A stretch of DNA of 64,000 bases from Luteitalea sp. TBR-22 (lineage in GTDB: Bacteria > Acidobacteriota > Vicinamibacteria > Vicinamibacterales > Vicinamibacteraceae): positions 2,130,501-2,194,500 of the forward strand of contig NZ_AP024452.1 of assembly GCF_016865485.1 (NCBI RefSeq), in the 5' to 3' direction. The position numbers and the translations under genes were made by a program. Every line of letters starts with the position of its first letter. Position 1 is the first letter of the stretch. Positions 1 through 64,000 of the stretch are shown here, piece by piece. Below the pieces are notes generated by a model. It was not told the origin of the DNA. It saw only the letters and a program-made list of their open reading frames with translations, and made no database searches.

Positions 1-645
1 CGTGTCCGCGCATGCCGCTGCGTCCGGGAGCGTCACCTCCGCCGGATCGGCCTTGAACTCCTCACCGGCGTCGGCGCGTACCTCATGCCGCCCCGGCGGC
101 ACGTTCGGCAGCGTGAACCGACCCCATCCGTCCGTCTCGGTCACGATCGGCCCGCTTGGCAGATCAACCCACACACGGAGGCCGGGCAGGCGTTCCAGCG
201 GTTCGCCCATGCCGGTGCGGACGATGTCGGTCATGCGTACCGTGCCGTAGATGTGGCCGGGCTTAGGGGGCATCTCCGGGTCCGGCTCTCCCGGCGCAAT
301 CCACCTCGTGGGACCGCACAAACCAATCCAGTTGCTCTCGCCCGCACCGGTGAAGACCAGGTACCGCTGGCCGACCTCCAACCTGGCGCCGCACGTCGAG
401 GTGTCGGTGCGGATGTCGACCGTTGCGGTGTTCACGCCCTTGTAGGCGCGCCTCACGGCCAGCCGCATGTGATGGGTGTCGCCTCGGGTCTCGGCGCTCA
501 GGACCTCGCCGATGAAGACTACGTCGCGGGCGTAGGCCTCACACGGTGTGGTCGTGCCCGCGCACGAGCAGGCTTCGGCCGTTCGGGAACCTCCCGACAG
601 GACGACCAGGAACGCGAGCAGGCCGGGAACGATGAGCAGGCGCAT
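1..645 (-). CDS. Exported NTR/TIMP-like protein with carboxypeptidase-regulatory-like domain (partial)
   Basis: The frame stays open to the window edge, so the C-terminus lies outside; 215 codons are present from an ATG at 645. Residues 1-25 form a Sec signal peptide ending A-E-A, followed directly by Cys26-Ser-Cys28. An N-terminal C-x-C right after the cleavage site is the hallmark of netrin/TIMP-like (NTR) domains, and more Cys residues follow in the next 100 residues. From about residue 133 (GHIYGTV) a second module looks like a carboxypeptidase-regulatory/Ig-like fold (TETDGWGRFTLPNVPPGRHEV). The preceding residues do not form a lipobox. Bacterial proteins of this layout are secreted and their role is unknown. 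It is divergent from the methyltransferase gene, 61 bp apart. Confidence 0.75.
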   Translation of the reverse strand, partial: MRLLIVPGLLAFLVVLSGGSRTAEACSCAGTTTPCEAYARDVVFIGEVLSAETRGDTHHMRLAVRRAYKGVNTATVDIRTDTSTCGARLEVGQRYLVFTGAGESNWIGLCGPTRWIAPGEPDPEMPPKPGHIYGTVRMTDIVRTGMGEPLERLPGLRVWVDLPSGPIVTETDGWGRFTLPNVPPGRHEVRADAGEEFKADPAEVTLPDAAACADT

Positions 646-706
646 GCTCCTTGAACGCCGTTCTCCGGAGCAACGGACAACCCGGCCGTCGAGGTACCCT
701 CGACAG

Positions 707-1204
707 ATGTCCACGGCCACGGTGTCGCCCCGAATCGCGGCCATCGTGGACCTGATCGACCCGGCGCTGCCGGTGTGGGACCTGTGCTGCGACCGGGGCG
801 TCATCGGCTGCGCCGTGCTCGACCGGTTTCCCGAGGCGGCGGTGATCTTCGTCGAGAAGCGTCCCCGCATCGTCGAGGCCCTCAGGGACGCCGTGGCCAA
901 TCGTTCCGGTCGGCAGGGGCGCTACCGCGTCGTCTGCGACGACGTGCGACACATGCCCCTGCCTGACGCTCCCGCGAGCTTCGTGGTCGCTGGTGTTGGT
1001 ACGAACCTCATCTGCGAGTTCCTGGCGCGAGTGGCTCATCGCGACGGCGATCGGGTCGTCTGCAGCACCAGCCAGTCGCCCGACCGGTTCGAACGGCTGA
1101 CGGGCGAGGCCGGGTGGCGCGTCGTGGCCCGGCGCGACGTGGCGTCGAGGACCGGGAGGCAGACCGTGTGGGTGGTGGCACGGACCGACCACGCATCGGG
1201 CTAG
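707..1204 (+). CDS. TrmK-like class I SAM methyltransferase
   Basis: 165 residues from the ATG at 707. The Rossmann-type motif I reads VWDLCCDRGVIG (about residues 21-32), followed by an acidic residue after strand 2 (FVEKRP) and a motif II-like stretch (VVCDDVRHMPLP), a class I SAM-dependent methyltransferase arrangement. Overall order resembles the catalytic half of TrmK, the tRNA adenine-22 N1 methyltransferase, but it is much shorter than the usual 220-240 residues and lacks the C-terminal coiled-coil extension. The substrate is therefore uncertain. Upstream in-frame codons exist, but their composition looks non-coding and they overlap the divergent signal-peptide gene. Confidence 0.6.
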   Translation: MSTATVSPRIAAIVDLIDPALPVWDLCCDRGVIGCAVLDRFPEAAVIFVEKRPRIVEALRDAVANRSGRQGRYRVVCDDVRHMPLPDAPASFVVAGVGTNLICEFLARVAHRDGDRVVCSTSQSPDRFERLTGEAGWRVVARRDVASRTGRQTVWVVARTDHASG

Positions 1205-1214
1205 ACTGCGGTCG

Positions 1215-2477
1215 ATGCGCCAGTCAGCCCCGTCCTTCAACGCCGCCGCGACCCTGCTCGCAGTCGTCGCCGTCCTGTTCGCTACTCACGCGCGATCCCC
1301 GGTCGCCGCCCAGGGGCCGGCTCCGGCGCGCGGCTCGACGGATGCCGCCGGGATCGGCCGGCAGGCGATTGGCGGCGTCGCCGGGCGTGGATGGTCCTCG
1401 GCCGTCGTGGTGGGGCAAGGACAACTGGTCCATACCGCGACGTTCACGCCCGTCGACGGGCAGGGCCGCGTCGTGAGCGCCGACCCGGCCGCGCAGGCCA
1501 GTCGCGTGCTCGACGACCTCGATGTGGCGCTGAAGGCCGCCGGGTCGGGGCTGGCGCACCTGGCGCGCCTCCACGTCTACGTCGCCGACGCGTCGGTCAC
1601 GCCGGCCATCGACGCCGTACTGGCGAGGCGGTTCGCCGGTGCCGGGGCCCCGGCCCTCACGCTCGTCGAGTCGCAGATGCCGCGCGACGGTGTTCGTGTC
1701 GTGATGGATGCCATCGCGGTGACGGCGCGCCGAGCCCCCGATGGCCGCCCGGAACGCCTCGTCGTTCCGACACTCCCGACGCCGGTCGGCAATGCCGCGC
1801 ACCTGGCCGTGCAGCCCGCCGGCCCCTTCGTCATCGTGTCGGGTCGGGCGGCGCAGGGCGACTTCGAGGCCGCCGTGCGCGGCACGATGGAGCAACTGCG
1901 GGGCGACCTCGCCGCGGTGGGACTCGGCTTGGAGCACGCCGTGCAGGTCAAGGCGTTCCTCGGCGACATGACGCGGGTCGACGACCTCCGGCGCCTCGTC
2001 GCCGCGACCTTCGCCGGCGTGGCGCCACCCATCGTCGTCACCGAGTGGCGTCGTGCGGGAGCGCCGACCGAGATCGAACTGGTGGCCACCGCGCCGGGCG
2101 CGACGGACCCGAGGGAGCGCGTCGCCTTCGTCGAGCCGATCTCGGCCCGGTACAGCCGCGTCGCCCGCATCTTCGCCGGGCGTCCCATCTTCGTCTCGGG
2201 GTTGTCTGGGCGATCTGCCGATCCGGCCACCCAGGTGCGCGAGATCTTCGCCGACCTGACGTCGCTGCTCGCGACCGCGGGCAGCGACGTGCGGCACATC
2301 CCCAAGGCGACCTACTACGTGGCCGATCCGGTCGCCGACGCCGAGTTCAACAACGTCCGGCCGACCCTCTTCGACCCGAACCGACCGCCGGCGGCCTCGA
2401 AGATCTCGGTGTCCGGCACGGGTCGCGCCGGCAAGGTCACCACGGTGGACTTCATCGCGGTCACGGTCGGCAAGTGA
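1215..2477 (+). CDS. Secreted multi-domain RidA-like (YjgF/YER057c) protein
   Basis: 420 residues. Residues 1-33 are a Sec signal peptide (hydrophobic AATLLAVVAVLFATHA, cleavage near VAAQ). The rest consists of about three RidA-fold units (roughly 40-175, 180-290 and 300-418), each with the G-x-L-x-H-x-A-x-L/VKA-T-Y strand pattern. RidA proteins hydrolyse enamine/imine intermediates using a conserved Arg after a Pro near the C-terminus of each unit. Here the corresponding places read APALTLVE, APPIVVTEW and PPAASKISV, so I see no such Arg and deaminase activity is doubtful. The stop overlaps the GTG of the next gene (GTGA), implying translational coupling to the heme-containing dehydrogenase. 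Confidence 0.8.
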   Translation: MRQSAPSFNAAATLLAVVAVLFATHARSPVAAQGPAPARGSTDAAGIGRQAIGGVAGRGWSSAVVVGQGQLVHTATFTPVDGQGRVVSADPAAQASRVLDDLDVALKAAGSGLAHLARLHVYVADASVTPAIDAVLARRFAGAGAPALTLVESQMPRDGVRVVMDAIAVTARRAPDGRPERLVVPTLPTPVGNAAHLAVQPAGPFVIVSGRAAQGDFEAAVRGTMEQLRGDLAAVGLGLEHAVQVKAFLGDMTRVDDLRRLVAATFAGVAPPIVVTEWRRAGAPTEIELVATAPGATDPRERVAFVEPISARYSRVARIFAGRPIFVSGLSGRSADPATQVREIFADLTSLLATAGSDVRHIPKATYYVADPVADAEFNNVRPTLFDPNRPPAASKISVSGTGRAGKVTTVDFIAVTVGK

Positions 2478-4843
2478 ACGCGCGCGTGACGGGTCGCGTC
2501 CTGGCCGCTGCACTCCTCGCGGCGATCGTGGCCGCCGTCGTGGGCGTGTCGGCCCAGGTCGGCGATCGCGCCGCGATCGACACCGGGGCGCCGCCGCCGC
2601 ACTGGGTGATTCCTCCCGCGCCGGTCCGCACACCGGAGGAGTCGATGCGGATGATGGAACTGCCCCCCGGGTTCCGCATCGAACTGGTCGCTGCCGAGCC
2701 GCTGGTGCAGGACCCGATCTCGTTCGCGTTCGACGAGCGCAACCGGCTGTGGGTGCTGGAGTGGCCCTCGTACAACTGGCCGCTGCGCGACGTGCTCGGC
2801 CTGCCGTCGGAGCCGACCCCCGCCAGCCGGCTCGTCGTGCTCACCGACACCGACGGCGACGGACGCCTCGACACGCGCACCGTGTTCGCCCAGATGGACT
2901 GGCCGCGCGGGTTCCAGTTGGTGGACGGCGGCGTCATCCTGTTCGCGCTGCCGCAGGTGCTGCTGCTGCGCGACACCGACGGCGACGACAAGGCCGACAC
3001 CCGCGTCGTGCTGCAGGACGGCCTGCCGATTCCGGTCAATCCGCACCTGGCGCCGAGCAGCCCGTCGTGGACGCTCGACAACTGGGCGTATGGCCTGCAG
3101 GTGGGCGACCGCCTGCGGCTGGTCAACGCCACCCCGCTGCGCTCGCCGGCCGGTCGCCTGGCGGGGCAGTGGGGCATGTCCCACGACGACTGGGGGCGGC
3201 TGTTCTTCAGTTACAACGGCGACCACATCCGAGGCAGCCTGGTCCCCACGTCCTACACCGCGCGCAACCCCCAGTACACCGCGAGCGGTGGCATCGACGT
3301 TCGAATCGGCCAGGACAACGAGGTCTGGCCGCACGCCATCACGCCGGGCGTCAACCGCCGCGCCCAGCTGCACGACGATGGGAAGCTCAAGGTGTTCACG
3401 GCCAACGCGGCGCCGCTGGTGTACCGCGGCGATCAGTTCCCCGAGGAGTACCGCGGCAACGTCTTCGTCGGCGAGTCGGCCGGACGCCTGATCCGCCGCT
3501 CGATCGTCAGCGAGCAGGACGGCATCCTCACGAGCCGTAACGCCTATGACCGGCGCGAGTTCCTGTTCTCCAACGACGAGCGGGTGCGCCCGGTGTACAC
3601 CGCCAACGGCCCGGACGGCGCGCTCTACGTCGCCGACATGTATCGCGGGATCATCGAGGGACACATCTTCCTCACGACGTTCCTGCGCAACCAGGCCGTG
3701 TCGCGCGGGCTGCAGCAGCCCTTCAACGGCATGGGGCGAATCTATCGCATCGTCCACGAGGGTCGGCCGGTGCCGACGCCACCGGTGGTCCGTCGCGGCG
3801 ACGTGGCCGGCTGGGTGGCGTTGCTGTCGCACCCGAACGGCCACTGGCGCGACACCGCGCAGCGGATGATCGTCGCCTCGCGCTCCCAGCTCGCCGTGCC
3901 CGCGGTCCGCGCGCTCGCGACAACGCATGCCGACCCTCGCGTCCGCCTGCACGCGCTGTGGACCCTCGACGGCCTCGGCGCCGCCGACGATGGGGTCGTG
4001 CTGTCGGGCCTGGCCGATGCCTCGCCGCACGTGCGGAGCGCTGCGCTGCGGCTGGCAGAAACGCGGCTCGGCGATCCGGCGGTCGGTGCCGCCGTGCTGC
4101 GGCTGGTCGACGACCCTGACGTCACGGTGCGCCGCCAGCTGTTGTACTCGCTGGGCGAGACGCGAAGCCGCGCCGCTGAGGACGCACGCATGCAGTTGCT
4201 GCGTCGCGACGTGGATGCCCCGTTCTTCGTGGATGCGTTCATGAGCGGGCACGAGGGGCGCTCCCGGGAGACGCTGGAGATGGTCACCAGCACCGCGCTG
4301 TGGGAGACGGACCGGCCCGGGCACCGCGCGCTGGTGATCGCGCTGGCCACGGCGGTGGCCGGCGAAGGACGGCCGGAGGGCCGGGCGTTGCTGCGGCGTC
4401 TGTCGTCGGAGGGCAGCGGACGTCCGGCGTGGCAGCGCGAGGCCGTGCTCGAGGGGATGAAGGCCGCCAGGGCCGCGGCGCCGGAGATCACGTCGGCCGC
4501 GCCCAGGGATCCGGTGCTGGCGGCGCGCGTCGAGCGGGGCCGCAAGGACTTCGCGATCTGCGCCGCCTGCCATCAGCCCAATGGCCGCGGCCTGCCGGCG
4601 GTGGCGCCGCCGCTGGTGGGATCGCCCCGCGTGCTCGGGCCGCCCGAGGCCCTCATCAGGATCGTGCTCAACGGCCGCGACGAGGATCCGGCATACGCGG
4701 TGATGCCGCCGCTCGCGGGGTTGCCAGACGACCAGCTCGCGGCAATCCTCACCTATGTCCGTCAGGCCTGGGGGCATCAGGCGTCGCCGATCACGGCGGC
4801 GGCCGTCCGGGCCGGCCGGGGCGGGCGCGTGGGCGCCAGGTGA
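2474..4843 (+). CDS. PVC-type membrane-bound dehydrogenase with HEAT repeats and C-terminal cytochrome c
   Basis: 789 residues from a GTG at 2474 that overlaps the preceding stop; an N-terminal hydrophobic stretch (VLAAALLAAIVAAVVGVSA) serves as signal or anchor. Residues about 55-430 form a beta-propeller of the membrane-bound dehydrogenase family (TIGR02604-like: PPGFRIELVAAEPLVQDP, TDTDGDGRLDTRTVF). HEAT-like repeats follow (about 450-660), then a cytochrome c domain with CAACH at about residue 696 and a candidate axial Met in YAVMPPL. The family is abundant in Planctomycetes, Verrucomicrobia and Acidobacteria; substrates are mostly unknown, sugars being the usual guess. It probably passes electrons to the periplasmic respiratory chain. 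Confidence 0.85.
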   Translation: MNARVTGRVLAAALLAAIVAAVVGVSAQVGDRAAIDTGAPPPHWVIPPAPVRTPEESMRMMELPPGFRIELVAAEPLVQDPISFAFDERNRLWVLEWPSYNWPLRDVLGLPSEPTPASRLVVLTDTDGDGRLDTRTVFAQMDWPRGFQLVDGGVILFALPQVLLLRDTDGDDKADTRVVLQDGLPIPVNPHLAPSSPSWTLDNWAYGLQVGDRLRLVNATPLRSPAGRLAGQWGMSHDDWGRLFFSYNGDHIRGSLVPTSYTARNPQYTASGGIDVRIGQDNEVWPHAITPGVNRRAQLHDDGKLKVFTANAAPLVYRGDQFPEEYRGNVFVGESAGRLIRRSIVSEQDGILTSRNAYDRREFLFSNDERVRPVYTANGPDGALYVADMYRGIIEGHIFLTTFLRNQAVSRGLQQPFNGMGRIYRIVHEGRPVPTPPVVRRGDVAGWVALLSHPNGHWRDTAQRMIVASRSQLAVPAVRALATTHADPRVRLHALWTLDGLGAADDGVVLSGLADASPHVRSAALRLAETRLGDPAVGAAVLRLVDDPDVTVRRQLLYSLGETRSRAAEDARMQLLRRDVDAPFFVDAFMSGHEGRSRETLEMVTSTALWETDRPGHRALVIALATAVAGEGRPEGRALLRRLSSEGSGRPAWQREAVLEGMKAARAAAPEITSAAPRDPVLAARVERGRKDFAICAACHQPNGRGLPAVAPPLVGSPRVLGPPEALIRIVLNGRDEDPAYAVMPPLAGLPDDQLAAILTYVRQAWGHQASPITAAAVRAGRGGRVGAR

Positions 4844-5376
4844 CCGTCCAGACGGTCCGCCTGTACGACGCGTCGCGCACGCCGCGCGACTGGATGGAGC
4901 TGATCCAGCCGGGGCAGGTCGCGATCTTCGCCACGCGGCTCGAGGGCGGTGGGCCCTGCAGCCTGGACGGCGTGCCGACCAGCCACGAGGCGGCCACCTG
5001 CACCATTGCCGACACGCTCGCCGAGGCCGAGTCCCTGTGCCGGCGCCAGGCCGACCTGCATCCGGGTGTGCGCTTCGACGTCTTCGATGCGGCCGGACGC
5101 AGCGGTCCGCCGCTGCTCACCGTGGTGCACCCCTCGCGCGCCACCGCGATCGAGGGGCACGTCGGCAGCCGGCGGCGGAACACCATCATCGCGACCGTCC
5201 TGCTGATCGTCGGGCCGGCGCTCTTCTGGATCGACTGGTACACGGGCTGGTGGATGATCGTGCCGACCGTCGCGGGGTTCAACTTCATGCTCTTCGCGAT
5301 GCGGCTGCTGCAGTTGAACGCCGCCTACACGTCGGCCGAGCGCCGGCGCGCGGAGCGCGCCGCCGGGCACGAATGA
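4840..5376 (+). CDS. Conserved membrane protein of unknown function
   Basis: 178 residues from a GTG at 4840 overlapping the previous stop (GTGA), so it forms a coupled three-gene operon with the RidA-like and dehydrogenase genes. Residues 1-100 are soluble (VRLYDASRTPRDWMELI onwards). Residues about 110-155 contain two hydrophobic segments (IIATVLLIVGPALFWIDWY and GWWMIVPTVAGFNFMLFAM), and a charged tail (SAERRRAERAAGHE) ends the protein. I do not recognise the family; the soluble part has the rhythm of a small alpha/beta domain. Because it is coupled to a dehydrogenase it may have an accessory role, but that is only context. Confidence 0.7.
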   Translation: MTVQTVRLYDASRTPRDWMELIQPGQVAIFATRLEGGGPCSLDGVPTSHEAATCTIADTLAEAESLCRRQADLHPGVRFDVFDAAGRSGPPLLTVVHPSRATAIEGHVGSRRRNTIIATVLLIVGPALFWIDWYTGWWMIVPTVAGFNFMLFAMRLLQLNAAYTSAERRRAERAAGHE

Positions 5377-5397
5377 CGCCCCGCTCCTGACCGCAGC

Positions 5398-5419
5398 CCG
5401 CCGACGTGAACGTCGGCGG
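5398..5419. terminator. Hairpin between convergent genes
   Basis: A perfect 10-bp inverted repeat (CCGCCGACGT, 2-nt loop, ACGTCGGCGG) fills the 43-bp gap between the convergent genes ending at 5376 and 5420. It has no T-tract, but its position suits a bidirectional terminator. Confidence 0.6.
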
Positions 5420-6265
5420 CTACGCAGGGGAAGGCCGATGGTCCGGCGTCATCGCCGCCAGGAGCCCGTACCCGAGCCAGGGCGCGGCGCCGTATCCGAT
5501 GAGCGGCGCCGGCGTCAGCCCGGCGTGCGCGCACAGGAACAGCACGGCGTAGTAGGCGGCGATGCCGGTCAGCGCGCCGTGCGTCAGCGCGCCGAGGCGC
5601 CACAGCCCGAGCAGGAACGACAGCTGGGCGGCCAGCACCAGCGCGCCTGTCGCAGTCGAGTGGGCGAACGCCAGCGCCACGACGCCCTCCACGTGGGGCA
5701 CGGGTTGAAGAGGATCGGGTCGCCAGAACGCCCATGCGCACGCCGGGGCGAGGACGAGCTTGGGCCACGCCAGGCGCGCGCCGCCCTGCCGACGATCCAC
5801 GAGCCAGTACGTCGCCACCAGCGCCGCCAGCACGGCGAGGAGCTGCGAGGCATCCGGGTGCAGCACGAGGGCGAAGCCTGCGAGGCAGGTCGCGGCTCCG
5901 GCGAGCCGCGACCTATGCACACCCGATCGCGCCAGCACGTGCTGCGCGTGCAGGAACACCGGGAGCAACAAGGGCGCCATGTACAGGCGGACAGCTCCGA
6001 CGGCGAGCCAGCGGCGGGGCGGTCGTTCGTCGAGGAGGAGCGGCGCCGCGAGTCCGGCCAGTGCCACCGCCATCACGACGACGACCGGCACGTGCACGCG
6101 GCCCCGGAGCGCGCGTCCGCCCCCGGCGATCGCCAGGGCCAGCATGACGGCGCCTGTCTGCTGCAGCCACACGGCGCGCCCGACGGGAGCGATCGCCAGT
6201 ACGACCGCCGAGGCGGCCAGCGGCGCCGCGCCCAGGAGCAGCAGGCGAGCCGTCGTCGACAGCAC
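5420..6265 (-). CDS. Polytopic integral membrane protein, unknown function
   Basis: About 281 residues, almost entirely hydrophobic, with eight or more predicted membrane helices (LLLLGAAPLAASAVVLAI, AVMLALAIAGGG, VPVVVVMAVALAGLAAPLLL and others). I chose the GTG at 6265; a CTG at 6277 overlapping the upstream stop is also possible. The gene follows the VWFA-protein gene within a few bases or with a slight overlap, so the two are probably co-transcribed. No catalytic motif is visible. Transporter subunit, lipid-modifying enzyme and exosortase-like protein are all possible, and I cannot decide between them. Confidence 0.7.
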   Translation of the reverse strand: MLSTTARLLLLGAAPLAASAVVLAIAPVGRAVWLQQTGAVMLALAIAGGGRALRGRVHVPVVVVMAVALAGLAAPLLLDERPPRRWLAVGAVRLYMAPLLLPVFLHAQHVLARSGVHRSRLAGAATCLAGFALVLHPDASQLLAVLAALVATYWLVDRRQGGARLAWPKLVLAPACAWAFWRPDPLQPVPHVEGVVALAFAHSTATGALVLAAQLSFLLGLWRLGALTHGALTGIAAYYAVLFLCAHAGLTPAPLIGYGAAPWLGYGLLAAMTPDHRPSPA

Positions 6266-6273
6266 CGGCGCGT

Positions 6274-8871
6274 TCAGGGGACGGCCTCGCTCGTCGTCAC
6301 GCCGAACGTGCGGACGCGGCCGTACGTCGCGGTGGTGAGCAGGCGCGCGCCGTCGCGGGCGATCTGCTCCTCTCGCAGCGTGGCGGGCACCACCGCGTTG
6401 GTCCGGGCATCCACCTCGAAGGTCGTGCGCAGGACCAGCTGCTCGGCGAGGGTGGTGAGCGACACCTCGCTCATGCGCACGACGCCGCTCGTCACGTCGA
6501 TCTCGTACCGGGCGCGGATCGGGAGGTTGCCGCCGCTCTCGGTGCGGAGGAGGGTGGGTTCCTGCACCTCGCGCGCGACCAGCGTGCGCGTGCCTGTCGC
6601 CCGGCCCTTCTCGATCGTGTATGCGAAGCGGGACTGGTGGTGAGGTTGCAGGAACGCGAGCGCGAACACGGGACTGGTGGTCGTGCGCGTGCGCGCCCCC
6701 AGGAAGTACGCCGCGCCCGCGGCGGCGATGCGTTGCGCCTCGGCGATGCCCGAGCGTCCCTCTTGCAGGAAGAGCTGTTCGAGCCGGCCTTGCCGATCCA
6801 CCACGGGACGTCCGTCGACCTCGAGCACGTCGCGGAAGGCGAGCCAGAAGACCGTCGACGCGGGGCGCACGAGCAGGAAGTCCGACCGCAGCGCGCGCCT
6901 GGCCGTGGCGCCGGGCGTCAGCACGCGCGAGTAGCGGCCGCCGAGTGTCGAGGGCGCCGCCGTGTACGTCTGCGTCAGTGTCTCCTCCATCACGACGTTG
7001 GAGAACCGCGCGACGAACGCCTCCACCTGCGCGGCGGCCTGCTCGAGCAACGGCGCGGCGTCCCCGGCCGCGCCAGCGCCCCCGGCGGAAGCGGCCCCGC
7101 AACAGGGCACGACGCGTGTCGCGATCCATCCACCGGCATCTCGAACGGCCACCACGAGTCGGGACGGCGTGCGCGGGGCGGGCGCCGTGAGCACGACCCG
7201 GAGCGTGCCGGCGGCGACGATGCGCGCGTAGTCCTCCGAGGTCACCTCGAGGACGATGTCCTTGCCTGGCAATGGCGAGGGCCGACTCGCCGAGGCGTCC
7301 CTGGCAGCGCGCGATCGCCCCGAGTCTTCCCGCCTCGCGGGTTCCACCTGCGCGTGGACGGCGAACGCCGCCTCGCGGTGATCTCCGGCTCCGCTGAACG
7401 TGATCGCCGCCTGGGGCACCAGGACCTCGATCGTCAGCGTGTCGCCTTCCACGGTCGGATTGACGTCGATGGCCTCGTCGGCGAAACGTTCGGGCGAGGC
7501 GAGCGCCTCCTCGATGGCGCGCTCGGCCTCCGTCGGCGCCACTGCCGTCGGCGCCGGTGTCGACATGTAGCCCTTGCGGTAGCGCACCGACACGCCGCCG
7601 CGCGTGATCGACACGGTGATCTTCCGCAGCTCGTCCTTGCTCCTGCTGGCTGGCGGGACATAGCCGAGCAGGTAGTAGCGTCGCGCGTCGTCGGCAGCGC
7701 GCCGCAGCACCGTGGCCATGTCGTTGGACTTCACGGTGAGGCCGCCGGTCTCGGCGGCGAGGCCTTCCACGTAGTCGCGGCCCGCGTCACCGCGCAGGCC
7801 GGCATAGGCAAACAGCGGACCCTGCCCGCCGGTCTGGGCCGTGCCGCGTGTCGACGGCATGATCGCGCTCGTCGTCACTCCTGCCGGATCGATCGTGTAG
7901 AAGGTGATCTGTGCCCTGTTGGCGGCGGCGACGACCTGCCGCAGCCCCGCCGCCGTCGCCTGGTTCTCCATGCGCCCGAGGGCCGACGTGGCGTCGCGGC
8001 GCGCCTGCATCGGGTCGAGGCCGGTGCAGGCCGACAGCGCCGCGGCAATCGCGTCCACCGCCTGCGACAGCGGGCTGATCGCATGGCCCGACGAATACAG
8101 CACGAGGTGCTTGCGGCCGTCGAGCGCGCCGAGACGCGTGGCGAGCCGCTGCAGCGCTTCGCTGGTGGCGGCGCTGCGCGCCTGCGCGTCGCGCAGCATC
8201 TGCTCGCCGGCCTCGATCGCGATCTCGGCGACGCGCCGCTGCTCGGACGTGGCCGCGCACGCCCGATCGACGGCGTCGAAGATGCCGCGCACGCCGACCG
8301 GGGGATCGAGTTGCGGCGCCAGCCTCGCGATCGCCGCGCCGAGGAGGGCGACGTCGGTGGTGAACGGCTGATCGACGATCAGGTCGCCGCCGACGCTCAG
8401 CACGGCGACGGGCATGTCGCGCGGCACGTCAGCGATGGCGGCGCGCAGCGCATCGCGCACCCGCGGAACGGCGTCGATCGAGAGCGACAGCGTGTCGACG
8501 ACGATGACCAGCCGCCGCAGCGCCGCCGCAACTTTCGGGGCAGGAGCAGGGCTGCCGGCCTGCGCGGCGCCGCCCGGCACGACCGTCGCCATCCCCCGCG
8601 ACGTGGAGGCGTCTTCGTCGCCCACCACACGCAGCAACTGGACCGGCTGACGCTTGCCGTCCTCCTTCACCTCGATCTCGTCCGGACGCAGGTCGGCGAC
8701 GAACCGGCCATCCCGATCGACGGCGACCATGTCGATGACGACCAGGTCGGTCGTCGCGCGAAACGTGGGCCCGGGCTGCTGCGCGACGAGCGTCGCGACG
8801 CACGCCAGCGCCACGAGCACCAGCAGGCTCGTCGCACGGGCCCGGAGCGGCGGCAAGCCCGGTCTCGTCAT
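6274..8871 (-). CDS. Secreted VWFA-related acidobacterial domain protein
   Basis: 865 residues from the ATG at 8871. The N-terminus is a signal peptide (ATSLLVLVALACVATLVAQQ). Residues about 30-420 match the VWFA-related acidobacterial domain (TIGR03436-like): TTDLVVIDMVAVDRDGRFV, then a VWA core (RRLVIVVDTLSLS). A second half of about 430 residues contains an Ig-like stretch and a C-terminal alpha/beta region. The metal-dependent adhesion motif is degenerate (DTLSLS rather than DxSxS), so canonical metal binding is uncertain. The family is a lineage hallmark of Acidobacteriota; proteins are exported and their role is unknown. A heptanucleotide array lies about 100 bp upstream of its start. 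Confidence 0.85.
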   Translation of the reverse strand: MTRPGLPPLRARATSLLVLVALACVATLVAQQPGPTFRATTDLVVIDMVAVDRDGRFVADLRPDEIEVKEDGKRQPVQLLRVVGDEDASTSRGMATVVPGGAAQAGSPAPAPKVAAALRRLVIVVDTLSLSIDAVPRVRDALRAAIADVPRDMPVAVLSVGGDLIVDQPFTTDVALLGAAIARLAPQLDPPVGVRGIFDAVDRACAATSEQRRVAEIAIEAGEQMLRDAQARSAATSEALQRLATRLGALDGRKHLVLYSSGHAISPLSQAVDAIAAALSACTGLDPMQARRDATSALGRMENQATAAGLRQVVAAANRAQITFYTIDPAGVTTSAIMPSTRGTAQTGGQGPLFAYAGLRGDAGRDYVEGLAAETGGLTVKSNDMATVLRRAADDARRYYLLGYVPPASRSKDELRKITVSITRGGVSVRYRKGYMSTPAPTAVAPTEAERAIEEALASPERFADEAIDVNPTVEGDTLTIEVLVPQAAITFSGAGDHREAAFAVHAQVEPARREDSGRSRAARDASASRPSPLPGKDIVLEVTSEDYARIVAAGTLRVVLTAPAPRTPSRLVVAVRDAGGWIATRVVPCCGAASAGGAGAAGDAAPLLEQAAAQVEAFVARFSNVVMEETLTQTYTAAPSTLGGRYSRVLTPGATARRALRSDFLLVRPASTVFWLAFRDVLEVDGRPVVDRQGRLEQLFLQEGRSGIAEAQRIAAAGAAYFLGARTRTTTSPVFALAFLQPHHQSRFAYTIEKGRATGTRTLVAREVQEPTLLRTESGGNLPIRARYEIDVTSGVVRMSEVSLTTLAEQLVLRTTFEVDARTNAVVPATLREEQIARDGARLLTTATYGRVRTFGVTTSEAVP

Positions 8872-8970
8872 GGGGCGTTGGCGAGTGTAGCGCGGGGGGG
8901 CACAAGCCCCGGAGGCCGAGTACCAGACCTGCCCCGATGCCCAATCGCCGGTGCCCGGCGCCCCTCAACC

Positions 8971-9117
8971 GGTGCCCGGTACTCGGTGCTCGGTGCCCGG
9001 TACCCGGTGCTCGGTGCCCGGTACCCGGTACTCGGTACCCGGTACTCGGTACCCGGTGCTCGGTGCCCGGTGCCCGGTGCCCGGTACCCGGTGCCCGATG
9101 CCCGGTACCCGGCGTCC
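8971..9117. repeat. Heptanucleotide tandem repeat array, GGTRCYC x 21
   Basis: Twenty-one contiguous 7-bp units with the pattern GGT-R-C-Y-C. Units are GGTGCCC, GGTACCC, GGTACTC or GGTGCTC, with one GATGCCC and a degenerate last unit (GGCGTCC). Variation is confined almost entirely to positions 4 and 6. Stray degenerate copies occur at 8950-8963. The array lies between two minus-strand genes, 9 bp after the M28 peptidase stop and about 100 bp before the VWFA gene start. A 7-bp period shifts frame every unit, so open frames through it are not convincing genes. Confidence 0.95.
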
Positions 9118-9126
9118 GCCGCCCGA

Positions 9127-10692
9127 TCAGTACCGAAACTTCGGCGGTGCGTCCGAGTTCGCCAGGGCCTTCACCGCTTCGACCGTCAGCCTGACTGTCC
9201 GCGCCATCTTGTCGAAGTCCACGCGATCGATCGTGTCGCTCGGCTCGTGGTAGCCGGGATGGAACCCACCGAACAGCCAGACGGCCGGCACGCCGTGCTG
9301 CAGGAACGGCAGGTGGTCGCAGCGGAACAGCGTCCGCATGGACGACTCGCGATCGAACTTGTCGCTCAGGGTCAGGCCCGCGGCCGGCGCGGCCTGCCGG
9401 AGGACGGCCGCCAGGTCCGGACTGTAGGCCGCGCCGACCAGGTTGAGCTGATCGCTCCGGCCCGCGGTGATCTCGTAGGCGCCCTCGCTCTCGGGCGTGT
9501 GCGCCTCGTTGCGTCCCACCATGTCGAGGTTGAGCACCGCGCGCGTCGTCGGCAGCGGGCGCAACGGGTGCGCCGCGTAGTGATACGAGCCGAGCATCAA
9601 CTGCTCCTCGGACCCGAACGACACGAAGAGGACGCTGCGTGCGAGGCGGGCGCCGGCCAGTTGGCGTGCCACTTCCACCATGGCCACCGTGCCCGACCCG
9701 TTGTCGTTGGCGCCAGGGTAGAGGCGCCCCTGCTGCACCCCGAGGTGGTCGTAGTGCGACGTCACCATGATCGTCTCGTCGCGGAGGCGGGGATCGGTGC
9801 CCGGCAGCAGGCCGACGACGTTCCATGAGGGCTGGGGCGTGGCGTCGGCGCCGTTGACGGCGCGCAGCGAGACCGTCACGCCCGGCAGCGCCTGCGACGC
9901 GGGGCGGCCCGTGGCGTCGATGGCCCGCTGCAGGTCGGCGGGCGCACGGCCCGTGCCCCGCAGCAGGGCGACGGCGGCGTCGGCGGGAAGCGTGACGCGC
10001 GGGATGCCGAGCGCCCCCGCGACGAGCGCCTGCGCCGGGGCGTTGGCGCGTTCGGGAGGACGCGGCGCCGTGCGATGCGTGTTGATCGGTTCGGTGACGA
10101 GCAGCACGGCCGCGGCGCCGTGCTGTTGGGCCGTGCGCGTCTTCTGCCACGCGTTGGCGTGCAGCGTGAAGCCGGCGCCGTGCAATGGCGAGCGGGTGTC
10201 GTCTTCCTGTGGCTCGTGATCGAAGACGAGCACCGCCTTGCCGCGCACGTCGAGGCCCGCGTAGTCGTCGTAGCCGAACTCCGGCGCCGTGATGCCGAAG
10301 CCGGCGAAGACGACGTCCAGCGTGAGGTCCACCGGCGACGTCGGCGCGGGGAAGGCGACCGACAGGGGCGCGAATCGCTGCTCGTCACTGCCACGCCGCA
10401 CCACGACCGACGATCGCTCGCGGTCGAGGTGCAGCGGCACGAGGTCGAAGCGCTGCAGGTAGGCGTCGCCGTCGGCCGGGCGCAGTCCGGCATCGCGCAG
10501 GCGCCCGACCAGGTACTGCGCCACGGCATGGCTGCCGGGCGTGAGCGACGCGCGTCCGGCCGACTCGGCCGACGTCAGGACCTCGAGATCGGCGCGCATG
10601 CGTGCCGTTGCCGCGTCGAGGGCGGGCGGCTGCGCCAGCAGGGCGGTCGCCGGGAGGGCGATCAGGAGCGACAGGAGGATGCGGGTCGGCAC
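9127..10692 (-). CDS. Exported M28 family metallopeptidase
   Basis: 521 residues from a GTG at 10692 placed directly before a clean signal peptide (PTRILLSLLIALPATALLAQ). A PA-like insert (about 130-260: FAGFGITAPEFGYDDYAGLDV) precedes the M28 zinc-peptidase core. The metal ligands are visible in order: His-Asp in SHYDHLGV, Asp in GANDNGSG, the Glu pair in SFGSEEQLMLGS, then Asp in LNLDMVGRNE, and His in GGFHPGYHEPSD near the C-terminus. Such proteins are periplasmic or secreted aminopeptidases or carboxypeptidases using two zinc ions. A second gene of the same type lies at 28436-30088. Confidence 0.88.
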   Translation of the reverse strand: MPTRILLSLLIALPATALLAQPPALDAATARMRADLEVLTSAESAGRASLTPGSHAVAQYLVGRLRDAGLRPADGDAYLQRFDLVPLHLDRERSSVVVRRGSDEQRFAPLSVAFPAPTSPVDLTLDVVFAGFGITAPEFGYDDYAGLDVRGKAVLVFDHEPQEDDTRSPLHGAGFTLHANAWQKTRTAQQHGAAAVLLVTEPINTHRTAPRPPERANAPAQALVAGALGIPRVTLPADAAVALLRGTGRAPADLQRAIDATGRPASQALPGVTVSLRAVNGADATPQPSWNVVGLLPGTDPRLRDETIMVTSHYDHLGVQQGRLYPGANDNGSGTVAMVEVARQLAGARLARSVLFVSFGSEEQLMLGSYHYAAHPLRPLPTTRAVLNLDMVGRNEAHTPESEGAYEITAGRSDQLNLVGAAYSPDLAAVLRQAAPAAGLTLSDKFDRESSMRTLFRCDHLPFLQHGVPAVWLFGGFHPGYHEPSDTIDRVDFDKMARTVRLTVEAVKALANSDAPPKFRY

Positions 10693-10770
10693 GACGCGGC
10701 AGTGTACGCCGACCGCTGGCCGAAACATGCGGATGGCGCGGGGACTCACCGCGCCGCTCCGCGTCTCACC

Positions 10771-11718
10771 TCATGCCGGAACGGTGGAGGCGACCAGGCG
10801 CTTCATGTAGGCGAGGGCCATGGCGGTCGCGCGATCGACCTCCTCGATGCCGGCGACGCGGTGGTCGACCACGCACGGCAGGCAGTACTCGGAGACGAGG
10901 TAGCCGTCGTAGCCGATCCGCTGCAGCTCCGCCAGATAGCGCGCGTAGTTCACCGGACCACCGAACGACGGGCACGGCCCCTGGGCGACGCCGCCATCCG
11001 GCGCGTCGACGAAGTTCCAGGCGCCGTAGTGCGTCAGCAGGACGTGCTCGCCACAGGCCCGGACCGCCTCGGTCATGTAGGCATCGGACTGCCGCTCCTT
11101 GAACAAGGGCGCGTCGAGGCAGGCTCCCACGTTCGGGCGATCGAGCTCGCGGATCATCGCGAGGGTGTCCTCGTAGCCGGGGCGCAGCACCGGGGCGTGG
11201 TTCTGCAGGGCGAGCGTCAGCCCGCGCTCGGCGGCGAGGTCGGCAGTCTCCCGCAGGCCGTCGAGGGCGCGTTGCCATCGGCGGAGGTCGGCCGGGTAGA
11301 GCCGGCTGTAGTAGTTGCCGCGCTCGTACGGCACGTAGGTCGCCGTGTCGTCCTCGTCGTCGACCAGGCCCGGCCAGGCCGCGAAGACCTTGACCAGCGG
11401 CACGCCGAGGTCCACGGCCAGGTCGAGCACCAGGCGCATCATCGCCAGGTTGTTCTCGCGCTCCTCCATCACCGGGCTGGCGAAGTTGGACATGCTCTCG
11501 ATCGCACAGAGCTCGATGCCCTCGCCGTCGGCGGCGGCGCGAACGGCGGCGCGGTCGGCGCGCGTCAGGTCGAGCGGCGAGGCCACCGGACGCTTGGTCT
11601 CGATCGACAGGCCGTCGAAGCCGAGGTGCCGCGCCTTGCGGACCTGTTCGATCAGGCTCAGGGCGGGGCCGTCGTAGAACAAGCCCGCGTACGTCACCGT
11701 CAGCAACCCGAACCTCAC
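10771..11718 (-). CDS. Sugar phosphate isomerase/epimerase (xylose isomerase-like TIM barrel)
   Basis: 315 residues from a GTG at 11718 preceded by GGGAGGCGG at good spacing; frames further upstream are non-coding in character. The sequence shows the AP-endonuclease-2 (xylose isomerase-like) TIM barrel: early strand FGLLTVTYA, GFDGLSIETK, ELCAIESMSNF, then metal-site strands ALQNHAPV, GACLDAPLF, LLTHYGAWNF and DGYLVSEYC with acidic and His ligands. Members include sugar isomerases, epimerases and inosose dehydratases. The sugar substrate cannot be read from sequence. No signal peptide is present, so it is probably cytoplasmic. Confidence 0.8.
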   Translation of the reverse strand: MRFGLLTVTYAGLFYDGPALSLIEQVRKARHLGFDGLSIETKRPVASPLDLTRADRAAVRAAADGEGIELCAIESMSNFASPVMEERENNLAMMRLVLDLAVDLGVPLVKVFAAWPGLVDDEDDTATYVPYERGNYYSRLYPADLRRWQRALDGLRETADLAAERGLTLALQNHAPVLRPGYEDTLAMIRELDRPNVGACLDAPLFKERQSDAYMTEAVRACGEHVLLTHYGAWNFVDAPDGGVAQGPCPSFGGPVNYARYLAELQRIGYDGYLVSEYCLPCVVDHRVAGIEEVDRATAMALAYMKRLVASTVPA

Positions 11719-11959
11719 GTCCGCCTCCCGTCGTGGCGCTCCACGCTGCGCATGGCGCTTCATGTCACGCGGCGGGGCCGCCGTCAAGTGTCGAGCCGAC
11801 CACGCGTCCTCGCGGCGCCCGGGACCGCTCGGCATGCCGCGCTGCCGAAGAAGGCCCTTGATTGCCCGGCAACGAACCCGTACCGTGGCGCGCAGCGCGA
11901 CGAGGCCGGCCGCCGCGCCTTGGTCATCGGCCGGCACGGTTCGTTATCGAGGAGACACG

Positions 11960-12919
11960 ATGATCGGTCGGGTGGCAGGGGCCGCAGTGGTCTTGCTGGC
12001 GGCAGTGGGGTCCACGGGAGCGTACGCACAGGCGCCGCAGCCCTCCGATGCGCTGATCGGGCGCTGGGATCTCGTCGTCGAACGCGGTGCGCAGACGGCG
12101 CCTTCGTGGCTGGAGGTCGAGCGCTCCGGTACCGCGACCCTCGTCGGCCAGTTCGTGGGCAGCGGCGGCAGCGCTCGGCCGATCGCGAAGATCGAGTTCG
12201 CCGACGGCACCTTCCGCTTCGCGATCCCCCCGCAGTGGGAGAGCAACCCGAAGGACATCACCTTCGAGGGCCGCGTCGAGGGCGAGCGCATCAGCGGCTC
12301 GACGACGATGGGCGATGGGCAGGTGGTGAAGTGGACGGGCACGCGCGCCCCGGCGCTGCGCCGGGCCGGCAAGCCCGTGTTCGGCGAACCGATCACGCTC
12401 CTGGCCAGGGCGTCGCTCGAGGGCTGGCAGCCGCACGGGCGCGGCGAGAGCCAGTGGAGCGTCAAGGACGGGGTTCTGGTCAACGCCAGGAGCGGGGCCA
12501 ATCTCGTCACCACCCGGACGTTCGAGGACTTCAAGCTGCACGTCGAGTTCCGGGTGCCCAAGGGCTCCAACAGCGGGATCTATCTTCGCGGTCGCCATGA
12601 ACTGCAGATCGACGATGCCTACGGGCTCGAGCCGTCGTCGCACCACCTCGGCGGGCTCTACGGGTTCATCGCCCCGAGCGAGGCGGCGGCGCGTCCGGCG
12701 GGCGAGTGGCAGACGATGGACGTCACCCTCGTGGGGCGGATGCTGACCCTCACGCTGAACGGCACGATGGTCATCTGCAACCGTGAGATTCCGGGCATCA
12801 CCGGCGGCGCCCTCGACAGCAAGGAAGGCGAGCCAGGACCGCTCTACCTGCAGGGCGACCACGGCCCCGTGGAGTATCGGAACATCGTCCTCACGCCGGT
12901 CAAGGGCACGGCGCGCTGA
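11960..12919 (+). CDS. Secreted DUF1080 (3-keto-disaccharide hydrolase-like) protein
   Basis: 319 residues from an ATG at 11960 with GAGGAG just upstream. Residues 1-23 are a signal peptide (VAGAAVVLLAAVGSTGAYAQ). Residues 30-120 form a beta-rich domain, and residues about 130-317 carry the DUF1080 concanavalin-like fold (EDFKLHVEFRVPKGSNSGIYL, EWQTMDVTLVGRMLTLTLNG, GPLYLQGDHGPVEYRNI). DUF1080 proteins include glucanase-like and 3-keto-disaccharide hydrolases acting outside the cytoplasm. The nearby TIM-barrel isomerase is divergent, 241 bp away, so a shared sugar pathway is possible but unproven. I saw nothing distinctive in the 241-bp gap. Confidence 0.82.
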   Translation: MIGRVAGAAVVLLAAVGSTGAYAQAPQPSDALIGRWDLVVERGAQTAPSWLEVERSGTATLVGQFVGSGGSARPIAKIEFADGTFRFAIPPQWESNPKDITFEGRVEGERISGSTTMGDGQVVKWTGTRAPALRRAGKPVFGEPITLLARASLEGWQPHGRGESQWSVKDGVLVNARSGANLVTTRTFEDFKLHVEFRVPKGSNSGIYLRGRHELQIDDAYGLEPSSHHLGGLYGFIAPSEAAARPAGEWQTMDVTLVGRMLTLTLNGTMVICNREIPGITGGALDSKEGEPGPLYLQGDHGPVEYRNIVLTPVKGTAR

Positions 12920-12933
12920 GGCATGGGCAGGTC

Positions 12934-12961
12934 GGGGTGCCGCGCTGGTCGGCGGCACCCC
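12934..12961 (+). terminator. Hairpin terminator after the DUF1080 gene
   Basis: GGGGTGCCG, a 10-nt loop, then CGGCACCCC gives a perfect 9-bp GC-rich stem starting 15 bp after the stop. No strong T-tract follows, although the downstream stretch is locally T-richer. Confidence 0.6.
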
Positions 12962-13015
12962 CGTGTAAGTTTGTCGTAAGGCTTCCCGACAGTCTGGGGC
13001 GAGACGGTGTAAATA

Positions 13016-13036
13016 GGACGCGAAATCGTCGCGTCC
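13016..13036. promoter_or_regulatory. Inverted repeat upstream of the metalloprotease gene
   Basis: GGACGCGA-AATCG-TCGCGTCC is a perfect 8-bp inverted repeat about 80 bp before the metalloprotease start. The bases just before it (TAAATA at 13010-13015) are unusually A/T-rich for this genome and could be a -10 element. It is an operator candidate only. Confidence 0.4.
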
Positions 13037-13114
13037 ATCTCTGCTGTCGAGCATGGACCGCAATGTGCATGACGAGGGCCGACTGTTTCCCTCTCCTGCA
13101 TACGTAGCCAATCC

Positions 13115-14605
13115 ATGCTGAAGTCCGTCGCCGTCGGCACCCTCCTCGCCCTCCTCGCCCTGGCTCCCAACACCGCCCTGGCACAACCCTCAGACCTGCT
13201 GCTTCCGTCGCAAGCGTCCACGACACGCCCACAGGGTGTGGCGATGGGGCGACGTTCGCGGCCAGTGCGTGTCAGCTTGCCGGCGCTCGCGCGTGAGAGC
13301 ATCAAGCTCGACCTCTTCGACGATGTCGTGGTGACCGTCGACCGCGTGCTGGTCGACCAGCCCGGTCCGGACCGCCTCGTATGGGTGGGCAAGGACGAGT
13401 TCGGCGCGCAGGCCGTCATCACGGTGGCCGCCGGCGTGTTGACCGGCACGGTACACATGCCGTTCGGGATCTTCGAGATCACGCGCGACCCGGGTGGCGA
13501 CTACCGCGTCGTGGAGATCGACCCGGCGGCGTTCCCCACCGAGGATCCCGACGACGCGGCGGCCGGCCTCGACCTCGTGAGCGAGGTCGTCACCGACCCG
13601 GTCGCCAACACCCCGACCGGGGAGTTCAGCCTGACGGGCACGCCCACCGACATCGCCGTGATGATCGTGTGGACCCCGCGGTCGGAGACCGCCGGCGGCG
13701 GTCGCGCCGCGATGGACAGCCTCGCCCTGAACCTCGTGGCCAATGCCAACCAGGTGTACGTCAACAGCGGCGTGAACGTGCGCCTGACGCTGGCCTACGC
13801 TGGCCCCATCAGCTTCACGGAGACCACGAGCGCGAGCACCGACGTGGCCAGCCTGCGGTCGCCGACCGACGGCAAGGCCGACGGCATCCATGCCCTGCGC
13901 GACACGTATGCCGCTGACATCGTGACCATGCTCGGCGAGTACAGCGGCACCGGCTCGTGCGGCTACGGCTACATCATGACCCCGCTCTCCTCGAGCTTCG
14001 CCTCCTCGGCGTTCAACGTCGTGGACCGCGGCTGCTCGCTGGGCAACCTCTCGTACGCCCACGAGGTCGGGCACAACCAGGGGATGCTGCACAACCGCGC
14101 CGACGCGGGCGGCCTGACGCCCTCGCAGCCCTACGCCTACGGCTACCAGGATCCGTCCGGCGCGTTCCGCACGGTGCTGTCCTACGGCTCGATGGTGCGC
14201 ATCCCGTACCTGTCCAGTCCGCTCACGACGTACGGCGGACGTCCCACGGGCACCAGCACCGAGGACAACGCGCGCACGTTGTCCCTGAACGCCGCCACCG
14301 TCGCCGCGTTCAGGGGCGGCTCGACCACGACCACGCCAACCACGTCGCCCTCGTGCACCTACGCGCTGTCGGCCACATCGCTGACGTTTCCGGTGGGTGG
14401 AGGCTCGAAGTCGGTGTCGGTGACCGCTCCGAGCGGCTGCGCCTGGACGGCCACCGAGTCGTCGGGTTGGGTGTCGCTCAACACCACGGGCGGGACCGGC
14501 AGCGGCACGGTGGTCGTCACCACCACCGCCAACGGCAATGGGTCGACCCGCAAGACCACCGTCAAGATCGCCGGACTGAACGTCTCGGTGCGACAGCGCT
14601 ACTGA
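13115..14605 (+). CDS. Secreted zinc metalloprotease with C-terminal BACON-like domain
   Basis: 496 residues from an ATG at 13115; residues 1-23 are a signal peptide (VAVGTLLALLALAPNTALAQ). A propeptide-like region (about 25-175) precedes a reprolysin/metzincin-like catalytic domain starting near IAVMIVWTPRSE. The zinc motif is HEVGHNQGMLH, a perfect HExxHxxGxxH, followed by a likely Met-turn (SYGSMVRIPYLSSP). After a Thr-rich linker, about 85 C-terminal residues form a BACON-like beta-sandwich (CTYALSATSLTFP, GCAWTATESSGWVSL). BACON modules usually bind mucin or carbohydrate, so a substrate-targeted extracellular protease is likely. It has its own terminator and operator-like repeat. Confidence 0.88.
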   Translation: MLKSVAVGTLLALLALAPNTALAQPSDLLLPSQASTTRPQGVAMGRRSRPVRVSLPALARESIKLDLFDDVVVTVDRVLVDQPGPDRLVWVGKDEFGAQAVITVAAGVLTGTVHMPFGIFEITRDPGGDYRVVEIDPAAFPTEDPDDAAAGLDLVSEVVTDPVANTPTGEFSLTGTPTDIAVMIVWTPRSETAGGGRAAMDSLALNLVANANQVYVNSGVNVRLTLAYAGPISFTETTSASTDVASLRSPTDGKADGIHALRDTYAADIVTMLGEYSGTGSCGYGYIMTPLSSSFASSAFNVVDRGCSLGNLSYAHEVGHNQGMLHNRADAGGLTPSQPYAYGYQDPSGAFRTVLSYGSMVRIPYLSSPLTTYGGRPTGTSTEDNARTLSLNAATVAAFRGGSTTTTPTTSPSCTYALSATSLTFPVGGGSKSVSVTAPSGCAWTATESSGWVSLNTTGGTGSGTVVVTTTANGNGSTRKTTVKIAGLNVSVRQRY

Positions 14606-14615
14606 GCGGCACCGC

Positions 14616-14665
14616 GCCCGCACGGCCACCGACGACGACTCCGGTCGTCCGAGGTGGCTGCGGGC
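14616..14665 (+). terminator. Long interrupted hairpin after the metalloprotease gene
   Basis: Three nested pairs of arms (GCCCGCA/TGCGGGC, GCCACC/GGTGGC, GACGAC/GTCGTC) fold into one tall hairpin 10 bp after the stop codon and about 55 bp before the next start. Confidence 0.6.
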
Positions 14666-14719
14666 CCTCACGGTCCTCGCTGGAGCAGGGAACCTGCCCT
14701 GCCGATTGAGGGACTCAGG

Positions 14720-18346
<3,627 letters not shown>

Positions 18347-18412
18347 GCTTGTCGGCTGATCCGACCTGATGGCACACTCGCGCCCGGACCCCTTCAATCC
18401 ACGGAGGCATGC

Positions 18413-19039
18413 GTGCGCACCAGGATCCTCGTCGCCGACGACCACTCGATGGTGGCCGACGGACTCGGACGCATCGTGGCGGATGTGGCCGACCTGCTCG
18501 GCGCTGCGCACGACGGGCGTGAACTGGTGGAGGCCGCCACGCGCCTGAAGCCCGACGTCATCGTGACCGACGTGGAGATGCCTGAACTGAGCGGCATCGA
18601 TGCCATGCGGCACCTCCGGATGGTCGGTTGCACGGCCCGCTTCATCTTCCTGACGATGCACCGATCGCCGGAACTGGCCGCCGAGGCGCTGCGTCTCGGG
18701 GCGTCGGGGTACCTGCTCAAGGAGGATGCGGGCGAGGAACTGCTGGTGGCGATCAAGGCCGTCGTCGGCGGCCGCACCTACCTGACGCCCCGCCTCACCG
18801 CGCACGTGCTGCGGCAGATGGCCGCTCCTCCCGATGCGGTCTCGACGCTGTCGGACCGGCAGCGGCAGGTGTTGCGCCTCGTCGCGCTCGGCAAGCGCAT
18901 GAAGGAGATCGCGTCCGAACTGGACATCTCGGTGCGTACCGTCGAAGGCCACAAGGCGCAGTTGATGGATCGACTCGGCTGCGAGAGCACCGCCGACCTG
19001 GTGCGGATCGCGATCAAGCAGCACATCGTGCCGCAATGA
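18413..19039 (+). CDS. NarL/FixJ-family response regulator
   Basis: 208 residues from a GTG at 18413 preceded by GGAGG at ideal spacing. The receiver (residues 1-120) has DDH at 10-12, phospho-acceptor Asp53 (VTDVEMPELSG) and a Lys in the YLLKEDAG segment. A LuxR-type helix-turn-helix occupies about 140-205 (LSDRQRQVLRLVALGKRMKEIA, SVRTVEGHKAQLMDRLG). It lies 66 bp behind the hybrid kinase and is its probable cognate regulator. Its DNA site is unknown; the three-part element that starts 13 bp after its stop is a candidate target of this or the following receiver system. Confidence 0.9.
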   Translation: MRTRILVADDHSMVADGLGRIVADVADLLGAAHDGRELVEAATRLKPDVIVTDVEMPELSGIDAMRHLRMVGCTARFIFLTMHRSPELAAEALRLGASGYLLKEDAGEELLVAIKAVVGGRTYLTPRLTAHVLRQMAAPPDAVSTLSDRQRQVLRLVALGKRMKEIASELDISVRTVEGHKAQLMDRLGCESTADLVRIAIKQHIVPQ

Positions 19040-19051
19040 GCGGGCGCGCCA

Positions 19052-19118
19052 CCGCGTAGTTTCCGCCGCCTGCTCACGGGGTTCACCGGATGTGCGTCGC
19101 CGCTGCGGCGCCTAGCAT
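19052..19118 (+). promoter_or_regulatory. Three-part promoter-like element, copy A
   Basis: GTAGTTTCC at 19056, GATG at 19089 and TAGCAT at 19113, ending about 50 bp before the receiver-only gene. The GATG-to-TAGCAT offset is exactly 24 bp, as in the copies at 23756 and 28058. TAGCAT may act as a -10 hexamer. Confidence 0.6.
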
Positions 19119-19166
19119 GACTGCGCCCGAGCGGCGATCGTCAAGGGGCGGTCGCCTGACCCCGCC

Positions 19167-19583
19167 ATGCCCCGCTGCCGCGTCGTGCTCGCCGAGGACC
19201 ATGCCCCGATGGCGGCGGTGCTGCGCGCGCTGCTCGGGGAAGTGTTCGACGTCGTGGCGGAGGTCGCCGATGGCGAGGCCCTCCTGGCGCACTCCACGGC
19301 CCTGGCCCCCGACGCCATCGTGTGCGACATCGGCTTGCCGCGCCTGAGTGGCCTTGACGCCGCCGAGCGGCTGCTGGCGCGCGATGCCCACGCCTGCATC
19401 GTGCTCGTGACGATCGACGTCGATCCGTCGTGCGTCAATCGTGCCCTGGCCATCGGGGTGCGCGGCTACGTCGCCAAGCCGGACGCCGGCGAGGAACTGG
19501 TCCCGGCCGTGCTGGCGGCGCTGGCGCGCCGCGTATATCTCTCCTCGAGCGTGCGCCCCGCCCCGCCGTCACGCCATCCGTAA
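19167..19583 (+). CDS. Receiver-only response regulator
   Basis: 138 residues from an ATG at 19167. This is a complete CheY-like receiver: acidic pair ED near residue 10, phospho-acceptor Asp in IVCDIGLPRLSG (about 53), Thr in LVTIDVD and the KPDAGEE loop. The protein ends about 15 residues after the receiver (VYLSSSVRPAPPSRHP), so there is no DNA-binding output. The tail resembles the linker that in neighbours precedes a LuxR domain, so it may be a truncated NarL-type regulator or a phosphate-sink or relay protein. It is preceded by element A, and it is followed by the TonB receptor and ABC-sensor kinase. Confidence 0.82.
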   Translation: MPRCRVVLAEDHAPMAAVLRALLGEVFDVVAEVADGEALLAHSTALAPDAIVCDIGLPRLSGLDAAERLLARDAHACIVLVTIDVDPSCVNRALAIGVRGYVAKPDAGEELVPAVLAALARRVYLSSSVRPAPPSRHP

Positions 19584-19619
19584 CCACGGACTTCGAGCTC
19601 AGCCGGAATCCTTCCGTGG
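19584..19619 (+). terminator. Hairpin after the receiver-only gene
   Basis: CCACGGA and TCCGTGG pair across a 22-nt loop directly after the stop at 19583. A further 7-bp pair (GACAGCG at 19672, CGCTGTC at 19711) lies in the leader of the TonB receptor gene. Both are weak structural predictions. Confidence 0.35.
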
Positions 19620-19729
19620 CTTCGGTGCGTCTCTCCCTCCGAGCCCGGGTCGGTGGACTGCGCGGGGACCTGACAGCGTGTCCTCAATCGTGTAAGTCGA
19701 GCCCGACATTCGCTGTCGAAGATCCCGCC

Positions 19730-21901
19730 GTGTTCAGCCCGAAACGCGAAGCTCGGCGGCCTGTCTCGCGGCGCAGATGGCGCCGGGCCCTGGCCGCAGG
19801 CCTGCTGGTCGCGACGTGCACGATGGCCACCGGCACGGCCATGGCGAGGCAAACGCAGCCGCCATCTGCCGAGCCATCGTCGGAGGCCTCGACGACGACC
19901 ATCCGCGAAGTGGGGGGCAGGCTACTGCTGAGCGACGAGACCGTGGTGGTCGCGCCGGAGCCGGGCGCCGTGGTGCGTGATGCGTCGATTGCCACCAAGG
20001 CCGAGAGTCCGATCCTCGAGACGCCGCGGAGCGTCACGGTCGTCGACAGGCGCACCCTCGACGACCTCGGCGCGCTCAATCTCTCGCAGGCCCATGACTA
20101 CACCGTCGGCCTCACGCCGTTGGACGAGCGAGGCCTTGCCGTGGCGCGAGGATTCCCGATCGACTTCTACGACCTGCGGCGCGACGGGCTGCGCACCTAC
20201 GCCTGGAGCGTGCGCGAAGTCGCGGCGGTCGATCGGGTCCAGTACCTGCGCGGGGCAGCCTCGGTGCTGTACGGTGACGGCAGTCCGGGCGCGCTGGTCA
20301 ACATGGTGCTGAAGAAGCCGCTGCCGGTCGGCCGACGCGAGTTCAGCGGGACCATCGGTGGGGCAGGGCTGCTGCGGGGCACGGCCGACGTCACCGGACC
20401 GATCGCGGCGTCGAGGCGGGTGCGCTACCGGGTGATCGCGGCGGTCGAAGGTCTCGACAACGGCTTCGACAACGACGAGCGCCGCATCAGCCTGCTGCCG
20501 ACGCTGGCCGTGGACATCGGCACGACCGGATCGCTGACCGTGGACACCGAATGGTACCGACAGCGCGGGCGTGCCTACCGCCACCTCGTCCCCGCGACGC
20601 CGTCAGCGCAGCGAGGTGACTTCTCGGGATATCCCTGGGATCTCAACGTGAACGCCCCGGAGGAGGGATGGGTGGGCAGCAACCTGTCCCCGGGCGTGCG
20701 CTACGACGTCGCCCTCGGGCGCAGCGCCAGCCTGCACGCGGCCGGGCGCTACACCCGGATCGACGGCGACATCGAGGGGCAAGGGCTCGTGGGGCTGTCG
20801 GCCGACGGCCGTACGGCCCAGCGCATCGCCTACGACGAGGACAGCACTTGGCACGAGTACCAGACCGACACCTTCGCCGTCAGCACGTTCACGACCGGTC
20901 GCCTCCGGCATCGCCTCGTAACCGGCCTCGAAGCAGGGCTGAGCACGGCCGACCGCTCCATCGCGAGCGGGCCCGCCACGCCGCTGGACGTCACCATGCC
21001 GTCCTATCCCCCACAACTGGCGCCCCCGTCGCGACGTTCCGCGTACGACATCGGGCGGGCCGGCCTGTACGCGAGCGATCAGGTCGGGGTCGGCGGCCGC
21101 GTCACGCTGGTGCCATCGATCCGGTGGAGTCGCATTGCCGTCGACCAGCGGATCGCCGACGGGCAGCAGGCCTCCTCGGCAGACACCGTCGTCAGCCCCG
21201 GCCTCGGCGTGGTCTGGCTGGGTCGGCCGTGGTGGTCGGTCTACGCGAACGCCTCGTCGGGATTCGAGCCGCCGACGCCGGGCCAGTTCGACCCCGATGG
21301 CCGGGCGCTCGCCCCGGCGCGCCACGCGCTGCTCGAAGCCGGCATCAAGGCCGAAGTCGGCCGTCGGCGCCTGAGCGTGACGGCGGCCGGCTTCCACATC
21401 CGACGGACCAACGTCGCGGAGGCGGATGGTCGCGGCGCGTTCCGGCAGATTGGCCAGGCGGAGAGTCGCGGAGTCGAGGTCGAGGCCCTCGGGGCGCTCA
21501 CCTCGTGGCTGTCGGTGCGCAGCGGGTACGCCTGGACGGCGACGGCCATCACGCGCGACGCCACGGGGGCGGAGGGCAACCACCTGCCGAACGCCCCGCG
21601 TCATGCCGCGCACGCGTGGATCACCGCGCGCCTTCCGTGGGGGCAGGGCAGGCCCCTGACCGTGGCCGGCGGGGTGGTCGCGGTGTCGTCCCGCTTCACC
21701 ACGCGCGACAACCTGATTGTCGCGCCAGCCTACCGGCGACTCGACGCATCGGCGTGGTATCGCCCGGGCGATTCGCCCGTCTCGGTGGGCGTCGTCGCGT
21801 TCAACCTCGCCAACACGCGATACGTGACATCGGGCGCCGGCGCCACGTTCGTGGCGGCGCCACTCCGTCGGGTGAGCCTGCAGTGTACGACCACCTTCTG
21901 A
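19730..21901 (+). CDS. TonB-dependent outer-membrane receptor (siderophore-receptor-like)
   Basis: 723 residues from a GTG at 19730, which places a basic N-terminus (KREARRPVSRRRWRR) before a hydrophobic signal core (ALAAGLLVATCTMATGTAMA). The plug domain covers about 80-200 (ILETPRSVTVVDRRTLDDLG, VQYLRGAASVLYGDGSPGALVNMV). The C-terminal 500 residues form the 22-strand barrel and end in an aromatic residue (TTF). The plug style is that of FhuA/FecA-like ferric-siderophore receptors. Substrate is unknown: co-location with a kinase carrying an ABC-type ligand sensor and two porin-like proteins suggests uptake of an organic compound as an alternative to iron. I see no Fur box upstream. Confidence 0.88.
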   Translation: MFSPKREARRPVSRRRWRRALAAGLLVATCTMATGTAMARQTQPPSAEPSSEASTTTIREVGGRLLLSDETVVVAPEPGAVVRDASIATKAESPILETPRSVTVVDRRTLDDLGALNLSQAHDYTVGLTPLDERGLAVARGFPIDFYDLRRDGLRTYAWSVREVAAVDRVQYLRGAASVLYGDGSPGALVNMVLKKPLPVGRREFSGTIGGAGLLRGTADVTGPIAASRRVRYRVIAAVEGLDNGFDNDERRISLLPTLAVDIGTTGSLTVDTEWYRQRGRAYRHLVPATPSAQRGDFSGYPWDLNVNAPEEGWVGSNLSPGVRYDVALGRSASLHAAGRYTRIDGDIEGQGLVGLSADGRTAQRIAYDEDSTWHEYQTDTFAVSTFTTGRLRHRLVTGLEAGLSTADRSIASGPATPLDVTMPSYPPQLAPPSRRSAYDIGRAGLYASDQVGVGGRVTLVPSIRWSRIAVDQRIADGQQASSADTVVSPGLGVVWLGRPWWSVYANASSGFEPPTPGQFDPDGRALAPARHALLEAGIKAEVGRRRLSVTAAGFHIRRTNVAEADGRGAFRQIGQAESRGVEVEALGALTSWLSVRSGYAWTATAITRDATGAEGNHLPNAPRHAAHAWITARLPWGQGRPLTVAGGVVAVSSRFTTRDNLIVAPAYRRLDASAWYRPGDSPVSVGVVAFNLANTRYVTSGAGATFVAAPLRRVSLQCTTTF

Positions 21902-21903
21902 CT

Positions 21904-23763
21904 GTGGGCCGATGGTACGGCGTGTCCGTGCTCCTGCTCGGCGTCGCCCTGGCCTGCGGCCCGCGATCGGCCGTCGCGCAGGCACCGGCACAGCCGCCGG
22001 CCGGCGACGCTCCGGCCATCCTGTTCGTGTCGCCCGACGACCCTGACCGCCCGTACAACCGCGCGTTCGCCGACGGACTCCGGCAGGCGCTCAACGCCGA
22101 CGGGCCGCGGCCGACGCTGTACCGCGAGTCGTTCGATCAGGCCCGCTTCGGGGGCGACCAGTCGTACGTCGCCGAGTTCCGCGACTGGCTGCATCGCAAG
22201 TATCGCCGTCGCCGCATCGACGCCATCGTGGTGCGCCAGCAGGCGACGCTGCAGCTCTTCGAGCGCCGTCCGGACAACCCGTGGAACGACGTCCCCATCG
22301 TGTACAGCACCCTCGGGGCGCTGTCGATCGACATCGCTGCCACCCATCCCACGGCCTCCGGCGTCGTCATGGAGAACCCGCTGCCGCACTTGCTGGACGT
22401 GATCGGCCGCCTGCTGCCCGGCACGCGCCGCATCGCGGTGGTGCGCGGCGCATCGGCGCACGAACTGGTGCGCGAGGCGTGGTGGATACCCCAGATTCGC
22501 GCCCACGGGCTCGAGGTCGAGGATCTCGTCGACCTGCCGATGCCGCGCCTGCTCGCACGACTGGCCGACCTGCCCACCGATACGGTGCCGATCGTGTTCT
22601 CGTTCCAGCAGGATCGGGACGGGCAGTACTACGAACCAGGCGAGGTGGTGCCGCGCCTGGCCAGGGCCGCGTCGCGCCCGCTGTTCACCATCGTCGGCGA
22701 CAACCTGTCGAGCGGCCTGGTGGGAGGTCCGCTCCCCGACTACGCGATCGTCGGGCGGGCGGCCGGGCGCCACGTCCTCGAACGGCTGTCGGGCGCCCCG
22801 CCGCGAACCATGACGGTGCCGGTGTCGGCCTACGTGCCGTCGGTGTTCGACGCCAGGCAACTGGCACGCTGGGGCATCGACGAGGATCGCCTCCCGCCCG
22901 GGAGCCGCGTGCATTCACGGCCACCGAGCCTGTGGCGTGACTACCGCGGCACGGTCATCGGCGCCTTGGCCATCGGCCTGTTCCAGTCGGCCCTGGTCGC
23001 GCTCGTGCTGGTGCAGCGCCATCACCGGGCGCGCGCCCAGGCCGAGCTCCGCGCCAGCTACGTGCGGTTGCAGGACCTGACCGAGCGCCTGCTCACGGCC
23101 CGCGACGAGGAGCGGGCCAGGATCGCTCGCGACCTCCACGACGACCTCGGGCAGCGCATGGCCTCGATCGCGATCGGGCTCGGCCGCGTCCGTCGCGTCG
23201 CTGCCGAACTGGCGCCCTCCGTGGCGGAGGCGATCGGCCAGGTGCAGGCCGACGCCAAGGCGCTGTCGGGCGACCTGCGCGAGCTGTCGCACGACCTCCA
23301 TCCCGGCGCGTTGGAGCACGTCGGCCTCGTCGAGACCCTCCGCGAGCGCTGCGCCGAGCTGGCGTCCGACACCGGCATCGTGGTGCGTCTCCATGCGTCG
23401 GGTGAGTGCCGGGATCTGCCGGCAGCGGTCGCGCTGTGCTTGTACCGGATCGCGCAGGAGGCGCTCCAGAACGTGCGCGTGCACGCGCAGGCGCGACAGG
23501 TGACCGTCACGCTCACGCGCGGCGCCACGCGCGTGCACCTCGAGGTGGCCGACGATGGCCGCGGCATCGGCGAGGCGGGGCGTCGCAGCCGGCGCGGGCT
23601 GGGGCTGACCAGCATCGGTGAGCGGGTGCGACTCCTGTCGGGGACGTTCGACATCCATGGCGTCCCCGGCGAGGGCACGACGATGCACGTGTCGCTGCCG
23701 ATCGAGCCCGCCCCCGTGCCGCCGTCGCCGGTGCCCGTCGAAAAAAATCGCGCCGCCACGTAG
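21904..23763 (+). CDS. Histidine kinase with ABC-substrate-binding-type sensor (HisKA_3)
   Basis: 619 residues from the GTG at 21904, two bases after the receptor stop; a GTG at 21883 inside the receptor gene is an alternative, and either implies coupling. Signal peptide (GVSVLLLGVALACG), then a periplasmic sensor of about 300 residues resembling ABC substrate-binding proteins (ILFVSPDDPDRPYNRAFADG, VPIVYSTLGALSIDI, PLFTIVGDNLSSGLVGG). A transmembrane helix (IGALAIGLFQSALVALVLV) follows, then a coiled linker, HisKA_3 with ARDLHDDLGQRM, and HATPase (EVADDGRGIG, RGLGLTSIGERV). HisKA_3 kinases pair with NarL-type regulators, so the regulator at 18413 or the receiver at 19167 is the natural partner. 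Confidence 0.88.
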   Translation: MGRWYGVSVLLLGVALACGPRSAVAQAPAQPPAGDAPAILFVSPDDPDRPYNRAFADGLRQALNADGPRPTLYRESFDQARFGGDQSYVAEFRDWLHRKYRRRRIDAIVVRQQATLQLFERRPDNPWNDVPIVYSTLGALSIDIAATHPTASGVVMENPLPHLLDVIGRLLPGTRRIAVVRGASAHELVREAWWIPQIRAHGLEVEDLVDLPMPRLLARLADLPTDTVPIVFSFQQDRDGQYYEPGEVVPRLARAASRPLFTIVGDNLSSGLVGGPLPDYAIVGRAAGRHVLERLSGAPPRTMTVPVSAYVPSVFDARQLARWGIDEDRLPPGSRVHSRPPSLWRDYRGTVIGALAIGLFQSALVALVLVQRHHRARAQAELRASYVRLQDLTERLLTARDEERARIARDLHDDLGQRMASIAIGLGRVRRVAAELAPSVAEAIGQVQADAKALSGDLRELSHDLHPGALEHVGLVETLRERCAELASDTGIVVRLHASGECRDLPAAVALCLYRIAQEALQNVRVHAQARQVTVTLTRGATRVHLEVADDGRGIGEAGRRSRRGLGLTSIGERVRLLSGTFDIHGVPGEGTTMHVSLPIEPAPVPPSPVPVEKNRAAT

Positions 23764-23824
23764 TTTCCACGCCTGCCACTCGCGGGGTTGGCCCGATGCT
23801 GCCACGCCCGCCGTTCCCTAGCAT
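23756..23824 (+). promoter_or_regulatory. Three-part promoter-like element, copy B
   Basis: GTAGTTTCC at 23760 (overlapping the kinase stop), GCGGGGTTGGCCCGATG with GATG at 23795, and CCCTAGCATG with TAGCAT at 23819. It ends 60 bp before the porin-like gene. GATG-to-TAGCAT offset is 24 bp. Confidence 0.6.
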
Positions 23825-23883
23825 GGCCTTCATCCCGTGCATGCTGCCGTCGCGGCAGCTCACGCCCGGTGAACGGAGGCAGC

Positions 23884-24885
23884 ATGAGGTGGAACCCTGT
23901 CACGGCAGGTGCGTCGCTCGTGGCCGTGGCCATCGCCTGTGGCGTGGCCGCCGGGCCGGTGCGCGCGCAACTCAACAGCCCCAGCATGCGCGGCGATCTC
24001 GGACTCAAGGCCGGATCGCAGGCACCACCGGGTGGATACGTCTTCGCGCCGCTCTATCTGTACAGCGCTGACGTCCTGAAGGACCGCGCCGGCGACGTCG
24101 TCGCGCGAGGACAGGTGGACAGCGCGCTGTTCGGTGTTGGCGTGTCGGTGGTCACCGCGCGGACCATCGCCGGTGGTACCTACGGCTTCACCGTCGTCAT
24201 CCCCGGTGCCAACAATCGGCTGCAGGGTGGGCGCATCGACGAGGATCCCGGTGCCGGCCTGACCGACATCTTCGTGCAGCCCATCACGCTCGGTTGGCGA
24301 TCGCCCCGCACCGACGTCATCGCCGGGTACGGGCTGTACGTGCCGACCGGACGATTCGGCGACGCCGAGGAAGGCGACACCGGCCTCGGCATGTGGGCGC
24401 ACGAGTTCCTCGCGGGGACGACGGTGTATCTCGATGCGGCGCGCCTCTGGCACGCCGCGACCACGGCGACGTTCGTGGTGCACTCCGACAAGCGCGACAC
24501 CGAACTGCGCGCCGGACCGGTCCTCAACCTCGAAGGCGGCGTCGGCCATGACTTCCTCGGCGGCGGACTGAGCGCGGGCCTTGCCTACTACGCCAGCTGG
24601 AAGGTCGGCGACGACCGGCTTCCGCCGCGGGCCGATGTGCTGGTGAGGGGACGCAACCGCGTGTTCGCCGTCGGCCCCGAGGTCTCGATGGCCCTGGCCT
24701 GGAAGCGCACTGTCTACGGATCGGTGACGGCCCGTTACCAGTGGGAGACGGGCGCCCGCGTTGCCACCGAGGGTGGCGCGTTCAACCTCCTGGTCAACGT
24801 GCTGATGCGCCCGCTGCACCTGCCCGCCCCGTCGGCGCCCGCGTCGCGGTCGTCGTTGAGCGGAACGCGTGGGGGCCGGTCATGA
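23884..24885 (+). CDS. Outer-membrane transporter-like protein (phenol_MetA_deg/SphA-like)
   Basis: 333 residues from an ATG at 23884 with GGAGG six bases upstream. Signal peptide to about residue 27 (GVAAGPVRAQ). The mature part is a series of amphipathic beta-strands with alternating aromatic and Gly residues (GGYVFAPLYLYSADVL, IAGGTYGFTVVIPGANNRL, VIAGYGLYVPTGRF, GTTVYLDAARLWHAATTATFVV), typical of the family often called the putative MetA pathway of phenol degradation, found as porin-like barrels beside degradation or uptake genes. Its stop overlaps the next start (ATGA), so the two barrel proteins are translationally coupled. Element B lies just upstream. Confidence 0.78.
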   Translation: MRWNPVTAGASLVAVAIACGVAAGPVRAQLNSPSMRGDLGLKAGSQAPPGGYVFAPLYLYSADVLKDRAGDVVARGQVDSALFGVGVSVVTARTIAGGTYGFTVVIPGANNRLQGGRIDEDPGAGLTDIFVQPITLGWRSPRTDVIAGYGLYVPTGRFGDAEEGDTGLGMWAHEFLAGTTVYLDAARLWHAATTATFVVHSDKRDTELRAGPVLNLEGGVGHDFLGGGLSAGLAYYASWKVGDDRLPPRADVLVRGRNRVFAVGPEVSMALAWKRTVYGSVTARYQWETGARVATEGGAFNLLVNVLMRPLHLPAPSAPASRSSLSGTRGGRS

Positions 24886-25730
24886 CCGGCCATGTGATCG
24901 CCTCGCGCGTGCGCGCGGCGGCATGGCTGGGCATCGCCCTGCTGACGGGCACTGTGGCCCGCGCGCAGTCACCAGCGCCGGCGACCCCTGCCACCGATGC
25001 GGCGGCCCTCGCCAAGGCGACGCAGAACCCGGTCGCGGCGCTCACGACGATCCCCTTTCAGGTGAACTTCAACTCGGGTGGTGACCTTGGCGACGCCAGC
25101 GCGCTCAACGTCAACGTGCAACCGGTCATCCCGTTCCGCCTCACCGACGGGATCAACGTGATTGCCAGGACGATCGTGCCGATCAACAGCGTGCCGGGGC
25201 CGGAGTCCACGCGCTTCAGCGGGCTCGGCGACGTGCAGGCGCAGGTCTTCTTCACGCCCTCGCGTCCGGGTGCCCTCACGTGGGGCATCGGACCGGTGTT
25301 CTCGCTGCCCACCGCCACGGCCGCGCCCTTCGAGACCGGGACGTGGGCCGCAGGGCTCGGCGTCGTCGTGGTGCGCAACGCGGGCCCGTTCGTCATCGGC
25401 GCGCTGGTGAGCCAGTACTGGCCGGTGAGCGACGGCGGTGATGCGCCCGAAACGCACCTGCTCACCGCGCAGCCCTTCGTGAACTACAACTTCGGGGCCG
25501 GATGGGCGCTTTCGTTCGCACCGCTCATCACGGGCAACTGGGACGCCCCCAGCGGCGACGAGTGGACGGTGCCGCTCGGCCTCGGCATCGTGCGCACCAC
25601 GGTGTTCAACGGCCGACCGATGAACCTCGGCGTGCAGTACTACCGCAACGTCGAGCGTCCACTCGGCAGCCCGGGCCACCAGGTGCGCTTCACCGTCGCC
25701 TTGCTGTATCCGCAGCAACGCACGCGGTGA
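24882..25730 (+). CDS. Second outer-membrane transporter-like barrel protein
   Basis: 282 residues from an ATG at 24882 inside the previous stop. Signal peptide (WLGIALLTGTVARAQ), then barrel strands (IPFRLTDGINVIARTIVPIN, GDVQAQVFFTPSRPG, LTWGIGPVFSLPTATA, FVIGALVSQYWPVSD), ending VRFTVALLYP. It belongs to the same broad class as its upstream partner but is shorter and diverged. Tandem coupling suggests they act on the same substrate or form a mixed assembly. Substrate unknown. Confidence 0.75.
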   Translation: MTGHVIASRVRAAAWLGIALLTGTVARAQSPAPATPATDAAALAKATQNPVAALTTIPFQVNFNSGGDLGDASALNVNVQPVIPFRLTDGINVIARTIVPINSVPGPESTRFSGLGDVQAQVFFTPSRPGALTWGIGPVFSLPTATAAPFETGTWAAGLGVVVVRNAGPFVIGALVSQYWPVSDGGDAPETHLLTAQPFVNYNFGAGWALSFAPLITGNWDAPSGDEWTVPLGLGIVRTTVFNGRPMNLGVQYYRNVERPLGSPGHQVRFTVALLYPQQRTR

Positions 25731-25802
25731 GGACCCCGATGGTGCAAGGGACCGTCGTCGGCGCTGCCATGCCGCCCTGCTCGGGAAAGGAATGAGCCTG
25801 CA

Positions 25803-27224
25803 ATGTCCAGTCACGCCCACCCGATCACGCTGATCCTGCTGCTCGCCGTTGCTTCGTCGGGCTTGCCCGGCCGCGCCCAGCGCGACGGAGCCGCGCCCGC
25901 GGTCGGCCCGGCGGAGGCACGCCAACTCGCGAAGGAAGCCGTGCTGTTCGGCTTCCCGATCGTCGAGAACTACCGGATCCAGTACTCCTACTTCGTCGAC
26001 ACCTCGAGTTCCGACTACAAGGGCCCGTACAACGAGCTGGTCAACATCCCGCGCGTGTACACGCCGGCGGACCGCGCGATCCAGACGCCGAACTCCGACA
26101 CACCCTACTCCTGGGTCGGCCTCGATCTCCGCACCGAGCCCATCGTGGTGACGGTGCCGCCGATCGAGGAGGGGCGGTACTGGAGTCTGCAGCTGATCGA
26201 TCTGTACACGCACAACTTCGACTATCTCGGCAGCCGGACCACCGGGAACGATGGCGGCAGCTTCGCCATCGCCGGACCGGGGTGGCAGGGCGAGACTCCG
26301 CCGGGTATCGAGCGCGTGATCCGGTCGGAGACCGCACTGGCTTCGGCGCAGTTCCGCACGCAGCTCTTCGCACCAGACGATCTCGCGAAGGTCAAGGCGA
26401 TTCAGGCCAGGTACACCGTGCAGCCGCTGTCGGCGTTCCTGCGGCGACCATCACCGCCGCCCGCGCCGCCGCTGACCTTCACGCCGCCCCTGCGCGCCGG
26501 CGACCGTCAGTCGCTGCAGTTCTTCACCGTGCTGAACTTCCTGCTGCAGTTCTGCCCGCCGCACCCCACCGAAGTCGCGCTCCGCGGGCGGCTGGCGCGC
26601 ATCGGCGTGGCGGCTGGCAGGCCGTTCGACGTCGCCGCCCTCGCGCCGGAGATGCGCGAGGCGCTCGCGGCCGGCATGGCCGACGCCTGGCAGGCGTTCG
26701 ACACCTTCAAGCGGGAGCAGATCGACACCGGCAAGAAGAACGCCGCGGATGCCTTCGGTACCCGCGAGTTCCTCGCCAACAACTACATGTTCCGCTTCTC
26801 GGCCGCCGTCCTGGGCATCTACGGCAACTCGCGGGAAGAGGCGCTGTACCCGGCCTATTGGGTCGACGCCGACGGCAAGCCGCTCGCCGGCACGCACCGC
26901 TACCAACTGCGCTTCGGCCCCGGCCAGTTGCCGCCGGTCCACTCGTTCTGGTCACTGACGCTCTATCAGTTGCCGGAGAGCTTGCTGTACGCCAATCCGC
27001 TGGAGCGCTACCTGATCAACTCGGCGATGCTGCCGGGGCTGGCCCGCGACCCGGACGGCGGCATCACGCTCTACATCCAGCACGAGTCCCCGGGCCCCGG
27101 CAAGGAATCGAATTGGCTGCCTGCGCCCGCCGGGCCCTTCTGGACCACCCTGCGCCTCTACTGGCCCAGGCCCGAGGCGCTGTCGGGCGCGTGGACGCAA
27201 CCGCCGCTGCGGCGCGTCGATTGA
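25803..27224 (+). CDS. Exported DUF1254/DUF1214 domain protein
   Basis: 473 residues from an ATG at 25803 after a 72-bp gap; signal peptide residues 1-23 (ITLILLLAVASSGLPGRAQ). The N-terminal half is DUF1254-like (EAVLFGFPIVENYRIQ, YNELVNIPRVYTPADRAIQTPNSD, SWVGLDLRTEPIVVTVPP) and the C-terminal quarter is DUF1214-like (PPVHSFWSLTLYQLPESLLYAN, GGITLYIQHESPG). These proteins are widespread in environmental bacteria and are often near porins and oxidative-degradation genes; no enzymatic activity is established. Placement behind the two barrel proteins suggests the same regulon. Confidence 0.85.
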   Translation: MSSHAHPITLILLLAVASSGLPGRAQRDGAAPAVGPAEARQLAKEAVLFGFPIVENYRIQYSYFVDTSSSDYKGPYNELVNIPRVYTPADRAIQTPNSDTPYSWVGLDLRTEPIVVTVPPIEEGRYWSLQLIDLYTHNFDYLGSRTTGNDGGSFAIAGPGWQGETPPGIERVIRSETALASAQFRTQLFAPDDLAKVKAIQARYTVQPLSAFLRRPSPPPAPPLTFTPPLRAGDRQSLQFFTVLNFLLQFCPPHPTEVALRGRLARIGVAAGRPFDVAALAPEMREALAAGMADAWQAFDTFKREQIDTGKKNAADAFGTREFLANNYMFRFSAAVLGIYGNSREEALYPAYWVDADGKPLAGTHRYQLRFGPGQLPPVHSFWSLTLYQLPESLLYANPLERYLINSAMLPGLARDPDGGITLYIQHESPGPGKESNWLPAPAGPFWTTLRLYWPRPEALSGAWTQPPLRRVD

Positions 27225-27284
27225 ACACCGCTGGTCACCTTCCTCCGGATCGGCCCTCGTCACGGAAGCAGCAAGGGGATTGAC

Positions 27285-28028
27285 ATGCATACGCACACCC
27301 TCGCAACGACCGCCTCATGGCGAGGCGCGATCGAGCCCAGGCGCCGGTTGCAGCGGAAGGGCATCGCGGCGGCCATGGTCGCGCACGAACTGGCGCAACC
27401 GCTCGCGGCGTTGATGGCCAACCTCGACGCGGCGGCGCATCACCTTCGCTGCGACCCGGTGTCGCTCGACGGGGTCCGCGAGGTGTTCGCCGACCTGGCG
27501 GCAGACGTCGCGCGGGCCGACGCCATCGTGCGTCACGTCCTGGCGCTGGTGCGCGATGAGCGGACGGAGCGATCCGACATCGGCGTGGCCGAGTGGCTGG
27601 TCGGTTGTGCAGAGCGGCACGCGCGACCGGCCGCGACGTCTGGCATCGGCATCGCGGTGCGATGCGGACGCGATCTACGCGTGCGCGGCGACCTTGTGCA
27701 ACTCGAGCGCGTCGTCGACAACCTCGTCGTCAACGCGTTGCACGCCCTGTCGGGGGCGCGCGACCGGGGCCAGGTGGTGATCGAGGCGCGGGAGGCAGCC
27801 GGCGAACTCGTGATCACGGTGGCCGACAACGGCCCGGGCTTTCCGGCGGCCGTCCTGGCCTACCCGGCTGGTCTGGCCACGACCAAGCGCGATGGATCCG
27901 GGCTCGGCCTCGCAGTGGCGGCCAGGGTGGCGCGGGCCCACGGTGGTCGGCTCGAACTGGCCAATGGCGCGCCCGGCGCCATCGTGACGGTTCGGCTGCC
28001 GACGTCGACGGTGGTTCGCCGCCAGTAG
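27285..28028 (+). CDS. Soluble sensorless histidine kinase (HisKA + HATPase)
   Basis: 247 residues with no membrane segment and no recognisable sensor domain. HisKA begins almost at once with phospho-acceptor His in MVAHELAQPLAALMANLD (about residue 35), followed by the dimer helix (ADAIVRHVLALVRDE). HATPase has an N-box (LERVVDNLVVNALHAL), G1 (VADNGPGFP) and G2 (GSGLGLAVAARV). A closely similar layout recurs at 53443-54288 (LAHELTQPLAALILNAE). Such minimal kinases need a partner or cytosolic signal. It closes the signalling cluster and lies directly in front of element C. Confidence 0.85.
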   Translation: MHTHTLATTASWRGAIEPRRRLQRKGIAAAMVAHELAQPLAALMANLDAAAHHLRCDPVSLDGVREVFADLAADVARADAIVRHVLALVRDERTERSDIGVAEWLVGCAERHARPAATSGIGIAVRCGRDLRVRGDLVQLERVVDNLVVNALHALSGARDRGQVVIEAREAAGELVITVADNGPGFPAAVLAYPAGLATTKRDGSGLGLAVAARVARAHGGRLELANGAPGAIVTVRLPTSTVVRRQ

Positions 28029-28057
28029 CGCCGGCGGTGCCGCCATCGCCACCTCTG

Positions 28058-28125
28058 CCAGGTGATTTCCACATCCATGACCGCGCAACTCCCCCGATGC
28101 GCTGCCGCCGCGCGCCTCGTAGGAT
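28058..28125 (+). promoter_or_regulatory. Three-part promoter-like element, copy C
   Basis: GTGATTTCC at 28062, GATG at 28096 and TAGGAT at 28120. The spacing matches copies A and B (GATG to TAGnAT 24 bp; first to last part 58 bp). It runs directly into the remnant of a peptidyl-prolyl isomerase gene. Confidence 0.55.
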
Positions 28126-28423
28126 GCGCCCACACACCGACGACGCCAGCGCTGAGCAGATTGCCGGCATCTTCGGGGCCCGGTTTGCCGAGGCGATCCG
28201 CGCCGTGCCCGTCGGGCAATGGCAGGGTCCCATCGAGTCACCCTACGGAGCCCACCTCGTGCTGATCACCGGGCGTGCGGACGGGCGAGAGCCGCCGCTC
28301 GAGCACGTGCGCCAGGCGGTGCTGAAAGACTTCCTGATCTTCGGCGTCCCATCGCCCACGGACGTGCCCGCGAGCATCCAGGAGCGTGCCTACACGTCGC
28401 CCATCTGGTACACGCCCGGCTGA
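28124..28423 (+). pseudogene. C-terminal remnant of a parvulin-type peptidyl-prolyl isomerase
   Basis: About 99 codons. From residue 10 the frame reads as the C-terminal end of PpiC/SurA-like isomerases: FGARFAEAIRAVPVGQWQGP, IESPYGAHLVLITGR, LEHVRQAVLKDFL. The last half of a parvulin domain plus tail is present, while the signal peptide, chaperone-like part and first half of the domain are absent. An ATG at 28124 (or 28097) could start translation, but no ribosome binding site is visible and the fragment begins right at the end of element C. The simplest reading is an internal deletion that fused the promoter to the 3-prime end of its gene. Confidence 0.65.
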
Positions 28424-28435
28424 TGCCTGCCGTCG

Positions 28436-30088
28436 CTAGGGCTTGCCGGCCTCCGGCGCCTGGCCGCGGGTGACGGAGTACGGGGTGCCCGCGTTGAAGG
28501 TCGGCATCGCGTCGGCCTGCGCGACGCGGTGGCCGATGAGCGCCATCATGTCGGCCACCGTCCGCGCGCCCTTCCAGTACCAGTCGCGGTAGATGTCGTC
28601 GGACGGCTGGTGGTACCTGGTGGCCTCGAAGGCCTCGAAGCGCTCCTTGAAGGCCGCGCCAGTCTCCACCGGGGAGCCCACCAGCATCAGGCCCGGCACG
28701 CCCCGCTCGGCGAAGGGGAAGTGATCCGACCGGGAGAACACGCCGGCCTCCGGGATCGGGTCGTCCATCGGCGTGATGCCGTAGGCGCGTGCGACCTCCG
28801 CAAACAGCGCTCCCATCGAGTTGAGGGGCGCGCCGTACGCCACCATGTCCTTCACCGGTCCCATGATCTCGGTGCCGATGCCGTCGAGGTTCAGGACGGC
28901 GGCGGTCCTGGCGAGATCCCAGGTGGGATGGGCGACGTAGTGGCGCGAACCCAGCAGGCCGTACTCCTCGGCGGTGAAGGCGATGAACACGAGCGAGCGG
29001 CGGGGGCGTGCCTTTGCTTTCGCGAAGGCCTCGGCCACCGACAGCATCTCGGCCACGCCGATCGCGTTGTCGGCCGCGCCGTTGAACACAGCCTGCCGCA
29101 TCACGCCGAACGCATCGTAGTGGGCCGAGAACACGACGGCCTCGGCGGCCAACGACGGATCGCTGCCCTTGATCACGCCGATCACGTTGGGCGACGTGCC
29201 GTCCTTGCGTGACAACCTGAACTGCACGTCGACCTTCGCGGTGAGCGGAAACGGACGGAACGTCGCGCTGTCGGCTTCGGCGACCGCCTGGGCCAGCGTC
29301 CTGCCCGAGCCGGCCAGCAGCCGCTCGGCGCCCGCCGTGCTGAAGAACATCAACGGCACCGAACTCGGAGCGTCGGTGGTCGGCGCGCTGATGCTCCGTC
29401 GAGCCGTCTGATCGATCACGAACGGCCGTGGGTACAGCCCCCGTCCGCTCGGGATGTTGATGAAGCCGACGATGCCGCGCGCGAGCAGGGTAGGGACCAG
29501 GTCGGCATCCTTGGAGATCTCGTCCCACTTCTGCTGTGTGACGCCGGCCGGCGGGCCGTCCACCACCACCACGATCTTGCCCCGCAGGTCGGCGTCCTTC
29601 AGGTCGTCGCGCCCGAAGGTCTTCGACACCAGTCCGTAGCCCACGAACACCACCGGGGCCGTCGTCTGCAGGTCGGCAAACGTGCCCAGGGTCGACCAGT
29701 CGGTGCCATAGGGGAGATCGACGTCGTCGACCCGCACGTGGGTGGGAGGGACGAACTCGGTGGCCCGCAGGGGCACCTGCTGCAAGTACGAGCCGCCGTC
29801 GCCGCCAGGCGCGAGGCCGAGCCGTTTCATCCGATCGGCGATCCACGCCGCCGCCCGTTCGCCACCCGGCTGGAGGGTGCCGCGGCCCTCCATGCGATCG
29901 CTGGCGAGCGCGGCCGTGGCCTCGCGGATGCTGGATTCCTTCACGCGGCGCACGACATCGCGTTCAGCCGCGGACAGCCCGGCCGGCTGGGCCGATACGG
30001 AACCGCCCGCACCCAGCACGCACAACAGGCCCACCACGAGGCCGCGCAGGTGCCGGCCGGTTCTCCGATGCCTCTTCACATGTTCCAC
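28436..30088 (-). CDS. Exported M28 family metallopeptidase with PA domain
   Basis: 550 residues from a GTG at 30088 (GGAGG seven bases upstream). Signal peptide to about residue 34 (LVVGLLCVLGAGGSVSAQ). A PA-domain-like insert runs about 130-250 (VFVGYGLVSKTFGRDDLKDADL). Metal ligands of the di-zinc core appear in FSAHYDAFGV, NGAADNAIGVAE, FTAEEYGLLGSRHY, VLNLDGIGTE and EATRYHQPSDD. It is similar in design to the peptidase at 9127-10692 but has a different insert and active-site loops. Convergent with the isomerase remnant, 12 bp apart. Confidence 0.88.
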   Translation of the reverse strand: MEHVKRHRRTGRHLRGLVVGLLCVLGAGGSVSAQPAGLSAAERDVVRRVKESSIREATAALASDRMEGRGTLQPGGERAAAWIADRMKRLGLAPGGDGGSYLQQVPLRATEFVPPTHVRVDDVDLPYGTDWSTLGTFADLQTTAPVVFVGYGLVSKTFGRDDLKDADLRGKIVVVVDGPPAGVTQQKWDEISKDADLVPTLLARGIVGFINIPSGRGLYPRPFVIDQTARRSISAPTTDAPSSVPLMFFSTAGAERLLAGSGRTLAQAVAEADSATFRPFPLTAKVDVQFRLSRKDGTSPNVIGVIKGSDPSLAAEAVVFSAHYDAFGVMRQAVFNGAADNAIGVAEMLSVAEAFAKAKARPRRSLVFIAFTAEEYGLLGSRHYVAHPTWDLARTAAVLNLDGIGTEIMGPVKDMVAYGAPLNSMGALFAEVARAYGITPMDDPIPEAGVFSRSDHFPFAERGVPGLMLVGSPVETGAAFKERFEAFEATRYHQPSDDIYRDWYWKGARTVADMMALIGHRVAQADAMPTFNAGTPYSVTRGQAPEAGKP

Positions 30089-30439
30089 GTCGGCGCCTCC
30101 ACCCTCTGTGCCTCAATACGACTCGCTGGCTCAGCAAGAGTGTGGCTCGGGCCGGGCGTGCGCTGCTATCCGCCAACTGACAAGGGTCGTGCGAGCATCA
30201 CCGACCTGAGCCTGTGCACCGCGGGCCAGGGACGGGGAGAGCGCGGTTCGCGGGCGCCAGACGAACCCCTGGGACGCTTCGATGGGCGCATCGAGTGGCA
30301 CTCAGGCCGTGCACGACGTCGGCGATGGCGGGATGATCGAGCCCATGGTGGAGTCTCGCGATGTTCAATGGCGCCAGGTGAGCCGGCACGGGGGCGATGG
30401 CAGCCGGATGGTCGGTCGCACGCGCGCGGAGGGCAGGCG
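30089..30439. other. Intergenic region, 351 bp, no gene recognised
   Basis: The gap separates the divergent M28 peptidase and YdcF-like genes, so promoters for both must lie here. I see no tRNA, no strong hairpin, no repeat and no convincing small gene; only short GC-rich frames. Confidence 0.6.
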
Positions 30440-31039
30440 GTGAGGCGCGTCTTCCGTGTGGTGATGCGTTTCGTTCGGCGCGTCGTCGTGGCCTGGGCGA
30501 TGGTGTGTGCGGTGCTCGTCGCGGCGGTCGTGAGCGTCGGGATGATCGACCGACCGGCCCCGGCCGACGTCATCGTCGTCCTGGGGGCCGCCCTGACCGA
30601 CGAAGGGGCGCCCGGCAAGGCGCTGACGCGCCGTTCGGAGCACGCGGCCGACCTGTGGACGCAGGGGTTCGCCGGCATGGTGATCTGCGCGGGAGGCATC
30701 GGGCCCGATGCCTGGATTCAGCGCAGCGAGGCCGACGGCTGTCGCGAAGTCCTGATGCGCCACGGCGTGCCTCGCGATCGGATCGTCCTCGAGGAGACAA
30801 GTCGCACGACCGCGGAGAACGCCCGCAACGCCGGCGGGATCATGGCGCGCCACGGCTGGCGGCGCGCGCTGGTGGTGAGCGACAGCTACCACGTGTTCCG
30901 GGCGCGCGTCCTGTGTCGCCGCGCCGGCATGGACGTCGTGACCAGTCCGGTGCCGGTCAGCCGCGTCGGCAGCCCGCTCTTCTACGTGATGTCGGTGGTG
31001 CGCGAGGTCGGCGCGCTGCACGTGCAGCTGTTCAGGTGA
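30440..31039 (+). CDS. YdcF/SanA-family DUF218 protein
   Basis: 199 residues from a GTG at 30440 with GGAGG upstream. An N-terminal basic and hydrophobic segment (VVAWAMVCAVLVAAVVSVGMI) anchors or exports the protein. The DUF218 core follows: DVIVVLGAALTDEGAPG, CAGGIGPDA, LEETSRTTAENARNAG and VVSDSYHVFRA, which are the conserved family blocks. Relatives (SanA, ElyC, YdcF) act on envelope integrity, and ElyC affects peptidoglycan precursor metabolism. The precise role here is not readable. Confidence 0.82.
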   Translation: MRRVFRVVMRFVRRVVVAWAMVCAVLVAAVVSVGMIDRPAPADVIVVLGAALTDEGAPGKALTRRSEHAADLWTQGFAGMVICAGGIGPDAWIQRSEADGCREVLMRHGVPRDRIVLEETSRTTAENARNAGGIMARHGWRRALVVSDSYHVFRARVLCRRAGMDVVTSPVPVSRVGSPLFYVMSVVREVGALHVQLFR

Positions 31040-31061
31040 GGCGGCCCACCGGGGGCGCGTC

Positions 31062-32528
31062 TCAGAACCAGCCGCGCAGCAGGTCGCGCGCCACGAAGTA
31101 CACGAAGAAGGCGTAGAACGCGGCGCACAGCAGCAGGCCTGCCTCGCGCCACAGCGGCGGACGCACCGCCGGCGGCAGGAAGCGCCGGTTGACGATGAAG
31201 ATCTGCACGCCGGCGATCATCAGCACCACCCCGGCCATGTTGGCGAGGATCTTGAACAACTGGAACGGCGAAGCGGACTGGATGACGACCGCGCTCCAGA
31301 TCGAGAAGGTGACCAGCACGCCGTAGTAGATCGTGCGGATGTTGGAGGCGGCCCGGGCACCGGGGCTGGCCATCCACACGGCGTCGGTGATCGTGCGCAC
31401 CAGGATGTCGGTGTTGCCCAGCTGCGTCTTGAACAGCACCCAGAAGCCGTTGAACAGCGTGAGGAACCAGAAGCCCTTCCAGACGCGGCTGAGGTACTCG
31501 GCCTGATACGCCCCGGCGGCCAGGCCCTGCAGGTCGGTGCCGTGCGGGATCACCGCGGTCGCCAGGTTGACGTTGAGGAACATCCCGACGAAGCAGAACA
31601 GGCCCCACACCCACACCTGGTCCACCTGGACGTACCGCATCCAGTCCCGCCACCGCGCCATGTTGGCCGGCGTGGTCGGGAACACCGTGCCGACGTGCGA
31701 CAGGGTGATTTCGTGCCCGCCCACCGCGCTCGGGATGGCGCCGACCAGCGCGCCCATGCCGAAGCCCTTGTCGCGCAGCCAATTGGTGACCGTCAGGTTA
31801 CCCATGCCGCCAGACCCGGCGGTCGCGGCCAGCGCGCCGATCAGCGCCCAGTCCATCGGCTGCGGCAGGCCGGCGAGGCTGAAGAAGCCGGTGAAGGTCT
31901 GCCACCAGTGCGCCGCCGGCACGAACAGGACGTTGACCACGACGAGGAAGCCGAAGACCACCGCCAGCATGGTCCAGGCGAACTGCTCGAGCATCCGCTC
32001 GATCGTGCCGCCGAACGACAGGATCAGGACGACGGCGACGATGAGGCCGCTGGCAATCCAGCCTTGCGTGGCCTGTTCCGGGGCGCCGGGCATCCGTCCC
32101 ATCGCGGCGCCGAGCAGGGTGGCCGCCGCGCTGCCGGCCAGCGCCGGCCAGCCGAGCTGGAAGAAGCCGAGGATGCTGTAGAAGGCGGCCCAGAACTTCG
32201 CCCCGGGCTTGAGGCGGAGGATGCCGCCGTAGATGGGCTCGCCCGTGTAGAGCGTGTAGCGGATCGCCTCCAGGTTGAACAGCACCTGCAGCACGATCGC
32301 GACCGTCGCCACCAGGAAGATCGCCGCCGAGTACTTCACGGCCGCCGCCGGGCCGACGAGCCACTCGCCACCGCCCACCGACGTGGCCGCCATGATGGCG
32401 CCGGGGCCGATCACCTTGAAGGCGTTGCGGATCGAGAAGGGCGGCGGCGCGGGGAGGTCGGCGACCGACCACGGGGGCAGGGCGCCGTGAGCGGGCGGCA
32501 GGTCCGTCCCGCGTTGGGATGTCGGCAT
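31062..32528 (-). CDS. Nramp-like divalent metal transporter (divergent)
   Basis: 488 residues from the ATG at 32528; a GTG at 32537 adds three residues. About eleven to twelve membrane helices. The opening helix GPGAIMAATSVGGGEW and segments such as TAGSGGMGNLTVTNWLRD place it in an Nramp-like branch common in planctomycetes and acidobacteria. However, the metal-binding DPGN of helix 1 is replaced by GPGA/TSVGGG, and the helix 6 Met-Pro-His triplet is not evident. Substrate may therefore not be Mn2+/Fe2+, or binding may use other residues. It ends convergent to YdcF. Confidence 0.75.
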   Translation of the reverse strand: MPTSQRGTDLPPAHGALPPWSVADLPAPPPFSIRNAFKVIGPGAIMAATSVGGGEWLVGPAAAVKYSAAIFLVATVAIVLQVLFNLEAIRYTLYTGEPIYGGILRLKPGAKFWAAFYSILGFFQLGWPALAGSAAATLLGAAMGRMPGAPEQATQGWIASGLIVAVVLILSFGGTIERMLEQFAWTMLAVVFGFLVVVNVLFVPAAHWWQTFTGFFSLAGLPQPMDWALIGALAATAGSGGMGNLTVTNWLRDKGFGMGALVGAIPSAVGGHEITLSHVGTVFPTTPANMARWRDWMRYVQVDQVWVWGLFCFVGMFLNVNLATAVIPHGTDLQGLAAGAYQAEYLSRVWKGFWFLTLFNGFWVLFKTQLGNTDILVRTITDAVWMASPGARAASNIRTIYYGVLVTFSIWSAVVIQSASPFQLFKILANMAGVVLMIAGVQIFIVNRRFLPPAVRPPLWREAGLLLCAAFYAFFVYFVARDLLRGWF

Positions 32529-32578
32529 GGCGCACACTATGCCACGGCCGTGCGGCCGCCGGGCGGCGGCTGCGGGCA

Positions 32579-32605
32579 GGCGCGGGGCCGTGACGGCGCC
32601 GCGCC
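32579..32605 (-). terminator. Hairpin between two minus-strand genes
   Basis: GGCGCGGGGCCGT and ACGGCGCCGCGCC form a 13-bp stem with one mismatch around a single-base loop, just downstream of the small secreted-protein gene that ends at 32620. Confidence 0.5.
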
Positions 32606-32619
32606 CGCGTGCGGGGGGC

Positions 32620-33009
32620 TCAGGACGTGACGCGCCGGGCGGTGAACTGCCGCGGCGGCGTGTCGGCCCCCTCGCGTGTCTGGGTGAAGCTGATCTCGTT
32701 ACCGGTGACCTTGCCCTTGTAGAGCATGGTCACCTCGTTGCCCTGCCAACTGCGCACGACGCTGAAGGCCACGTCGTCGCCCTTGACCGAGCCGTTCCTG
32801 ATCTCGGCGTCGCTGCCGCCCGGCATGCCGGAGACGGTGCCCGTCAGCTTCTCGCCCTCGACCTTGAACGTGAAGATCTGCTCGCGCGTCTGCCCATCGC
32901 GGCCGGCCACCTGGGCCGTCCACTTGCCGGTGACGTCGGCCGCATGGATGGTGACGGACGCAATCGCGAGGCACAGCGCCATCGCGAGCATCGAAAGTCC
33001 TTGCCGCAT
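32620..33009 (-). CDS. Small secreted beta-rich protein, unknown function
   Basis: 129 residues from an ATG at 33009 with AGGAGG immediately upstream. Signal peptide 1-24 (LAMALCLAIASVTIHAADV). The mature 105 residues are a run of beta-strands (TGKWTAQVAGRD, EQIFTFKVEGEKLTGTVSG, EVTMLYKGKVTGNEISFTQ), a lipocalin or calycin-like pattern seen in many acidobacterial small exported proteins. No catalytic residues are recognisable. Confidence 0.8.
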   Translation of the reverse strand: MRQGLSMLAMALCLAIASVTIHAADVTGKWTAQVAGRDGQTREQIFTFKVEGEKLTGTVSGMPGGSDAEIRNGSVKGDDVAFSVVRSWQGNEVTMLYKGKVTGNEISFTQTREGADTPPRQFTARRVTS

Positions 33010-33066
33010 GATTCCTCCTGGGGGATGGGTCGCGCGGCATTGTACTCCCCGGGGGTGAAAGGGGAG

Positions 33067-33261
33067 CTATTCGTCGATCTGCCACTCCTGTGGCGGCTGC
33101 GGACCCAACTGGATGCCTGCCAGGTCCGGATCCTCCGCGCCGTTCTGCGCGCCAGACTGTTCCTTCGGGGCCGCGCGCCGTGCCTGCTTCTCGCGGCGAC
33201 GGTCGGCGAGCGCACGCTCACGCTGCAGCTTCACTTGCGTCATCTTTCCTTTTCGGCTCAC
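33067..33261 (-). CDS. Small highly charged conserved-type protein
   Basis: 64 residues from a GTG at 33261 preceded by GGGAGA at correct spacing. The first 35 residues are strongly basic (SRKGKMTQVKLQRERALADR, RREKQARRAAPKEQS) and helix-forming; the tail is acidic (EDPDLAGIQLGPQPPQEWQI). Small proteins with the same SRKGK start and PDLAGI-PQ tail seem to recur in related genomes, from memory only. An RNA or ribosome-associated role would fit the charge, but is a guess. Confidence 0.6.
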   Translation of the reverse strand: MSRKGKMTQVKLQRERALADRRREKQARRAAPKEQSGAQNGAEDPDLAGIQLGPQPPQEWQIDE

Positions 33262-33709
33262 CCTGTCTCCCTTCGATGTGGGCCTCGTCGCCGGCCGCAA
33301 GGCCAGGCGTGCACGAGGGACCGCGAGCGTCGCCCATGCCACCCTGGCAAGGGGCCGCCATCGCCCGCGGCGCGTGTGTCCTGATCCAGTGTGTCACATC
33401 GGGCGTGGCTCAGCCGCACCGGTGCAGATGTCGGCCCATTTCCGTCGATCACGCCGCGCCCGACGTCCTCGCGTCGTGCCCGATGGTGGCGGCTCAGCTC
33501 GCGACCGTCCCCGCGTCGCCCGAACGGCGCGTGGGACGGCCCCGAGGTGTTGCACACAGGCGACACGCCTCGCTGAATCGTCCTGCGCGGAGGACTCGTC
33601 GTGGGATGAACGGCGGTAGAGCCGTGACCAATCGCAGCCGGTAGCGGCACCGGCCTTGCACGAACGTCGCACCGCGATGCCGAACGAGTGCCGTCAAGGC
33701 GAGGGAGCG
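33262..33709. other. Intergenic region, 448 bp, no gene recognised
   Basis: Divergent gap between the small charged protein and the outer-membrane barrel protein. It contains no tRNA, repeat or hairpin that I can support, and overlapping short frames look non-coding. Confidence 0.55.
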
Positions 33710-34345
33710 ATGCAGAGAGTCGAGTGGGTGAGGCGCGTGGTGATCGGGGTGATGTTCGTGGTGGCGGCGACCGTGCCCGACGCGGTGGCCCAGACGTCGG
33801 TGCCACGCGTCGAGGTCGGTGGCCTGGTGAGCGCGTTGGCCCTGGCCGAGGCGCCCGACACCAGCGTCGGCGTCGGCGGCCGCCTCACGGTGAACCTCAC
33901 CCGGTGGCTGGGCCTCGAGGGCGAGTACCAGTTCGTGCCCGACGACGAGTTCACCCTCAGCAGCGTGCAGGCCGACGGGCGCACGGCGGGCCTGCGCTAC
34001 GAGCGTCGTCGATCGACGGCCCTGTTCGGCGTCAAGGCGGGCTACCGTGGCGACCGCATCGGCCTGTTCGCCAGGGTGCGCCCCGGCGTCACGTCGCTCA
34101 CCGATCGCGGCGTCGACTGCCTGGGTGACGTGTGCGCGCTGCTGTTGCTCGCGGTACCCGAGTATCGACCCGAGTTCGCGCTCGACATCGGCGGCGTCGT
34201 CGAGCTCTATCCCTCGTCGCGGTGGCTGGTGCGCGCCGACCTCGGGGTGCTGCGCGTCTGGCATCGCGGCAGCGCGCCGCCGTGCGGCTCGGCCTGCGCC
34301 ACCTCCAGCTTCGGCTCGTCGATCGGCGTCGGGGTGCGCTTCTGA
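33710..34345 (+). CDS. Outer-membrane beta-barrel protein
   Basis: 211 residues from an ATG at 33710 with GAGGGA upstream; signal peptide to about residue 27 (VVIGVMFVVAATVPDAVAQ). The mature protein shows eight or so amphipathic strands (SVGVGGRLTVNLTRWLGLEG, ALFGVKAGYRGDRIGLFARV, FALDIGGVVELYPSSRWLVR) and ends SSFGSSIGVGVRF with a C-terminal Phe, the classical barrel end. It has four Cys in two short pairs (CLGDVC, CGSAC), which is unusual for such barrels. Convergent with the following kinase, 4 bp apart. Confidence 0.8.
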   Translation: MQRVEWVRRVVIGVMFVVAATVPDAVAQTSVPRVEVGGLVSALALAEAPDTSVGVGGRLTVNLTRWLGLEGEYQFVPDDEFTLSSVQADGRTAGLRYERRRSTALFGVKAGYRGDRIGLFARVRPGVTSLTDRGVDCLGDVCALLLLAVPEYRPEFALDIGGVVELYPSSRWLVRADLGVLRVWHRGSAPPCGSACATSSFGSSIGVGVRF

Positions 34346-34349
34346 TCCG

Positions 34350-36143
34350 TCACGAGCACTCGGGCTCTTCGGCGCACGCCGGCAGCAGCACCTCGATCGT
34401 GGTGCCGCGGCCGACACGGCTCTCGACCCGGATGGCGCCGCCGTGCGCCTTGACGATGCCCTGCACGACCGAGAGCCCTAGGCCCGAGCCTTCGCCAGGG
34501 ACGCGCGTGCTGAAGAACGGATCGAAGATGCGGTCCTGCACGTAGGCGTCCATGCCGATGCCCGTGTCGCTCACCGAGAGCGACAGGTGCCGACCCGGCG
34601 CCAGCCCGTCGGCGCCGCCGCCGTCCACGTCGCGGCCGTGCAGGCCGATGACCACGTGCCCCTGGCCGGACGCCATGGCGTGGACGGCATTGACGCACAG
34701 GTTCATCAGCACCTGGTGCAACTGCGCCGGCGCGGCCGAGACGGCGGGCGGCCGCTCGTCGGCATCGACGATCAGGTCGATCGCGGCCGGCAGCGTCGGG
34801 GCCATCAGCCGCGCCACTTCGTCGACGATGGTGCGGACGTCGACGCGCCGATGCACCGCGCGCGGCTGGCGCGTGGTCGACGTGAGGACCTGCGCGACGA
34901 GCTCGCGGGCGCGCTGGGCCGCCGTGGCGACGTCGTTGAGCATGTCCTCGACCGGACGCCCCGCCGTCCCGCCGGAACGGGCCAGTTCCACGTTGCCGAG
35001 GATGATGGTGAGCAGGTTGTTCAGGTCGTGCGTCATGCCCGCCGCCAGCCGACCGAGCGCCTGCATCTTCTCGGCCTGGCGGAGCTCGGTCTCGAGGCGG
35101 GCGCGCGCCTCCTCGCTCCGGCGCCGTTCCGTGATGTCGCTGACCGAGAACACCACGCTCGACACCTCGCCTGCGTCGTCGAGGATCGGCGCGCCGTTGA
35201 TCGCCAGGAGCCGCCACCGCCCGTCGGGCCATTCGATGCCGTGCTCGACGTCCCAGACCGGGGCCCGCGAGGCCAGGATGCGGGCGAACGGCTGCGCGTC
35301 GGCGGGCCACGGGCCGCCGTCGGGCGCGGTGTGCCGCCACGCCGGCGCGTCGTAGGTCCGTCCGACGATCGCGTCGCGCGTCAGGCCGAGGATCTGCTCG
35401 GCACGCGGATTGGCGTACGTGATGTCGCCACCCGGCGAGACCTGGACGATGGCGGCGACGCTCGTGTTCATGATCGCTTCGAGCATGGCGGTCTTCTCGC
35501 GGAGCGCGTCGGCGGCCCGCTGTTCCGCCGCCAGGAGCGAGGCCAGCGACCGCGCCTGCCGCGCGAGCTCCAGGTGCTGGAGCGCATGCCTGGCGAGGAT
35601 CTGCAGCAGATCGCGCTGCAGCGCCGTCAATCGGCGCGGCGTCGTGTCGAGGACGCAGAGGGTGCCGATGGCGTGTCCGGTGGGCGTCACGAGGGGGACC
35701 CCGGCGTAGTAGCGGATGTAGGGCGCCCTGGTGACCATCGGATGGCCCTCGAAGCGCGGGTCGGCCCGGGTGTCGGCGATCTCGAGGAACTCGCCCGGGG
35801 CGAGGATGGTGTAGCCGCAGAACGCCTCGTCGCGGTGGGTCTCGCCGACGGCAAGTCCCCGCCGCGACTTGAACCACTGCCGCGCGTCGTCGACCAGCGA
35901 CACCAGGCTGATCGGCGCTTCGCAGAGGCGGGCCGCCAGCGCGGTCAGCTCGTCGAGGACGGGGTCGGGCTCCGGGCCGATCTCGTACGCCCACAGTGCT
36001 TGCAATCTCGCGCGCTCGTCGGCCGGCGGCTGCGCGGGTGTCCACAGCGCCCGGCGCCGTCGGGCACCGTCCGTGTCGGGCGCGAGGGGCGTGTGGTCAA
36101 TCGAGGGTTCATCGTGATCGAGGGGGAGCGTCTCCACGGCCAC
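34350..36143 (-). CDS. GAF-PAS histidine kinase
   Basis: 597 residues if started at the GTG at 36143; no ribosome binding site is clear, so the start is uncertain. No membrane segments. GAF domain about 60-195 (ISLVSLVDDARQWFKSRRGL, EAFCGYTILAP, YYAGVPLVTPTGHAIGTLCV), a PAS domain about 225-345 (MNTSVAAIVQVSPGGDITYA, SSVVFSVSDITERR), HisKA with MTHDLNNLLTIILGN, then HATPase (VSDTGIGM, GSGLGLSVVQGIV). The H-D-L-N-N-L form is typical of kinases that end in or feed receivers. It is divergent from the sigma-54 activator, with several inverted repeats between them. Confidence 0.88.
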   Translation of the reverse strand: MAVETLPLDHDEPSIDHTPLAPDTDGARRRRALWTPAQPPADERARLQALWAYEIGPEPDPVLDELTALAARLCEAPISLVSLVDDARQWFKSRRGLAVGETHRDEAFCGYTILAPGEFLEIADTRADPRFEGHPMVTRAPYIRYYAGVPLVTPTGHAIGTLCVLDTTPRRLTALQRDLLQILARHALQHLELARQARSLASLLAAEQRAADALREKTAMLEAIMNTSVAAIVQVSPGGDITYANPRAEQILGLTRDAIVGRTYDAPAWRHTAPDGGPWPADAQPFARILASRAPVWDVEHGIEWPDGRWRLLAINGAPILDDAGEVSSVVFSVSDITERRRSEEARARLETELRQAEKMQALGRLAAGMTHDLNNLLTIILGNVELARSGGTAGRPVEDMLNDVATAAQRARELVAQVLTSTTRQPRAVHRRVDVRTIVDEVARLMAPTLPAAIDLIVDADERPPAVSAAPAQLHQVLMNLCVNAVHAMASGQGHVVIGLHGRDVDGGGADGLAPGRHLSLSVSDTGIGMDAYVQDRIFDPFFSTRVPGEGSGLGLSVVQGIVKAHGGAIRVESRVGRGTTIEVLLPACAEEPECS

Positions 36144-36164
36144 AGACGGTGCAGTGTCGTTGCC

Positions 36165-36180
36165 AGCACGTGAAGCGCCA
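36165..36180 (-). promoter_or_regulatory. Weak sigma-54-like element before the GAF-PAS kinase
   Basis: Minus-strand TGGCGC-TTCAC-GTGCT keeps the GG/GC spacing of a -24/-12 promoter. Transcription would start only about 10 bp before the proposed start codon, so either the start is further in or the match is fortuitous. Confidence 0.25.
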
Positions 36181-36228
36181 GAGATCGGCCGGAATCCGTG
36201 GTCTTGCCACCGATCTCGATTCCCGGCG

Positions 36229-36280
36229 TGTCGACATTCGTCGACATGTCGTCAGGTGACGAAACGGCTTGACACCTGAC
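36229..36280. promoter_or_regulatory. Cluster of inverted repeats in a divergent promoter region
   Basis: Three overlapping dyads: TGTCGAC-ATTC-GTCGACA (36229-36246), the palindrome CGACATGTCG (36242-36251), and GTCAGGTG with CACCTGAC 14 bp apart (36251-36258 and 36273-36280). The density suggests binding sites for one or more regulators, possibly the activator encoded at 36306. Confidence 0.55.
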
Positions 36281-36305
36281 GAACGGCAGTGGAAGCTCGA
36301 CAGCA

Positions 36306-38852
<2,547 letters not shown>

Positions 38853-38885
38853 CGGACGCGGCCGGGTTGCCCGTCGCCGTGCGAC

Positions 38886-38927
38886 AGGCAGGCTCCTTGC
38901 TTCCACAGTCGATGGCTGACGAATTGC
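38886..38927 (+). promoter_or_regulatory. Two tandem sigma-54 (-24/-12) promoter elements
   Basis: AGGCAG-GCTCC-TTGC at 38886-38900 and TGGCTG-ACGAA-TTGC at 38913-38927. Both keep the exact 10-bp spacing between GG and GC, and the second matches TGGCAC-N5-TTGC at nearly all key positions. Predicted start of transcription from the second is near 38939, about 90 bp before the P-type ATPase ATG. Confidence 0.65.
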
Positions 38928-39030
38928 TTCGCTGACACCACGCATCGCGGCGGACCGGTGCGGAAGTTTGGGGCGCGCCGTGAACTCCTCCCCATCGGGT
39001 GCCGTGCGGCTCGCCTGGCCCGGAGGCGAA

Positions 39031-41697
39031 ATGTCCGCGCACCAGTCGCCCATCGACGAGTTGCTGGGGAGTCTCGGCACCACGCCCACCGGGTTGTCGT
39101 CGCGCGAGGCGACGCGCCGGCAGCGGGAGTTCGGCGTCAACCACCTCGAACGCGCCCCGCGCGCGCCCCTGGCGCTGCAGTTCGCCGCGCAGTTCACGCA
39201 CGTCTTCGCGCTCGTCCTGTGGCTGGCCGCCGCCCTCGCCGTGACGGCGCACGTGATGGCGCCCGGGCAGCAGATGGACCGGCTGGCCTGGGCCATCGTC
39301 GCCGTGATCCTCGTCAACGGGCTGTTCGCGTTCTGGCAGGTCTACCACGCCGAGGAGGCGTTCCAGGCGCTGCAGCGCCTCCTGCCGCACGAGGTGACGG
39401 TGTGGCGCGATGGACGCGCCGCGCGCCTGCCCGCCGAATCGCTCGTCCCGGGCGACGTGGTGCAGGTCGAGGCCGGCGACAGCATCGCCGCCGACTGCCG
39501 GCTGCTCGAGGCACACGGCCTCCGCATCGACACCAGCACCCTGACGGGCGAGTCGCATCCGGTTCCCAGGGACGCCGCGCCCGACGACGAGCCGGTGCTG
39601 GTGCGCTCGCGTAATGCGCTGCTGGCCGGCACCTCGGTGGTGTCCGGGCGTGGGCGGGCGGTGGTGCTGGCCACCGGCATGCACACGGAGTTCGGGCGGG
39701 TGGCGCGCCTGACGCAAGGCGTCGCCGTCGTCGCCTCGCCACTCCAGCGTGAGATCTCCCGTCTCAGCCGCGTGATCACCGTCCTCGCCCTGGCCGCCGG
39801 CGCCGGCGTGTTCATGCTCGGGGAAGCCCTCGGCCTGTCGCGATGGGGCAACCTCGTCTTCGCCGTCGGCATCATCGTCGCCAACGTCCCGGAAGGGCTG
39901 CTGCCGACCCTCACGCTCGCGCTGGCGATGGCCTCGCGGCGCATGGCGCGCCGCAACGTGCTCGTGCGACGGCTCACCGCCGTGGAGGCACTCGGGGGCA
40001 CGACCGTCATCTGCACGGACAAGACCGGCACGCTGACGGAGAACCGGATGGCGCTCCGCGTCATCGCCGCGGCGGGCGGGCAGTACGAGGAGGGCGCCTG
40101 GCGGCGCACCGCCGAACCTGCCGTGTTGTCGGTGCTGCAGGGCGCGCGCCGCTGCCACGGACTGGTCGGCGATGCCGCCGGGCGGTGGTGCGGCGATCCG
40201 ATGGAAGTCGCGCTTGTCGAGGCTGCCGTGGCGGCAGGGGCCGCGGACGCCGAGAAGATCGACGAGGTCCCGTTCGATGCGCTACGCCTGCGCCTGGTCA
40301 CCGTGCACCGCAACGGTGCGGGGCTGGTGGTCCACGTGAAGGGCGCGCTGGAGACGGTGCTCCCGCTCTGCTCCCTGATCCCGGAGGGGAGCCAGGCTCG
40401 CGCGATCACCCCGGCCGACCGCACGGCCGCCGAGCAGACGCAGGCAGCCCTCGCGGAGCGGGGACTGCGCGTGCTGGCGATGGCCCATCGCGAGGTGGCA
40501 GCGCTGCCGGCCGACGCCGCGCCCGATCAGCAGCTCACCCTCGACGGCCTGGTCGGGCTCGAGGATCCGCCACGGCCCGAGGTGCCGACGGCGATTGCCC
40601 GCTGCCACGCCGCCGGCATCCGCGTCGTGATGATCACCGGCGACCACCCCGTGACGGCGCTGGCCATCGGGCGAGAGATCGGTCTGTACGTCGAGGCCCC
40701 TCGCGTGCTCACCGGACACGACGTGGCGCAGTTGACCGACGTGCAGCTGTGGGCCGCCCTCGAGGCGCCCGACGTGCTCTTCGCACGGATGGCGCCCGAG
40801 CAGAAGCTGCGGGTGGTGCAGACCCTGCAGCGGCACGGCGCCGTCGTGGCGGCCACCGGCGACGGCGTGAACGACGCGCCGGCGCTCCGCGCTGCCGACA
40901 TCGGCATCGCCATGGGCGACACGGGCAGCGACGTGGCGCGGGAGGCGTCGGACATGGTGCTGCTCGACGACAACTTCGCCAGCATCGTTGCGGCCGTGGA
41001 GGAAGGGCGCGCCGTGTACGACAACATCCGCAAGTTCCTCACCTACATCCTCACGTCGAACGTGCCCGAGGCGGTGCCCTATCTCGCCTACGCCCTGCTC
41101 GGCTGGCCGCTCGCCCTCACCGTGCCGCAGATCCTGGCCGTGGACCTCGGCACCGACCTCGTGCCGGCGCTGGGCCTCGGCACCGAACCGGCCGAGCCCG
41201 ACGTCATGAGTCGTCCGCCCCGGGCCCCGACGTCACGCCTCATCACCGGTGCGCTGCTGGTGCGGGCGTACCTCTTCCTCGGCGTGTTCGAGGCTGCCGC
41301 AGCGATGACCGCGTTCCTGATCGTCCGTCCCCGTTCCGGCCATGTCGCGGCCACCACGGCCTGCCTGGCGGCCATCGTGGTGATGCAGGTGGCCAACGTC
41401 CTGGCCTGCCGACATCGGGCGCTCGCGGCCGGGGCGTGGTGGCAGCATCTCAACCCGCTGCTCGTGGCGGGCATCGCGCTCGAGCTCCTGCTGATGGTGG
41501 GCATCGCCTACACCGGGCCGGGGCAGGCCATCTTCGGCACGGCGCCCATCGACGGCCTCGCCTGGCTGGTGCCGGTGCCGTTCGCGCTGGCGCTCCTGGT
41601 GGCGGATCGGGCCGTCAAGCGCCTGGGACGAGAGGTGCGTCAAGGCTCGTGGCGTCAGTGGGGCACCGGTCGCCCCGAGGACGCCGGGACGCGATAG
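39031..41697 (+). CDS. P-type cation-transporting ATPase (P2 type)
   Basis: 888 residues from an ATG at 39031 preceded by CGGAGG; a GTG at 38968 is a weaker alternative. N-terminal cation-ATPase domain ([20 protein letters not shown]), actuator with TGES (LTGESHPVP), helix 4 [18 protein letters not shown], phosphorylation site [11 protein letters not shown] (Asp about 330), nucleotide-binding KGALE, and hinge [21 protein letters not shown]. The VPEGLLPT form of helix 4 is typical of Na+/K+-like and mycobacterial CtpF-like pumps rather than heavy-metal ATPases. It probably exports Ca2+, Na+ or a similar ion. The sigma-54 elements upstream and the regulator before them indicate inducible expression. 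Confidence 0.9.
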
Positions 41698-41785
41698 GGC
41701 TTCAGCGGCTACACGGGCGAGGCGGCCAGTGCCGTCGTCAGCTGGGCGCTGCGGACGAACGTTGCCTCCCTGAGGCGACACCCGA

Positions 41786-42106
41786 TCACAGGTCGGCGCT
41801 CACCGCCGCCGCGGCGGCGAGACGTGTGGCGTTGGCAAGCGCGGGGCGCCGGCGGCGCTCGAGACGGGTGAGCACGTGCCCTTCGACGAGCCACAGGTCC
41901 ACCAGGTGCAGCTTGGCGAAGCGTGTGCCCAGCCCCACCGCGTCGCGCCGCGACGGCAGGCTCAGGACGGGCGGATGCGGCACTTCACGCACGAGGAATC
42001 GTGCCGGTTCGTTCACCTGTTGCGACACCACCACGTCGCCGTCGACCGGCCCGCTCGAGGCAGGCATGGCGCGCATGGCAGGTACTTCGCCGGTTCTCGG
42101 TGTCAT
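41786..42106 (-). CDS. Small hypothetical protein (DUF2188-like)
   Basis: 106 residues from an ATG at 42106. The middle reads VNEPARFLVREVPHPPVL, then RRDAVGLGTRFAKLHLVDLW and LVEGHVLTRLERR. That alternation (variable strand, R-D-A-x-x-L/A-x-x-x-A helix, V-D-x-W-L-x strand) resembles DUF2188-type small proteins common beside stress genes. No signal peptide. It is convergent with the P-type ATPase and divergent from the phosphoribosyltransferase, with an island motif site between. Confidence 0.6.
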   Translation of the reverse strand: MTPRTGEVPAMRAMPASSGPVDGDVVVSQQVNEPARFLVREVPHPPVLSLPSRRDAVGLGTRFAKLHLVDLWLVEGHVLTRLERRRRPALANATRLAAAAAVSADL

Positions 42107-42555
42107 GACCGCTACTCCGGGAGGCGTGCTCGCAGCATCGTGTTCCCCTCGCGCTGGGTGCTCCATCGGGGCAACCGGGTGTCCCTCGGGGAACGCCGGA
42201 GGGCGGCGGCCGGACTTTCCCGACCCTGCCCCTGGCCCGCCTGTCCGAGGTCTGTGCCACGCGGCGAGCCTCCAGGCGTCGGGCCCAGGCGGCTAGGGCC
42301 TTCCCGTAGGGCTGCGTCGCGCACCCCGATGGGCTCGCTGTCGAGGGGACGCGAGACTGCGGCCTGACGATTCCCGTCCGACCGAGGCGCCCATGAACCG
42401 ACGACCGGCACGGCCCTGCTGAGCGTGCTCCTGGAGGCCGGCTTCCTCCGGCGTACCCCGGCCGGGGCGTACGTGCTGGCTGCCGACGGCGCATGGTCGG
42501 CAGGCCGTGTCGATCGTCGGGGACTCGCGGCCACTCCTTCGCGTGGAGAGGTCCC
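42107..42555. other. Intergenic region, 449 bp, with regulatory site and a possible gene remnant
   Basis: Divergent control region. It holds the TACGGGA-type site at 42294-42308. On the plus strand a frame open from about 42369 contains GTALLSVLLEAGFLRRTPAG and AYVLAAD, which has the look of a winged-helix fragment, but it has no start codon and runs into the next gene out of frame. I read it as a possible remnant only. Confidence 0.45.
42294..42308 (-). promoter_or_regulatory. Island motif site 1 (TACGGGAAGGCCCTA)
   Basis: On the minus strand TACGGGA-AGG-CCCTA matches the 15-bp dyad shared by the stress island (consensus TACGGGAwTsCCnTA). It lies between the divergent DUF2188-like and phosphoribosyltransferase genes. 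Confidence 0.55.
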
Positions 42556-43227
42556 ATGCATTTCCTGAACCGCTCCGAAGCTGCCCACCTGCTGGCCACT
42601 CGCCTGTTCCCGTACCGCGGGCAGCATCCGCTCGTCCTGGGTGTGCCGCGCGGCGCCGTACCGATGGCCCGCGTCCTCGCCGACGCGCTCGACGGCGACC
42701 TCGACGTGGTGCTGGTGCGCAAGCTGCGCGCCCCTGGCCAGCCCGAACTGGCCATCGGGGCCGTCGACGAGCACGGCACCGTGCTGTGCGACAGCGGGCT
42801 CGTACGGGCGGGCGAGGCGCACGTGCGCGAGGAGATCCGCAGGCAGACCGAGGTCCTGCGGCAGAAGCGGGAGCTCTATTCGGGCGTACGCGGCCCCATC
42901 GATCGCGCTGGCCGCATCGTGATCATCGTCGACGACGGCATCGCCACCGGGTCGTCGATGGTGGCCGCCGTCCGCGCGGTGCGGGCGCGCGCGCCGCGAC
43001 AGGTGATCGTGGCCGTCGCCGTGGCGCCGCCGTCGGCCCTCCTGCGGGTGCGTGCCGAGGCCGACGAGGTCGTCTGCCTGCACCCGGCGCGCGACCTGAT
43101 GGCCGTGGGGCAGTTCTTCGACGACTTCTCGGAGGTGACCGACGCCATGGTGCTGGACGCGCTGGCGCGGCCCCTCGTGCACACCGACCCGACGCGACGC
43201 GTCGCCACACAAAGAGCAGGGGCCTGA
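42556..43227 (+). CDS. Phosphoribosyltransferase-fold protein
   Basis: 223 residues from an ATG at 42556 with GAGG upstream. The type I PRTase signature is clear: VIIVDDGIATGSSMVAAVRAV (residues about 117-137) with the PRPP-binding DDGIATGSS, plus a preceding LGVPRGAVPMA and a KLRAPGQPELAIGAV loop. Proteins of this type occur in stress and dormancy operons (for example Rv0571c of the mycobacterial DosR regulon), often fused to dienelactone-hydrolase or erythromycin-esterase domains; this one stands alone. Base substrate unknown. Next gene starts one base after its stop. Confidence 0.85.
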   Translation: MHFLNRSEAAHLLATRLFPYRGQHPLVLGVPRGAVPMARVLADALDGDLDVVLVRKLRAPGQPELAIGAVDEHGTVLCDSGLVRAGEAHVREEIRRQTEVLRQKRELYSGVRGPIDRAGRIVIIVDDGIATGSSMVAAVRAVRARAPRQVIVAVAVAPPSALLRVRAEADEVVCLHPARDLMAVGQFFDDFSEVTDAMVLDALARPLVHTDPTRRVATQRAGA

Positions 43228-43228
43228 C

Positions 43229-43675
43229 ATGACGCTCATCGACAAGGTGTTACAGCAGCACTCGACAGCCGCAACGCCCCTCACCTTGCGTGAGGCCGGC
43301 GCAACGCTCCTGGTCGCGGCCGTCGCCGCCGACGGGGCACTGGCGCCCACCGAGAAGGTCCGGCTCGACGGCCTGCTGGCCAGCATGCGGCTGTTCCGTG
43401 ACGTCACGCCCGAGCACCTGCAGGCGTTGCTGTCTGCCGCAGTGGATCTGGTGGGACGCGAGCCGATCGAGGACGTCCTCACGGCCTGTGCGGCGGTCGT
43501 GCCCGAGCCATTGCGCCCCGCGCTGTTCGCGCTGGCCGTCGAACTGGTCCTGGTCGACGGTCGCATCGCCGACGGCGAGAAGCGGCTGATCGACCAGCTC
43601 CAGCGGGCGCTCGCCGTGGACGAGGCGTGGGCGGCGGCGTGCATCGACGTGCTGGTGATACGGAGTCGGGCGTAG
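43229..43675 (+). CDS. TerB-like tellurite-resistance family protein
   Basis: 148 residues, all alpha-helical. TerB-fold hallmarks: LLVAAVAADGALAPTEKVRLDG and AVELVLVDGRIADGEKRLID, two helical hairpins with acidic metal-binding loops (ADGALAPTE, VDGRIADGE). TerB proteins bind divalent cations and sit in chemical-stress complexes, though isolated members have broader roles. It is coupled to the phosphoribosyltransferase gene (1-bp gap) and thus part of the island. Confidence 0.8.
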   Translation: MTLIDKVLQQHSTAATPLTLREAGATLLVAAVAADGALAPTEKVRLDGLLASMRLFRDVTPEHLQALLSAAVDLVGREPIEDVLTACAAVVPEPLRPALFALAVELVLVDGRIADGEKRLIDQLQRALAVDEAWAAACIDVLVIRSRA

Positions 43676-43689
43676 GCGGCGCCAGGGGA

Positions 43690-43705
43690 GTGGCGAGGCC
43701 GCCAC
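43690..43705 (+). terminator. Small hairpin after the TerB-like gene
   Basis: GTGGCG-AGGC-CGCCAC, a 6-bp stem starting 15 bp after the stop. It is weak but well placed. The following 185 bp include an A/T-rich stretch (43753-43776) that is a promoter candidate for the next regulator. Confidence 0.35.
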
Positions 43706-43891
43706 CGGGCCGCGCCATGAGCAGAAGGCCTCACGTTCAACGAGTGCTGATGCTCACATGAATGGGTAATTGAATCGCCGCCGGTTCTGTGGTCGAGTGT
43801 GGGGTGTCATCGGCCGCCCGACTCGCGCCCATGGGGACCTGGCCGGCCGCCGAGGCGCGCCTGCCGGTTCCCCACCGTCCATGGAGCCTCG

Positions 43892-44587
43892 ATGCGCCCG
43901 CCATTCGGCACCCCGTTTCCCCCCACTCGCACGCGTCGTTGCCGCGTCGCGTTGATCGACGACCATCCGATGCTCAGGCGCGGCCTGCGCGAGGTGATCG
44001 GCGACTGGGCGGAGTTCGACGTCTGCGGTGAAGCCGGCAGCCTGGCGGGAGCGCTGGCGCTCGTCGAGGCCGAGCGACCCGACGTCGTCGTCTTCGACCT
44101 GCGGTTGCCTGACGACAAAGAGATGGCGGGCGTGCGCCTGATGCTCGCGCGCCATCCGACGGCGCGCATCCTGGTGTTCTCGGCGCACGAGGAACGGTTC
44201 CACGCCATGCGGGCGCTCGACGATGGGGCGTGCGGGTACCTGATGAAGGGCGCGCCCCCCGAGGAGATACGTCGGGCGCTCCGGAGCGTTGCCGTCGGCG
44301 AGCGGCATGTGAGTGCCCGGCTCGCCGAGCAGTTGCTCTGCGGACACGAGGGACGGCTGCGGGTCGCGGGCGGAAGCGAGTTGCCGCCTGCGCATCGACT
44401 GAGCCTGCGCCAGCGGGAGGTGCTCCACCTGCTGGGGCAGGGGCTCCCCGTGGACCAGGTGGCGGGGCGACTCGGCCTGTCGGTCAAGACCGTGGAGACG
44501 CACTGCGCGAACATGAAGGCACGCCTCGGGTTGCAGACGGCCCGCGACCTGTTGTGTTACGCCGCCTCCGCGTCGGCCCTCGGCTGA
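43892..44587 (+). CDS. NarL/LuxR-family response regulator 1 of the stress island
   Basis: 231 residues from an ATG at 43892. Receiver about 17-135 with DDHPMLRRG, phospho-acceptor Asp in VVFDLRLPDDKEMAGVR and Lys in YLMKGAPPEE. The LuxR helix-turn-helix is at about 168-225 (LSLRQREVLHLLGQGLPVDQV, SVKTVETHCANMKARLGL). It lies 60 bp before a second regulator. The partner kinase may be the PAS-HisKA_3 protein at 51300. As a NarL-type protein it is a candidate to bind the 15-bp dyads found in the island. Confidence 0.88.
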   Translation: MRPPFGTPFPPTRTRRCRVALIDDHPMLRRGLREVIGDWAEFDVCGEAGSLAGALALVEAERPDVVVFDLRLPDDKEMAGVRLMLARHPTARILVFSAHEERFHAMRALDDGACGYLMKGAPPEEIRRALRSVAVGERHVSARLAEQLLCGHEGRLRVAGGSELPPAHRLSLRQREVLHLLGQGLPVDQVAGRLGLSVKTVETHCANMKARLGLQTARDLLCYAASASALG

Positions 44588-44595
44588 TGCCTCCA

Positions 44596-44613
44596 TATGG
44601 GATTCCCTGATGG
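44596..44613 (+). promoter_or_regulatory. Island motif site 2 (TATGGGATTCCCTGATGG)
   Basis: Identical at 17 of 18 positions to the site at 51188-51205; the core GGGATTCCC is an inverted repeat. It precedes the second regulator gene and overlaps an alternative ATG at 44597. Confidence 0.6.
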
Positions 44614-44647
44614 CGCACCGGTGGCCACAGGCGCGAGTGTGGGCGAC

Positions 44648-45340
44648 ATGGACAATCTCCAGCCAGTCACGAGCACTCCGGCTGCGCCCATCTCCTTGGT
44701 GGTCGTCGATGACCACCCCGTCGTGTTGCGCGGGCTGGCGGCCATGCTCCGCGACGACCCGCACCTGCGTGTCGACGGCCTGGCGGCAACGTCGGCCGAG
44801 GCCCTGGCGCTCGTGGCGCGCCTGCGCCCGCGGGTGGTGCTGCTCGACCTGACGCTCGGGAACGAGAGCGGCCTCGACCTCATTCCGCTGCTGAAGGCGC
44901 GAGCGCCGGATGTGCGCATCCTCGTGCTGTCGGCGCTCGACGAGGGCACCCACGCCGTGCGCGCGCTGCGGGCCGGCGCCCACGGCTACGTCGAGAAGAC
45001 CCAGGCCGCCAGCGACCTCGTCGCCGCGGTCCACCGCGTCGGCGAGGGCAAGATCTGGGTGAGTGACGTGACCGCCGATCGCATCCTGTCAGGCATCGGC
45101 CGGCAGAAGCCCGGTGGTGCCGAGGGGCACCCGTTCGATGCCTTGTCCGACCGGGAACGGCACGTCGTGCAGTTGCTGGGCCGGGGCATGTCGACCCGGG
45201 AGATCGCCAACGAGCTGCACGTGGCGTTCAAGACGGTCGAGGCGCACTATGCGCACATCAAGCACAAGGCCGGCATTCGCACCGGCCGTGAGTTGACGCG
45301 GTTGGCGGTGCTGTGGGCCGAAGGCCACGGCACGCGCTGA
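44648..45340 (+). CDS. NarL/LuxR-family response regulator 2 of the stress island
   Basis: 230 residues from the ATG at 44648; an ATG at 44597 would add 17 residues encoded by the conserved regulatory element, so I prefer the internal start. Receiver with DDHPVVLRG, phospho-acceptor Asp in VVLLDLTLGNESGLD and Lys in GYVEKTQAAS. The LuxR helix-turn-helix is at about 165-225 (LSDRERHVVQLLGRGMSTREI, AFKTVEAHYAHIKHKAGI). Together with its neighbour it forms a tandem regulator pair, an arrangement that permits hetero-regulation. The motif site upstream suggests auto- or cross-control. Confidence 0.87.
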   Translation: MDNLQPVTSTPAAPISLVVVDDHPVVLRGLAAMLRDDPHLRVDGLAATSAEALALVARLRPRVVLLDLTLGNESGLDLIPLLKARAPDVRILVLSALDEGTHAVRALRAGAHGYVEKTQAASDLVAAVHRVGEGKIWVSDVTADRILSGIGRQKPGGAEGHPFDALSDRERHVVQLLGRGMSTREIANELHVAFKTVEAHYAHIKHKAGIRTGRELTRLAVLWAEGHGTR

Positions 45341-45392
45341 CCGGCGGGCGCGGGCGGCCGTGATGCCGACCGGGTCTTCTCCGGATCTCCTG

Positions 45393-45407
45393 TAGGTCAG
45401 GGCCGTA
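45393..45407 (-). promoter_or_regulatory. Island motif site 3 (TACGGCCCTGACCTA)
   Basis: Minus-strand TACGG-CCCTG-ACCTA keeps the TACGG...(C/T)CnTA dyad frame with 15-bp length. It lies about 130 bp before the cytochrome c start. It is the weakest of the five sites. Confidence 0.4.
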
Positions 45408-45534
45408 CACTCGCGCCACGCAACCCCGATGGTCCCGGCTCGGCACATGTCCGACCATTCGGTCGCCACGCCACTGGCGCGACCCGATGGAAGAGGACGA
45501 GCGTCCAGGCGTGCTGGCAGGCAACAGGAGGCCT

Positions 45535-46005
45535 ATGTCCACGCATCGCATCCGCCCGTTCGTCATGCCGTCGGCGCTCGGCGTCATTCTGGCCTGCGCC
45601 CTGATCGCCCCGCAGGCTGCCCAGCAGGCTGCCCCGCAGGCACCGCCCGTCGTCAAGCAGAAGACCATGGACCCGGTTCCCTCAGTGCAGGGTCGGTCCA
45701 ACTTCGTCGCCTACTGCGCCTCGTGCCACGGGCTCGACGGCAAGGGGCAGGGGCCGGTGGCGCCGGCGCTCAAGATGCCGGTGCCCGACCTGACGACGAT
45801 CGCCAAGCGAAAAGGCAAGTTCGACAACATCGCCCTCGAGCGCGTCATCGCCGGCGACGACAAGATGCCCGCGGCGCACGGCTCGCTGGAGATGCCGGTG
45901 TGGGGCCCCATCTTCAGGAACACCGTCGGCAACGCGTCGGCGACCTTGCGCATCCGCAACCTGGTGAAGTACCTCGAGACGATCCAGGTGCACCCCACCG
46001 AGTGA
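45535..46005 (+). CDS. Exported mono-heme c-type cytochrome
   Basis: 156 residues from an ATG at 45535 with AGGAGG directly upstream. Signal peptide to about residue 31 (SALGVILACALIAPQAAQ). One heme site CASCH (about residue 61) followed by GLDGKGQGPVAPALK and a probable axial Met in MPAAHGSLEMPVWGP; the pattern is that of a class I cytochrome c like those of oxidase or alcohol-dehydrogenase partners. In an anoxia-type island a periplasmic electron carrier makes sense. It ends convergent with the acyl-CoA synthetase gene. Confidence 0.85.
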   Translation: MSTHRIRPFVMPSALGVILACALIAPQAAQQAAPQAPPVVKQKTMDPVPSVQGRSNFVAYCASCHGLDGKGQGPVAPALKMPVPDLTTIAKRKGKFDNIALERVIAGDDKMPAAHGSLEMPVWGPIFRNTVGNASATLRIRNLVKYLETIQVHPTE

Positions 46006-46006
46006 G

Positions 46007-46032
46007 CACGCCCCTCGGCCTCCAGGGGCGTG
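46007..46032. terminator. Bidirectional hairpin between convergent genes
   Basis: CACGCCCCT, an 8-nt loop, AGGGGCGTG: a perfect 9-bp stem between the cytochrome c gene and the GNAT/acyl-CoA synthetase gene. It serves either direction. Confidence 0.65.
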
Positions 46033-46102
46033 ACGCGGTGCGGCGTCCGTTCCGGGGGGAGGGCGTGTCCGTTCGGCGTCCTGCGCGGTGCATGCCGGTG
46101 AG

Positions 46103-48829
46103 TCAGGCTGGTGCTGGGCCGACGCGCAGGCGCGCGTCGACCAGCACCACGCCGCGCCGATCGCGCTGCACCATCACCGGATTCAGGTCGAGCTCGAGGA
46201 TGTCGGGCACCGAGGCGCCGAGCTGCGAGACGCGCGCCGCCAGTTCCTCGAAGGCCGCGAGATCGGACGGCGCACCGTCGGGCGTTGCGGCCAGTCGGGC
46301 GCCACCGTGCGTCCGCCGGACCAGGTCCCTGGCCTCGAGGTCGGTGATCGGGCAGGGCGCGATGCACGCATCGCGCAGCGCCTCCACGGCCGTCCCGCCG
46401 CTGCCCACGGCCAGCATGGGACCGAAGCGGGCATCCTGCCGCAGGCCGCAGAACATCTCGACGGCGTCGGTGATCATCGGTTGCACGAGGATGTCGGCCT
46501 CCGCCTGGTCGCCGTTCTCCATCAGGAGCGCACGCAGGGCGGTGAATGCCGAGGACACGGCCGAGTCGTCCCGCAGGTCGAGGCGCACGGCGCCTGCGGC
46601 GGCCTTGTGGATGACCGACGGCGGCGCCGCCTTCATCGCGACGGGGTAGCCGTACATCGCCGCGTGGGCACACGCGTCGCTCGCGGTGCGCGCCACGCGC
46701 CCGACGAAGGGCCAGTCCAGCGCGTCGAACACGGCGATGAGCTCGTCGAAGGTCAACCAGGTGCTCCCCCGCGCGTCACGAGCGCAGCGGCACACGGTGC
46801 GGACGGCATGAGTGCGGGCCGGTTCGATCGCCGTGTAGGCTCCGGCAGGTGTCTCGCGCCAGCGCGCATGGGCCTGCGCGTGCGCCAGCGCTCGCGCCGC
46901 CTGCTCCGGCATCGGGTAGACCGGGATCACCTCGTCCCAGGCGTGGAGCGGCAGCGGCTCCCGGCTGGCGGCCAGGATGCAGGCCAGGACCGGGACGGCG
47001 TCGTGCCCGTCGCCGCGGGCTCGGCACACCGCCTTCTCGATGGCGGCAAGCACGCCGGACGTGTGCCGGCGATCGACTTCCGTGTAGATGATCAGCAACG
47101 CGTCGGCATCTCCACTCGACAGGGCGCAGCGGACCGCGCGGTAGTAGCCCTGTTCGTCCGCAGCGGCGGTGAGGTCGACAGGGTTGCGCACGCTGGCGTG
47201 CGCCGGCAGGAAGGCAGCCAGCGCACCGGCCGCCTCGTCACCGAACACGGGCAGGACGAGACCGCGGGCCTCACAGGCGTCTGCGGCGAGCGTGCCGGGA
47301 CCGCCCGTGTTGGTCAGCACCGCGACCCTGTTGCCCAACGGCAGTGGCTGCGTATCGAGCAGGAGCGCGAGGTCCAGCATCTCGTCGATCGTGTCGACGC
47401 GGGTCACGCCGGCCTGGCGGAACATCGCGTCGGCTGCCTCGTCAGGCGACAGCAGGCCGGCGGTGTGGCTCGACGCGGCTCGCGTGCCCGCTTGCGTGCG
47501 TCCCGACTTCATGACGACGATGGGCTTGCTCCGGCTCACGCGCCTGGCGATGCGGCTGAAGTGCCTGGGGGCGCCGAGCGACTCGAGGTAGAACAGGAGG
47601 ACCGAGGTCTCGGCGGCGGCCGCACCGTACAGCAGGAGATCGCTGCTCGTCACGTCGGCTTCGTTGCCGAGGCTGACGATGGTCGAGAACCCGAGGCCGC
47701 GGCGCGCCGCGAGCTCGAGCGCGGCGAGCGCGACGCCGCCGCTCTGCGCGGCGAGCGCGACGCCGCCGCCGGCCGGCAGGGACGGCGCCAGCGAGGCGTT
47801 CAGGCGCACGTGCCGGCTGGCGTTGATGATGCCCATCCCGTTGGGGCCCAACAGCCGCATGCCGTCGACAAGGGCCTCGTCACGCATGCGATCCTGGACG
47901 GCTCGTCCCACCGGGTCGGTTTCGGCGAACCCGGACGTCACCACGGCGACGGTGCGCACGCCGGCGTGCCCGCACTCGGCGAGCACGGCCGGTACGGTCT
48001 CGGACCGGACCGCGATGATCGCGAGGTCGAGGGGGCCCGGAGCAGCGGCGATGCTGTGGCAGGCGGGAATCCCTGCAATGTCGGTCGCGTAGGGGTTCAC
48101 CGGCACGATCGTGCCGCCGAAGCCGCCGCGCACCAGCGCATCGAGGATGCGTCGCCCCATGCGACGCGGGTCGCGGGAGGCGCCGATCACGGCCACCGAG
48201 CGCGGCGCGAGCAACTGCCGCAGCGATGCCGCGACGCTCTCCTGCTCGCGGGCTGCGGCGATGCTGAGGCTGGTGTCGGTCTGGGTCAGGTCGATCTCGG
48301 CGTGGCTGCGACCGGCGTGGTGCACGATGCGGACGGGCAGGCCGCTGCCCGTCAGCACGCCCAGCCGCCGCGGATCGTCGTCAGGAGCGGTGACGCGGCA
48401 GGTGGCCAGCCCCTGCGCGAGGGCGGCACGGGAGAGGCCGGACAGCAGCGCCGTGCCGAGCCCGCGATGACGCCAATCCGGGTGCACCACGAGGACGGCC
48501 TCGGCACACCGGTCCACCGCCGCTGCATACCACCCGAGCGCCAGCGTCCGCAGGACGCCGCGGACGCGCACCACCGCCATCAGCGCGCCCTGTCCCGGCC
48601 CGTGGCCCATGCCGCAGACCTCCGCCGCGAGCGCGGCGACGCGGCGTGGGCCCTTCGCGCCGACCGGCAGGTCACCCTCGGGAAGCTGCTGCAGGAACTC
48701 GACGACGGCCGCCTCGTCCCCTGGCGTCATCGGACCGAGGACGAAGGTACTCCCGTCGCGCAGCTGCACCGGGGTTCTCGTCAGGGCACTTGCGGCCGAC
48801 TGGCTGGCAACGATGTCGACGCTGGTCAT
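46103..48829 (-). CDS. GNAT acetyltransferase fused to ADP-forming acyl-CoA synthetase (Pat-like)
   Basis: 908 residues from an ATG at 48829. An N-terminal GNAT domain (about 20-170: VLVVHPDWRHRGLGTALLSG) is joined to an ADP-forming acyl-CoA synthetase: CoA-binding (SVAVIGASRDPRRMGRRIL), succinyl-CoA-ligase-like domains with SSHTAG carrying the phospho-His position, and a C-terminal ATP-grasp (YPVAMKAAPPSVIHKAAAGA). In Salmonella Pat the GNAT domain is C-terminal and the synthetase is inactive. Here GNAT is N-terminal and the key His is retained, so the protein may acetylate lysines, make ATP from acyl-CoA, or do both. It lies 69 bp behind the universal stress gene in one operon. Confidence 0.87.
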   Translation of the reverse strand: MTSVDIVASQSAASALTRTPVQLRDGSTFVLGPMTPGDEAAVVEFLQQLPEGDLPVGAKGPRRVAALAAEVCGMGHGPGQGALMAVVRVRGVLRTLALGWYAAAVDRCAEAVLVVHPDWRHRGLGTALLSGLSRAALAQGLATCRVTAPDDDPRRLGVLTGSGLPVRIVHHAGRSHAEIDLTQTDTSLSIAAAREQESVAASLRQLLAPRSVAVIGASRDPRRMGRRILDALVRGGFGGTIVPVNPYATDIAGIPACHSIAAAPGPLDLAIIAVRSETVPAVLAECGHAGVRTVAVVTSGFAETDPVGRAVQDRMRDEALVDGMRLLGPNGMGIINASRHVRLNASLAPSLPAGGGVALAAQSGGVALAALELAARRGLGFSTIVSLGNEADVTSSDLLLYGAAAAETSVLLFYLESLGAPRHFSRIARRVSRSKPIVVMKSGRTQAGTRAASSHTAGLLSPDEAADAMFRQAGVTRVDTIDEMLDLALLLDTQPLPLGNRVAVLTNTGGPGTLAADACEARGLVLPVFGDEAAGALAAFLPAHASVRNPVDLTAAADEQGYYRAVRCALSSGDADALLIIYTEVDRRHTSGVLAAIEKAVCRARGDGHDAVPVLACILAASREPLPLHAWDEVIPVYPMPEQAARALAHAQAHARWRETPAGAYTAIEPARTHAVRTVCRCARDARGSTWLTFDELIAVFDALDWPFVGRVARTASDACAHAAMYGYPVAMKAAPPSVIHKAAAGAVRLDLRDDSAVSSAFTALRALLMENGDQAEADILVQPMITDAVEMFCGLRQDARFGPMLAVGSGGTAVEALRDACIAPCPITDLEARDLVRRTHGGARLAATPDGAPSDLAAFEELAARVSQLGASVPDILELDLNPVMVQRDRRGVVLVDARLRVGPAPA

Positions 48830-48898
48830 GGCAGGCTCCGTGCGACGGCAGGCGTGTCGTCGGAGATCGTGAACGTTCGCGCCAGGGGCGCGGGTGTG

Positions 48899-49396
48899 TC
48901 AGGCCGTGGCCTTCACGGGCGGCGCCATGGCCGCAGCCGAGCCCACCGAACGATGGGGCACGGTCATCACCGGGCACGGCGCCTGTCGGACGACGCGCTC
49001 GGCCACGCTGCCGAGCAGCATGTGCTTGATCGGGCCGTAGCCGTGCGTGCCGACGACGATCAGATCGGCCTGCACGCCGCTGGCGTAGTCGGTGATCGCC
49101 GTGTGCGGGACGCCCGTGATCACCACGCGGGTGATGCGGTCGTTGGCCAGGCCCGCGCGCGGCGCGATCGCCTCGAGTCGCTCGCTGGCCTGCTTGCGCC
49201 ACTCGTCGGCCAGGGCCGGGAAGTCCAAGCCGACGCCCTCCACCGTCCAGGCCTGGCGGAAGGGGTCGGGACAGACGTGCAGCAGGTGGATCTCGCTGTC
49301 GGTGCGCGCCGCCAGGCGGCAGGCCGCGGCCCACGCATCTTCGGAGGTCTCGCTGAAGTCGACGGCCACCACGATGATGTCCCGTGTCTCGGTCAT
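48899..49396 (-). CDS. Universal stress protein (UspA family, ATP-binding type)
   Basis: 165 residues from an ATG at 49396 that overlaps the stop of the gene before it (ATGA). It opens with IIVVAVDFSETSEDAWAAA and carries the nucleotide-binding signature GTHGYGPIKHMLLGS, which fits G-x2-G-x9-G-S of ATP-binding (UspFG/MJ0577-like) members. Such proteins are core members of hypoxia and starvation regulons. Central gene of a three-gene operon with the APH-kinase and GNAT/synthetase fusion. Confidence 0.92.
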   Translation of the reverse strand: MTETRDIIVVAVDFSETSEDAWAAACRLAARTDSEIHLLHVCPDPFRQAWTVEGVGLDFPALADEWRKQASERLEAIAPRAGLANDRITRVVITGVPHTAITDYASGVQADLIVVGTHGYGPIKHMLLGSVAERVVRQAPCPVMTVPHRSVGSAAAMAPPVKATA

Positions 49397-50940
49397 TGCG
49401 TCATCTCCTCGCAGGCACCGGCGTGCGCGAGCACGTCGGCGAGCACCCGCTCGACCGGTTGCGACGCATCGATGCGCGGCCAGTCGGCCGGAGGCGTCAC
49501 GGCGCGTCGCTGGCGCTCGACTTCGTGCGCGTCGGCGTCCGACGCATCACCGGTCCGTGCGACGACGCGCGCGGTCAACACCTCGAGCGGTGCCTCGAGC
49601 CAGACGCCACGGAAGGGGACGCCGCAGGTGGTCGCGGCGGCCTGGACGGCGGCGCGTCCCTCGGGCCGGCCGAGCACCGCGTCGGCGACGACTGCGTAGC
49701 CGGTGCCGGCGACGACCTGACACCGTTCCGACAGCGCGCCGTACACGTGCCGTGTCTCCTCGGGGGTGTACCCCTCGGGGCCGAGCCGCGTCGTCGGCGT
49801 CACGCCATGGAGCCACTTGCGCAGCGCGTCACTGCGCACCACGACCGCTCCTGGTGGTGCGCCGAGCGATGACGCGGCGGCGCGCGCGACGGTGGACTTG
49901 CCCGTACCGGGCACGCCACCGATCGCGAGCACCAGGGGCGCCGCTGGCGCGAGGAAGGCCTCGGCCAGCGCGAGGTAGCGACGCGCCAGGGCGCGCGCGG
50001 CGTCGCGCTGCGCGGTGTCGGTCGCCAGGTCGGCGGTGGCCAGGCTCGTCTTGGCCCTGATCGCCGCCCGGCACGACAGGAACAGCGGCAGCAACGGCAT
50101 GCCGCCGAAATCCGTGGTGAGCCAGAGGTATGCGTTCCACACCGCGTTGGCGTGGTCGCGCAGCCCGAGGCGCCACAGATCCATCAGCAGGAACGCCAGG
50201 TCGTACAGGACGTCGATGCAGGCCAGGTCCTCGTTGAACTCGATCGCGTCGAACAGGGTCGGCGTGCCGTCGAGGAGCACGATGTTGCGGAGGTGGAGGT
50301 CGCCGTGGCAGTACCTCACGAGACCCTGCTCGCGGCGTGCCTCCAGGCGGGCCTCGTGCCGGGCGAGGAGTGCCTGCTGGGCGCCGATCAGCCGGCGCGT
50401 CGTCACCGGATCGAGGACGTCCTCCGCACGCTGGAAGGCGCGGGCGTTGCCGGTGATCACCCGCGCCATTCCGTCGACGCCCCCGTGGTCGGGGCGCGGC
50501 GCGGCCCGCTGGTGCAACCGTCCGATCGCCTCGCCGAGCGGCGCCATCAGTTCGAGGGGCAGGGCCTGGCGCGTCGCCAGCCGATCGAACAGGGCCTCCT
50601 GGTCGAAGCGCTGCATGCTGACCAGCCAGTCGGCCACCGGTCCCCTGCCGGCCAGCGCCAGTTGCCCGTCCGCTTCCTGCGTGATCGGCACCAGCCGCTC
50701 GTACAGCGCCGGTGCGGCGCGCCGGTTCAGCCGCAGTTCCGCCTCGCACATCCGATGGCGCTTCTCGCAGGAGGAGTAGTCGAGATAGTCGTACTTCACC
50801 GCCCGCTTCAGCTTCAGGGCGTGCCGGCCCACCAGGAACACCATCGAGGCGTGGGTCTCCAGTCGCTCCACCGTCTCGCTTCCATGCGTGGACGGCTGAC
50901 TCAGGTAAGCAATGACCTCCGACTGATCCTCGGTCATCAT
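49393..50940 (-). CDS. Fusion of aminoglycoside-phosphotransferase-like kinase and P-loop ATPase
   Basis: 515 residues from an ATG-ATG pair at 50940. The N-terminal 330 residues have the APH/choline-kinase fold (VFLVGRHALKLKRAVKYDYL, then the catalytic YCHGDLHLRNIVLLDG and DAIEFNEDLACIDVLYDLAF). The C-terminal 180 residues form a nucleoside-kinase-like domain with Walker A GGVPGTGKST. This COG2187-COG0645 fusion occurs in stress regulons; the Mycobacterium homologue Rv2004c is in the DosR regulon. Phosphate acceptor unknown. First gene of its operon; the motif site at 51031 lies 91 bp upstream. Confidence 0.87.
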   Translation of the reverse strand: MMTEDQSEVIAYLSQPSTHGSETVERLETHASMVFLVGRHALKLKRAVKYDYLDYSSCEKRHRMCEAELRLNRRAAPALYERLVPITQEADGQLALAGRGPVADWLVSMQRFDQEALFDRLATRQALPLELMAPLGEAIGRLHQRAAPRPDHGGVDGMARVITGNARAFQRAEDVLDPVTTRRLIGAQQALLARHEARLEARREQGLVRYCHGDLHLRNIVLLDGTPTLFDAIEFNEDLACIDVLYDLAFLLMDLWRLGLRDHANAVWNAYLWLTTDFGGMPLLPLFLSCRAAIRAKTSLATADLATDTAQRDAARALARRYLALAEAFLAPAAPLVLAIGGVPGTGKSTVARAAASSLGAPPGAVVVRSDALRKWLHGVTPTTRLGPEGYTPEETRHVYGALSERCQVVAGTGYAVVADAVLGRPEGRAAVQAAATTCGVPFRGVWLEAPLEVLTARVVARTGDASDADAHEVERQRRAVTPPADWPRIDASQPVERVLADVLAHAGACEEMTQ

Positions 50941-51030
50941 GGCGGGCCTCGGACAGGCGTGCGTGCCTGCTTCGTCCAATGCTCCGCCCCCTGCGCGGGG
51001 TGGGGAATCCGTGGGCGCACGCATCGGGCG

Positions 51031-51045
51031 TACGGCAATCCCGTA
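51031..51045. promoter_or_regulatory. Island motif site 4 (TACGGCAATCCCGTA)
   Basis: TACGG-CAATC-CCGTA has perfect 5-bp arms; on the minus strand it reads TACGGGATTGCCGTA, the best match to the palindromic consensus. Located upstream of the APH-kinase/Usp/synthetase operon in the gap shared with the divergent PAS kinase. Confidence 0.65.
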
Positions 51046-51187
51046 GCAGCCTGGTGCATCGGCGGCATCGTCGCGGTCAGCCGGGGCGAACGCGTGTCCC
51101 TCTCGCGTGCAGCCTTCGCGTGTCGCCCGATTGAGGCCTGCGGTCGGCGCTCGCGGGATCGCCCGATCGCGCGGTCGGCAGAGCATG

Positions 51188-51205
51188 TACGGGATTCCCT
51201 GATGG
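51188..51205 (+). promoter_or_regulatory. Island motif site 5 (TACGGGATTCCCTGATGG)
   Basis: Differs from the site at 44596 only in its third base. It is 94 bp before the PAS kinase start, and site 4 lies 143 bp further left, so the divergent region carries two copies. Confidence 0.65.
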
Positions 51206-51299
51206 TGTCCCGCCTGCGCCACTGACACTCTGGTCGCGTCGGCCTCCGGGCAGGCTGTAGGGTGGTGCGGCCGTCACCCGGGACGGCGCGTGGAGCGTG

Positions 51300-53285
51300 A
51301 TGTCGATGGAGACGGGTCAACCCAGCGCGCCGGTCGACCAAGCCACCACGGCTGCCGATGGCGGGACGTCGCCGGGCGACCTCGGGTTGCTGGCGACCGG
51401 ACACGCCAGTGAGTCGATGTTGCGGGCGGCGCTCGAGGCAATGACCGACGCCGTCTTCATCTCCGACCTGGCCGGTCGGTTCGTGCTCTTCAACGACGCG
51501 TTCGTCGCCTTCCACCGGTTCCCGTGCCGGGCGGCATGCGTTCAGACGCTCGCGGAGTATCCCGCCTTGATCGAAGTGTCGCTGTCGTCGGGCGACGTCG
51601 TTCCCCTGGAGCAATGGGCGGTGCCACGGGCTCTCCGCGGCGAGGTGGCCGTCAACCAGGAGTACCACCTGCGCCGCAAGGACACGGGCGAATCCTGGAT
51701 CGGCAGCTACAACCTGGCACCGGTGCGAGACGGCAGCGGCCGCATCATCGGCGCGGTCGTGATCGGCCGTGACGTCACTCGGCAGAAGGCGATCTCGGAC
51801 GCCCTTCAGGCGAGCGAGGCGCGGTACCGGGGACTCGCCGAGCAGTTGCCGGAAGGGATCTTCGTGCTCGACGGCGCGGGACGCGTGCTCGACGCCAACC
51901 AGGCCGCATGCCGGATGTTCCGGTACGGGCTCGCGGACCTGCGCGAACGCATGCTGCACGACCTGTTGGTCTTCGGCGACACGGCACCGGCGCTGCTGCC
52001 TCGGGCCGATGCGGGTGGGCTCGTGCAGGACGAGCGGTCCTGCCGCCGGTCCGACGGCTCGACCTTCCTCGGGGAAGTGCTCGCCCTTCGTCTTCCCGAC
52101 GGCCGTTGGCAGGGCGTCGTGCGAGACATCACGGAGCGCCGGTGGGCCGCCCAGGCCATCCGGAGCCTCGAGGCCCAGCACCAGTCAGATGCCAGCGTCC
52201 TGCACGCGCTCTTCGCCACCGCGCCGCAGGCCATCCTCGGCGTCGATGAGCACGGCGTCATCCGGTCGGCCAATCCAGCGGTCGAGAAGACGTTCGGGTG
52301 GTTGCCGGACCAGTTGCTCGGCAAGCCGTGCTCGACGCTGGTGCCCTCCGGACCCGTGAACGGCCAGACGCCCTGTCTCTCGTCGTTCTGGAACGCGCCT
52401 GACGTCAACGATGAAGGGCGGGAGCTCATCGCGGCGCGCAAGGACGGCTCGCAGGTCCCGGTCGAAGTGCGCAGCGCCGTGGTCCAGACGCAGGACGGGC
52501 GCCTCGTGTTCGCCTTCGTGAGCGACATCAGCACGCGCTGGCGCGAGGAAGCGGCTCGAAAGGCACAGGCGGTCACCCTCGAGCTCTACAACCAGCGTCT
52601 GCGGGTCCTCACGACGGAGTTGACCCTGGCCGAGCAGCACGCGCGCGAGGGGCTGTCGCGCACGCTTCACGACGGTGTCCAGCAACTCCTCTTCGGGGTG
52701 AAGCTCGGCCTGGACCGCGTGGCGAGGCGGGTCGACGGCGCTCAGGGCCTCAACCGCGACGCCCTGGAAACGGCGCGGCAGGATCTCGACGAGGCCATCG
52801 GCTCGGTGCGGTCGCTGGCGATCGAGCTCGCCCCCCCGGCGTTTCGGCAGGACGGCCTGCGCCCGATGCTGGAATGGCTGGTCGACTGGATGAAGCACAA
52901 GCACGGCCTCGAGGTGGCGCTGACCGTCGGCGAGGATGCCGACCTGCAGGCACGCGATCTGCGCACCCTCGTCTTCATTTCGGTGCGGGAGCTGCTCTTC
53001 AACTGCGCAAAGCATGCACAGGTCGGCCGTGCCGCGGTCGCCGTCGTCAGGGTGCCCGGTGACCAGCTGCAGATCACGGTGACCGACGGCGGGAAGGGGT
53101 TCGACACCGCCCTCGTGGCGAGCCCGTCGCGGAGCGCTCCCGGCCTCGGCCTCCTGAGCATCCGCGAGCGCCTGTTGCTGGTGGGAGGCACGCTCGACGT
53201 GCGGAGCACCCGGGGCGCCGGCTCGGCCGTGCAGATCACCGTACCGGCAGGCACTGCCCCGCAGAGCGTGACCGCACGCTCGTGA
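51300..53285 (+). CDS. Cytoplasmic triple-PAS histidine kinase (HisKA_3)
   Basis: 661 residues from the ATG at 51300 (GTG 51297 and ATG 51306 also possible). No membrane helix. Three PAS domains: about 40-165 (MTDAVFISDLAGRFVLFNDAF, VVIGRDVTRQK), 170-285 (LPEGIFVLDGAGRVLDANQAA) and 295-415 (APQAILGVDEHGVIRSANPAV). A HisKA_3 module follows with LSRTLHDGVQQLLFGVKLGLD, then HATPase (VTDGGKGFD, PGLGLLSIRERL). HisKA_3 kinases pair with NarL-type regulators such as those at 43892 and 44648. PAS domains may bind heme, flavin or small ligands; none is identifiable from sequence. Confidence 0.9.
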   Translation: MSMETGQPSAPVDQATTAADGGTSPGDLGLLATGHASESMLRAALEAMTDAVFISDLAGRFVLFNDAFVAFHRFPCRAACVQTLAEYPALIEVSLSSGDVVPLEQWAVPRALRGEVAVNQEYHLRRKDTGESWIGSYNLAPVRDGSGRIIGAVVIGRDVTRQKAISDALQASEARYRGLAEQLPEGIFVLDGAGRVLDANQAACRMFRYGLADLRERMLHDLLVFGDTAPALLPRADAGGLVQDERSCRRSDGSTFLGEVLALRLPDGRWQGVVRDITERRWAAQAIRSLEAQHQSDASVLHALFATAPQAILGVDEHGVIRSANPAVEKTFGWLPDQLLGKPCSTLVPSGPVNGQTPCLSSFWNAPDVNDEGRELIAARKDGSQVPVEVRSAVVQTQDGRLVFAFVSDISTRWREEAARKAQAVTLELYNQRLRVLTTELTLAEQHAREGLSRTLHDGVQQLLFGVKLGLDRVARRVDGAQGLNRDALETARQDLDEAIGSVRSLAIELAPPAFRQDGLRPMLEWLVDWMKHKHGLEVALTVGEDADLQARDLRTLVFISVRELLFNCAKHAQVGRAAVAVVRVPGDQLQITVTDGGKGFDTALVASPSRSAPGLGLLSIRERLLLVGGTLDVRSTRGAGSAVQITVPAGTAPQSVTARS

Positions 53286-53442
53286 CCGCAGCGCTCCGGC
53301 AACGTGCTGTCGTCGACGTGTCGGGTCGACAATCCGCGAGCCCGGCGTCGCCTCGAGGTACGGCACCGGCCGCGTCGAAAGGCCTCGTCGATGACCGGCT
53401 CCATGTGCTCGTCCGTACTCCACATGCATGACGTGTCGCGCA

Positions 53443-54288
53443 TCAGGGCGTTCCACGAGCACCTGTCCGGATGGCAGTCGCGCATGACGGCATGGTCGCG
53501 GCCGGCGGGAACGCGATGACGAACGCGGTGCCCCGGCGCGCCGAGGCGTCGACGTCGAGCCGGCCGCCATGGACGTCGGCGATCCGCTTGACCAGAGCCA
53601 GGCCGACGCCGAGATGACCGGTCTTGGTCGAGACGCCGCGATCGAAGATGCGGCTGCGAAGTGCGGCCGGGAACCCACAGCCCGTGTCGGCAACGGTGAC
53701 GAGGATGCGGTCGCCGTCCTGCCGGCTCCCCACGTACAGCTCCCGCTCACCCGGCGGTGTGGCGGCCATCGCCTGTATCGCATTCACCATCAGGTTCAGG
53801 AACATCAGGTAGAGAAGCGTCTGCTGCCCGCAGACGTCTGGTAGCGGTTCGGTCAGCGCCAGGTGCGCGCGCACGCCGCACTCGTCCATCGCCACGGCCA
53901 CTTCCGCGATCGCGGCCCGCAGCGCGTCGTTGACGGTCGCCCGGCCGGCGGTCAGCCGTTCGCCGCTGAAGAGCGCACGCAGTCCGTCAATCACGGTCGC
54001 GGCTCGCGCGGCCTCCCGCTCGATGTCGACCAGCGTGTCGGCCAGGGCCCCGCCCTGATCGGCCGTGGCCGGCAGGCGTGTGGCCAGCACACGGGCCGCC
54101 TCTGCGTTGAGGATGAGCGCCGCAAGCGGCTGCGTCAGTTCATGGGCCAGGGCCGCGGCGAACGCCTCCTGGCCGGGGCTCACCTCCTCGGCGTGCTCCC
54201 GGGCTCGCTCGCGCACCGGCGAGTGCTGGTCGGGGTGCAGGGGGGCCGTCACCGCGAGCGTGGGGAGGAGTGCATGCAACTTGCCCAT
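53443..54288 (-). CDS. Soluble sensorless histidine kinase (HisKA + HATPase)
   Basis: 281 residues from an ATG at 54288, no membrane segment. HisKA with AALAHELTQPLAALILNAEA (His about residue 49), then HATPase with N-box (LMFLNLMVNAIQAMA), G1 (VADTGCGFP) and G2 (GHLGVGLALVKRI). The short N-terminus (residues 1-40) has no recognisable sensor. It resembles the kinase at 27285-28028 in design. It is convergent with the triple-PAS kinase, leaving a 157-bp gap in which I see only a short dyad (GTCGAC-N7-GTCGAC). A GATCCTTCAG half-site lies immediately upstream. Confidence 0.85.
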   Translation of the reverse strand: MGKLHALLPTLAVTAPLHPDQHSPVRERAREHAEEVSPGQEAFAAALAHELTQPLAALILNAEAARVLATRLPATADQGGALADTLVDIEREAARAATVIDGLRALFSGERLTAGRATVNDALRAAIAEVAVAMDECGVRAHLALTEPLPDVCGQQTLLYLMFLNLMVNAIQAMAATPPGERELYVGSRQDGDRILVTVADTGCGFPAALRSRIFDRGVSTKTGHLGVGLALVKRIADVHGGRLDVDASARRGTAFVIAFPPAATMPSCATAIRTGARGTP

Positions 54289-54703
54289 GGCGATCCTTCA
54301 GCTAGGTTTCCGGGCGGACGTGGGGGCGTGGCGCGATCGGGCGGCCCATGAATGCCGCACGAGCCTTCCGATCGACGTGTGCCGTGTGCCGTGACCGCAC
54401 CATACGTGTCGGCGCGTCAGGCCAGCAACCGGCTTTCGGCGGCGGCGCGTGAAATTACACGCAGTCGTCGGCGAAAAAACTACGAGTCGGTACGGAGGCC
54501 AACCGCAAGCACTTCATGGTCGAGCTGCTCGAGGCGCGTCGAGAACGAGTCGTCATGCCACGGATTGGTCGACGGTGCCCGTGATCGACTGGTACGACGG
54601 GCGCCTGGCCTCGCACCCGGGGCCGCATCGACGCCGCGACTGGCCGGCTCCGGGTCATTCACGTGACCGCCGCGCATGCCGATGACCTGATCGACGACCC
54701 GAC
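54289..54703. other. Intergenic region, 415 bp, no confident gene
   Basis: Holds GATCCTTCAG at 54292-54301 and an A-rich stretch around 54470-54480. One short frame encodes TEANRKHFMVELLEARRERV, which could be a remnant, but there is no start codon and the frame closes quickly. Confidence 0.4.
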
Positions 54704-54916
54704 ATGGTCAGCAACCTCGCGCCCACCCGACGCTCGCAGACGCCTCCCGCGGATCGCCGCGTGCGTCGACTCGCGCTGCCCGACTGCCCGTCGTGTCACC
54801 TCCCGCTGCAGGTCGACGTCCGGTCCAGGGACACGTTGTACGCGCGTTGCCAGTGGTGCGGACACCGGCGGATGGTCGCCAAGCCGGACGTGACGCCCGC
54901 GACGCCGCTGGGCTGA
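54704..54916 (+). CDS. Small zinc-ribbon-like protein
   Basis: 70 residues. CPSC and CQWCGH (about residues 28-31 and 49-54) are spaced 17 residues apart in the middle of the protein, a two-CxxC zinc ribbon (CPSCHLPLQVDVRSRDT). The N-terminus is basic. Such tiny proteins may bind nucleic acid or regulate. The frame shows normal codon bias for the genome, but there is no clear ribosome binding site, so it could be a chance frame. Confidence 0.5.
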   Translation: MVSNLAPTRRSQTPPADRRVRRLALPDCPSCHLPLQVDVRSRDTLYARCQWCGHRRMVAKPDVTPATPLG

Positions 54917-54932
54917 CGGGGCAGGTGCCCCG
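54917..54932. terminator. Hairpin between convergent genes
   Basis: CGGGGC-AGGT-GCCCCG, a 6-bp stem starting at the stop codon of the zinc-ribbon gene and 67 bp from the convergent oxidoreductase end. Confidence 0.45.
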
Positions 54933-54998
54933 GGCCATCGCGGCATCAGCCGTCCGAGGGGTGTAGAGGCAGCCGCTGCCCGCCACTCGCCCCACCAA

Positions 54999-55865
54999 TC
55001 ACCAGCCGAGGCGTCGTCGCCATTCCTCGCAGGGAATCGGCGGGGCACGTCGCGGGAACGGGCGGACGTTCTCCAGTTCGCCGGGGCGGCCGAATCCGAA
55101 CAGCTGCGACATGTCCGCGAAGCACGACAGGGGAGCGCTCGGCATCAGGCGAAGCTCGTACCCCTCGTTCCGGCCCTGCTGCGCTGGCACGAGGGCCATG
55201 GTGTTGATCGCGTCGAACACCTGGGCGAAGCGGAGCGGACCGGCGTCCCAGGGATCGAGGCCGAGGTCGAAGATGAGCCGCGCCACCGACTCCCGAGCGC
55301 GCGGGTCGTTGCCGGCAATCAGGATCGTCGGTGGCGTGCCGACCAGCAGCGGATCGACGAAGTACGCCATCAGGGGCAGGTTGACCCTCACCACTCGGGC
55401 CGTCGCGTGCCGGGACTGGAGGCGTTCGCTTCCCGACGGCCCCGGGACGAGTTCCAGGTAGCCATCGGCTGCGACCCGCTTCTGTCCACCACTCACGTCG
55501 ATGACGATCTTGCCGTCCAGCGTCCCCAGGCCGTCGCTGACCTCGTCGAGCACGTTCCTCGGGACCGCCAGGACGACGATCGCCGCGGCGGCGGTTGCGT
55601 CGCGAGGCGTGACGGCGGCCGCATTCGGCCCGCTCCTCGCCACGAGCGCGCGCACCGAGTCGCGGACCGGATCGCGGCTGCCGTAGACCACGCGGTACCC
55701 GGCGCGGCCGATCGCCGGGCCGAGCGTCCCGGCGAGCGTGCCCGTGCCGATCACGGCCACGACCGGCTTGTCCGGGGCCGACGCTGGCGGTGCCGCTTGC
55801 TGTGCCGACGGCACGACGGTCGCCATGACGCACGCGCACACGACCGCGAGCGGGACTCGATGCAT
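54999..55865 (-). CDS. Exported NADP-oxidoreductase, F420-dependent type
   Basis: 288 residues from an ATG at 55865. A Sec signal peptide (LAVVCACVMATVVPSAQ) precedes a Rossmann fold of the F420-dependent NADP reductase/pyrroline-carboxylate-reductase-like family: VAVIGTGTLAGTLGPAIGRAG (dinucleotide loop), YGSRDP, IVVLAVPRNVL, IVIDVSGG, then FAQVFDAINTMAL. An exported NAD(P)-binding protein is unusual because the cofactor is cytoplasmic unless loaded before Tat export, and the N-terminus has no twin-Arg motif. Perhaps the start is misplaced or the protein has a different ligand. Convergent with the zinc-ribbon gene. Confidence 0.75.
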   Translation of the reverse strand: MHRVPLAVVCACVMATVVPSAQQAAPPASAPDKPVVAVIGTGTLAGTLGPAIGRAGYRVVYGSRDPVRDSVRALVARSGPNAAAVTPRDATAAAAIVVLAVPRNVLDEVSDGLGTLDGKIVIDVSGGQKRVAADGYLELVPGPSGSERLQSRHATARVVRVNLPLMAYFVDPLLVGTPPTILIAGNDPRARESVARLIFDLGLDPWDAGPLRFAQVFDAINTMALVPAQQGRNEGYELRLMPSAPLSCFADMSQLFGFGRPGELENVRPFPRRAPPIPCEEWRRRLGW

Positions 55866-55982
55866 GAGGCCTCCTTGACTGAATCGATGCTCAGCATACC
55901 CCGCAGGTCTCGTCCGTGAGGCCGGCGAAGCAGCCCCGACCCTGGCGCGGTGGTGCCTCGCCGACCGGGCCCGGTCGGTGCT

Positions 55983-56987
55983 TCAGCTGCCGGGATGCAG
56001 GGCGCCGCGGAGCGCGGTGATCGCCTGGGCAATCGCCCCTCGCGCTGCCGGCGTCTCGGCGAGCGGGTTGAGCATCACGAAGTCGTGGACCGTCTGGTTG
56101 TAGCGCACCGACGTCACGCGCACCCCGGCGGCGGAGAGCTTCGACGCATACTCCTCGCCCTCGTCCTGCAGGATGTCACCGTCGGTGATCAGCAGGCAGT
56201 CGGGCAGCCCGCGCAGTTGCTCCACGCTCGCGCGCACCGGGTAGGCCGTGACGTCGGTCTCGCTGCCATCGAGGCCCTGCAGGTCGAACATCCACTTCAT
56301 CGTGTCGGCGATGAGCCACGGGCCATCGGCGTACTGCCGGTACGACGGCCGGTCCGACAGGTAGTCCAGCAGCGGGTAGAACAGCACCTGGTATGCGATG
56401 CTGGGCCCCTGCCGCGCCTTGGCCATCAACGTCAGGGCGGCGGCCATGTTGCCGCCCACGCTGTCGCCCGCCACGGCGACGCGCGAGGGATCGATGCCGA
56501 GGTCCGCCGCGTGCGCCACGGCGTGGACCAACGAGGCGTACGCCTGCTCGTTCTGCGTCGGGTACCTGGCCTCGGGTGAGTTGACGTAGTCCACGAAGAC
56601 GACGGTCGCGCCGACGCCGGCCGCCAGCTCACGAACCAGCCGATCGTGGGTGATGGTGTCGCCCAGCACCCACCCGCCGCCATGACAATAGAGCAGGAGC
56701 GGCAACGGCCCCCTGGCGCCCTGCGGTCGCACGATGCGGATGCGGGTCTCGCCCGTCGGGCCCACCGGGAACGTCGTGTCGACGACGTCGGCCGGGGGCG
56801 CCGGCACAGGCGCGGACTGCAGGTCGGTGAGTACCTTGTGCGCGGCCGCCGGCGACATCGTGTACAACGGCGGCGCCCCCGCCAGGCTGTCGATGAACGC
56901 CCGGGTGACTGGCTCGAGCCGATCACGCGAGTGGCCTCCCCTCTCGTCTCGGGTCGGGTGGTCCTGGGGCAGGCTGCTGGATGACAT
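55983..56987 (-). CDS. Alpha/beta hydrolase of the hormone-sensitive-lipase (HSL) family
   Basis: 334 residues from an ATG at 56987; the upstream frame is non-coding in character. HSL signature LLYCHGGGWVLGDTI (oxyanion HGGGW), nucleophile motif AVAGDSVGGNMA (Ser in GDSVG), Asp in LITDGDILQDEGE and His in VHDFVML. No signal peptide. Esterase on short acyl or aryl esters is likely. It is 105 bp behind the PspF-like activator and probably in the same control region. Confidence 0.87.
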   Translation of the reverse strand: MSSSSLPQDHPTRDERGGHSRDRLEPVTRAFIDSLAGAPPLYTMSPAAAHKVLTDLQSAPVPAPPADVVDTTFPVGPTGETRIRIVRPQGARGPLPLLLYCHGGGWVLGDTITHDRLVRELAAGVGATVVFVDYVNSPEARYPTQNEQAYASLVHAVAHAADLGIDPSRVAVAGDSVGGNMAAALTLMAKARQGPSIAYQVLFYPLLDYLSDRPSYRQYADGPWLIADTMKWMFDLQGLDGSETDVTAYPVRASVEQLRGLPDCLLITDGDILQDEGEEYASKLSAAGVRVTSVRYNQTVHDFVMLNPLAETPAARGAIAQAITALRGALHPGS

Positions 56988-57092
56988 GGACACGCTCCTG
57001 TGCTTCGGGTGGACGAACGACGGTGGACGCTGGGGGGACCGTCTGACGCGCGGCAGGACGGGTGTTCTCACGTGGACGCAGGCCACCGTGGT

Positions 57093-58088
<996 letters not shown>

Positions 58089-58110
58089 CGTTCACGCGTG
58101 GCCATGCGCG

Positions 58111-58503
58111 TCACCTCGCGAGGGCCGCGCCGACGTACGCGAGCAGCTCGGCCGCGTCGAAGGGCTTGCCCATGAAGGCGAGGGCGCCGTCACGAAGCGC
58201 ACGCCGGCGCGCCTCGTCGTCGTCGTACGCCGTCACGAAAATGACCGGGAGCGTCGGCCGCGCCGCGCGGAGACGCCGATGGAGTTCGAACCCGTCGATG
58301 CCGGGCAGGCGAACGTCGGCGACGACACATCCGGCACGGTGCATCACATCCGTGTCGAGGAAGGCCTCGGCCGACGCGAAGGTCTCCGCCTCGAATCCCG
58401 CCGACTCGAGCACGCTCTGCATCGACGCCCGGATCCGCCGATCGTCGTCAACCGCCGCGACGACGCGAGGAGAATCGGATGGCGATGACCCCGGGGCGCC
58501 CAC
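58111..58503 (-). CDS. Receiver-only response regulator (FixJ-like)
   Basis: 130 residues from a GTG at 58503. CheY-like receiver with DDDRR near residue 20, phospho-acceptor Asp in CVVADVRLPGIDGFELHRRL, Thr in VIFVTAYDDDEARRRA and Lys in FMGKPFDAAELL. The TAYDDDEARRRAL segment is typical of FixJ family receivers. No output domain. It starts inside a cluster, 22 bp before the PspF-like activator gene, so phosphorylation could control that activator by direct contact. A CTAAAGGATCCTTCAG-type element lies 40 bp upstream. Confidence 0.85.
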   Translation of the reverse strand: MGAPGSSPSDSPRVVAAVDDDRRIRASMQSVLESAGFEAETFASAEAFLDTDVMHRAGCVVADVRLPGIDGFELHRRLRAARPTLPVIFVTAYDDDEARRRALRDGALAFMGKPFDAAELLAYVGAALAR

Positions 58504-58542
58504 GACACCGGCATCGTAGCCGCGGGCACGGGCCGCGAACAG

Positions 58543-58558
58543 CTATAGGTTCATTCAG
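58543..58558 (-). promoter_or_regulatory. FixJ-cluster 16-bp element, copy 1
   Basis: CTATAGGTTCATTCAG, 13 of 16 identical to the copy at 61488. It overlaps the end of the FixJ-type regulator gene and lies 40 bp before the receiver-only gene. Confidence 0.5.
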
Positions 58559-59186
58559 TGACGCGCGGCGCCGGCGCCCGGATGCCGAGCGTGTCCGCGA
58601 ACCTGATCAGCTCCGCCAGGGAGTGCGCCCCCATCTTCCGCATGACCTGTCCGCGGTGGACGCCGATCGTGATCTCGCTCGTGCCGAGCTCGGCGGCCGT
58701 GTGCTTGTTGGCAAAGCCACAGACCACGTACGACAGCACCTCGCGCTCGCGCCGCGTCAGTCGCGCATGGCGGCGACGCACCTCGTCGGCGGCAGCGCGC
58801 CTCGCCCGCGCGTCGCGATCGCGACCGATCGCGTCCTCGACGGCCGCGAGCAGCTCACGATCGCCGAACGGCTTCAGCAGGAACTCGACGGCCCCGGCCT
58901 TCATCGCGCGCACCGACGAGGGCACGTCGCCGTGGCCGGTGATGAACACGATCGGCGGCCCGCCGCGGTCTGTCAGCCCCCGTTGCAGGTCGAGGCCATG
59001 CATGTCGGGCAGTTCGAGGTCGAGCACGAGGCAGCCTGGCGCGTCTGGCGTCTCGGCTTCGAGGTATTGCGTGGCGGAGGCAAACACCGAGACGCGGTGT
59101 CCTGCTGCGGCGAGCAGATCGGCCACCGCCGTCCTGACCCGCGCGTCGTCATCGACCACGAAGACGGTCGGGTGATCTGCGGTCAT
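58551..59186 (-). CDS. FixJ-type response regulator with LuxR output
   Basis: 211 residues from an ATG at 59186 that overlaps the kinase stop (ATGA). Receiver with VVDDDARV, phospho-acceptor Asp in LVLDLELPDMHGLDLQ, Thr in VFITGHGDVPSSVRAMKAGAVEF and Lys in LLKPFGD, the TGHGDVPxxVxAMKxGA block being diagnostic of FixJ. LuxR helix-turn-helix about 145-200 (LTRREREVLSYVVCGFANKHT, EITIGVHRGQVMRKMG). Coupled to the four-PAS kinase, which is its partner. It likely binds the 16-bp elements upstream of the kinase and of the receiver-only gene. Confidence 0.9.
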   Translation of the reverse strand: MTADHPTVFVVDDDARVRTAVADLLAAAGHRVSVFASATQYLEAETPDAPGCLVLDLELPDMHGLDLQRGLTDRGGPPIVFITGHGDVPSSVRAMKAGAVEFLLKPFGDRELLAAVEDAIGRDRDARARRAAADEVRRRHARLTRREREVLSYVVCGFANKHTAAELGTSEITIGVHRGQVMRKMGAHSLAELIRFADTLGIRAPAPRVTE

Positions 59187-61426
59187 GGCCGGCCGTCCGG
59201 CGCCAGTGGCATGGTGAACGAGAAGGTGGTGCCGCGGTCGCCGTGGCTGACCGCGGAGAGGCGCCCGCCGTGCGCGGTGGCGATCGACCGGCAGATGGTC
59301 AGTCCCATCCCGAGTCCGTCGGCCTTGGTGGTGAAGAAGGGCTCGAACACGACGTCGGGGTGGCTCAGGCCGCTCCCGTTGTCGGACACCTCGAGCAGCG
59401 CGTGTGGCCCGGAACGGCGCGACAGTACGGACACGTGGCGTTCCCGGTCCGTCACGCCCGCCACCGCTTCCAGGGCGTTCACCGCCAGGTTCCAGACCAA
59501 CTGCTGCAGTTGGACGCGATCGCCGCGGACTCCGGACAGGGTCGGGTCCAGGATGCTCGCGACGACCACCTGCTTGCGCGTGAACTCTACCTCCAGCAGC
59601 CGGAGGACCTCGCGGATCACTTCGTTGAGGTCGAGCAGCGCGTTCTCCGTCGGTGTGCGCTTGAAGAGCGAACGGACGCGCGTCACCACGTCGGCGGCAT
59701 CGCGGCCGTCGCTTGCGATGCGTTCGGCCGCCTCCACGGCGCGCTCGACGTTGGGCGTCGGGCCGGACAGCCACCGCAGGCACGCGTGGGCGTTGGTCAC
59801 CACGGCCGCCAGCGGCTGGTTCACTTCGTGGGCGATGGCCGCCGCCAGCTCGCCGACCGTGGCCACCTGCGCGGCTCGCGACAGCTTCCCCTGCATCTCG
59901 CCGATGGCCCGCGAGGCCTGCGCCAGTTCCTGGCTGGCCAGCCACTGGTCGGTCATGTCCATCGACGCGCCGATGTACTCGACGAGATCGCCTGCCGCGT
60001 CGAGGACGGGCCGTCCCACGGCGTACTGGTAGCCGATGGTGCCGTCGCCGCGGAGGATGCGGTAGTCGGCGCGATAGGCGGTGCGCGCACGCACGCACTG
60101 CTCGAAGGCGGCCTGCACGCGCGGCCGGTCGTCGGGATGGATGCGCCCGAACCAGAACGCGGGACTGGTCACGTCGTCGCCGGGGCGCACCCCGTACGCG
60201 CGCTCGATCTCGGCCGAGCTCTCGACGCGGTCGGCGACGGGATCGTAGCGGAAGCCACCCGTGCGGCTCAGGCGCTGGACCTCGACGAGGAAGGCCTCGC
60301 TCCGGCGCCGTTCCTCCTCGGCGCGCTTGCGCGCATCGACGTCGGTGATCAGCACCGGCCACCTGATGATGTGGCCGTCCGGGTCGCGATCGGGCACGGC
60401 CCGCACGTGGAACCAGCGATACACCCCGTCGCTGCGCCGCAGGCGATGCTCGCTGTCGAAGGGCTCGCCGGACGTCATGGCATGGGCCCACGCCGCGGTG
60501 ACGCGCGGGCGGTCGTCGGCATGGATGATGTCGCTGGCCTGCCAGCCCTGGATGGCCGTGAGGTCCTGCCCGATGTAGGCCAGCAGTTGCGCGTTGACGA
60601 ACTCGGCACGGCCGTCCGGTGTCCAGATCGCCACCAGGCCCGGGACGGTATCGATGATCGAGCGGTACTCCCGCTCGCGCGACCGCAGGGCTTCTTCGGC
60701 CTGTCGGCGATCGTCGATGTCGGTGAGCAGGCTGTACCAGCGGACGATGCGGCCCTCGCGGTCGCGCTGCGGCAGCGATCGGCAGTGGAGCCAGCGGTAC
60801 ACGCCGTCGGCACGACGATTGCGGACGTCGAAGTCCATCGGCTCGCCGGTCGCGACGGCCTGCGCCTTCCTGGCGACGACCATCGGCACATCGTCCGGGT
60901 GCACGGCCACGGCCCAGTTGCGGAGGTCCTCGCGCGAGCGGCCGTAGAACTCGACCGCCGCCGCGTTGACGTCCTCGATCTTGCCCTCGGGCGTGTTGGT
61001 GCAGACGATGCCCGGCAGGCTGTCGAAGGCCCGATGCTGGCGCTCGATGTCGGTGAGAACGCCGCACCAGCCGACCACGGTCTCCGACGTGTCGCGCCAC
61101 GGCTCGGCGCGCAACAGGAACCAGCGATGGGTGCCGTCGGCACCGCGCAGTCGCAATTCGAGCTCGAGCGGTCGATCGAGCGCCGCTGCGAGTTCGTCGA
61201 GGACGCGCTCGCGGTCGTCGGCGTGGATGCAGGTGGTCCAGCCCCAGCCCGACAGCTGTGCCGTGGCGGCGCCGGTGTACTCGACGAAGCGGCGGTTGGC
61301 GAACTCCAGGCCCGTGCCGTCGGCGCGACCCGTGCACGCCAGCACGGGCAGGGCATCCACCAGCGTGGAGATGCCGAGCGCCGTCGGGCCGAGTCCGGAC
61401 GCGTGGTTCCGCTCGAGCTGATGCAT
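59183..61426 (-). CDS. Cytoplasmic four-PAS histidine kinase (FixL-like)
   Basis: 747 residues from an ATG at 61426. Four PAS domains in a row at roughly 20-140, 145-265, 270-390 and 395-520 (each with W-V/R-x-x-x-P and a PAC end such as VGWCGVLTDIERQ or YSLLTDIDDRR). HisKA follows with IAHEVNQPLAAVVTNAHACL and HATPase with N-box (QLVWNLAVNALEAVAG), G1 (VSDNGSGL) and G2 (DGLGMGLTICRSIA). No membrane segment. The IAHEVNQPLAA motif is typical of FixL-type kinases paired with FixJ regulators. PAS ligand unknown; no heme-His pattern is obvious. Confidence 0.9.
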   Translation of the reverse strand: MHQLERNHASGLGPTALGISTLVDALPVLACTGRADGTGLEFANRRFVEYTGAATAQLSGWGWTTCIHADDRERVLDELAAALDRPLELELRLRGADGTHRWFLLRAEPWRDTSETVVGWCGVLTDIERQHRAFDSLPGIVCTNTPEGKIEDVNAAAVEFYGRSREDLRNWAVAVHPDDVPMVVARKAQAVATGEPMDFDVRNRRADGVYRWLHCRSLPQRDREGRIVRWYSLLTDIDDRRQAEEALRSREREYRSIIDTVPGLVAIWTPDGRAEFVNAQLLAYIGQDLTAIQGWQASDIIHADDRPRVTAAWAHAMTSGEPFDSEHRLRRSDGVYRWFHVRAVPDRDPDGHIIRWPVLITDVDARKRAEEERRRSEAFLVEVQRLSRTGGFRYDPVADRVESSAEIERAYGVRPGDDVTSPAFWFGRIHPDDRPRVQAAFEQCVRARTAYRADYRILRGDGTIGYQYAVGRPVLDAAGDLVEYIGASMDMTDQWLASQELAQASRAIGEMQGKLSRAAQVATVGELAAAIAHEVNQPLAAVVTNAHACLRWLSGPTPNVERAVEAAERIASDGRDAADVVTRVRSLFKRTPTENALLDLNEVIREVLRLLEVEFTRKQVVVASILDPTLSGVRGDRVQLQQLVWNLAVNALEAVAGVTDRERHVSVLSRRSGPHALLEVSDNGSGLSHPDVVFEPFFTTKADGLGMGLTICRSIATAHGGRLSAVSHGDRGTTFSFTMPLAPDGRP

Positions 61427-61487
61427 TGGGGCCCCTGGAAGATGGCGCGACGCTCCCGATCATGCCATGCCTGACCCGTCGTCGCGC

Positions 61488-61503
61488 CTAAAGGATCCTT
61501 CAG
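61488..61503. promoter_or_regulatory. FixJ-cluster 16-bp element, copy 2
   Basis: CTAAAGGATCCTTCAG contains the perfect palindrome AAGGATCCTT (61491-61500). It lies in the 237-bp divergent gap between the four-PAS kinase and the GlcG/HbpS gene, so it could control both directions. Confidence 0.55.
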
Positions 61504-61663
61504 CACTGCTTGCGACGACCGGACGACACGCCGGGTGTCGAGACGGACGCGCAAGCGCAGACGCACGCAATACGCGGGGCGCGATCACGGGCACCCGGTG
61601 GTCGACGCCAGATGGATCGCGTCGTGCAATGACCGCCCGCGTTCACACGATTGGAGAGTCCTG

Positions 61664-62083
61664 ATGCCACTCACCTCGCAACAGGCGCGGGCCGTGGTCG
61701 ACGCGGCAGAGGCCACGGCCCAGGCCCTCGGCGTGCCGGTCATCGTGGCGGTGGTCGATGCCGGCGTGCACCTCAAGGCGTTCAGCCGCATGGACGGCGC
61801 CGTGCTCGGGTCGATCGACGTCGCACTCAAGAAGGCGCGCACGTCGGCGCTGTTCCAGGCCGACAGCGACGCGGTCTGGGAGTACTGCCGGCCCGGGGCG
61901 CCGGCGCCGGCCCTCGAGTTGTCCAACGACGGGCTCGCGCCGTTCGGCGGCGGCGTGCCGCTGCGTAGCGCGGCGGGCGAGTGGCTCGGGGCGGTCGGGG
62001 TGTCGGGCGGGGCCGTCAGTCAGGACCAGCAGATCGCGCAGGCGGCCGCGGCCGTCCTGGCCAGTGCACTGTCGACCAGGTGA
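61664..62083 (+). CDS. GlcG/HbpS-family heme-binding-like protein
   Basis: 139 residues from an ATG at 61664 with GGAGAG upstream. DUF336 (GlcG/HbpS) fold: LTSQQARAVVDAAEATAQAL, VAVVDAGVHLKAFSRMDGA, ALKKARTSALF, GGGVPLR and GAVGVSGG near the end, which are the family blocks. Family members include the secreted heme sensor HbpS and GlcG of glycolate operons; this one has no signal peptide. Followed after 31 bp by an SDR, and then by aldehyde-oxidoreductase genes, so a role in oxidative metabolism of small organic compounds is plausible. Confidence 0.87.
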   Translation: MPLTSQQARAVVDAAEATAQALGVPVIVAVVDAGVHLKAFSRMDGAVLGSIDVALKKARTSALFQADSDAVWEYCRPGAPAPALELSNDGLAPFGGGVPLRSAAGEWLGAVGVSGGAVSQDQQIAQAAAAVLASALSTR

Positions 62084-62114
62084 CGCGTACACGCACACGA
62101 CAGGAGAGGACACG

Positions 62115-62918
62115 ATGTCGAAGACGATTCTGGTGACCGGGGCAGGTTCGGGGTTCGGGAAGGGCGCGGCGATCGGCATGGCGCGCAACGGGCACACGGT
62201 CATCGCCACCGTGCAGGTGTCGCCGCAGGTGATGCCGCTCCGCCAGGAAGTCGCGGCCCTCGGGTTGTCGAACGTCCGGGTCGAGCGACTCGACCTCACC
62301 GATCCCTACGACATCGCCCAGGCGCAGTCGTGGGACTTCGACGTGCTGTGGAACAACGCCGCCCAGGGCGAAGCGGGGCCCGTGTGGGAGATTCCGGTCG
62401 ATCTGGTCCGGCGGAACTTCGAGATCAACGTCTTCCTGCCGCTCGTGCTGACCCAGGGCGTGGTCCGCAAGTGGGTCGCCGAGGGGAAGAAGGGCAAGGT
62501 CGTCTTCACGTCGTCGATGGGCGGCCTGTTCACGCCGGCCAACTGGGGGACCTACGTGTCCACCAAGCACGCGCTCGAGTCGATCGCCGAGGCGTTGCAG
62601 CAGGAGCTGGCGGCCTACGGCATCAAGGTCCAGACGATCAATCCGGGCGCCTACTACACCGGCTACAACGAGACGATGGCCGACAACCCGTTCCGCTGGC
62701 TCGACGACAGCAAGCACTTCACCAAGCGCGCCGACCTGCGCAAGGGCTTCGACGACTTCTTCGCGACGCCAGAGGGTCGGATGGACCCGCAGGAGATGAT
62801 CGACAGGATGATCGCGATCGTCCCGGCCGACACGGGTCTCTTCCGCAACGTCGTCCCCAAGGCCATCGAAGACATGCTCAAGAAGCACCAGGCGGCCGCC
62901 TGGACGCAGCCCATCTGA
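62115..62918 (+). CDS. Short-chain dehydrogenase/reductase
   Basis: 267 residues from an ATG at 62115 with GGAGAGGA upstream. Classical SDR features: cofactor motif TGAGSGFG (residues 8-15), NNAA at about 76, catalytic Ser in VVFTSSMGGLF and Tyr-Lys in YVSTKHALES, then NPGAYYTGYNE. The first strand is followed by no acidic residue (ATVQVS), suggesting NADP+ rather than NAD+. Substrate unknown; neighbours suggest an alcohol/aldehyde pair. Confidence 0.88.
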   Translation: MSKTILVTGAGSGFGKGAAIGMARNGHTVIATVQVSPQVMPLRQEVAALGLSNVRVERLDLTDPYDIAQAQSWDFDVLWNNAAQGEAGPVWEIPVDLVRRNFEINVFLPLVLTQGVVRKWVAEGKKGKVVFTSSMGGLFTPANWGTYVSTKHALESIAEALQQELAAYGIKVQTINPGAYYTGYNETMADNPFRWLDDSKHFTKRADLRKGFDDFFATPEGRMDPQEMIDRMIAIVPADTGLFRNVVPKAIEDMLKKHQAAAWTQPI

Positions 62919-62939
62919 TCGCACGAGGTGGGTGAGGCG

Positions 62940-63533
62940 ATGTGGACCAGGCGGGACTTCCTCGGGCGCACATTGCAGACCGGCGGCGGACTGGCGGCCG
63001 GCGCTCGGGGCGTCGTTGCCCCGGGCCAGGCGAACGTCCGCACGACGGACGGGGGAGCGTCGACGATGGCTCCAGTCTCCACGACGATCACGGTCAACGG
63101 TCATCGGCAGGTCCTGTCGGGCGACTCCCGGACGTCACTGCTGGACCTGCTGCGCGACCGCCTCGGGCTGACCGGCACCAGGAAGGGCTGCAATCACGGC
63201 GCCTGCGGCGCCTGCACCGTGCACATCGACGGCCGGCCTGCGCTCGCCTGCCTGACGCTGACGGTCACCTGCCACGAACGCGAGGTCACGACCATCGAGG
63301 GGATCGGCGCACCCGACGGCCTGCACCCGTTGCAGGAGGCGTTCGTCGCGCACGAGGCGCTGCAGTGCGGCTTCTGCACGGCCGGTCAGGTCATGTCGGC
63401 CCTCGGGTGTCTCGCGGAAGGGCGGGCTCGCAGCGCGGACGAGGTGCGTGAGTGGATGAGCGGCAATCTCTGTCGCTGCGGCGCGTACCACGGCATCGCC
63501 ACGGCCATCCTGCAGCTCGCGGACGGGAAGTGA
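62940..63533 (+). CDS. paoA: Periplasmic aldehyde oxidoreductase, [2Fe-2S] subunit (PaoA/YagT-like)
   Basis: 197 residues from an ATG at 62940 (GTG at 62928 also in frame). A twin-arginine signal with TRRDFLGRTLQTGG is followed by a ferredoxin-like domain (CNHGACGACTVHIDGRPALA, with a further Cys in LACLTL) and an all-helical [2Fe-2S] domain (LQCGFCTAGQVM, NLCRCGAYHGI). This is the small subunit of a xanthine-oxidase-family molybdoenzyme. Tat export and the character of the next subunit point to the PaoABC type, which oxidises aldehydes in the periplasm. The large molybdopterin subunit should lie beyond the window. Confidence 0.88.
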   Translation: MWTRRDFLGRTLQTGGGLAAGARGVVAPGQANVRTTDGGASTMAPVSTTITVNGHRQVLSGDSRTSLLDLLRDRLGLTGTRKGCNHGACGACTVHIDGRPALACLTLTVTCHEREVTTIEGIGAPDGLHPLQEAFVAHEALQCGFCTAGQVMSALGCLAEGRARSADEVREWMSGNLCRCGAYHGIATAILQLADGK

Positions 63534-63537
63534 CGCC

Positions 63538-64000
63538 ATGGACCCCTTCACGTTCACGCGGGCAGCCGACGACGCGATGGCGATTGATGCCGCATCGCGC
63601 GGCGCCCGCTTCCTCGCCGGCGGCACGACGCTGGTCGACCTGATGCGCGAGCACGTCGAACGCCCCACCGCGCTGGTGGACGTGTCCCGACTCGCCCACG
63701 CCGAGGTGGAGGTCGGCGACGCGGGGCTGGTGCTCGGCGCGCTGGCGCGGATGGCCGACGTGGCGCGCCATCCAGGGGTCGCCACCGCCTACCCGGCGAT
63801 CAGCGAGGCCTTGCTGCTCAGCGCCTCACCGCAGATTCGCAACATGGCCTCGATCGCGGGAAACCTCCTGCAGCGGACCCGCTGCACGTACTTTCGCGAT
63901 CCTGGCACCCCGTGCAACAAGCGCGAACCGGGATCGGGGTGCCCGGCCCGGACGGGCGAACACCGCATGCACGCCATCTTCGGCACGAGCGAGGCGTGCA
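63538..64000 (+). CDS. paoB: Periplasmic aldehyde oxidoreductase, FAD-binding subunit (PaoB/YagS-like), partial
   Basis: 154 codons from the ATG at 63538; the rest lies outside the window. FAD-binding motif FLAGGTTLVDLMR, then QIRNMASIAGNLLQRTRCTY. The segment that follows has Cys residues in RC-TYFRD, PCNKREPGSGC and the next Cys, matching the cluster region of PaoB, which in E. coli holds a [4Fe-4S] cluster that ordinary XDH medium subunits lack. The stop of paoA is only 4 bp away. Confidence 0.87.
   Translation, partial: MDPFTFTRAADDAMAIDAASRGARFLAGGTTLVDLMREHVERPTALVDVSRLAHAEVEVGDAGLVLGALARMADVARHPGVATAYPAISEALLLSASPQIRNMASIAGNLLQRTRCTYFRDPGTPCNKREPGSGCPARTGEHRMHAIFGTSEAC

Follow-up and report, generated by a model that had tools for sequence, protein, structure and literature searches.

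Three promoter-like elements with a FixJ-type core in a signalling cluster of Luteitalea sp. TBR-22

Known FixJ-type systems and the regulator at 18413

EL222 is a light-regulated LOV-HTH protein and, unlike the regulator considered here, has no receiver domain. Rhizobial FixJ shares the receiver-GerE build of that regulator. According to an excerpt of PMC4999443, SELEX with FixJ yielded two classes, one of them with the consensus GTAGTTTCCC, and the FixJ footprints at fixK run from -69 to -44 and from -57 to -31. In Caulobacter, FixT is a single-domain receiver that inhibits FixL within a FixJ-type circuit, as described in the accessible part of PMC7078487. For EL222, one of the DNAs in an extract of PMC8278059 begins with GGTAGGATCC and was bound less tightly than DNA without it (13 vs 2.4 µM).

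The window analysed here is a 64,000-nucleotide stretch of the Luteitalea sp. TBR-22 genome, containing a cluster whose features are listed in Table 1. The gene at 18413 encodes a receiver followed by a C-terminal GerE HTH, which places the product in the NarL/FixJ family of response regulators, and it is the sole receiver-plus-HTH gene among ten cluster proteins. Among PDB chains, its HTH is closest to EL222 (4.4e-11) and FixJ 1x3u (9.2e-11), whereas the whole protein is closer to VraR, DesR and NarL, with VraR the best match and FixJ 13th of 35. In many loci a kinase homologue lies next to a regulator homologue, and the 21886 kinase is the likely partner of this regulator.

The protein encoded at 24882 has a counterpart in locus L039, matching at 26% and neighbouring a DUF1254 homologue. 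A literature search found no paper treating DUF1254 together with DUF3604. The gene behind the third element, annotated initially as a decayed isomerase, does retain a C-terminal PPIC part, but this is fused to the final 32 positions of DUF3604.

Table 1. Elements and genes of the cluster, in window coordinates
Feature	Position	Strand	Basis or remark
NarL/FixJ-type response regulator (receiver + GerE HTH), proposed binder	18413..19039	+	Pfam Response_reg 1.3e-21, GerE 3.2e-17
E1, whole element	19052-19118	+	coordinates of initial annotation
E1 box 1 CGTAGTTTCC, FixJ-like core, about -70 to -61 relative to predicted start	19055..19064	+	sequence and FixJ consensus (PMC4999443, excerpt)
E1 second block CGGGGTTCACCGGATG, ends in GATG	19077..19092	+	place of box 2 in other genomes; poor sequence fit
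E1 predicted -10 TAGCAT	19113..19118	+	putative role
Receiver-only protein, first gene after E1	19167..19583	+	Pfam Response_reg 3.5e-19, no other family
TonB-dependent receptor (start codon uncertain)	19730..21901	+	
Histidine kinase, HisKA_3/HATPase_c	21886..23763	+	Pfam
E2, whole element	23756-23824	+	coordinates of initial annotation
E2 box 1 CGTAGTTTCC	23759..23768	+	TAG within it is the kinase stop codon
E2 second block CGGGGTTGGCCCGATG	23783..23798	+	
E2 predicted -10 TAGCAT	23819..23824	+	putative role
Phenol_MetA_deg family protein, outer-membrane type	23884..24885	+	Pfam
Second protein of outer-membrane protein (OMP) pair	24882..25730	+	no Pfam match; outer-membrane type per initial annotation
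DUF1254/DUF1214 protein	25803..27224	+	Pfam
Second histidine kinase (HisKA/HATPase_c)	27285..28028	+	Pfam
E3, whole element	28058-28125	+	coordinates of initial annotation
E3 box 1 GGTGATTTCC, weaker copy	28061..28070	+	
E3 second block CGCAACTCCCCCGATG	28084..28099	+	
E3 predicted -10 TAGGAT	28120..28125	+	overlaps ATG of remnant
Remnant: C-terminal PPIC joined to C-terminal DUF3604	28124..28423	+	profile positions 63-121 of 121 / 560-591 of 591

Architecture and rarity of the three elements

The initial annotation had described three copies of an element composed of GTrrTTTCC, GATG and TAGnAT. This pattern was confirmed: the genome, 6.47 Mb in size, has three matches, each at one of the claimed places. 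Recomputation returned the same spacing, namely 57, 59 and 58 bp from first part to last in E1, E2 and E3, and a constant 24 bp from GATG (starting at 19089, 23795 and 28096) to TAGnAT. E1 does begin 13 bp past the last base of the regulator gene, and the TAG of GTAG in E2 does serve as the stop codon of the kinase. The core reads GTAGTTTCC at 19056 and 23760 and GTGATTTCC at 28062, and the boxes of E1 and E2 are identical. Likeness is limited to the parts, since the spacers and downstream flanks of the three elements lie near the chance identity of 0.30.

Searched genome-wide, GTRRTTTCCN{40,50}TAGNAT gave three matches, all in one 9-kb stretch, and its reversed-pattern controls none. The core GTAGTTTCC occurs twice, in E1 and E2 (reversed control, 4), while GTRRTTTCC occurs 24 times, three of these being E1-E3 (control, 12). 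Within the window, GTRRTTTCC was observed 3 times against a mean of 0.23 in 200 dinucleotide shuffles, and the composite pattern 3 times against a mean of 0.0 in 200 shuffles. E3 departs from the consensus of E1 and E2 alone at 5 of 23 positions, and after those two no place in the window matches better; places as good as E3 arose 0.05 times per window, with a maximum of 1, in 100 shuffles. E3 is weaker than E1 and E2, yet beyond chance. The elements occupy three of the four inter-gene gaps of at least 90 bp between 14654 and 28423, and Rfam gave no match within 14000-30000.

Similar promoters beside regulator homologues and their spread

In two other genomes of the phylum, G193 and G200, homologues of the regulator are followed by a promoter of similar build. 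These homologues (G200:C34, G193:C85 and G193:C169, with 51%, 49% and 43% identity) have a CGTAG-type promoter beginning 42, 11 and 9 bp past the stop codon, compared with 15 bp in the window. In those promoters a CGTAG-type box 1 lies 60 bp before a TA...T hexamer; the same distance is 58, 60 and 59 bp in E1, E2 and E3. They also carry a box 2, GTARTYNNMCKAGG, 23 bp after box 1 and 37 bp before the -10, whereas E1-E3 have their second block 36 bp before it. At the window sites this box 2 scores negative. GATG could not be upheld as a fixed part of a common promoter element: it sits where box 2 ends in the other genomes, but its block misfits box 2. In E3, the counterpart of the CGTAG box reads GGTGA.

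Reading by eye located the site in 5 of 24 loci, window included; the 24 comprised 20 of the 30 regulator-homologue loci plus L034, L043, L046 and L054. Loci L076-L085 were covered by pattern scan and, except for L077, by profile scan. In the window, in G193:C169 and in G200:C229 a receiver-only gene follows such a site; in G291:C219 it follows a weaker one. The succession of regulator homologue and receiver-only gene also occurs without the site, at L054 (own genome), L061 and L071, and G311 has homologues of the kinase, regulator, OMP and DUF1254 proteins but no such box.

Profile R1, trained with the three window sites included, recovered three further sites in G193 (E 4.2e-5, 3.7e-4 and 4.0e-4), two of them on the regulator's contig; they precede OmpA, AI-2E_transport and Lyase_1/FumaraseC_C genes. 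It reported none at the G291 site (L067), and its matches in other genomes at E 0.03-1 were taken as weak or noise. Profile R2, trained on non-window sites only, missed E1-E3 under default filters and gave one window match, which falls within a coding frame at 7226-7249 (E 0.0037). Without filters it produced just partial matches at E1, E2 and E3 at noise level (E 0.68, 3.4 and 1.1), and in the own genome nothing at E<=0.01. The window place 7204-7251 and the R2 matches in G297, G291 and G237 (E 0.003-0.006) were likewise set aside as weak or noise; the G291 match (C219:11440), which reads CGTAATTCCACTAGG with TAATCT, may be real, because it lies on the regulator's contig. Matrices built from six non-window sites ranked E1 first, E2 third and E3 41st of 127,810 window places, while the second blocks of all three scored negative against box 2.

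Among 396 phylum genomes, the strict pattern CGTAGTTTCCN{35,55}CTAGNATG is found in the own genome alone; kinase relatives at E<=1e-60 occur in six and DUF1254 relatives at E<=1e-100 in nine, own included in both counts. A looser pattern hit 6 of 60 relatives, one of them being the own genome; each of the remaining five has a single match, compared with 2 genomes that match the control, and these hits were attributed to chance. No E1-like site was recognised in the plasmid neighbourhoods of the DUF1254 (L048-L051) and kinase (L052, L053) relatives. L051 contains GTAGTTTCC a single time, on the minus strand within a gene annotated as DUF481, and a single GTAATTTCC, within a gene annotated as HAD hydrolase; in L052, GTAATTTCC lies in the intergenic space that follows the kinase gene.

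Proposed circuit, alternatives and comparison with described systems

It is probable that E1-E3 are activator-dependent promoters on which the 18413 regulator acts, their main predicted operator lying near -67. Three earlier proposals gain support short of proof: the first block as a predicted operator, TAGCAT as a predicted -10, and the NarL-type regulator as the likely binder. This support consists of the identity of the first block with the FixJ SELEX consensus (PMC4999443, excerpt), an HTH nearest to EL222 and FixJ among solved structures, and the similar promoters after homologous regulators in two other genomes. The phosphorylated regulator would bind box 1, some 61-72 bp upstream of the predicted start if TAGnAT is the -10. 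A second, degenerate contact may fall close to the -35 region (CGGGGTT..GATG), and the regulator would recruit RNA polymerase to the TAGnAT hexamer without a good -35. E1 would then drive a presumed operon of the inducible receiver-only protein, the TonB receptor and the 21886 kinase; the kinase would close a positive loop, with a possible feedback partner in the receiver-only protein. E2 would serve the two OMP genes, the DUF1254 gene and the second kinase gene. E3 may formerly have driven a PPIase/DUF3604 unit that has since lost its 5' part by deletion. It does precede the decayed gene, as annotated; since that gene is a deletion remnant, E3 probably drives no functional gene any more and is probably orphaned.

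Other readings of the elements were weighed against this one. They could be promoters of an alternative sigma factor, with GATG-N20-TAGnAT as -35 and -10 and box 1 as an incidental or secondary upstream element. The fixed 24 bp between GATG and TAGnAT, against a box 1 that shifts by 2 bp, fits such an arrangement, as does the lack of any sigma-70-type site found within 18000-28600. It is nonetheless improbable: box 1 is unique to E1 and E2 in the genome, and elsewhere the CGTAG box and TA...T hexamer keep the same distance while GATG does not persist.

Another NarL-type regulator could bind the sites, because at E<=1e-10 the 18413 protein finds 24 matches in its own genome, one of them being itself; the presence of three kinases in the set of ten cluster proteins points the same way. 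We regard this as unlikely, given that the 18413 gene, the only one of its build in the cluster, ends just before E1 box 1 and has homologues elsewhere that adjoin similar sites. Chance, or duplicated intergenic DNA of no regulatory meaning, would agree with the weakness of E3, the own-genome set of three sites only and the failure of R2 to recover E1-E3. However, the shuffles and genome-wide counts speak against it, and conservation is confined to the spaced blocks; this reading is very improbable.

If the 18413 regulator does act through E1-E3, the cluster offers a NarL/FixJ regulator distant from rhizobia with a concrete candidate operator, tied to a DUF1254 gene and a DUF3604 remnant, both families of unknown function. 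The layout of regulator, site and receiver-only gene recurs in part of the homologues, which suggests feedback. More speculatively, and with considerable doubt, several lineages of the phylum (taken as Acidobacteriota) may share a circuit resembling that of FixJ. Its NarL/FixJ regulator would work through promoters with the FixJ consensus, and in many cases would switch on a single-domain receiver that feeds back on the kinase of the circuit. This would be a FixLJ-FixT-like loop outside Proteobacteria, connected with surface and glycan genes.

Compared with EL222, the likeness extends to DNA, as the GGTAGGATCC start (PMC8278059, extract) resembles CGTAGATCC in G193:C169. The FixT-like layout lies in the receiver-only gene behind a FixJ-like site, whose product may by analogy inhibit the kinase; Caulobacter FixT has Cys 53, 56, 59 and 64 (PMC7078487, accessible part), whereas the cysteines of the 19167 receiver stand at 4, 53, 77 and 89. 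Relative to rhizobial FixLJ, the 21886 kinase yields only HisKA_3/HATPase-type families and no sensor domain in Pfam, and the likely targets are receiver, TonB, OMP and DUF1254 genes rather than fixK. By inspection, the TAAG..CTTA palindrome arms of fixK are absent around the cores of E1, E2 and E3 (CGCG/GCCG, CACG/ACGC and CAGG/ACAT). If TAGnAT is the -10, box 1 would lie at about -72 to -61, as against the two fixK footprints quoted above. The FixJ-dependent fixK promoter has the core GTAGTTTCC(C) in common with these elements (PMC4999443, excerpt), exact in E1 and E2 and present as GTGATTTCC in E3. Because its core matches a FixJ-bound site, the locus seems to add one more case to a class of gene switch that is already known.

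A three-part element confined to one signalling cluster

Three promoter-like elements (E1 to E3) lie in a single signalling cluster of a 6.47-Mb single-contig genome (window G+C, 71%), each formed by a box of the GTRRTTTCC type (box 1), a second block ending in GATG, and a TAGnAT hexamer, the predicted −10. The coordinates and spacings proposed for them in the initial annotation were borne out by the window sequence, and a genome-wide search returned three matches of the composite pattern, exclusively at E1–E3, with none across 200 shuffles of the window. The sequence GTAGTTTCC occurs twice in the genome, both times in this cluster, and GTRRTTTCC appears three times in the window versus 0.23 per window after shuffling. 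Against the consensus of E1 and E2, E3 has 5 mismatches in 23 positions, a degree of fit for which shuffles yield 0.05 places per window. Conservation is confined to the parts: E1 and E2 are identical at 10/10 positions of box 1, 9/12 before GATG, 4/4 in GATG, and 9/9 around TAGCAT, while the spacers (4/12 and 4/18), upstream (9/20), and downstream (11/40) sequences diverge. The element is genuine and cluster-specific.

Elements of the cluster and their neighbouring genes
Feature	Window position	Source
Hybrid kinase with Reg_prop repeats	14654–18346	Pfam
Receiver–GerE regulator	18413–19039	Pfam
E1	19052–19118	
Receiver-only protein	19167–19583	Pfam
TonB receptor	19730–21901	Pfam
HisKA_3 kinase	21886–23763	Pfam
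E2	23756–23824	
Phenol_MetA_deg protein	23884–24885	Pfam
Protein without Pfam match	24882–25730	Pfam search
DUF1254/DUF1214 protein	25803–27224	Pfam
Second kinase	27285–28028	Pfam
E3	28058–28125	
Remnant	28124–28423	Pfam

The elements occupy three of the four gaps of at least 90 bp between cluster genes. The pattern was searched for without a match in the fourth (19584–19729), before the TonB receptor gene; this sole large gap lacking an element carries an inverted repeat, CCACGGA...TCCGTGG, at 19584–19619. The best kinase relative among the five found in the named genome collection belongs to an Acidobacteria MAG (37% over 212 residues), and on this basis the phylum is taken to be Acidobacteriota.

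The E3 hexamer overlaps the ATG of the deletion remnant directly behind it, in which positions 63–121 of the PPIC isomerase domain profile, its C-terminal half, are fused in frame to the last 32 DUF3604 positions (560–591). Because of this junction, the gene behind E3 lacks its front part, and E3 is therefore probably a leftover. A putative DUF3604-like start, recognised by eye, also lies downstream of DUF1254 in G311, a genome of the phylum collection.

Related sites behind regulator homologues

A search for the 18413 regulator, of NarL/FixJ type and the proposed binder of E1–E3, over 396 phylum genomes gave a match at E ≤ 1e-42 in 39. Downstream of the regulator gene, a GTAG/GTAA-type block ahead of a TA...T hexamer was present in 5 of 24 loci read by eye: the window, G200:C34, G193:C85, G193:C169, and G291:C219 (genome:contig). 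In the G200 and both G193 loci, box 1 precedes a second box (box 2) by 23 bp, and box 2 the hexamer by 37 bp. A profile trained on the three window sites plus three from this group, searched in 21 chosen genomes, recovered the six training sites below E 1e-3 with three new ones, all in G193; at E ≤ 1, some match, mostly weak, appeared in 16 of the 21.

An alignment of the six non-window sites needs no gaps. Those of G193 lie upstream of OmpA, AI-2E_transport, and Lyase_1/FumaraseC_C genes or, each after its own regulator, before a small protein and a receiver-only gene; the G200 site precedes an MGH1-like/GH63 gene. A second profile, built from these six and run under stricter filters on 322 genomes, gave matches at E ≤ 0.01 in five genomes, including an additional G200 site (C229, 1.8e-4) with GGTAGTTTCCCGAGG at the box 2 position, no box 1, and another receiver-only gene downstream. 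The two G200 contigs have 99 identical end bases in common, which probably puts the C229 site behind the same regulator locus.

With default filters, the second profile did not recover E1–E3, its single window match (7226–7249) falling within a coding frame; without filters they were only partial matches amid noise (E 0.68, 3.4, and 1.1), and its matches in the own genome at E ≤ 0.01 were zero. Flexible-spacing matrices ranked E1, E2, and E3 1st, 3rd, and 41st among 127,810 window places. These ranks derive from box 1 and the hexamer; the score of the second block is negative. What the window and the other genomes have in common is therefore box 1, the type of hexamer, and the box-1-to-hexamer length (58–60 bp versus 60 bp elsewhere); the GATG block is a local feature sitting at the box 2 position.

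The box was looked for and absent in G311, where kinase, regulator, OMP, and DUF1254 homologues are all present, and loci L054 (own genome), L061, and L071 have a regulator homologue followed by a receiver-only gene without this site. Genomes G001, G004, and G005, of the same genus or family, had no first-profile site below 0.1 and, at the cut-offs applied, neither a kinase nor a DUF1254 relative.

Other motif-like spots were observed. On the minus strand at window 54482–54440, CGTAGTTTTTTCG is followed 23 bp on by CGTGTAATTTCACG, ahead of a HisKA/HATPase_c kinase gene (54288–53443); the pair resembles a two-box site, but where a −10 would be expected none is clear. L054 (6248–6356; ~5768 kb) holds a second regulator/receiver-only pair in which another block, TCAGTTCTTACAGTTC, stands 36 bp ahead of TACGCT, and L055 (~6650–6745; own genome, ~4874.7 kb) a series of short GGGAGTC and GGCGTTC repeats directly 3' of another NarL-type regulator gene. 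In a Microvirga plasmid (L052, 10837), GTAATTTCC lies within the gap downstream of a distant kinase relative.

Predicted operation and likeness to FixJ and FixT

The best reading is that the 18413 regulator activates from box 1, with TAGnAT as a −10 lacking a good −35; no sigma-70-type site was found in 18000–28600. Through E1 the regulator would switch on the receiver-only protein, TonB receptor, and kinase, and through E2 the OMP–DUF1254–kinase unit. Taking TAGnAT as the −10 would place box 1 at about −72 to −61; a comparative-genomics paper (PMC4999443) reports fixK footprints at −69/−44 and −57/−31, and GTAGTTTCCC and GTAMGTAG from FixJ SELEX. Among solved structures, EL222 and FixJ are nearest to the regulator's HTH; the whole protein is nearest VraR, DesR, and NarL, FixJ ranking 13th of 35 sequences.

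Receiver-only genes behind such sites also in G193, G200, and G291 recall FixT, described in PMC7078487 as a receiver-only inhibitor of FixL autophosphorylation. In the G193:C169 protein (L046), Glu replaces the relatives' presumed phosphoryl-accepting Asp (VELTL vs VDLSL). The Cys spacing of Caulobacter FixT is missing from the 19167 receiver, as it is, according to that paper, from FixT proteins outside Caulobacter. The receiver-only protein may exert feedback in this cluster. The element is most likely an operator–promoter of an already known kind.
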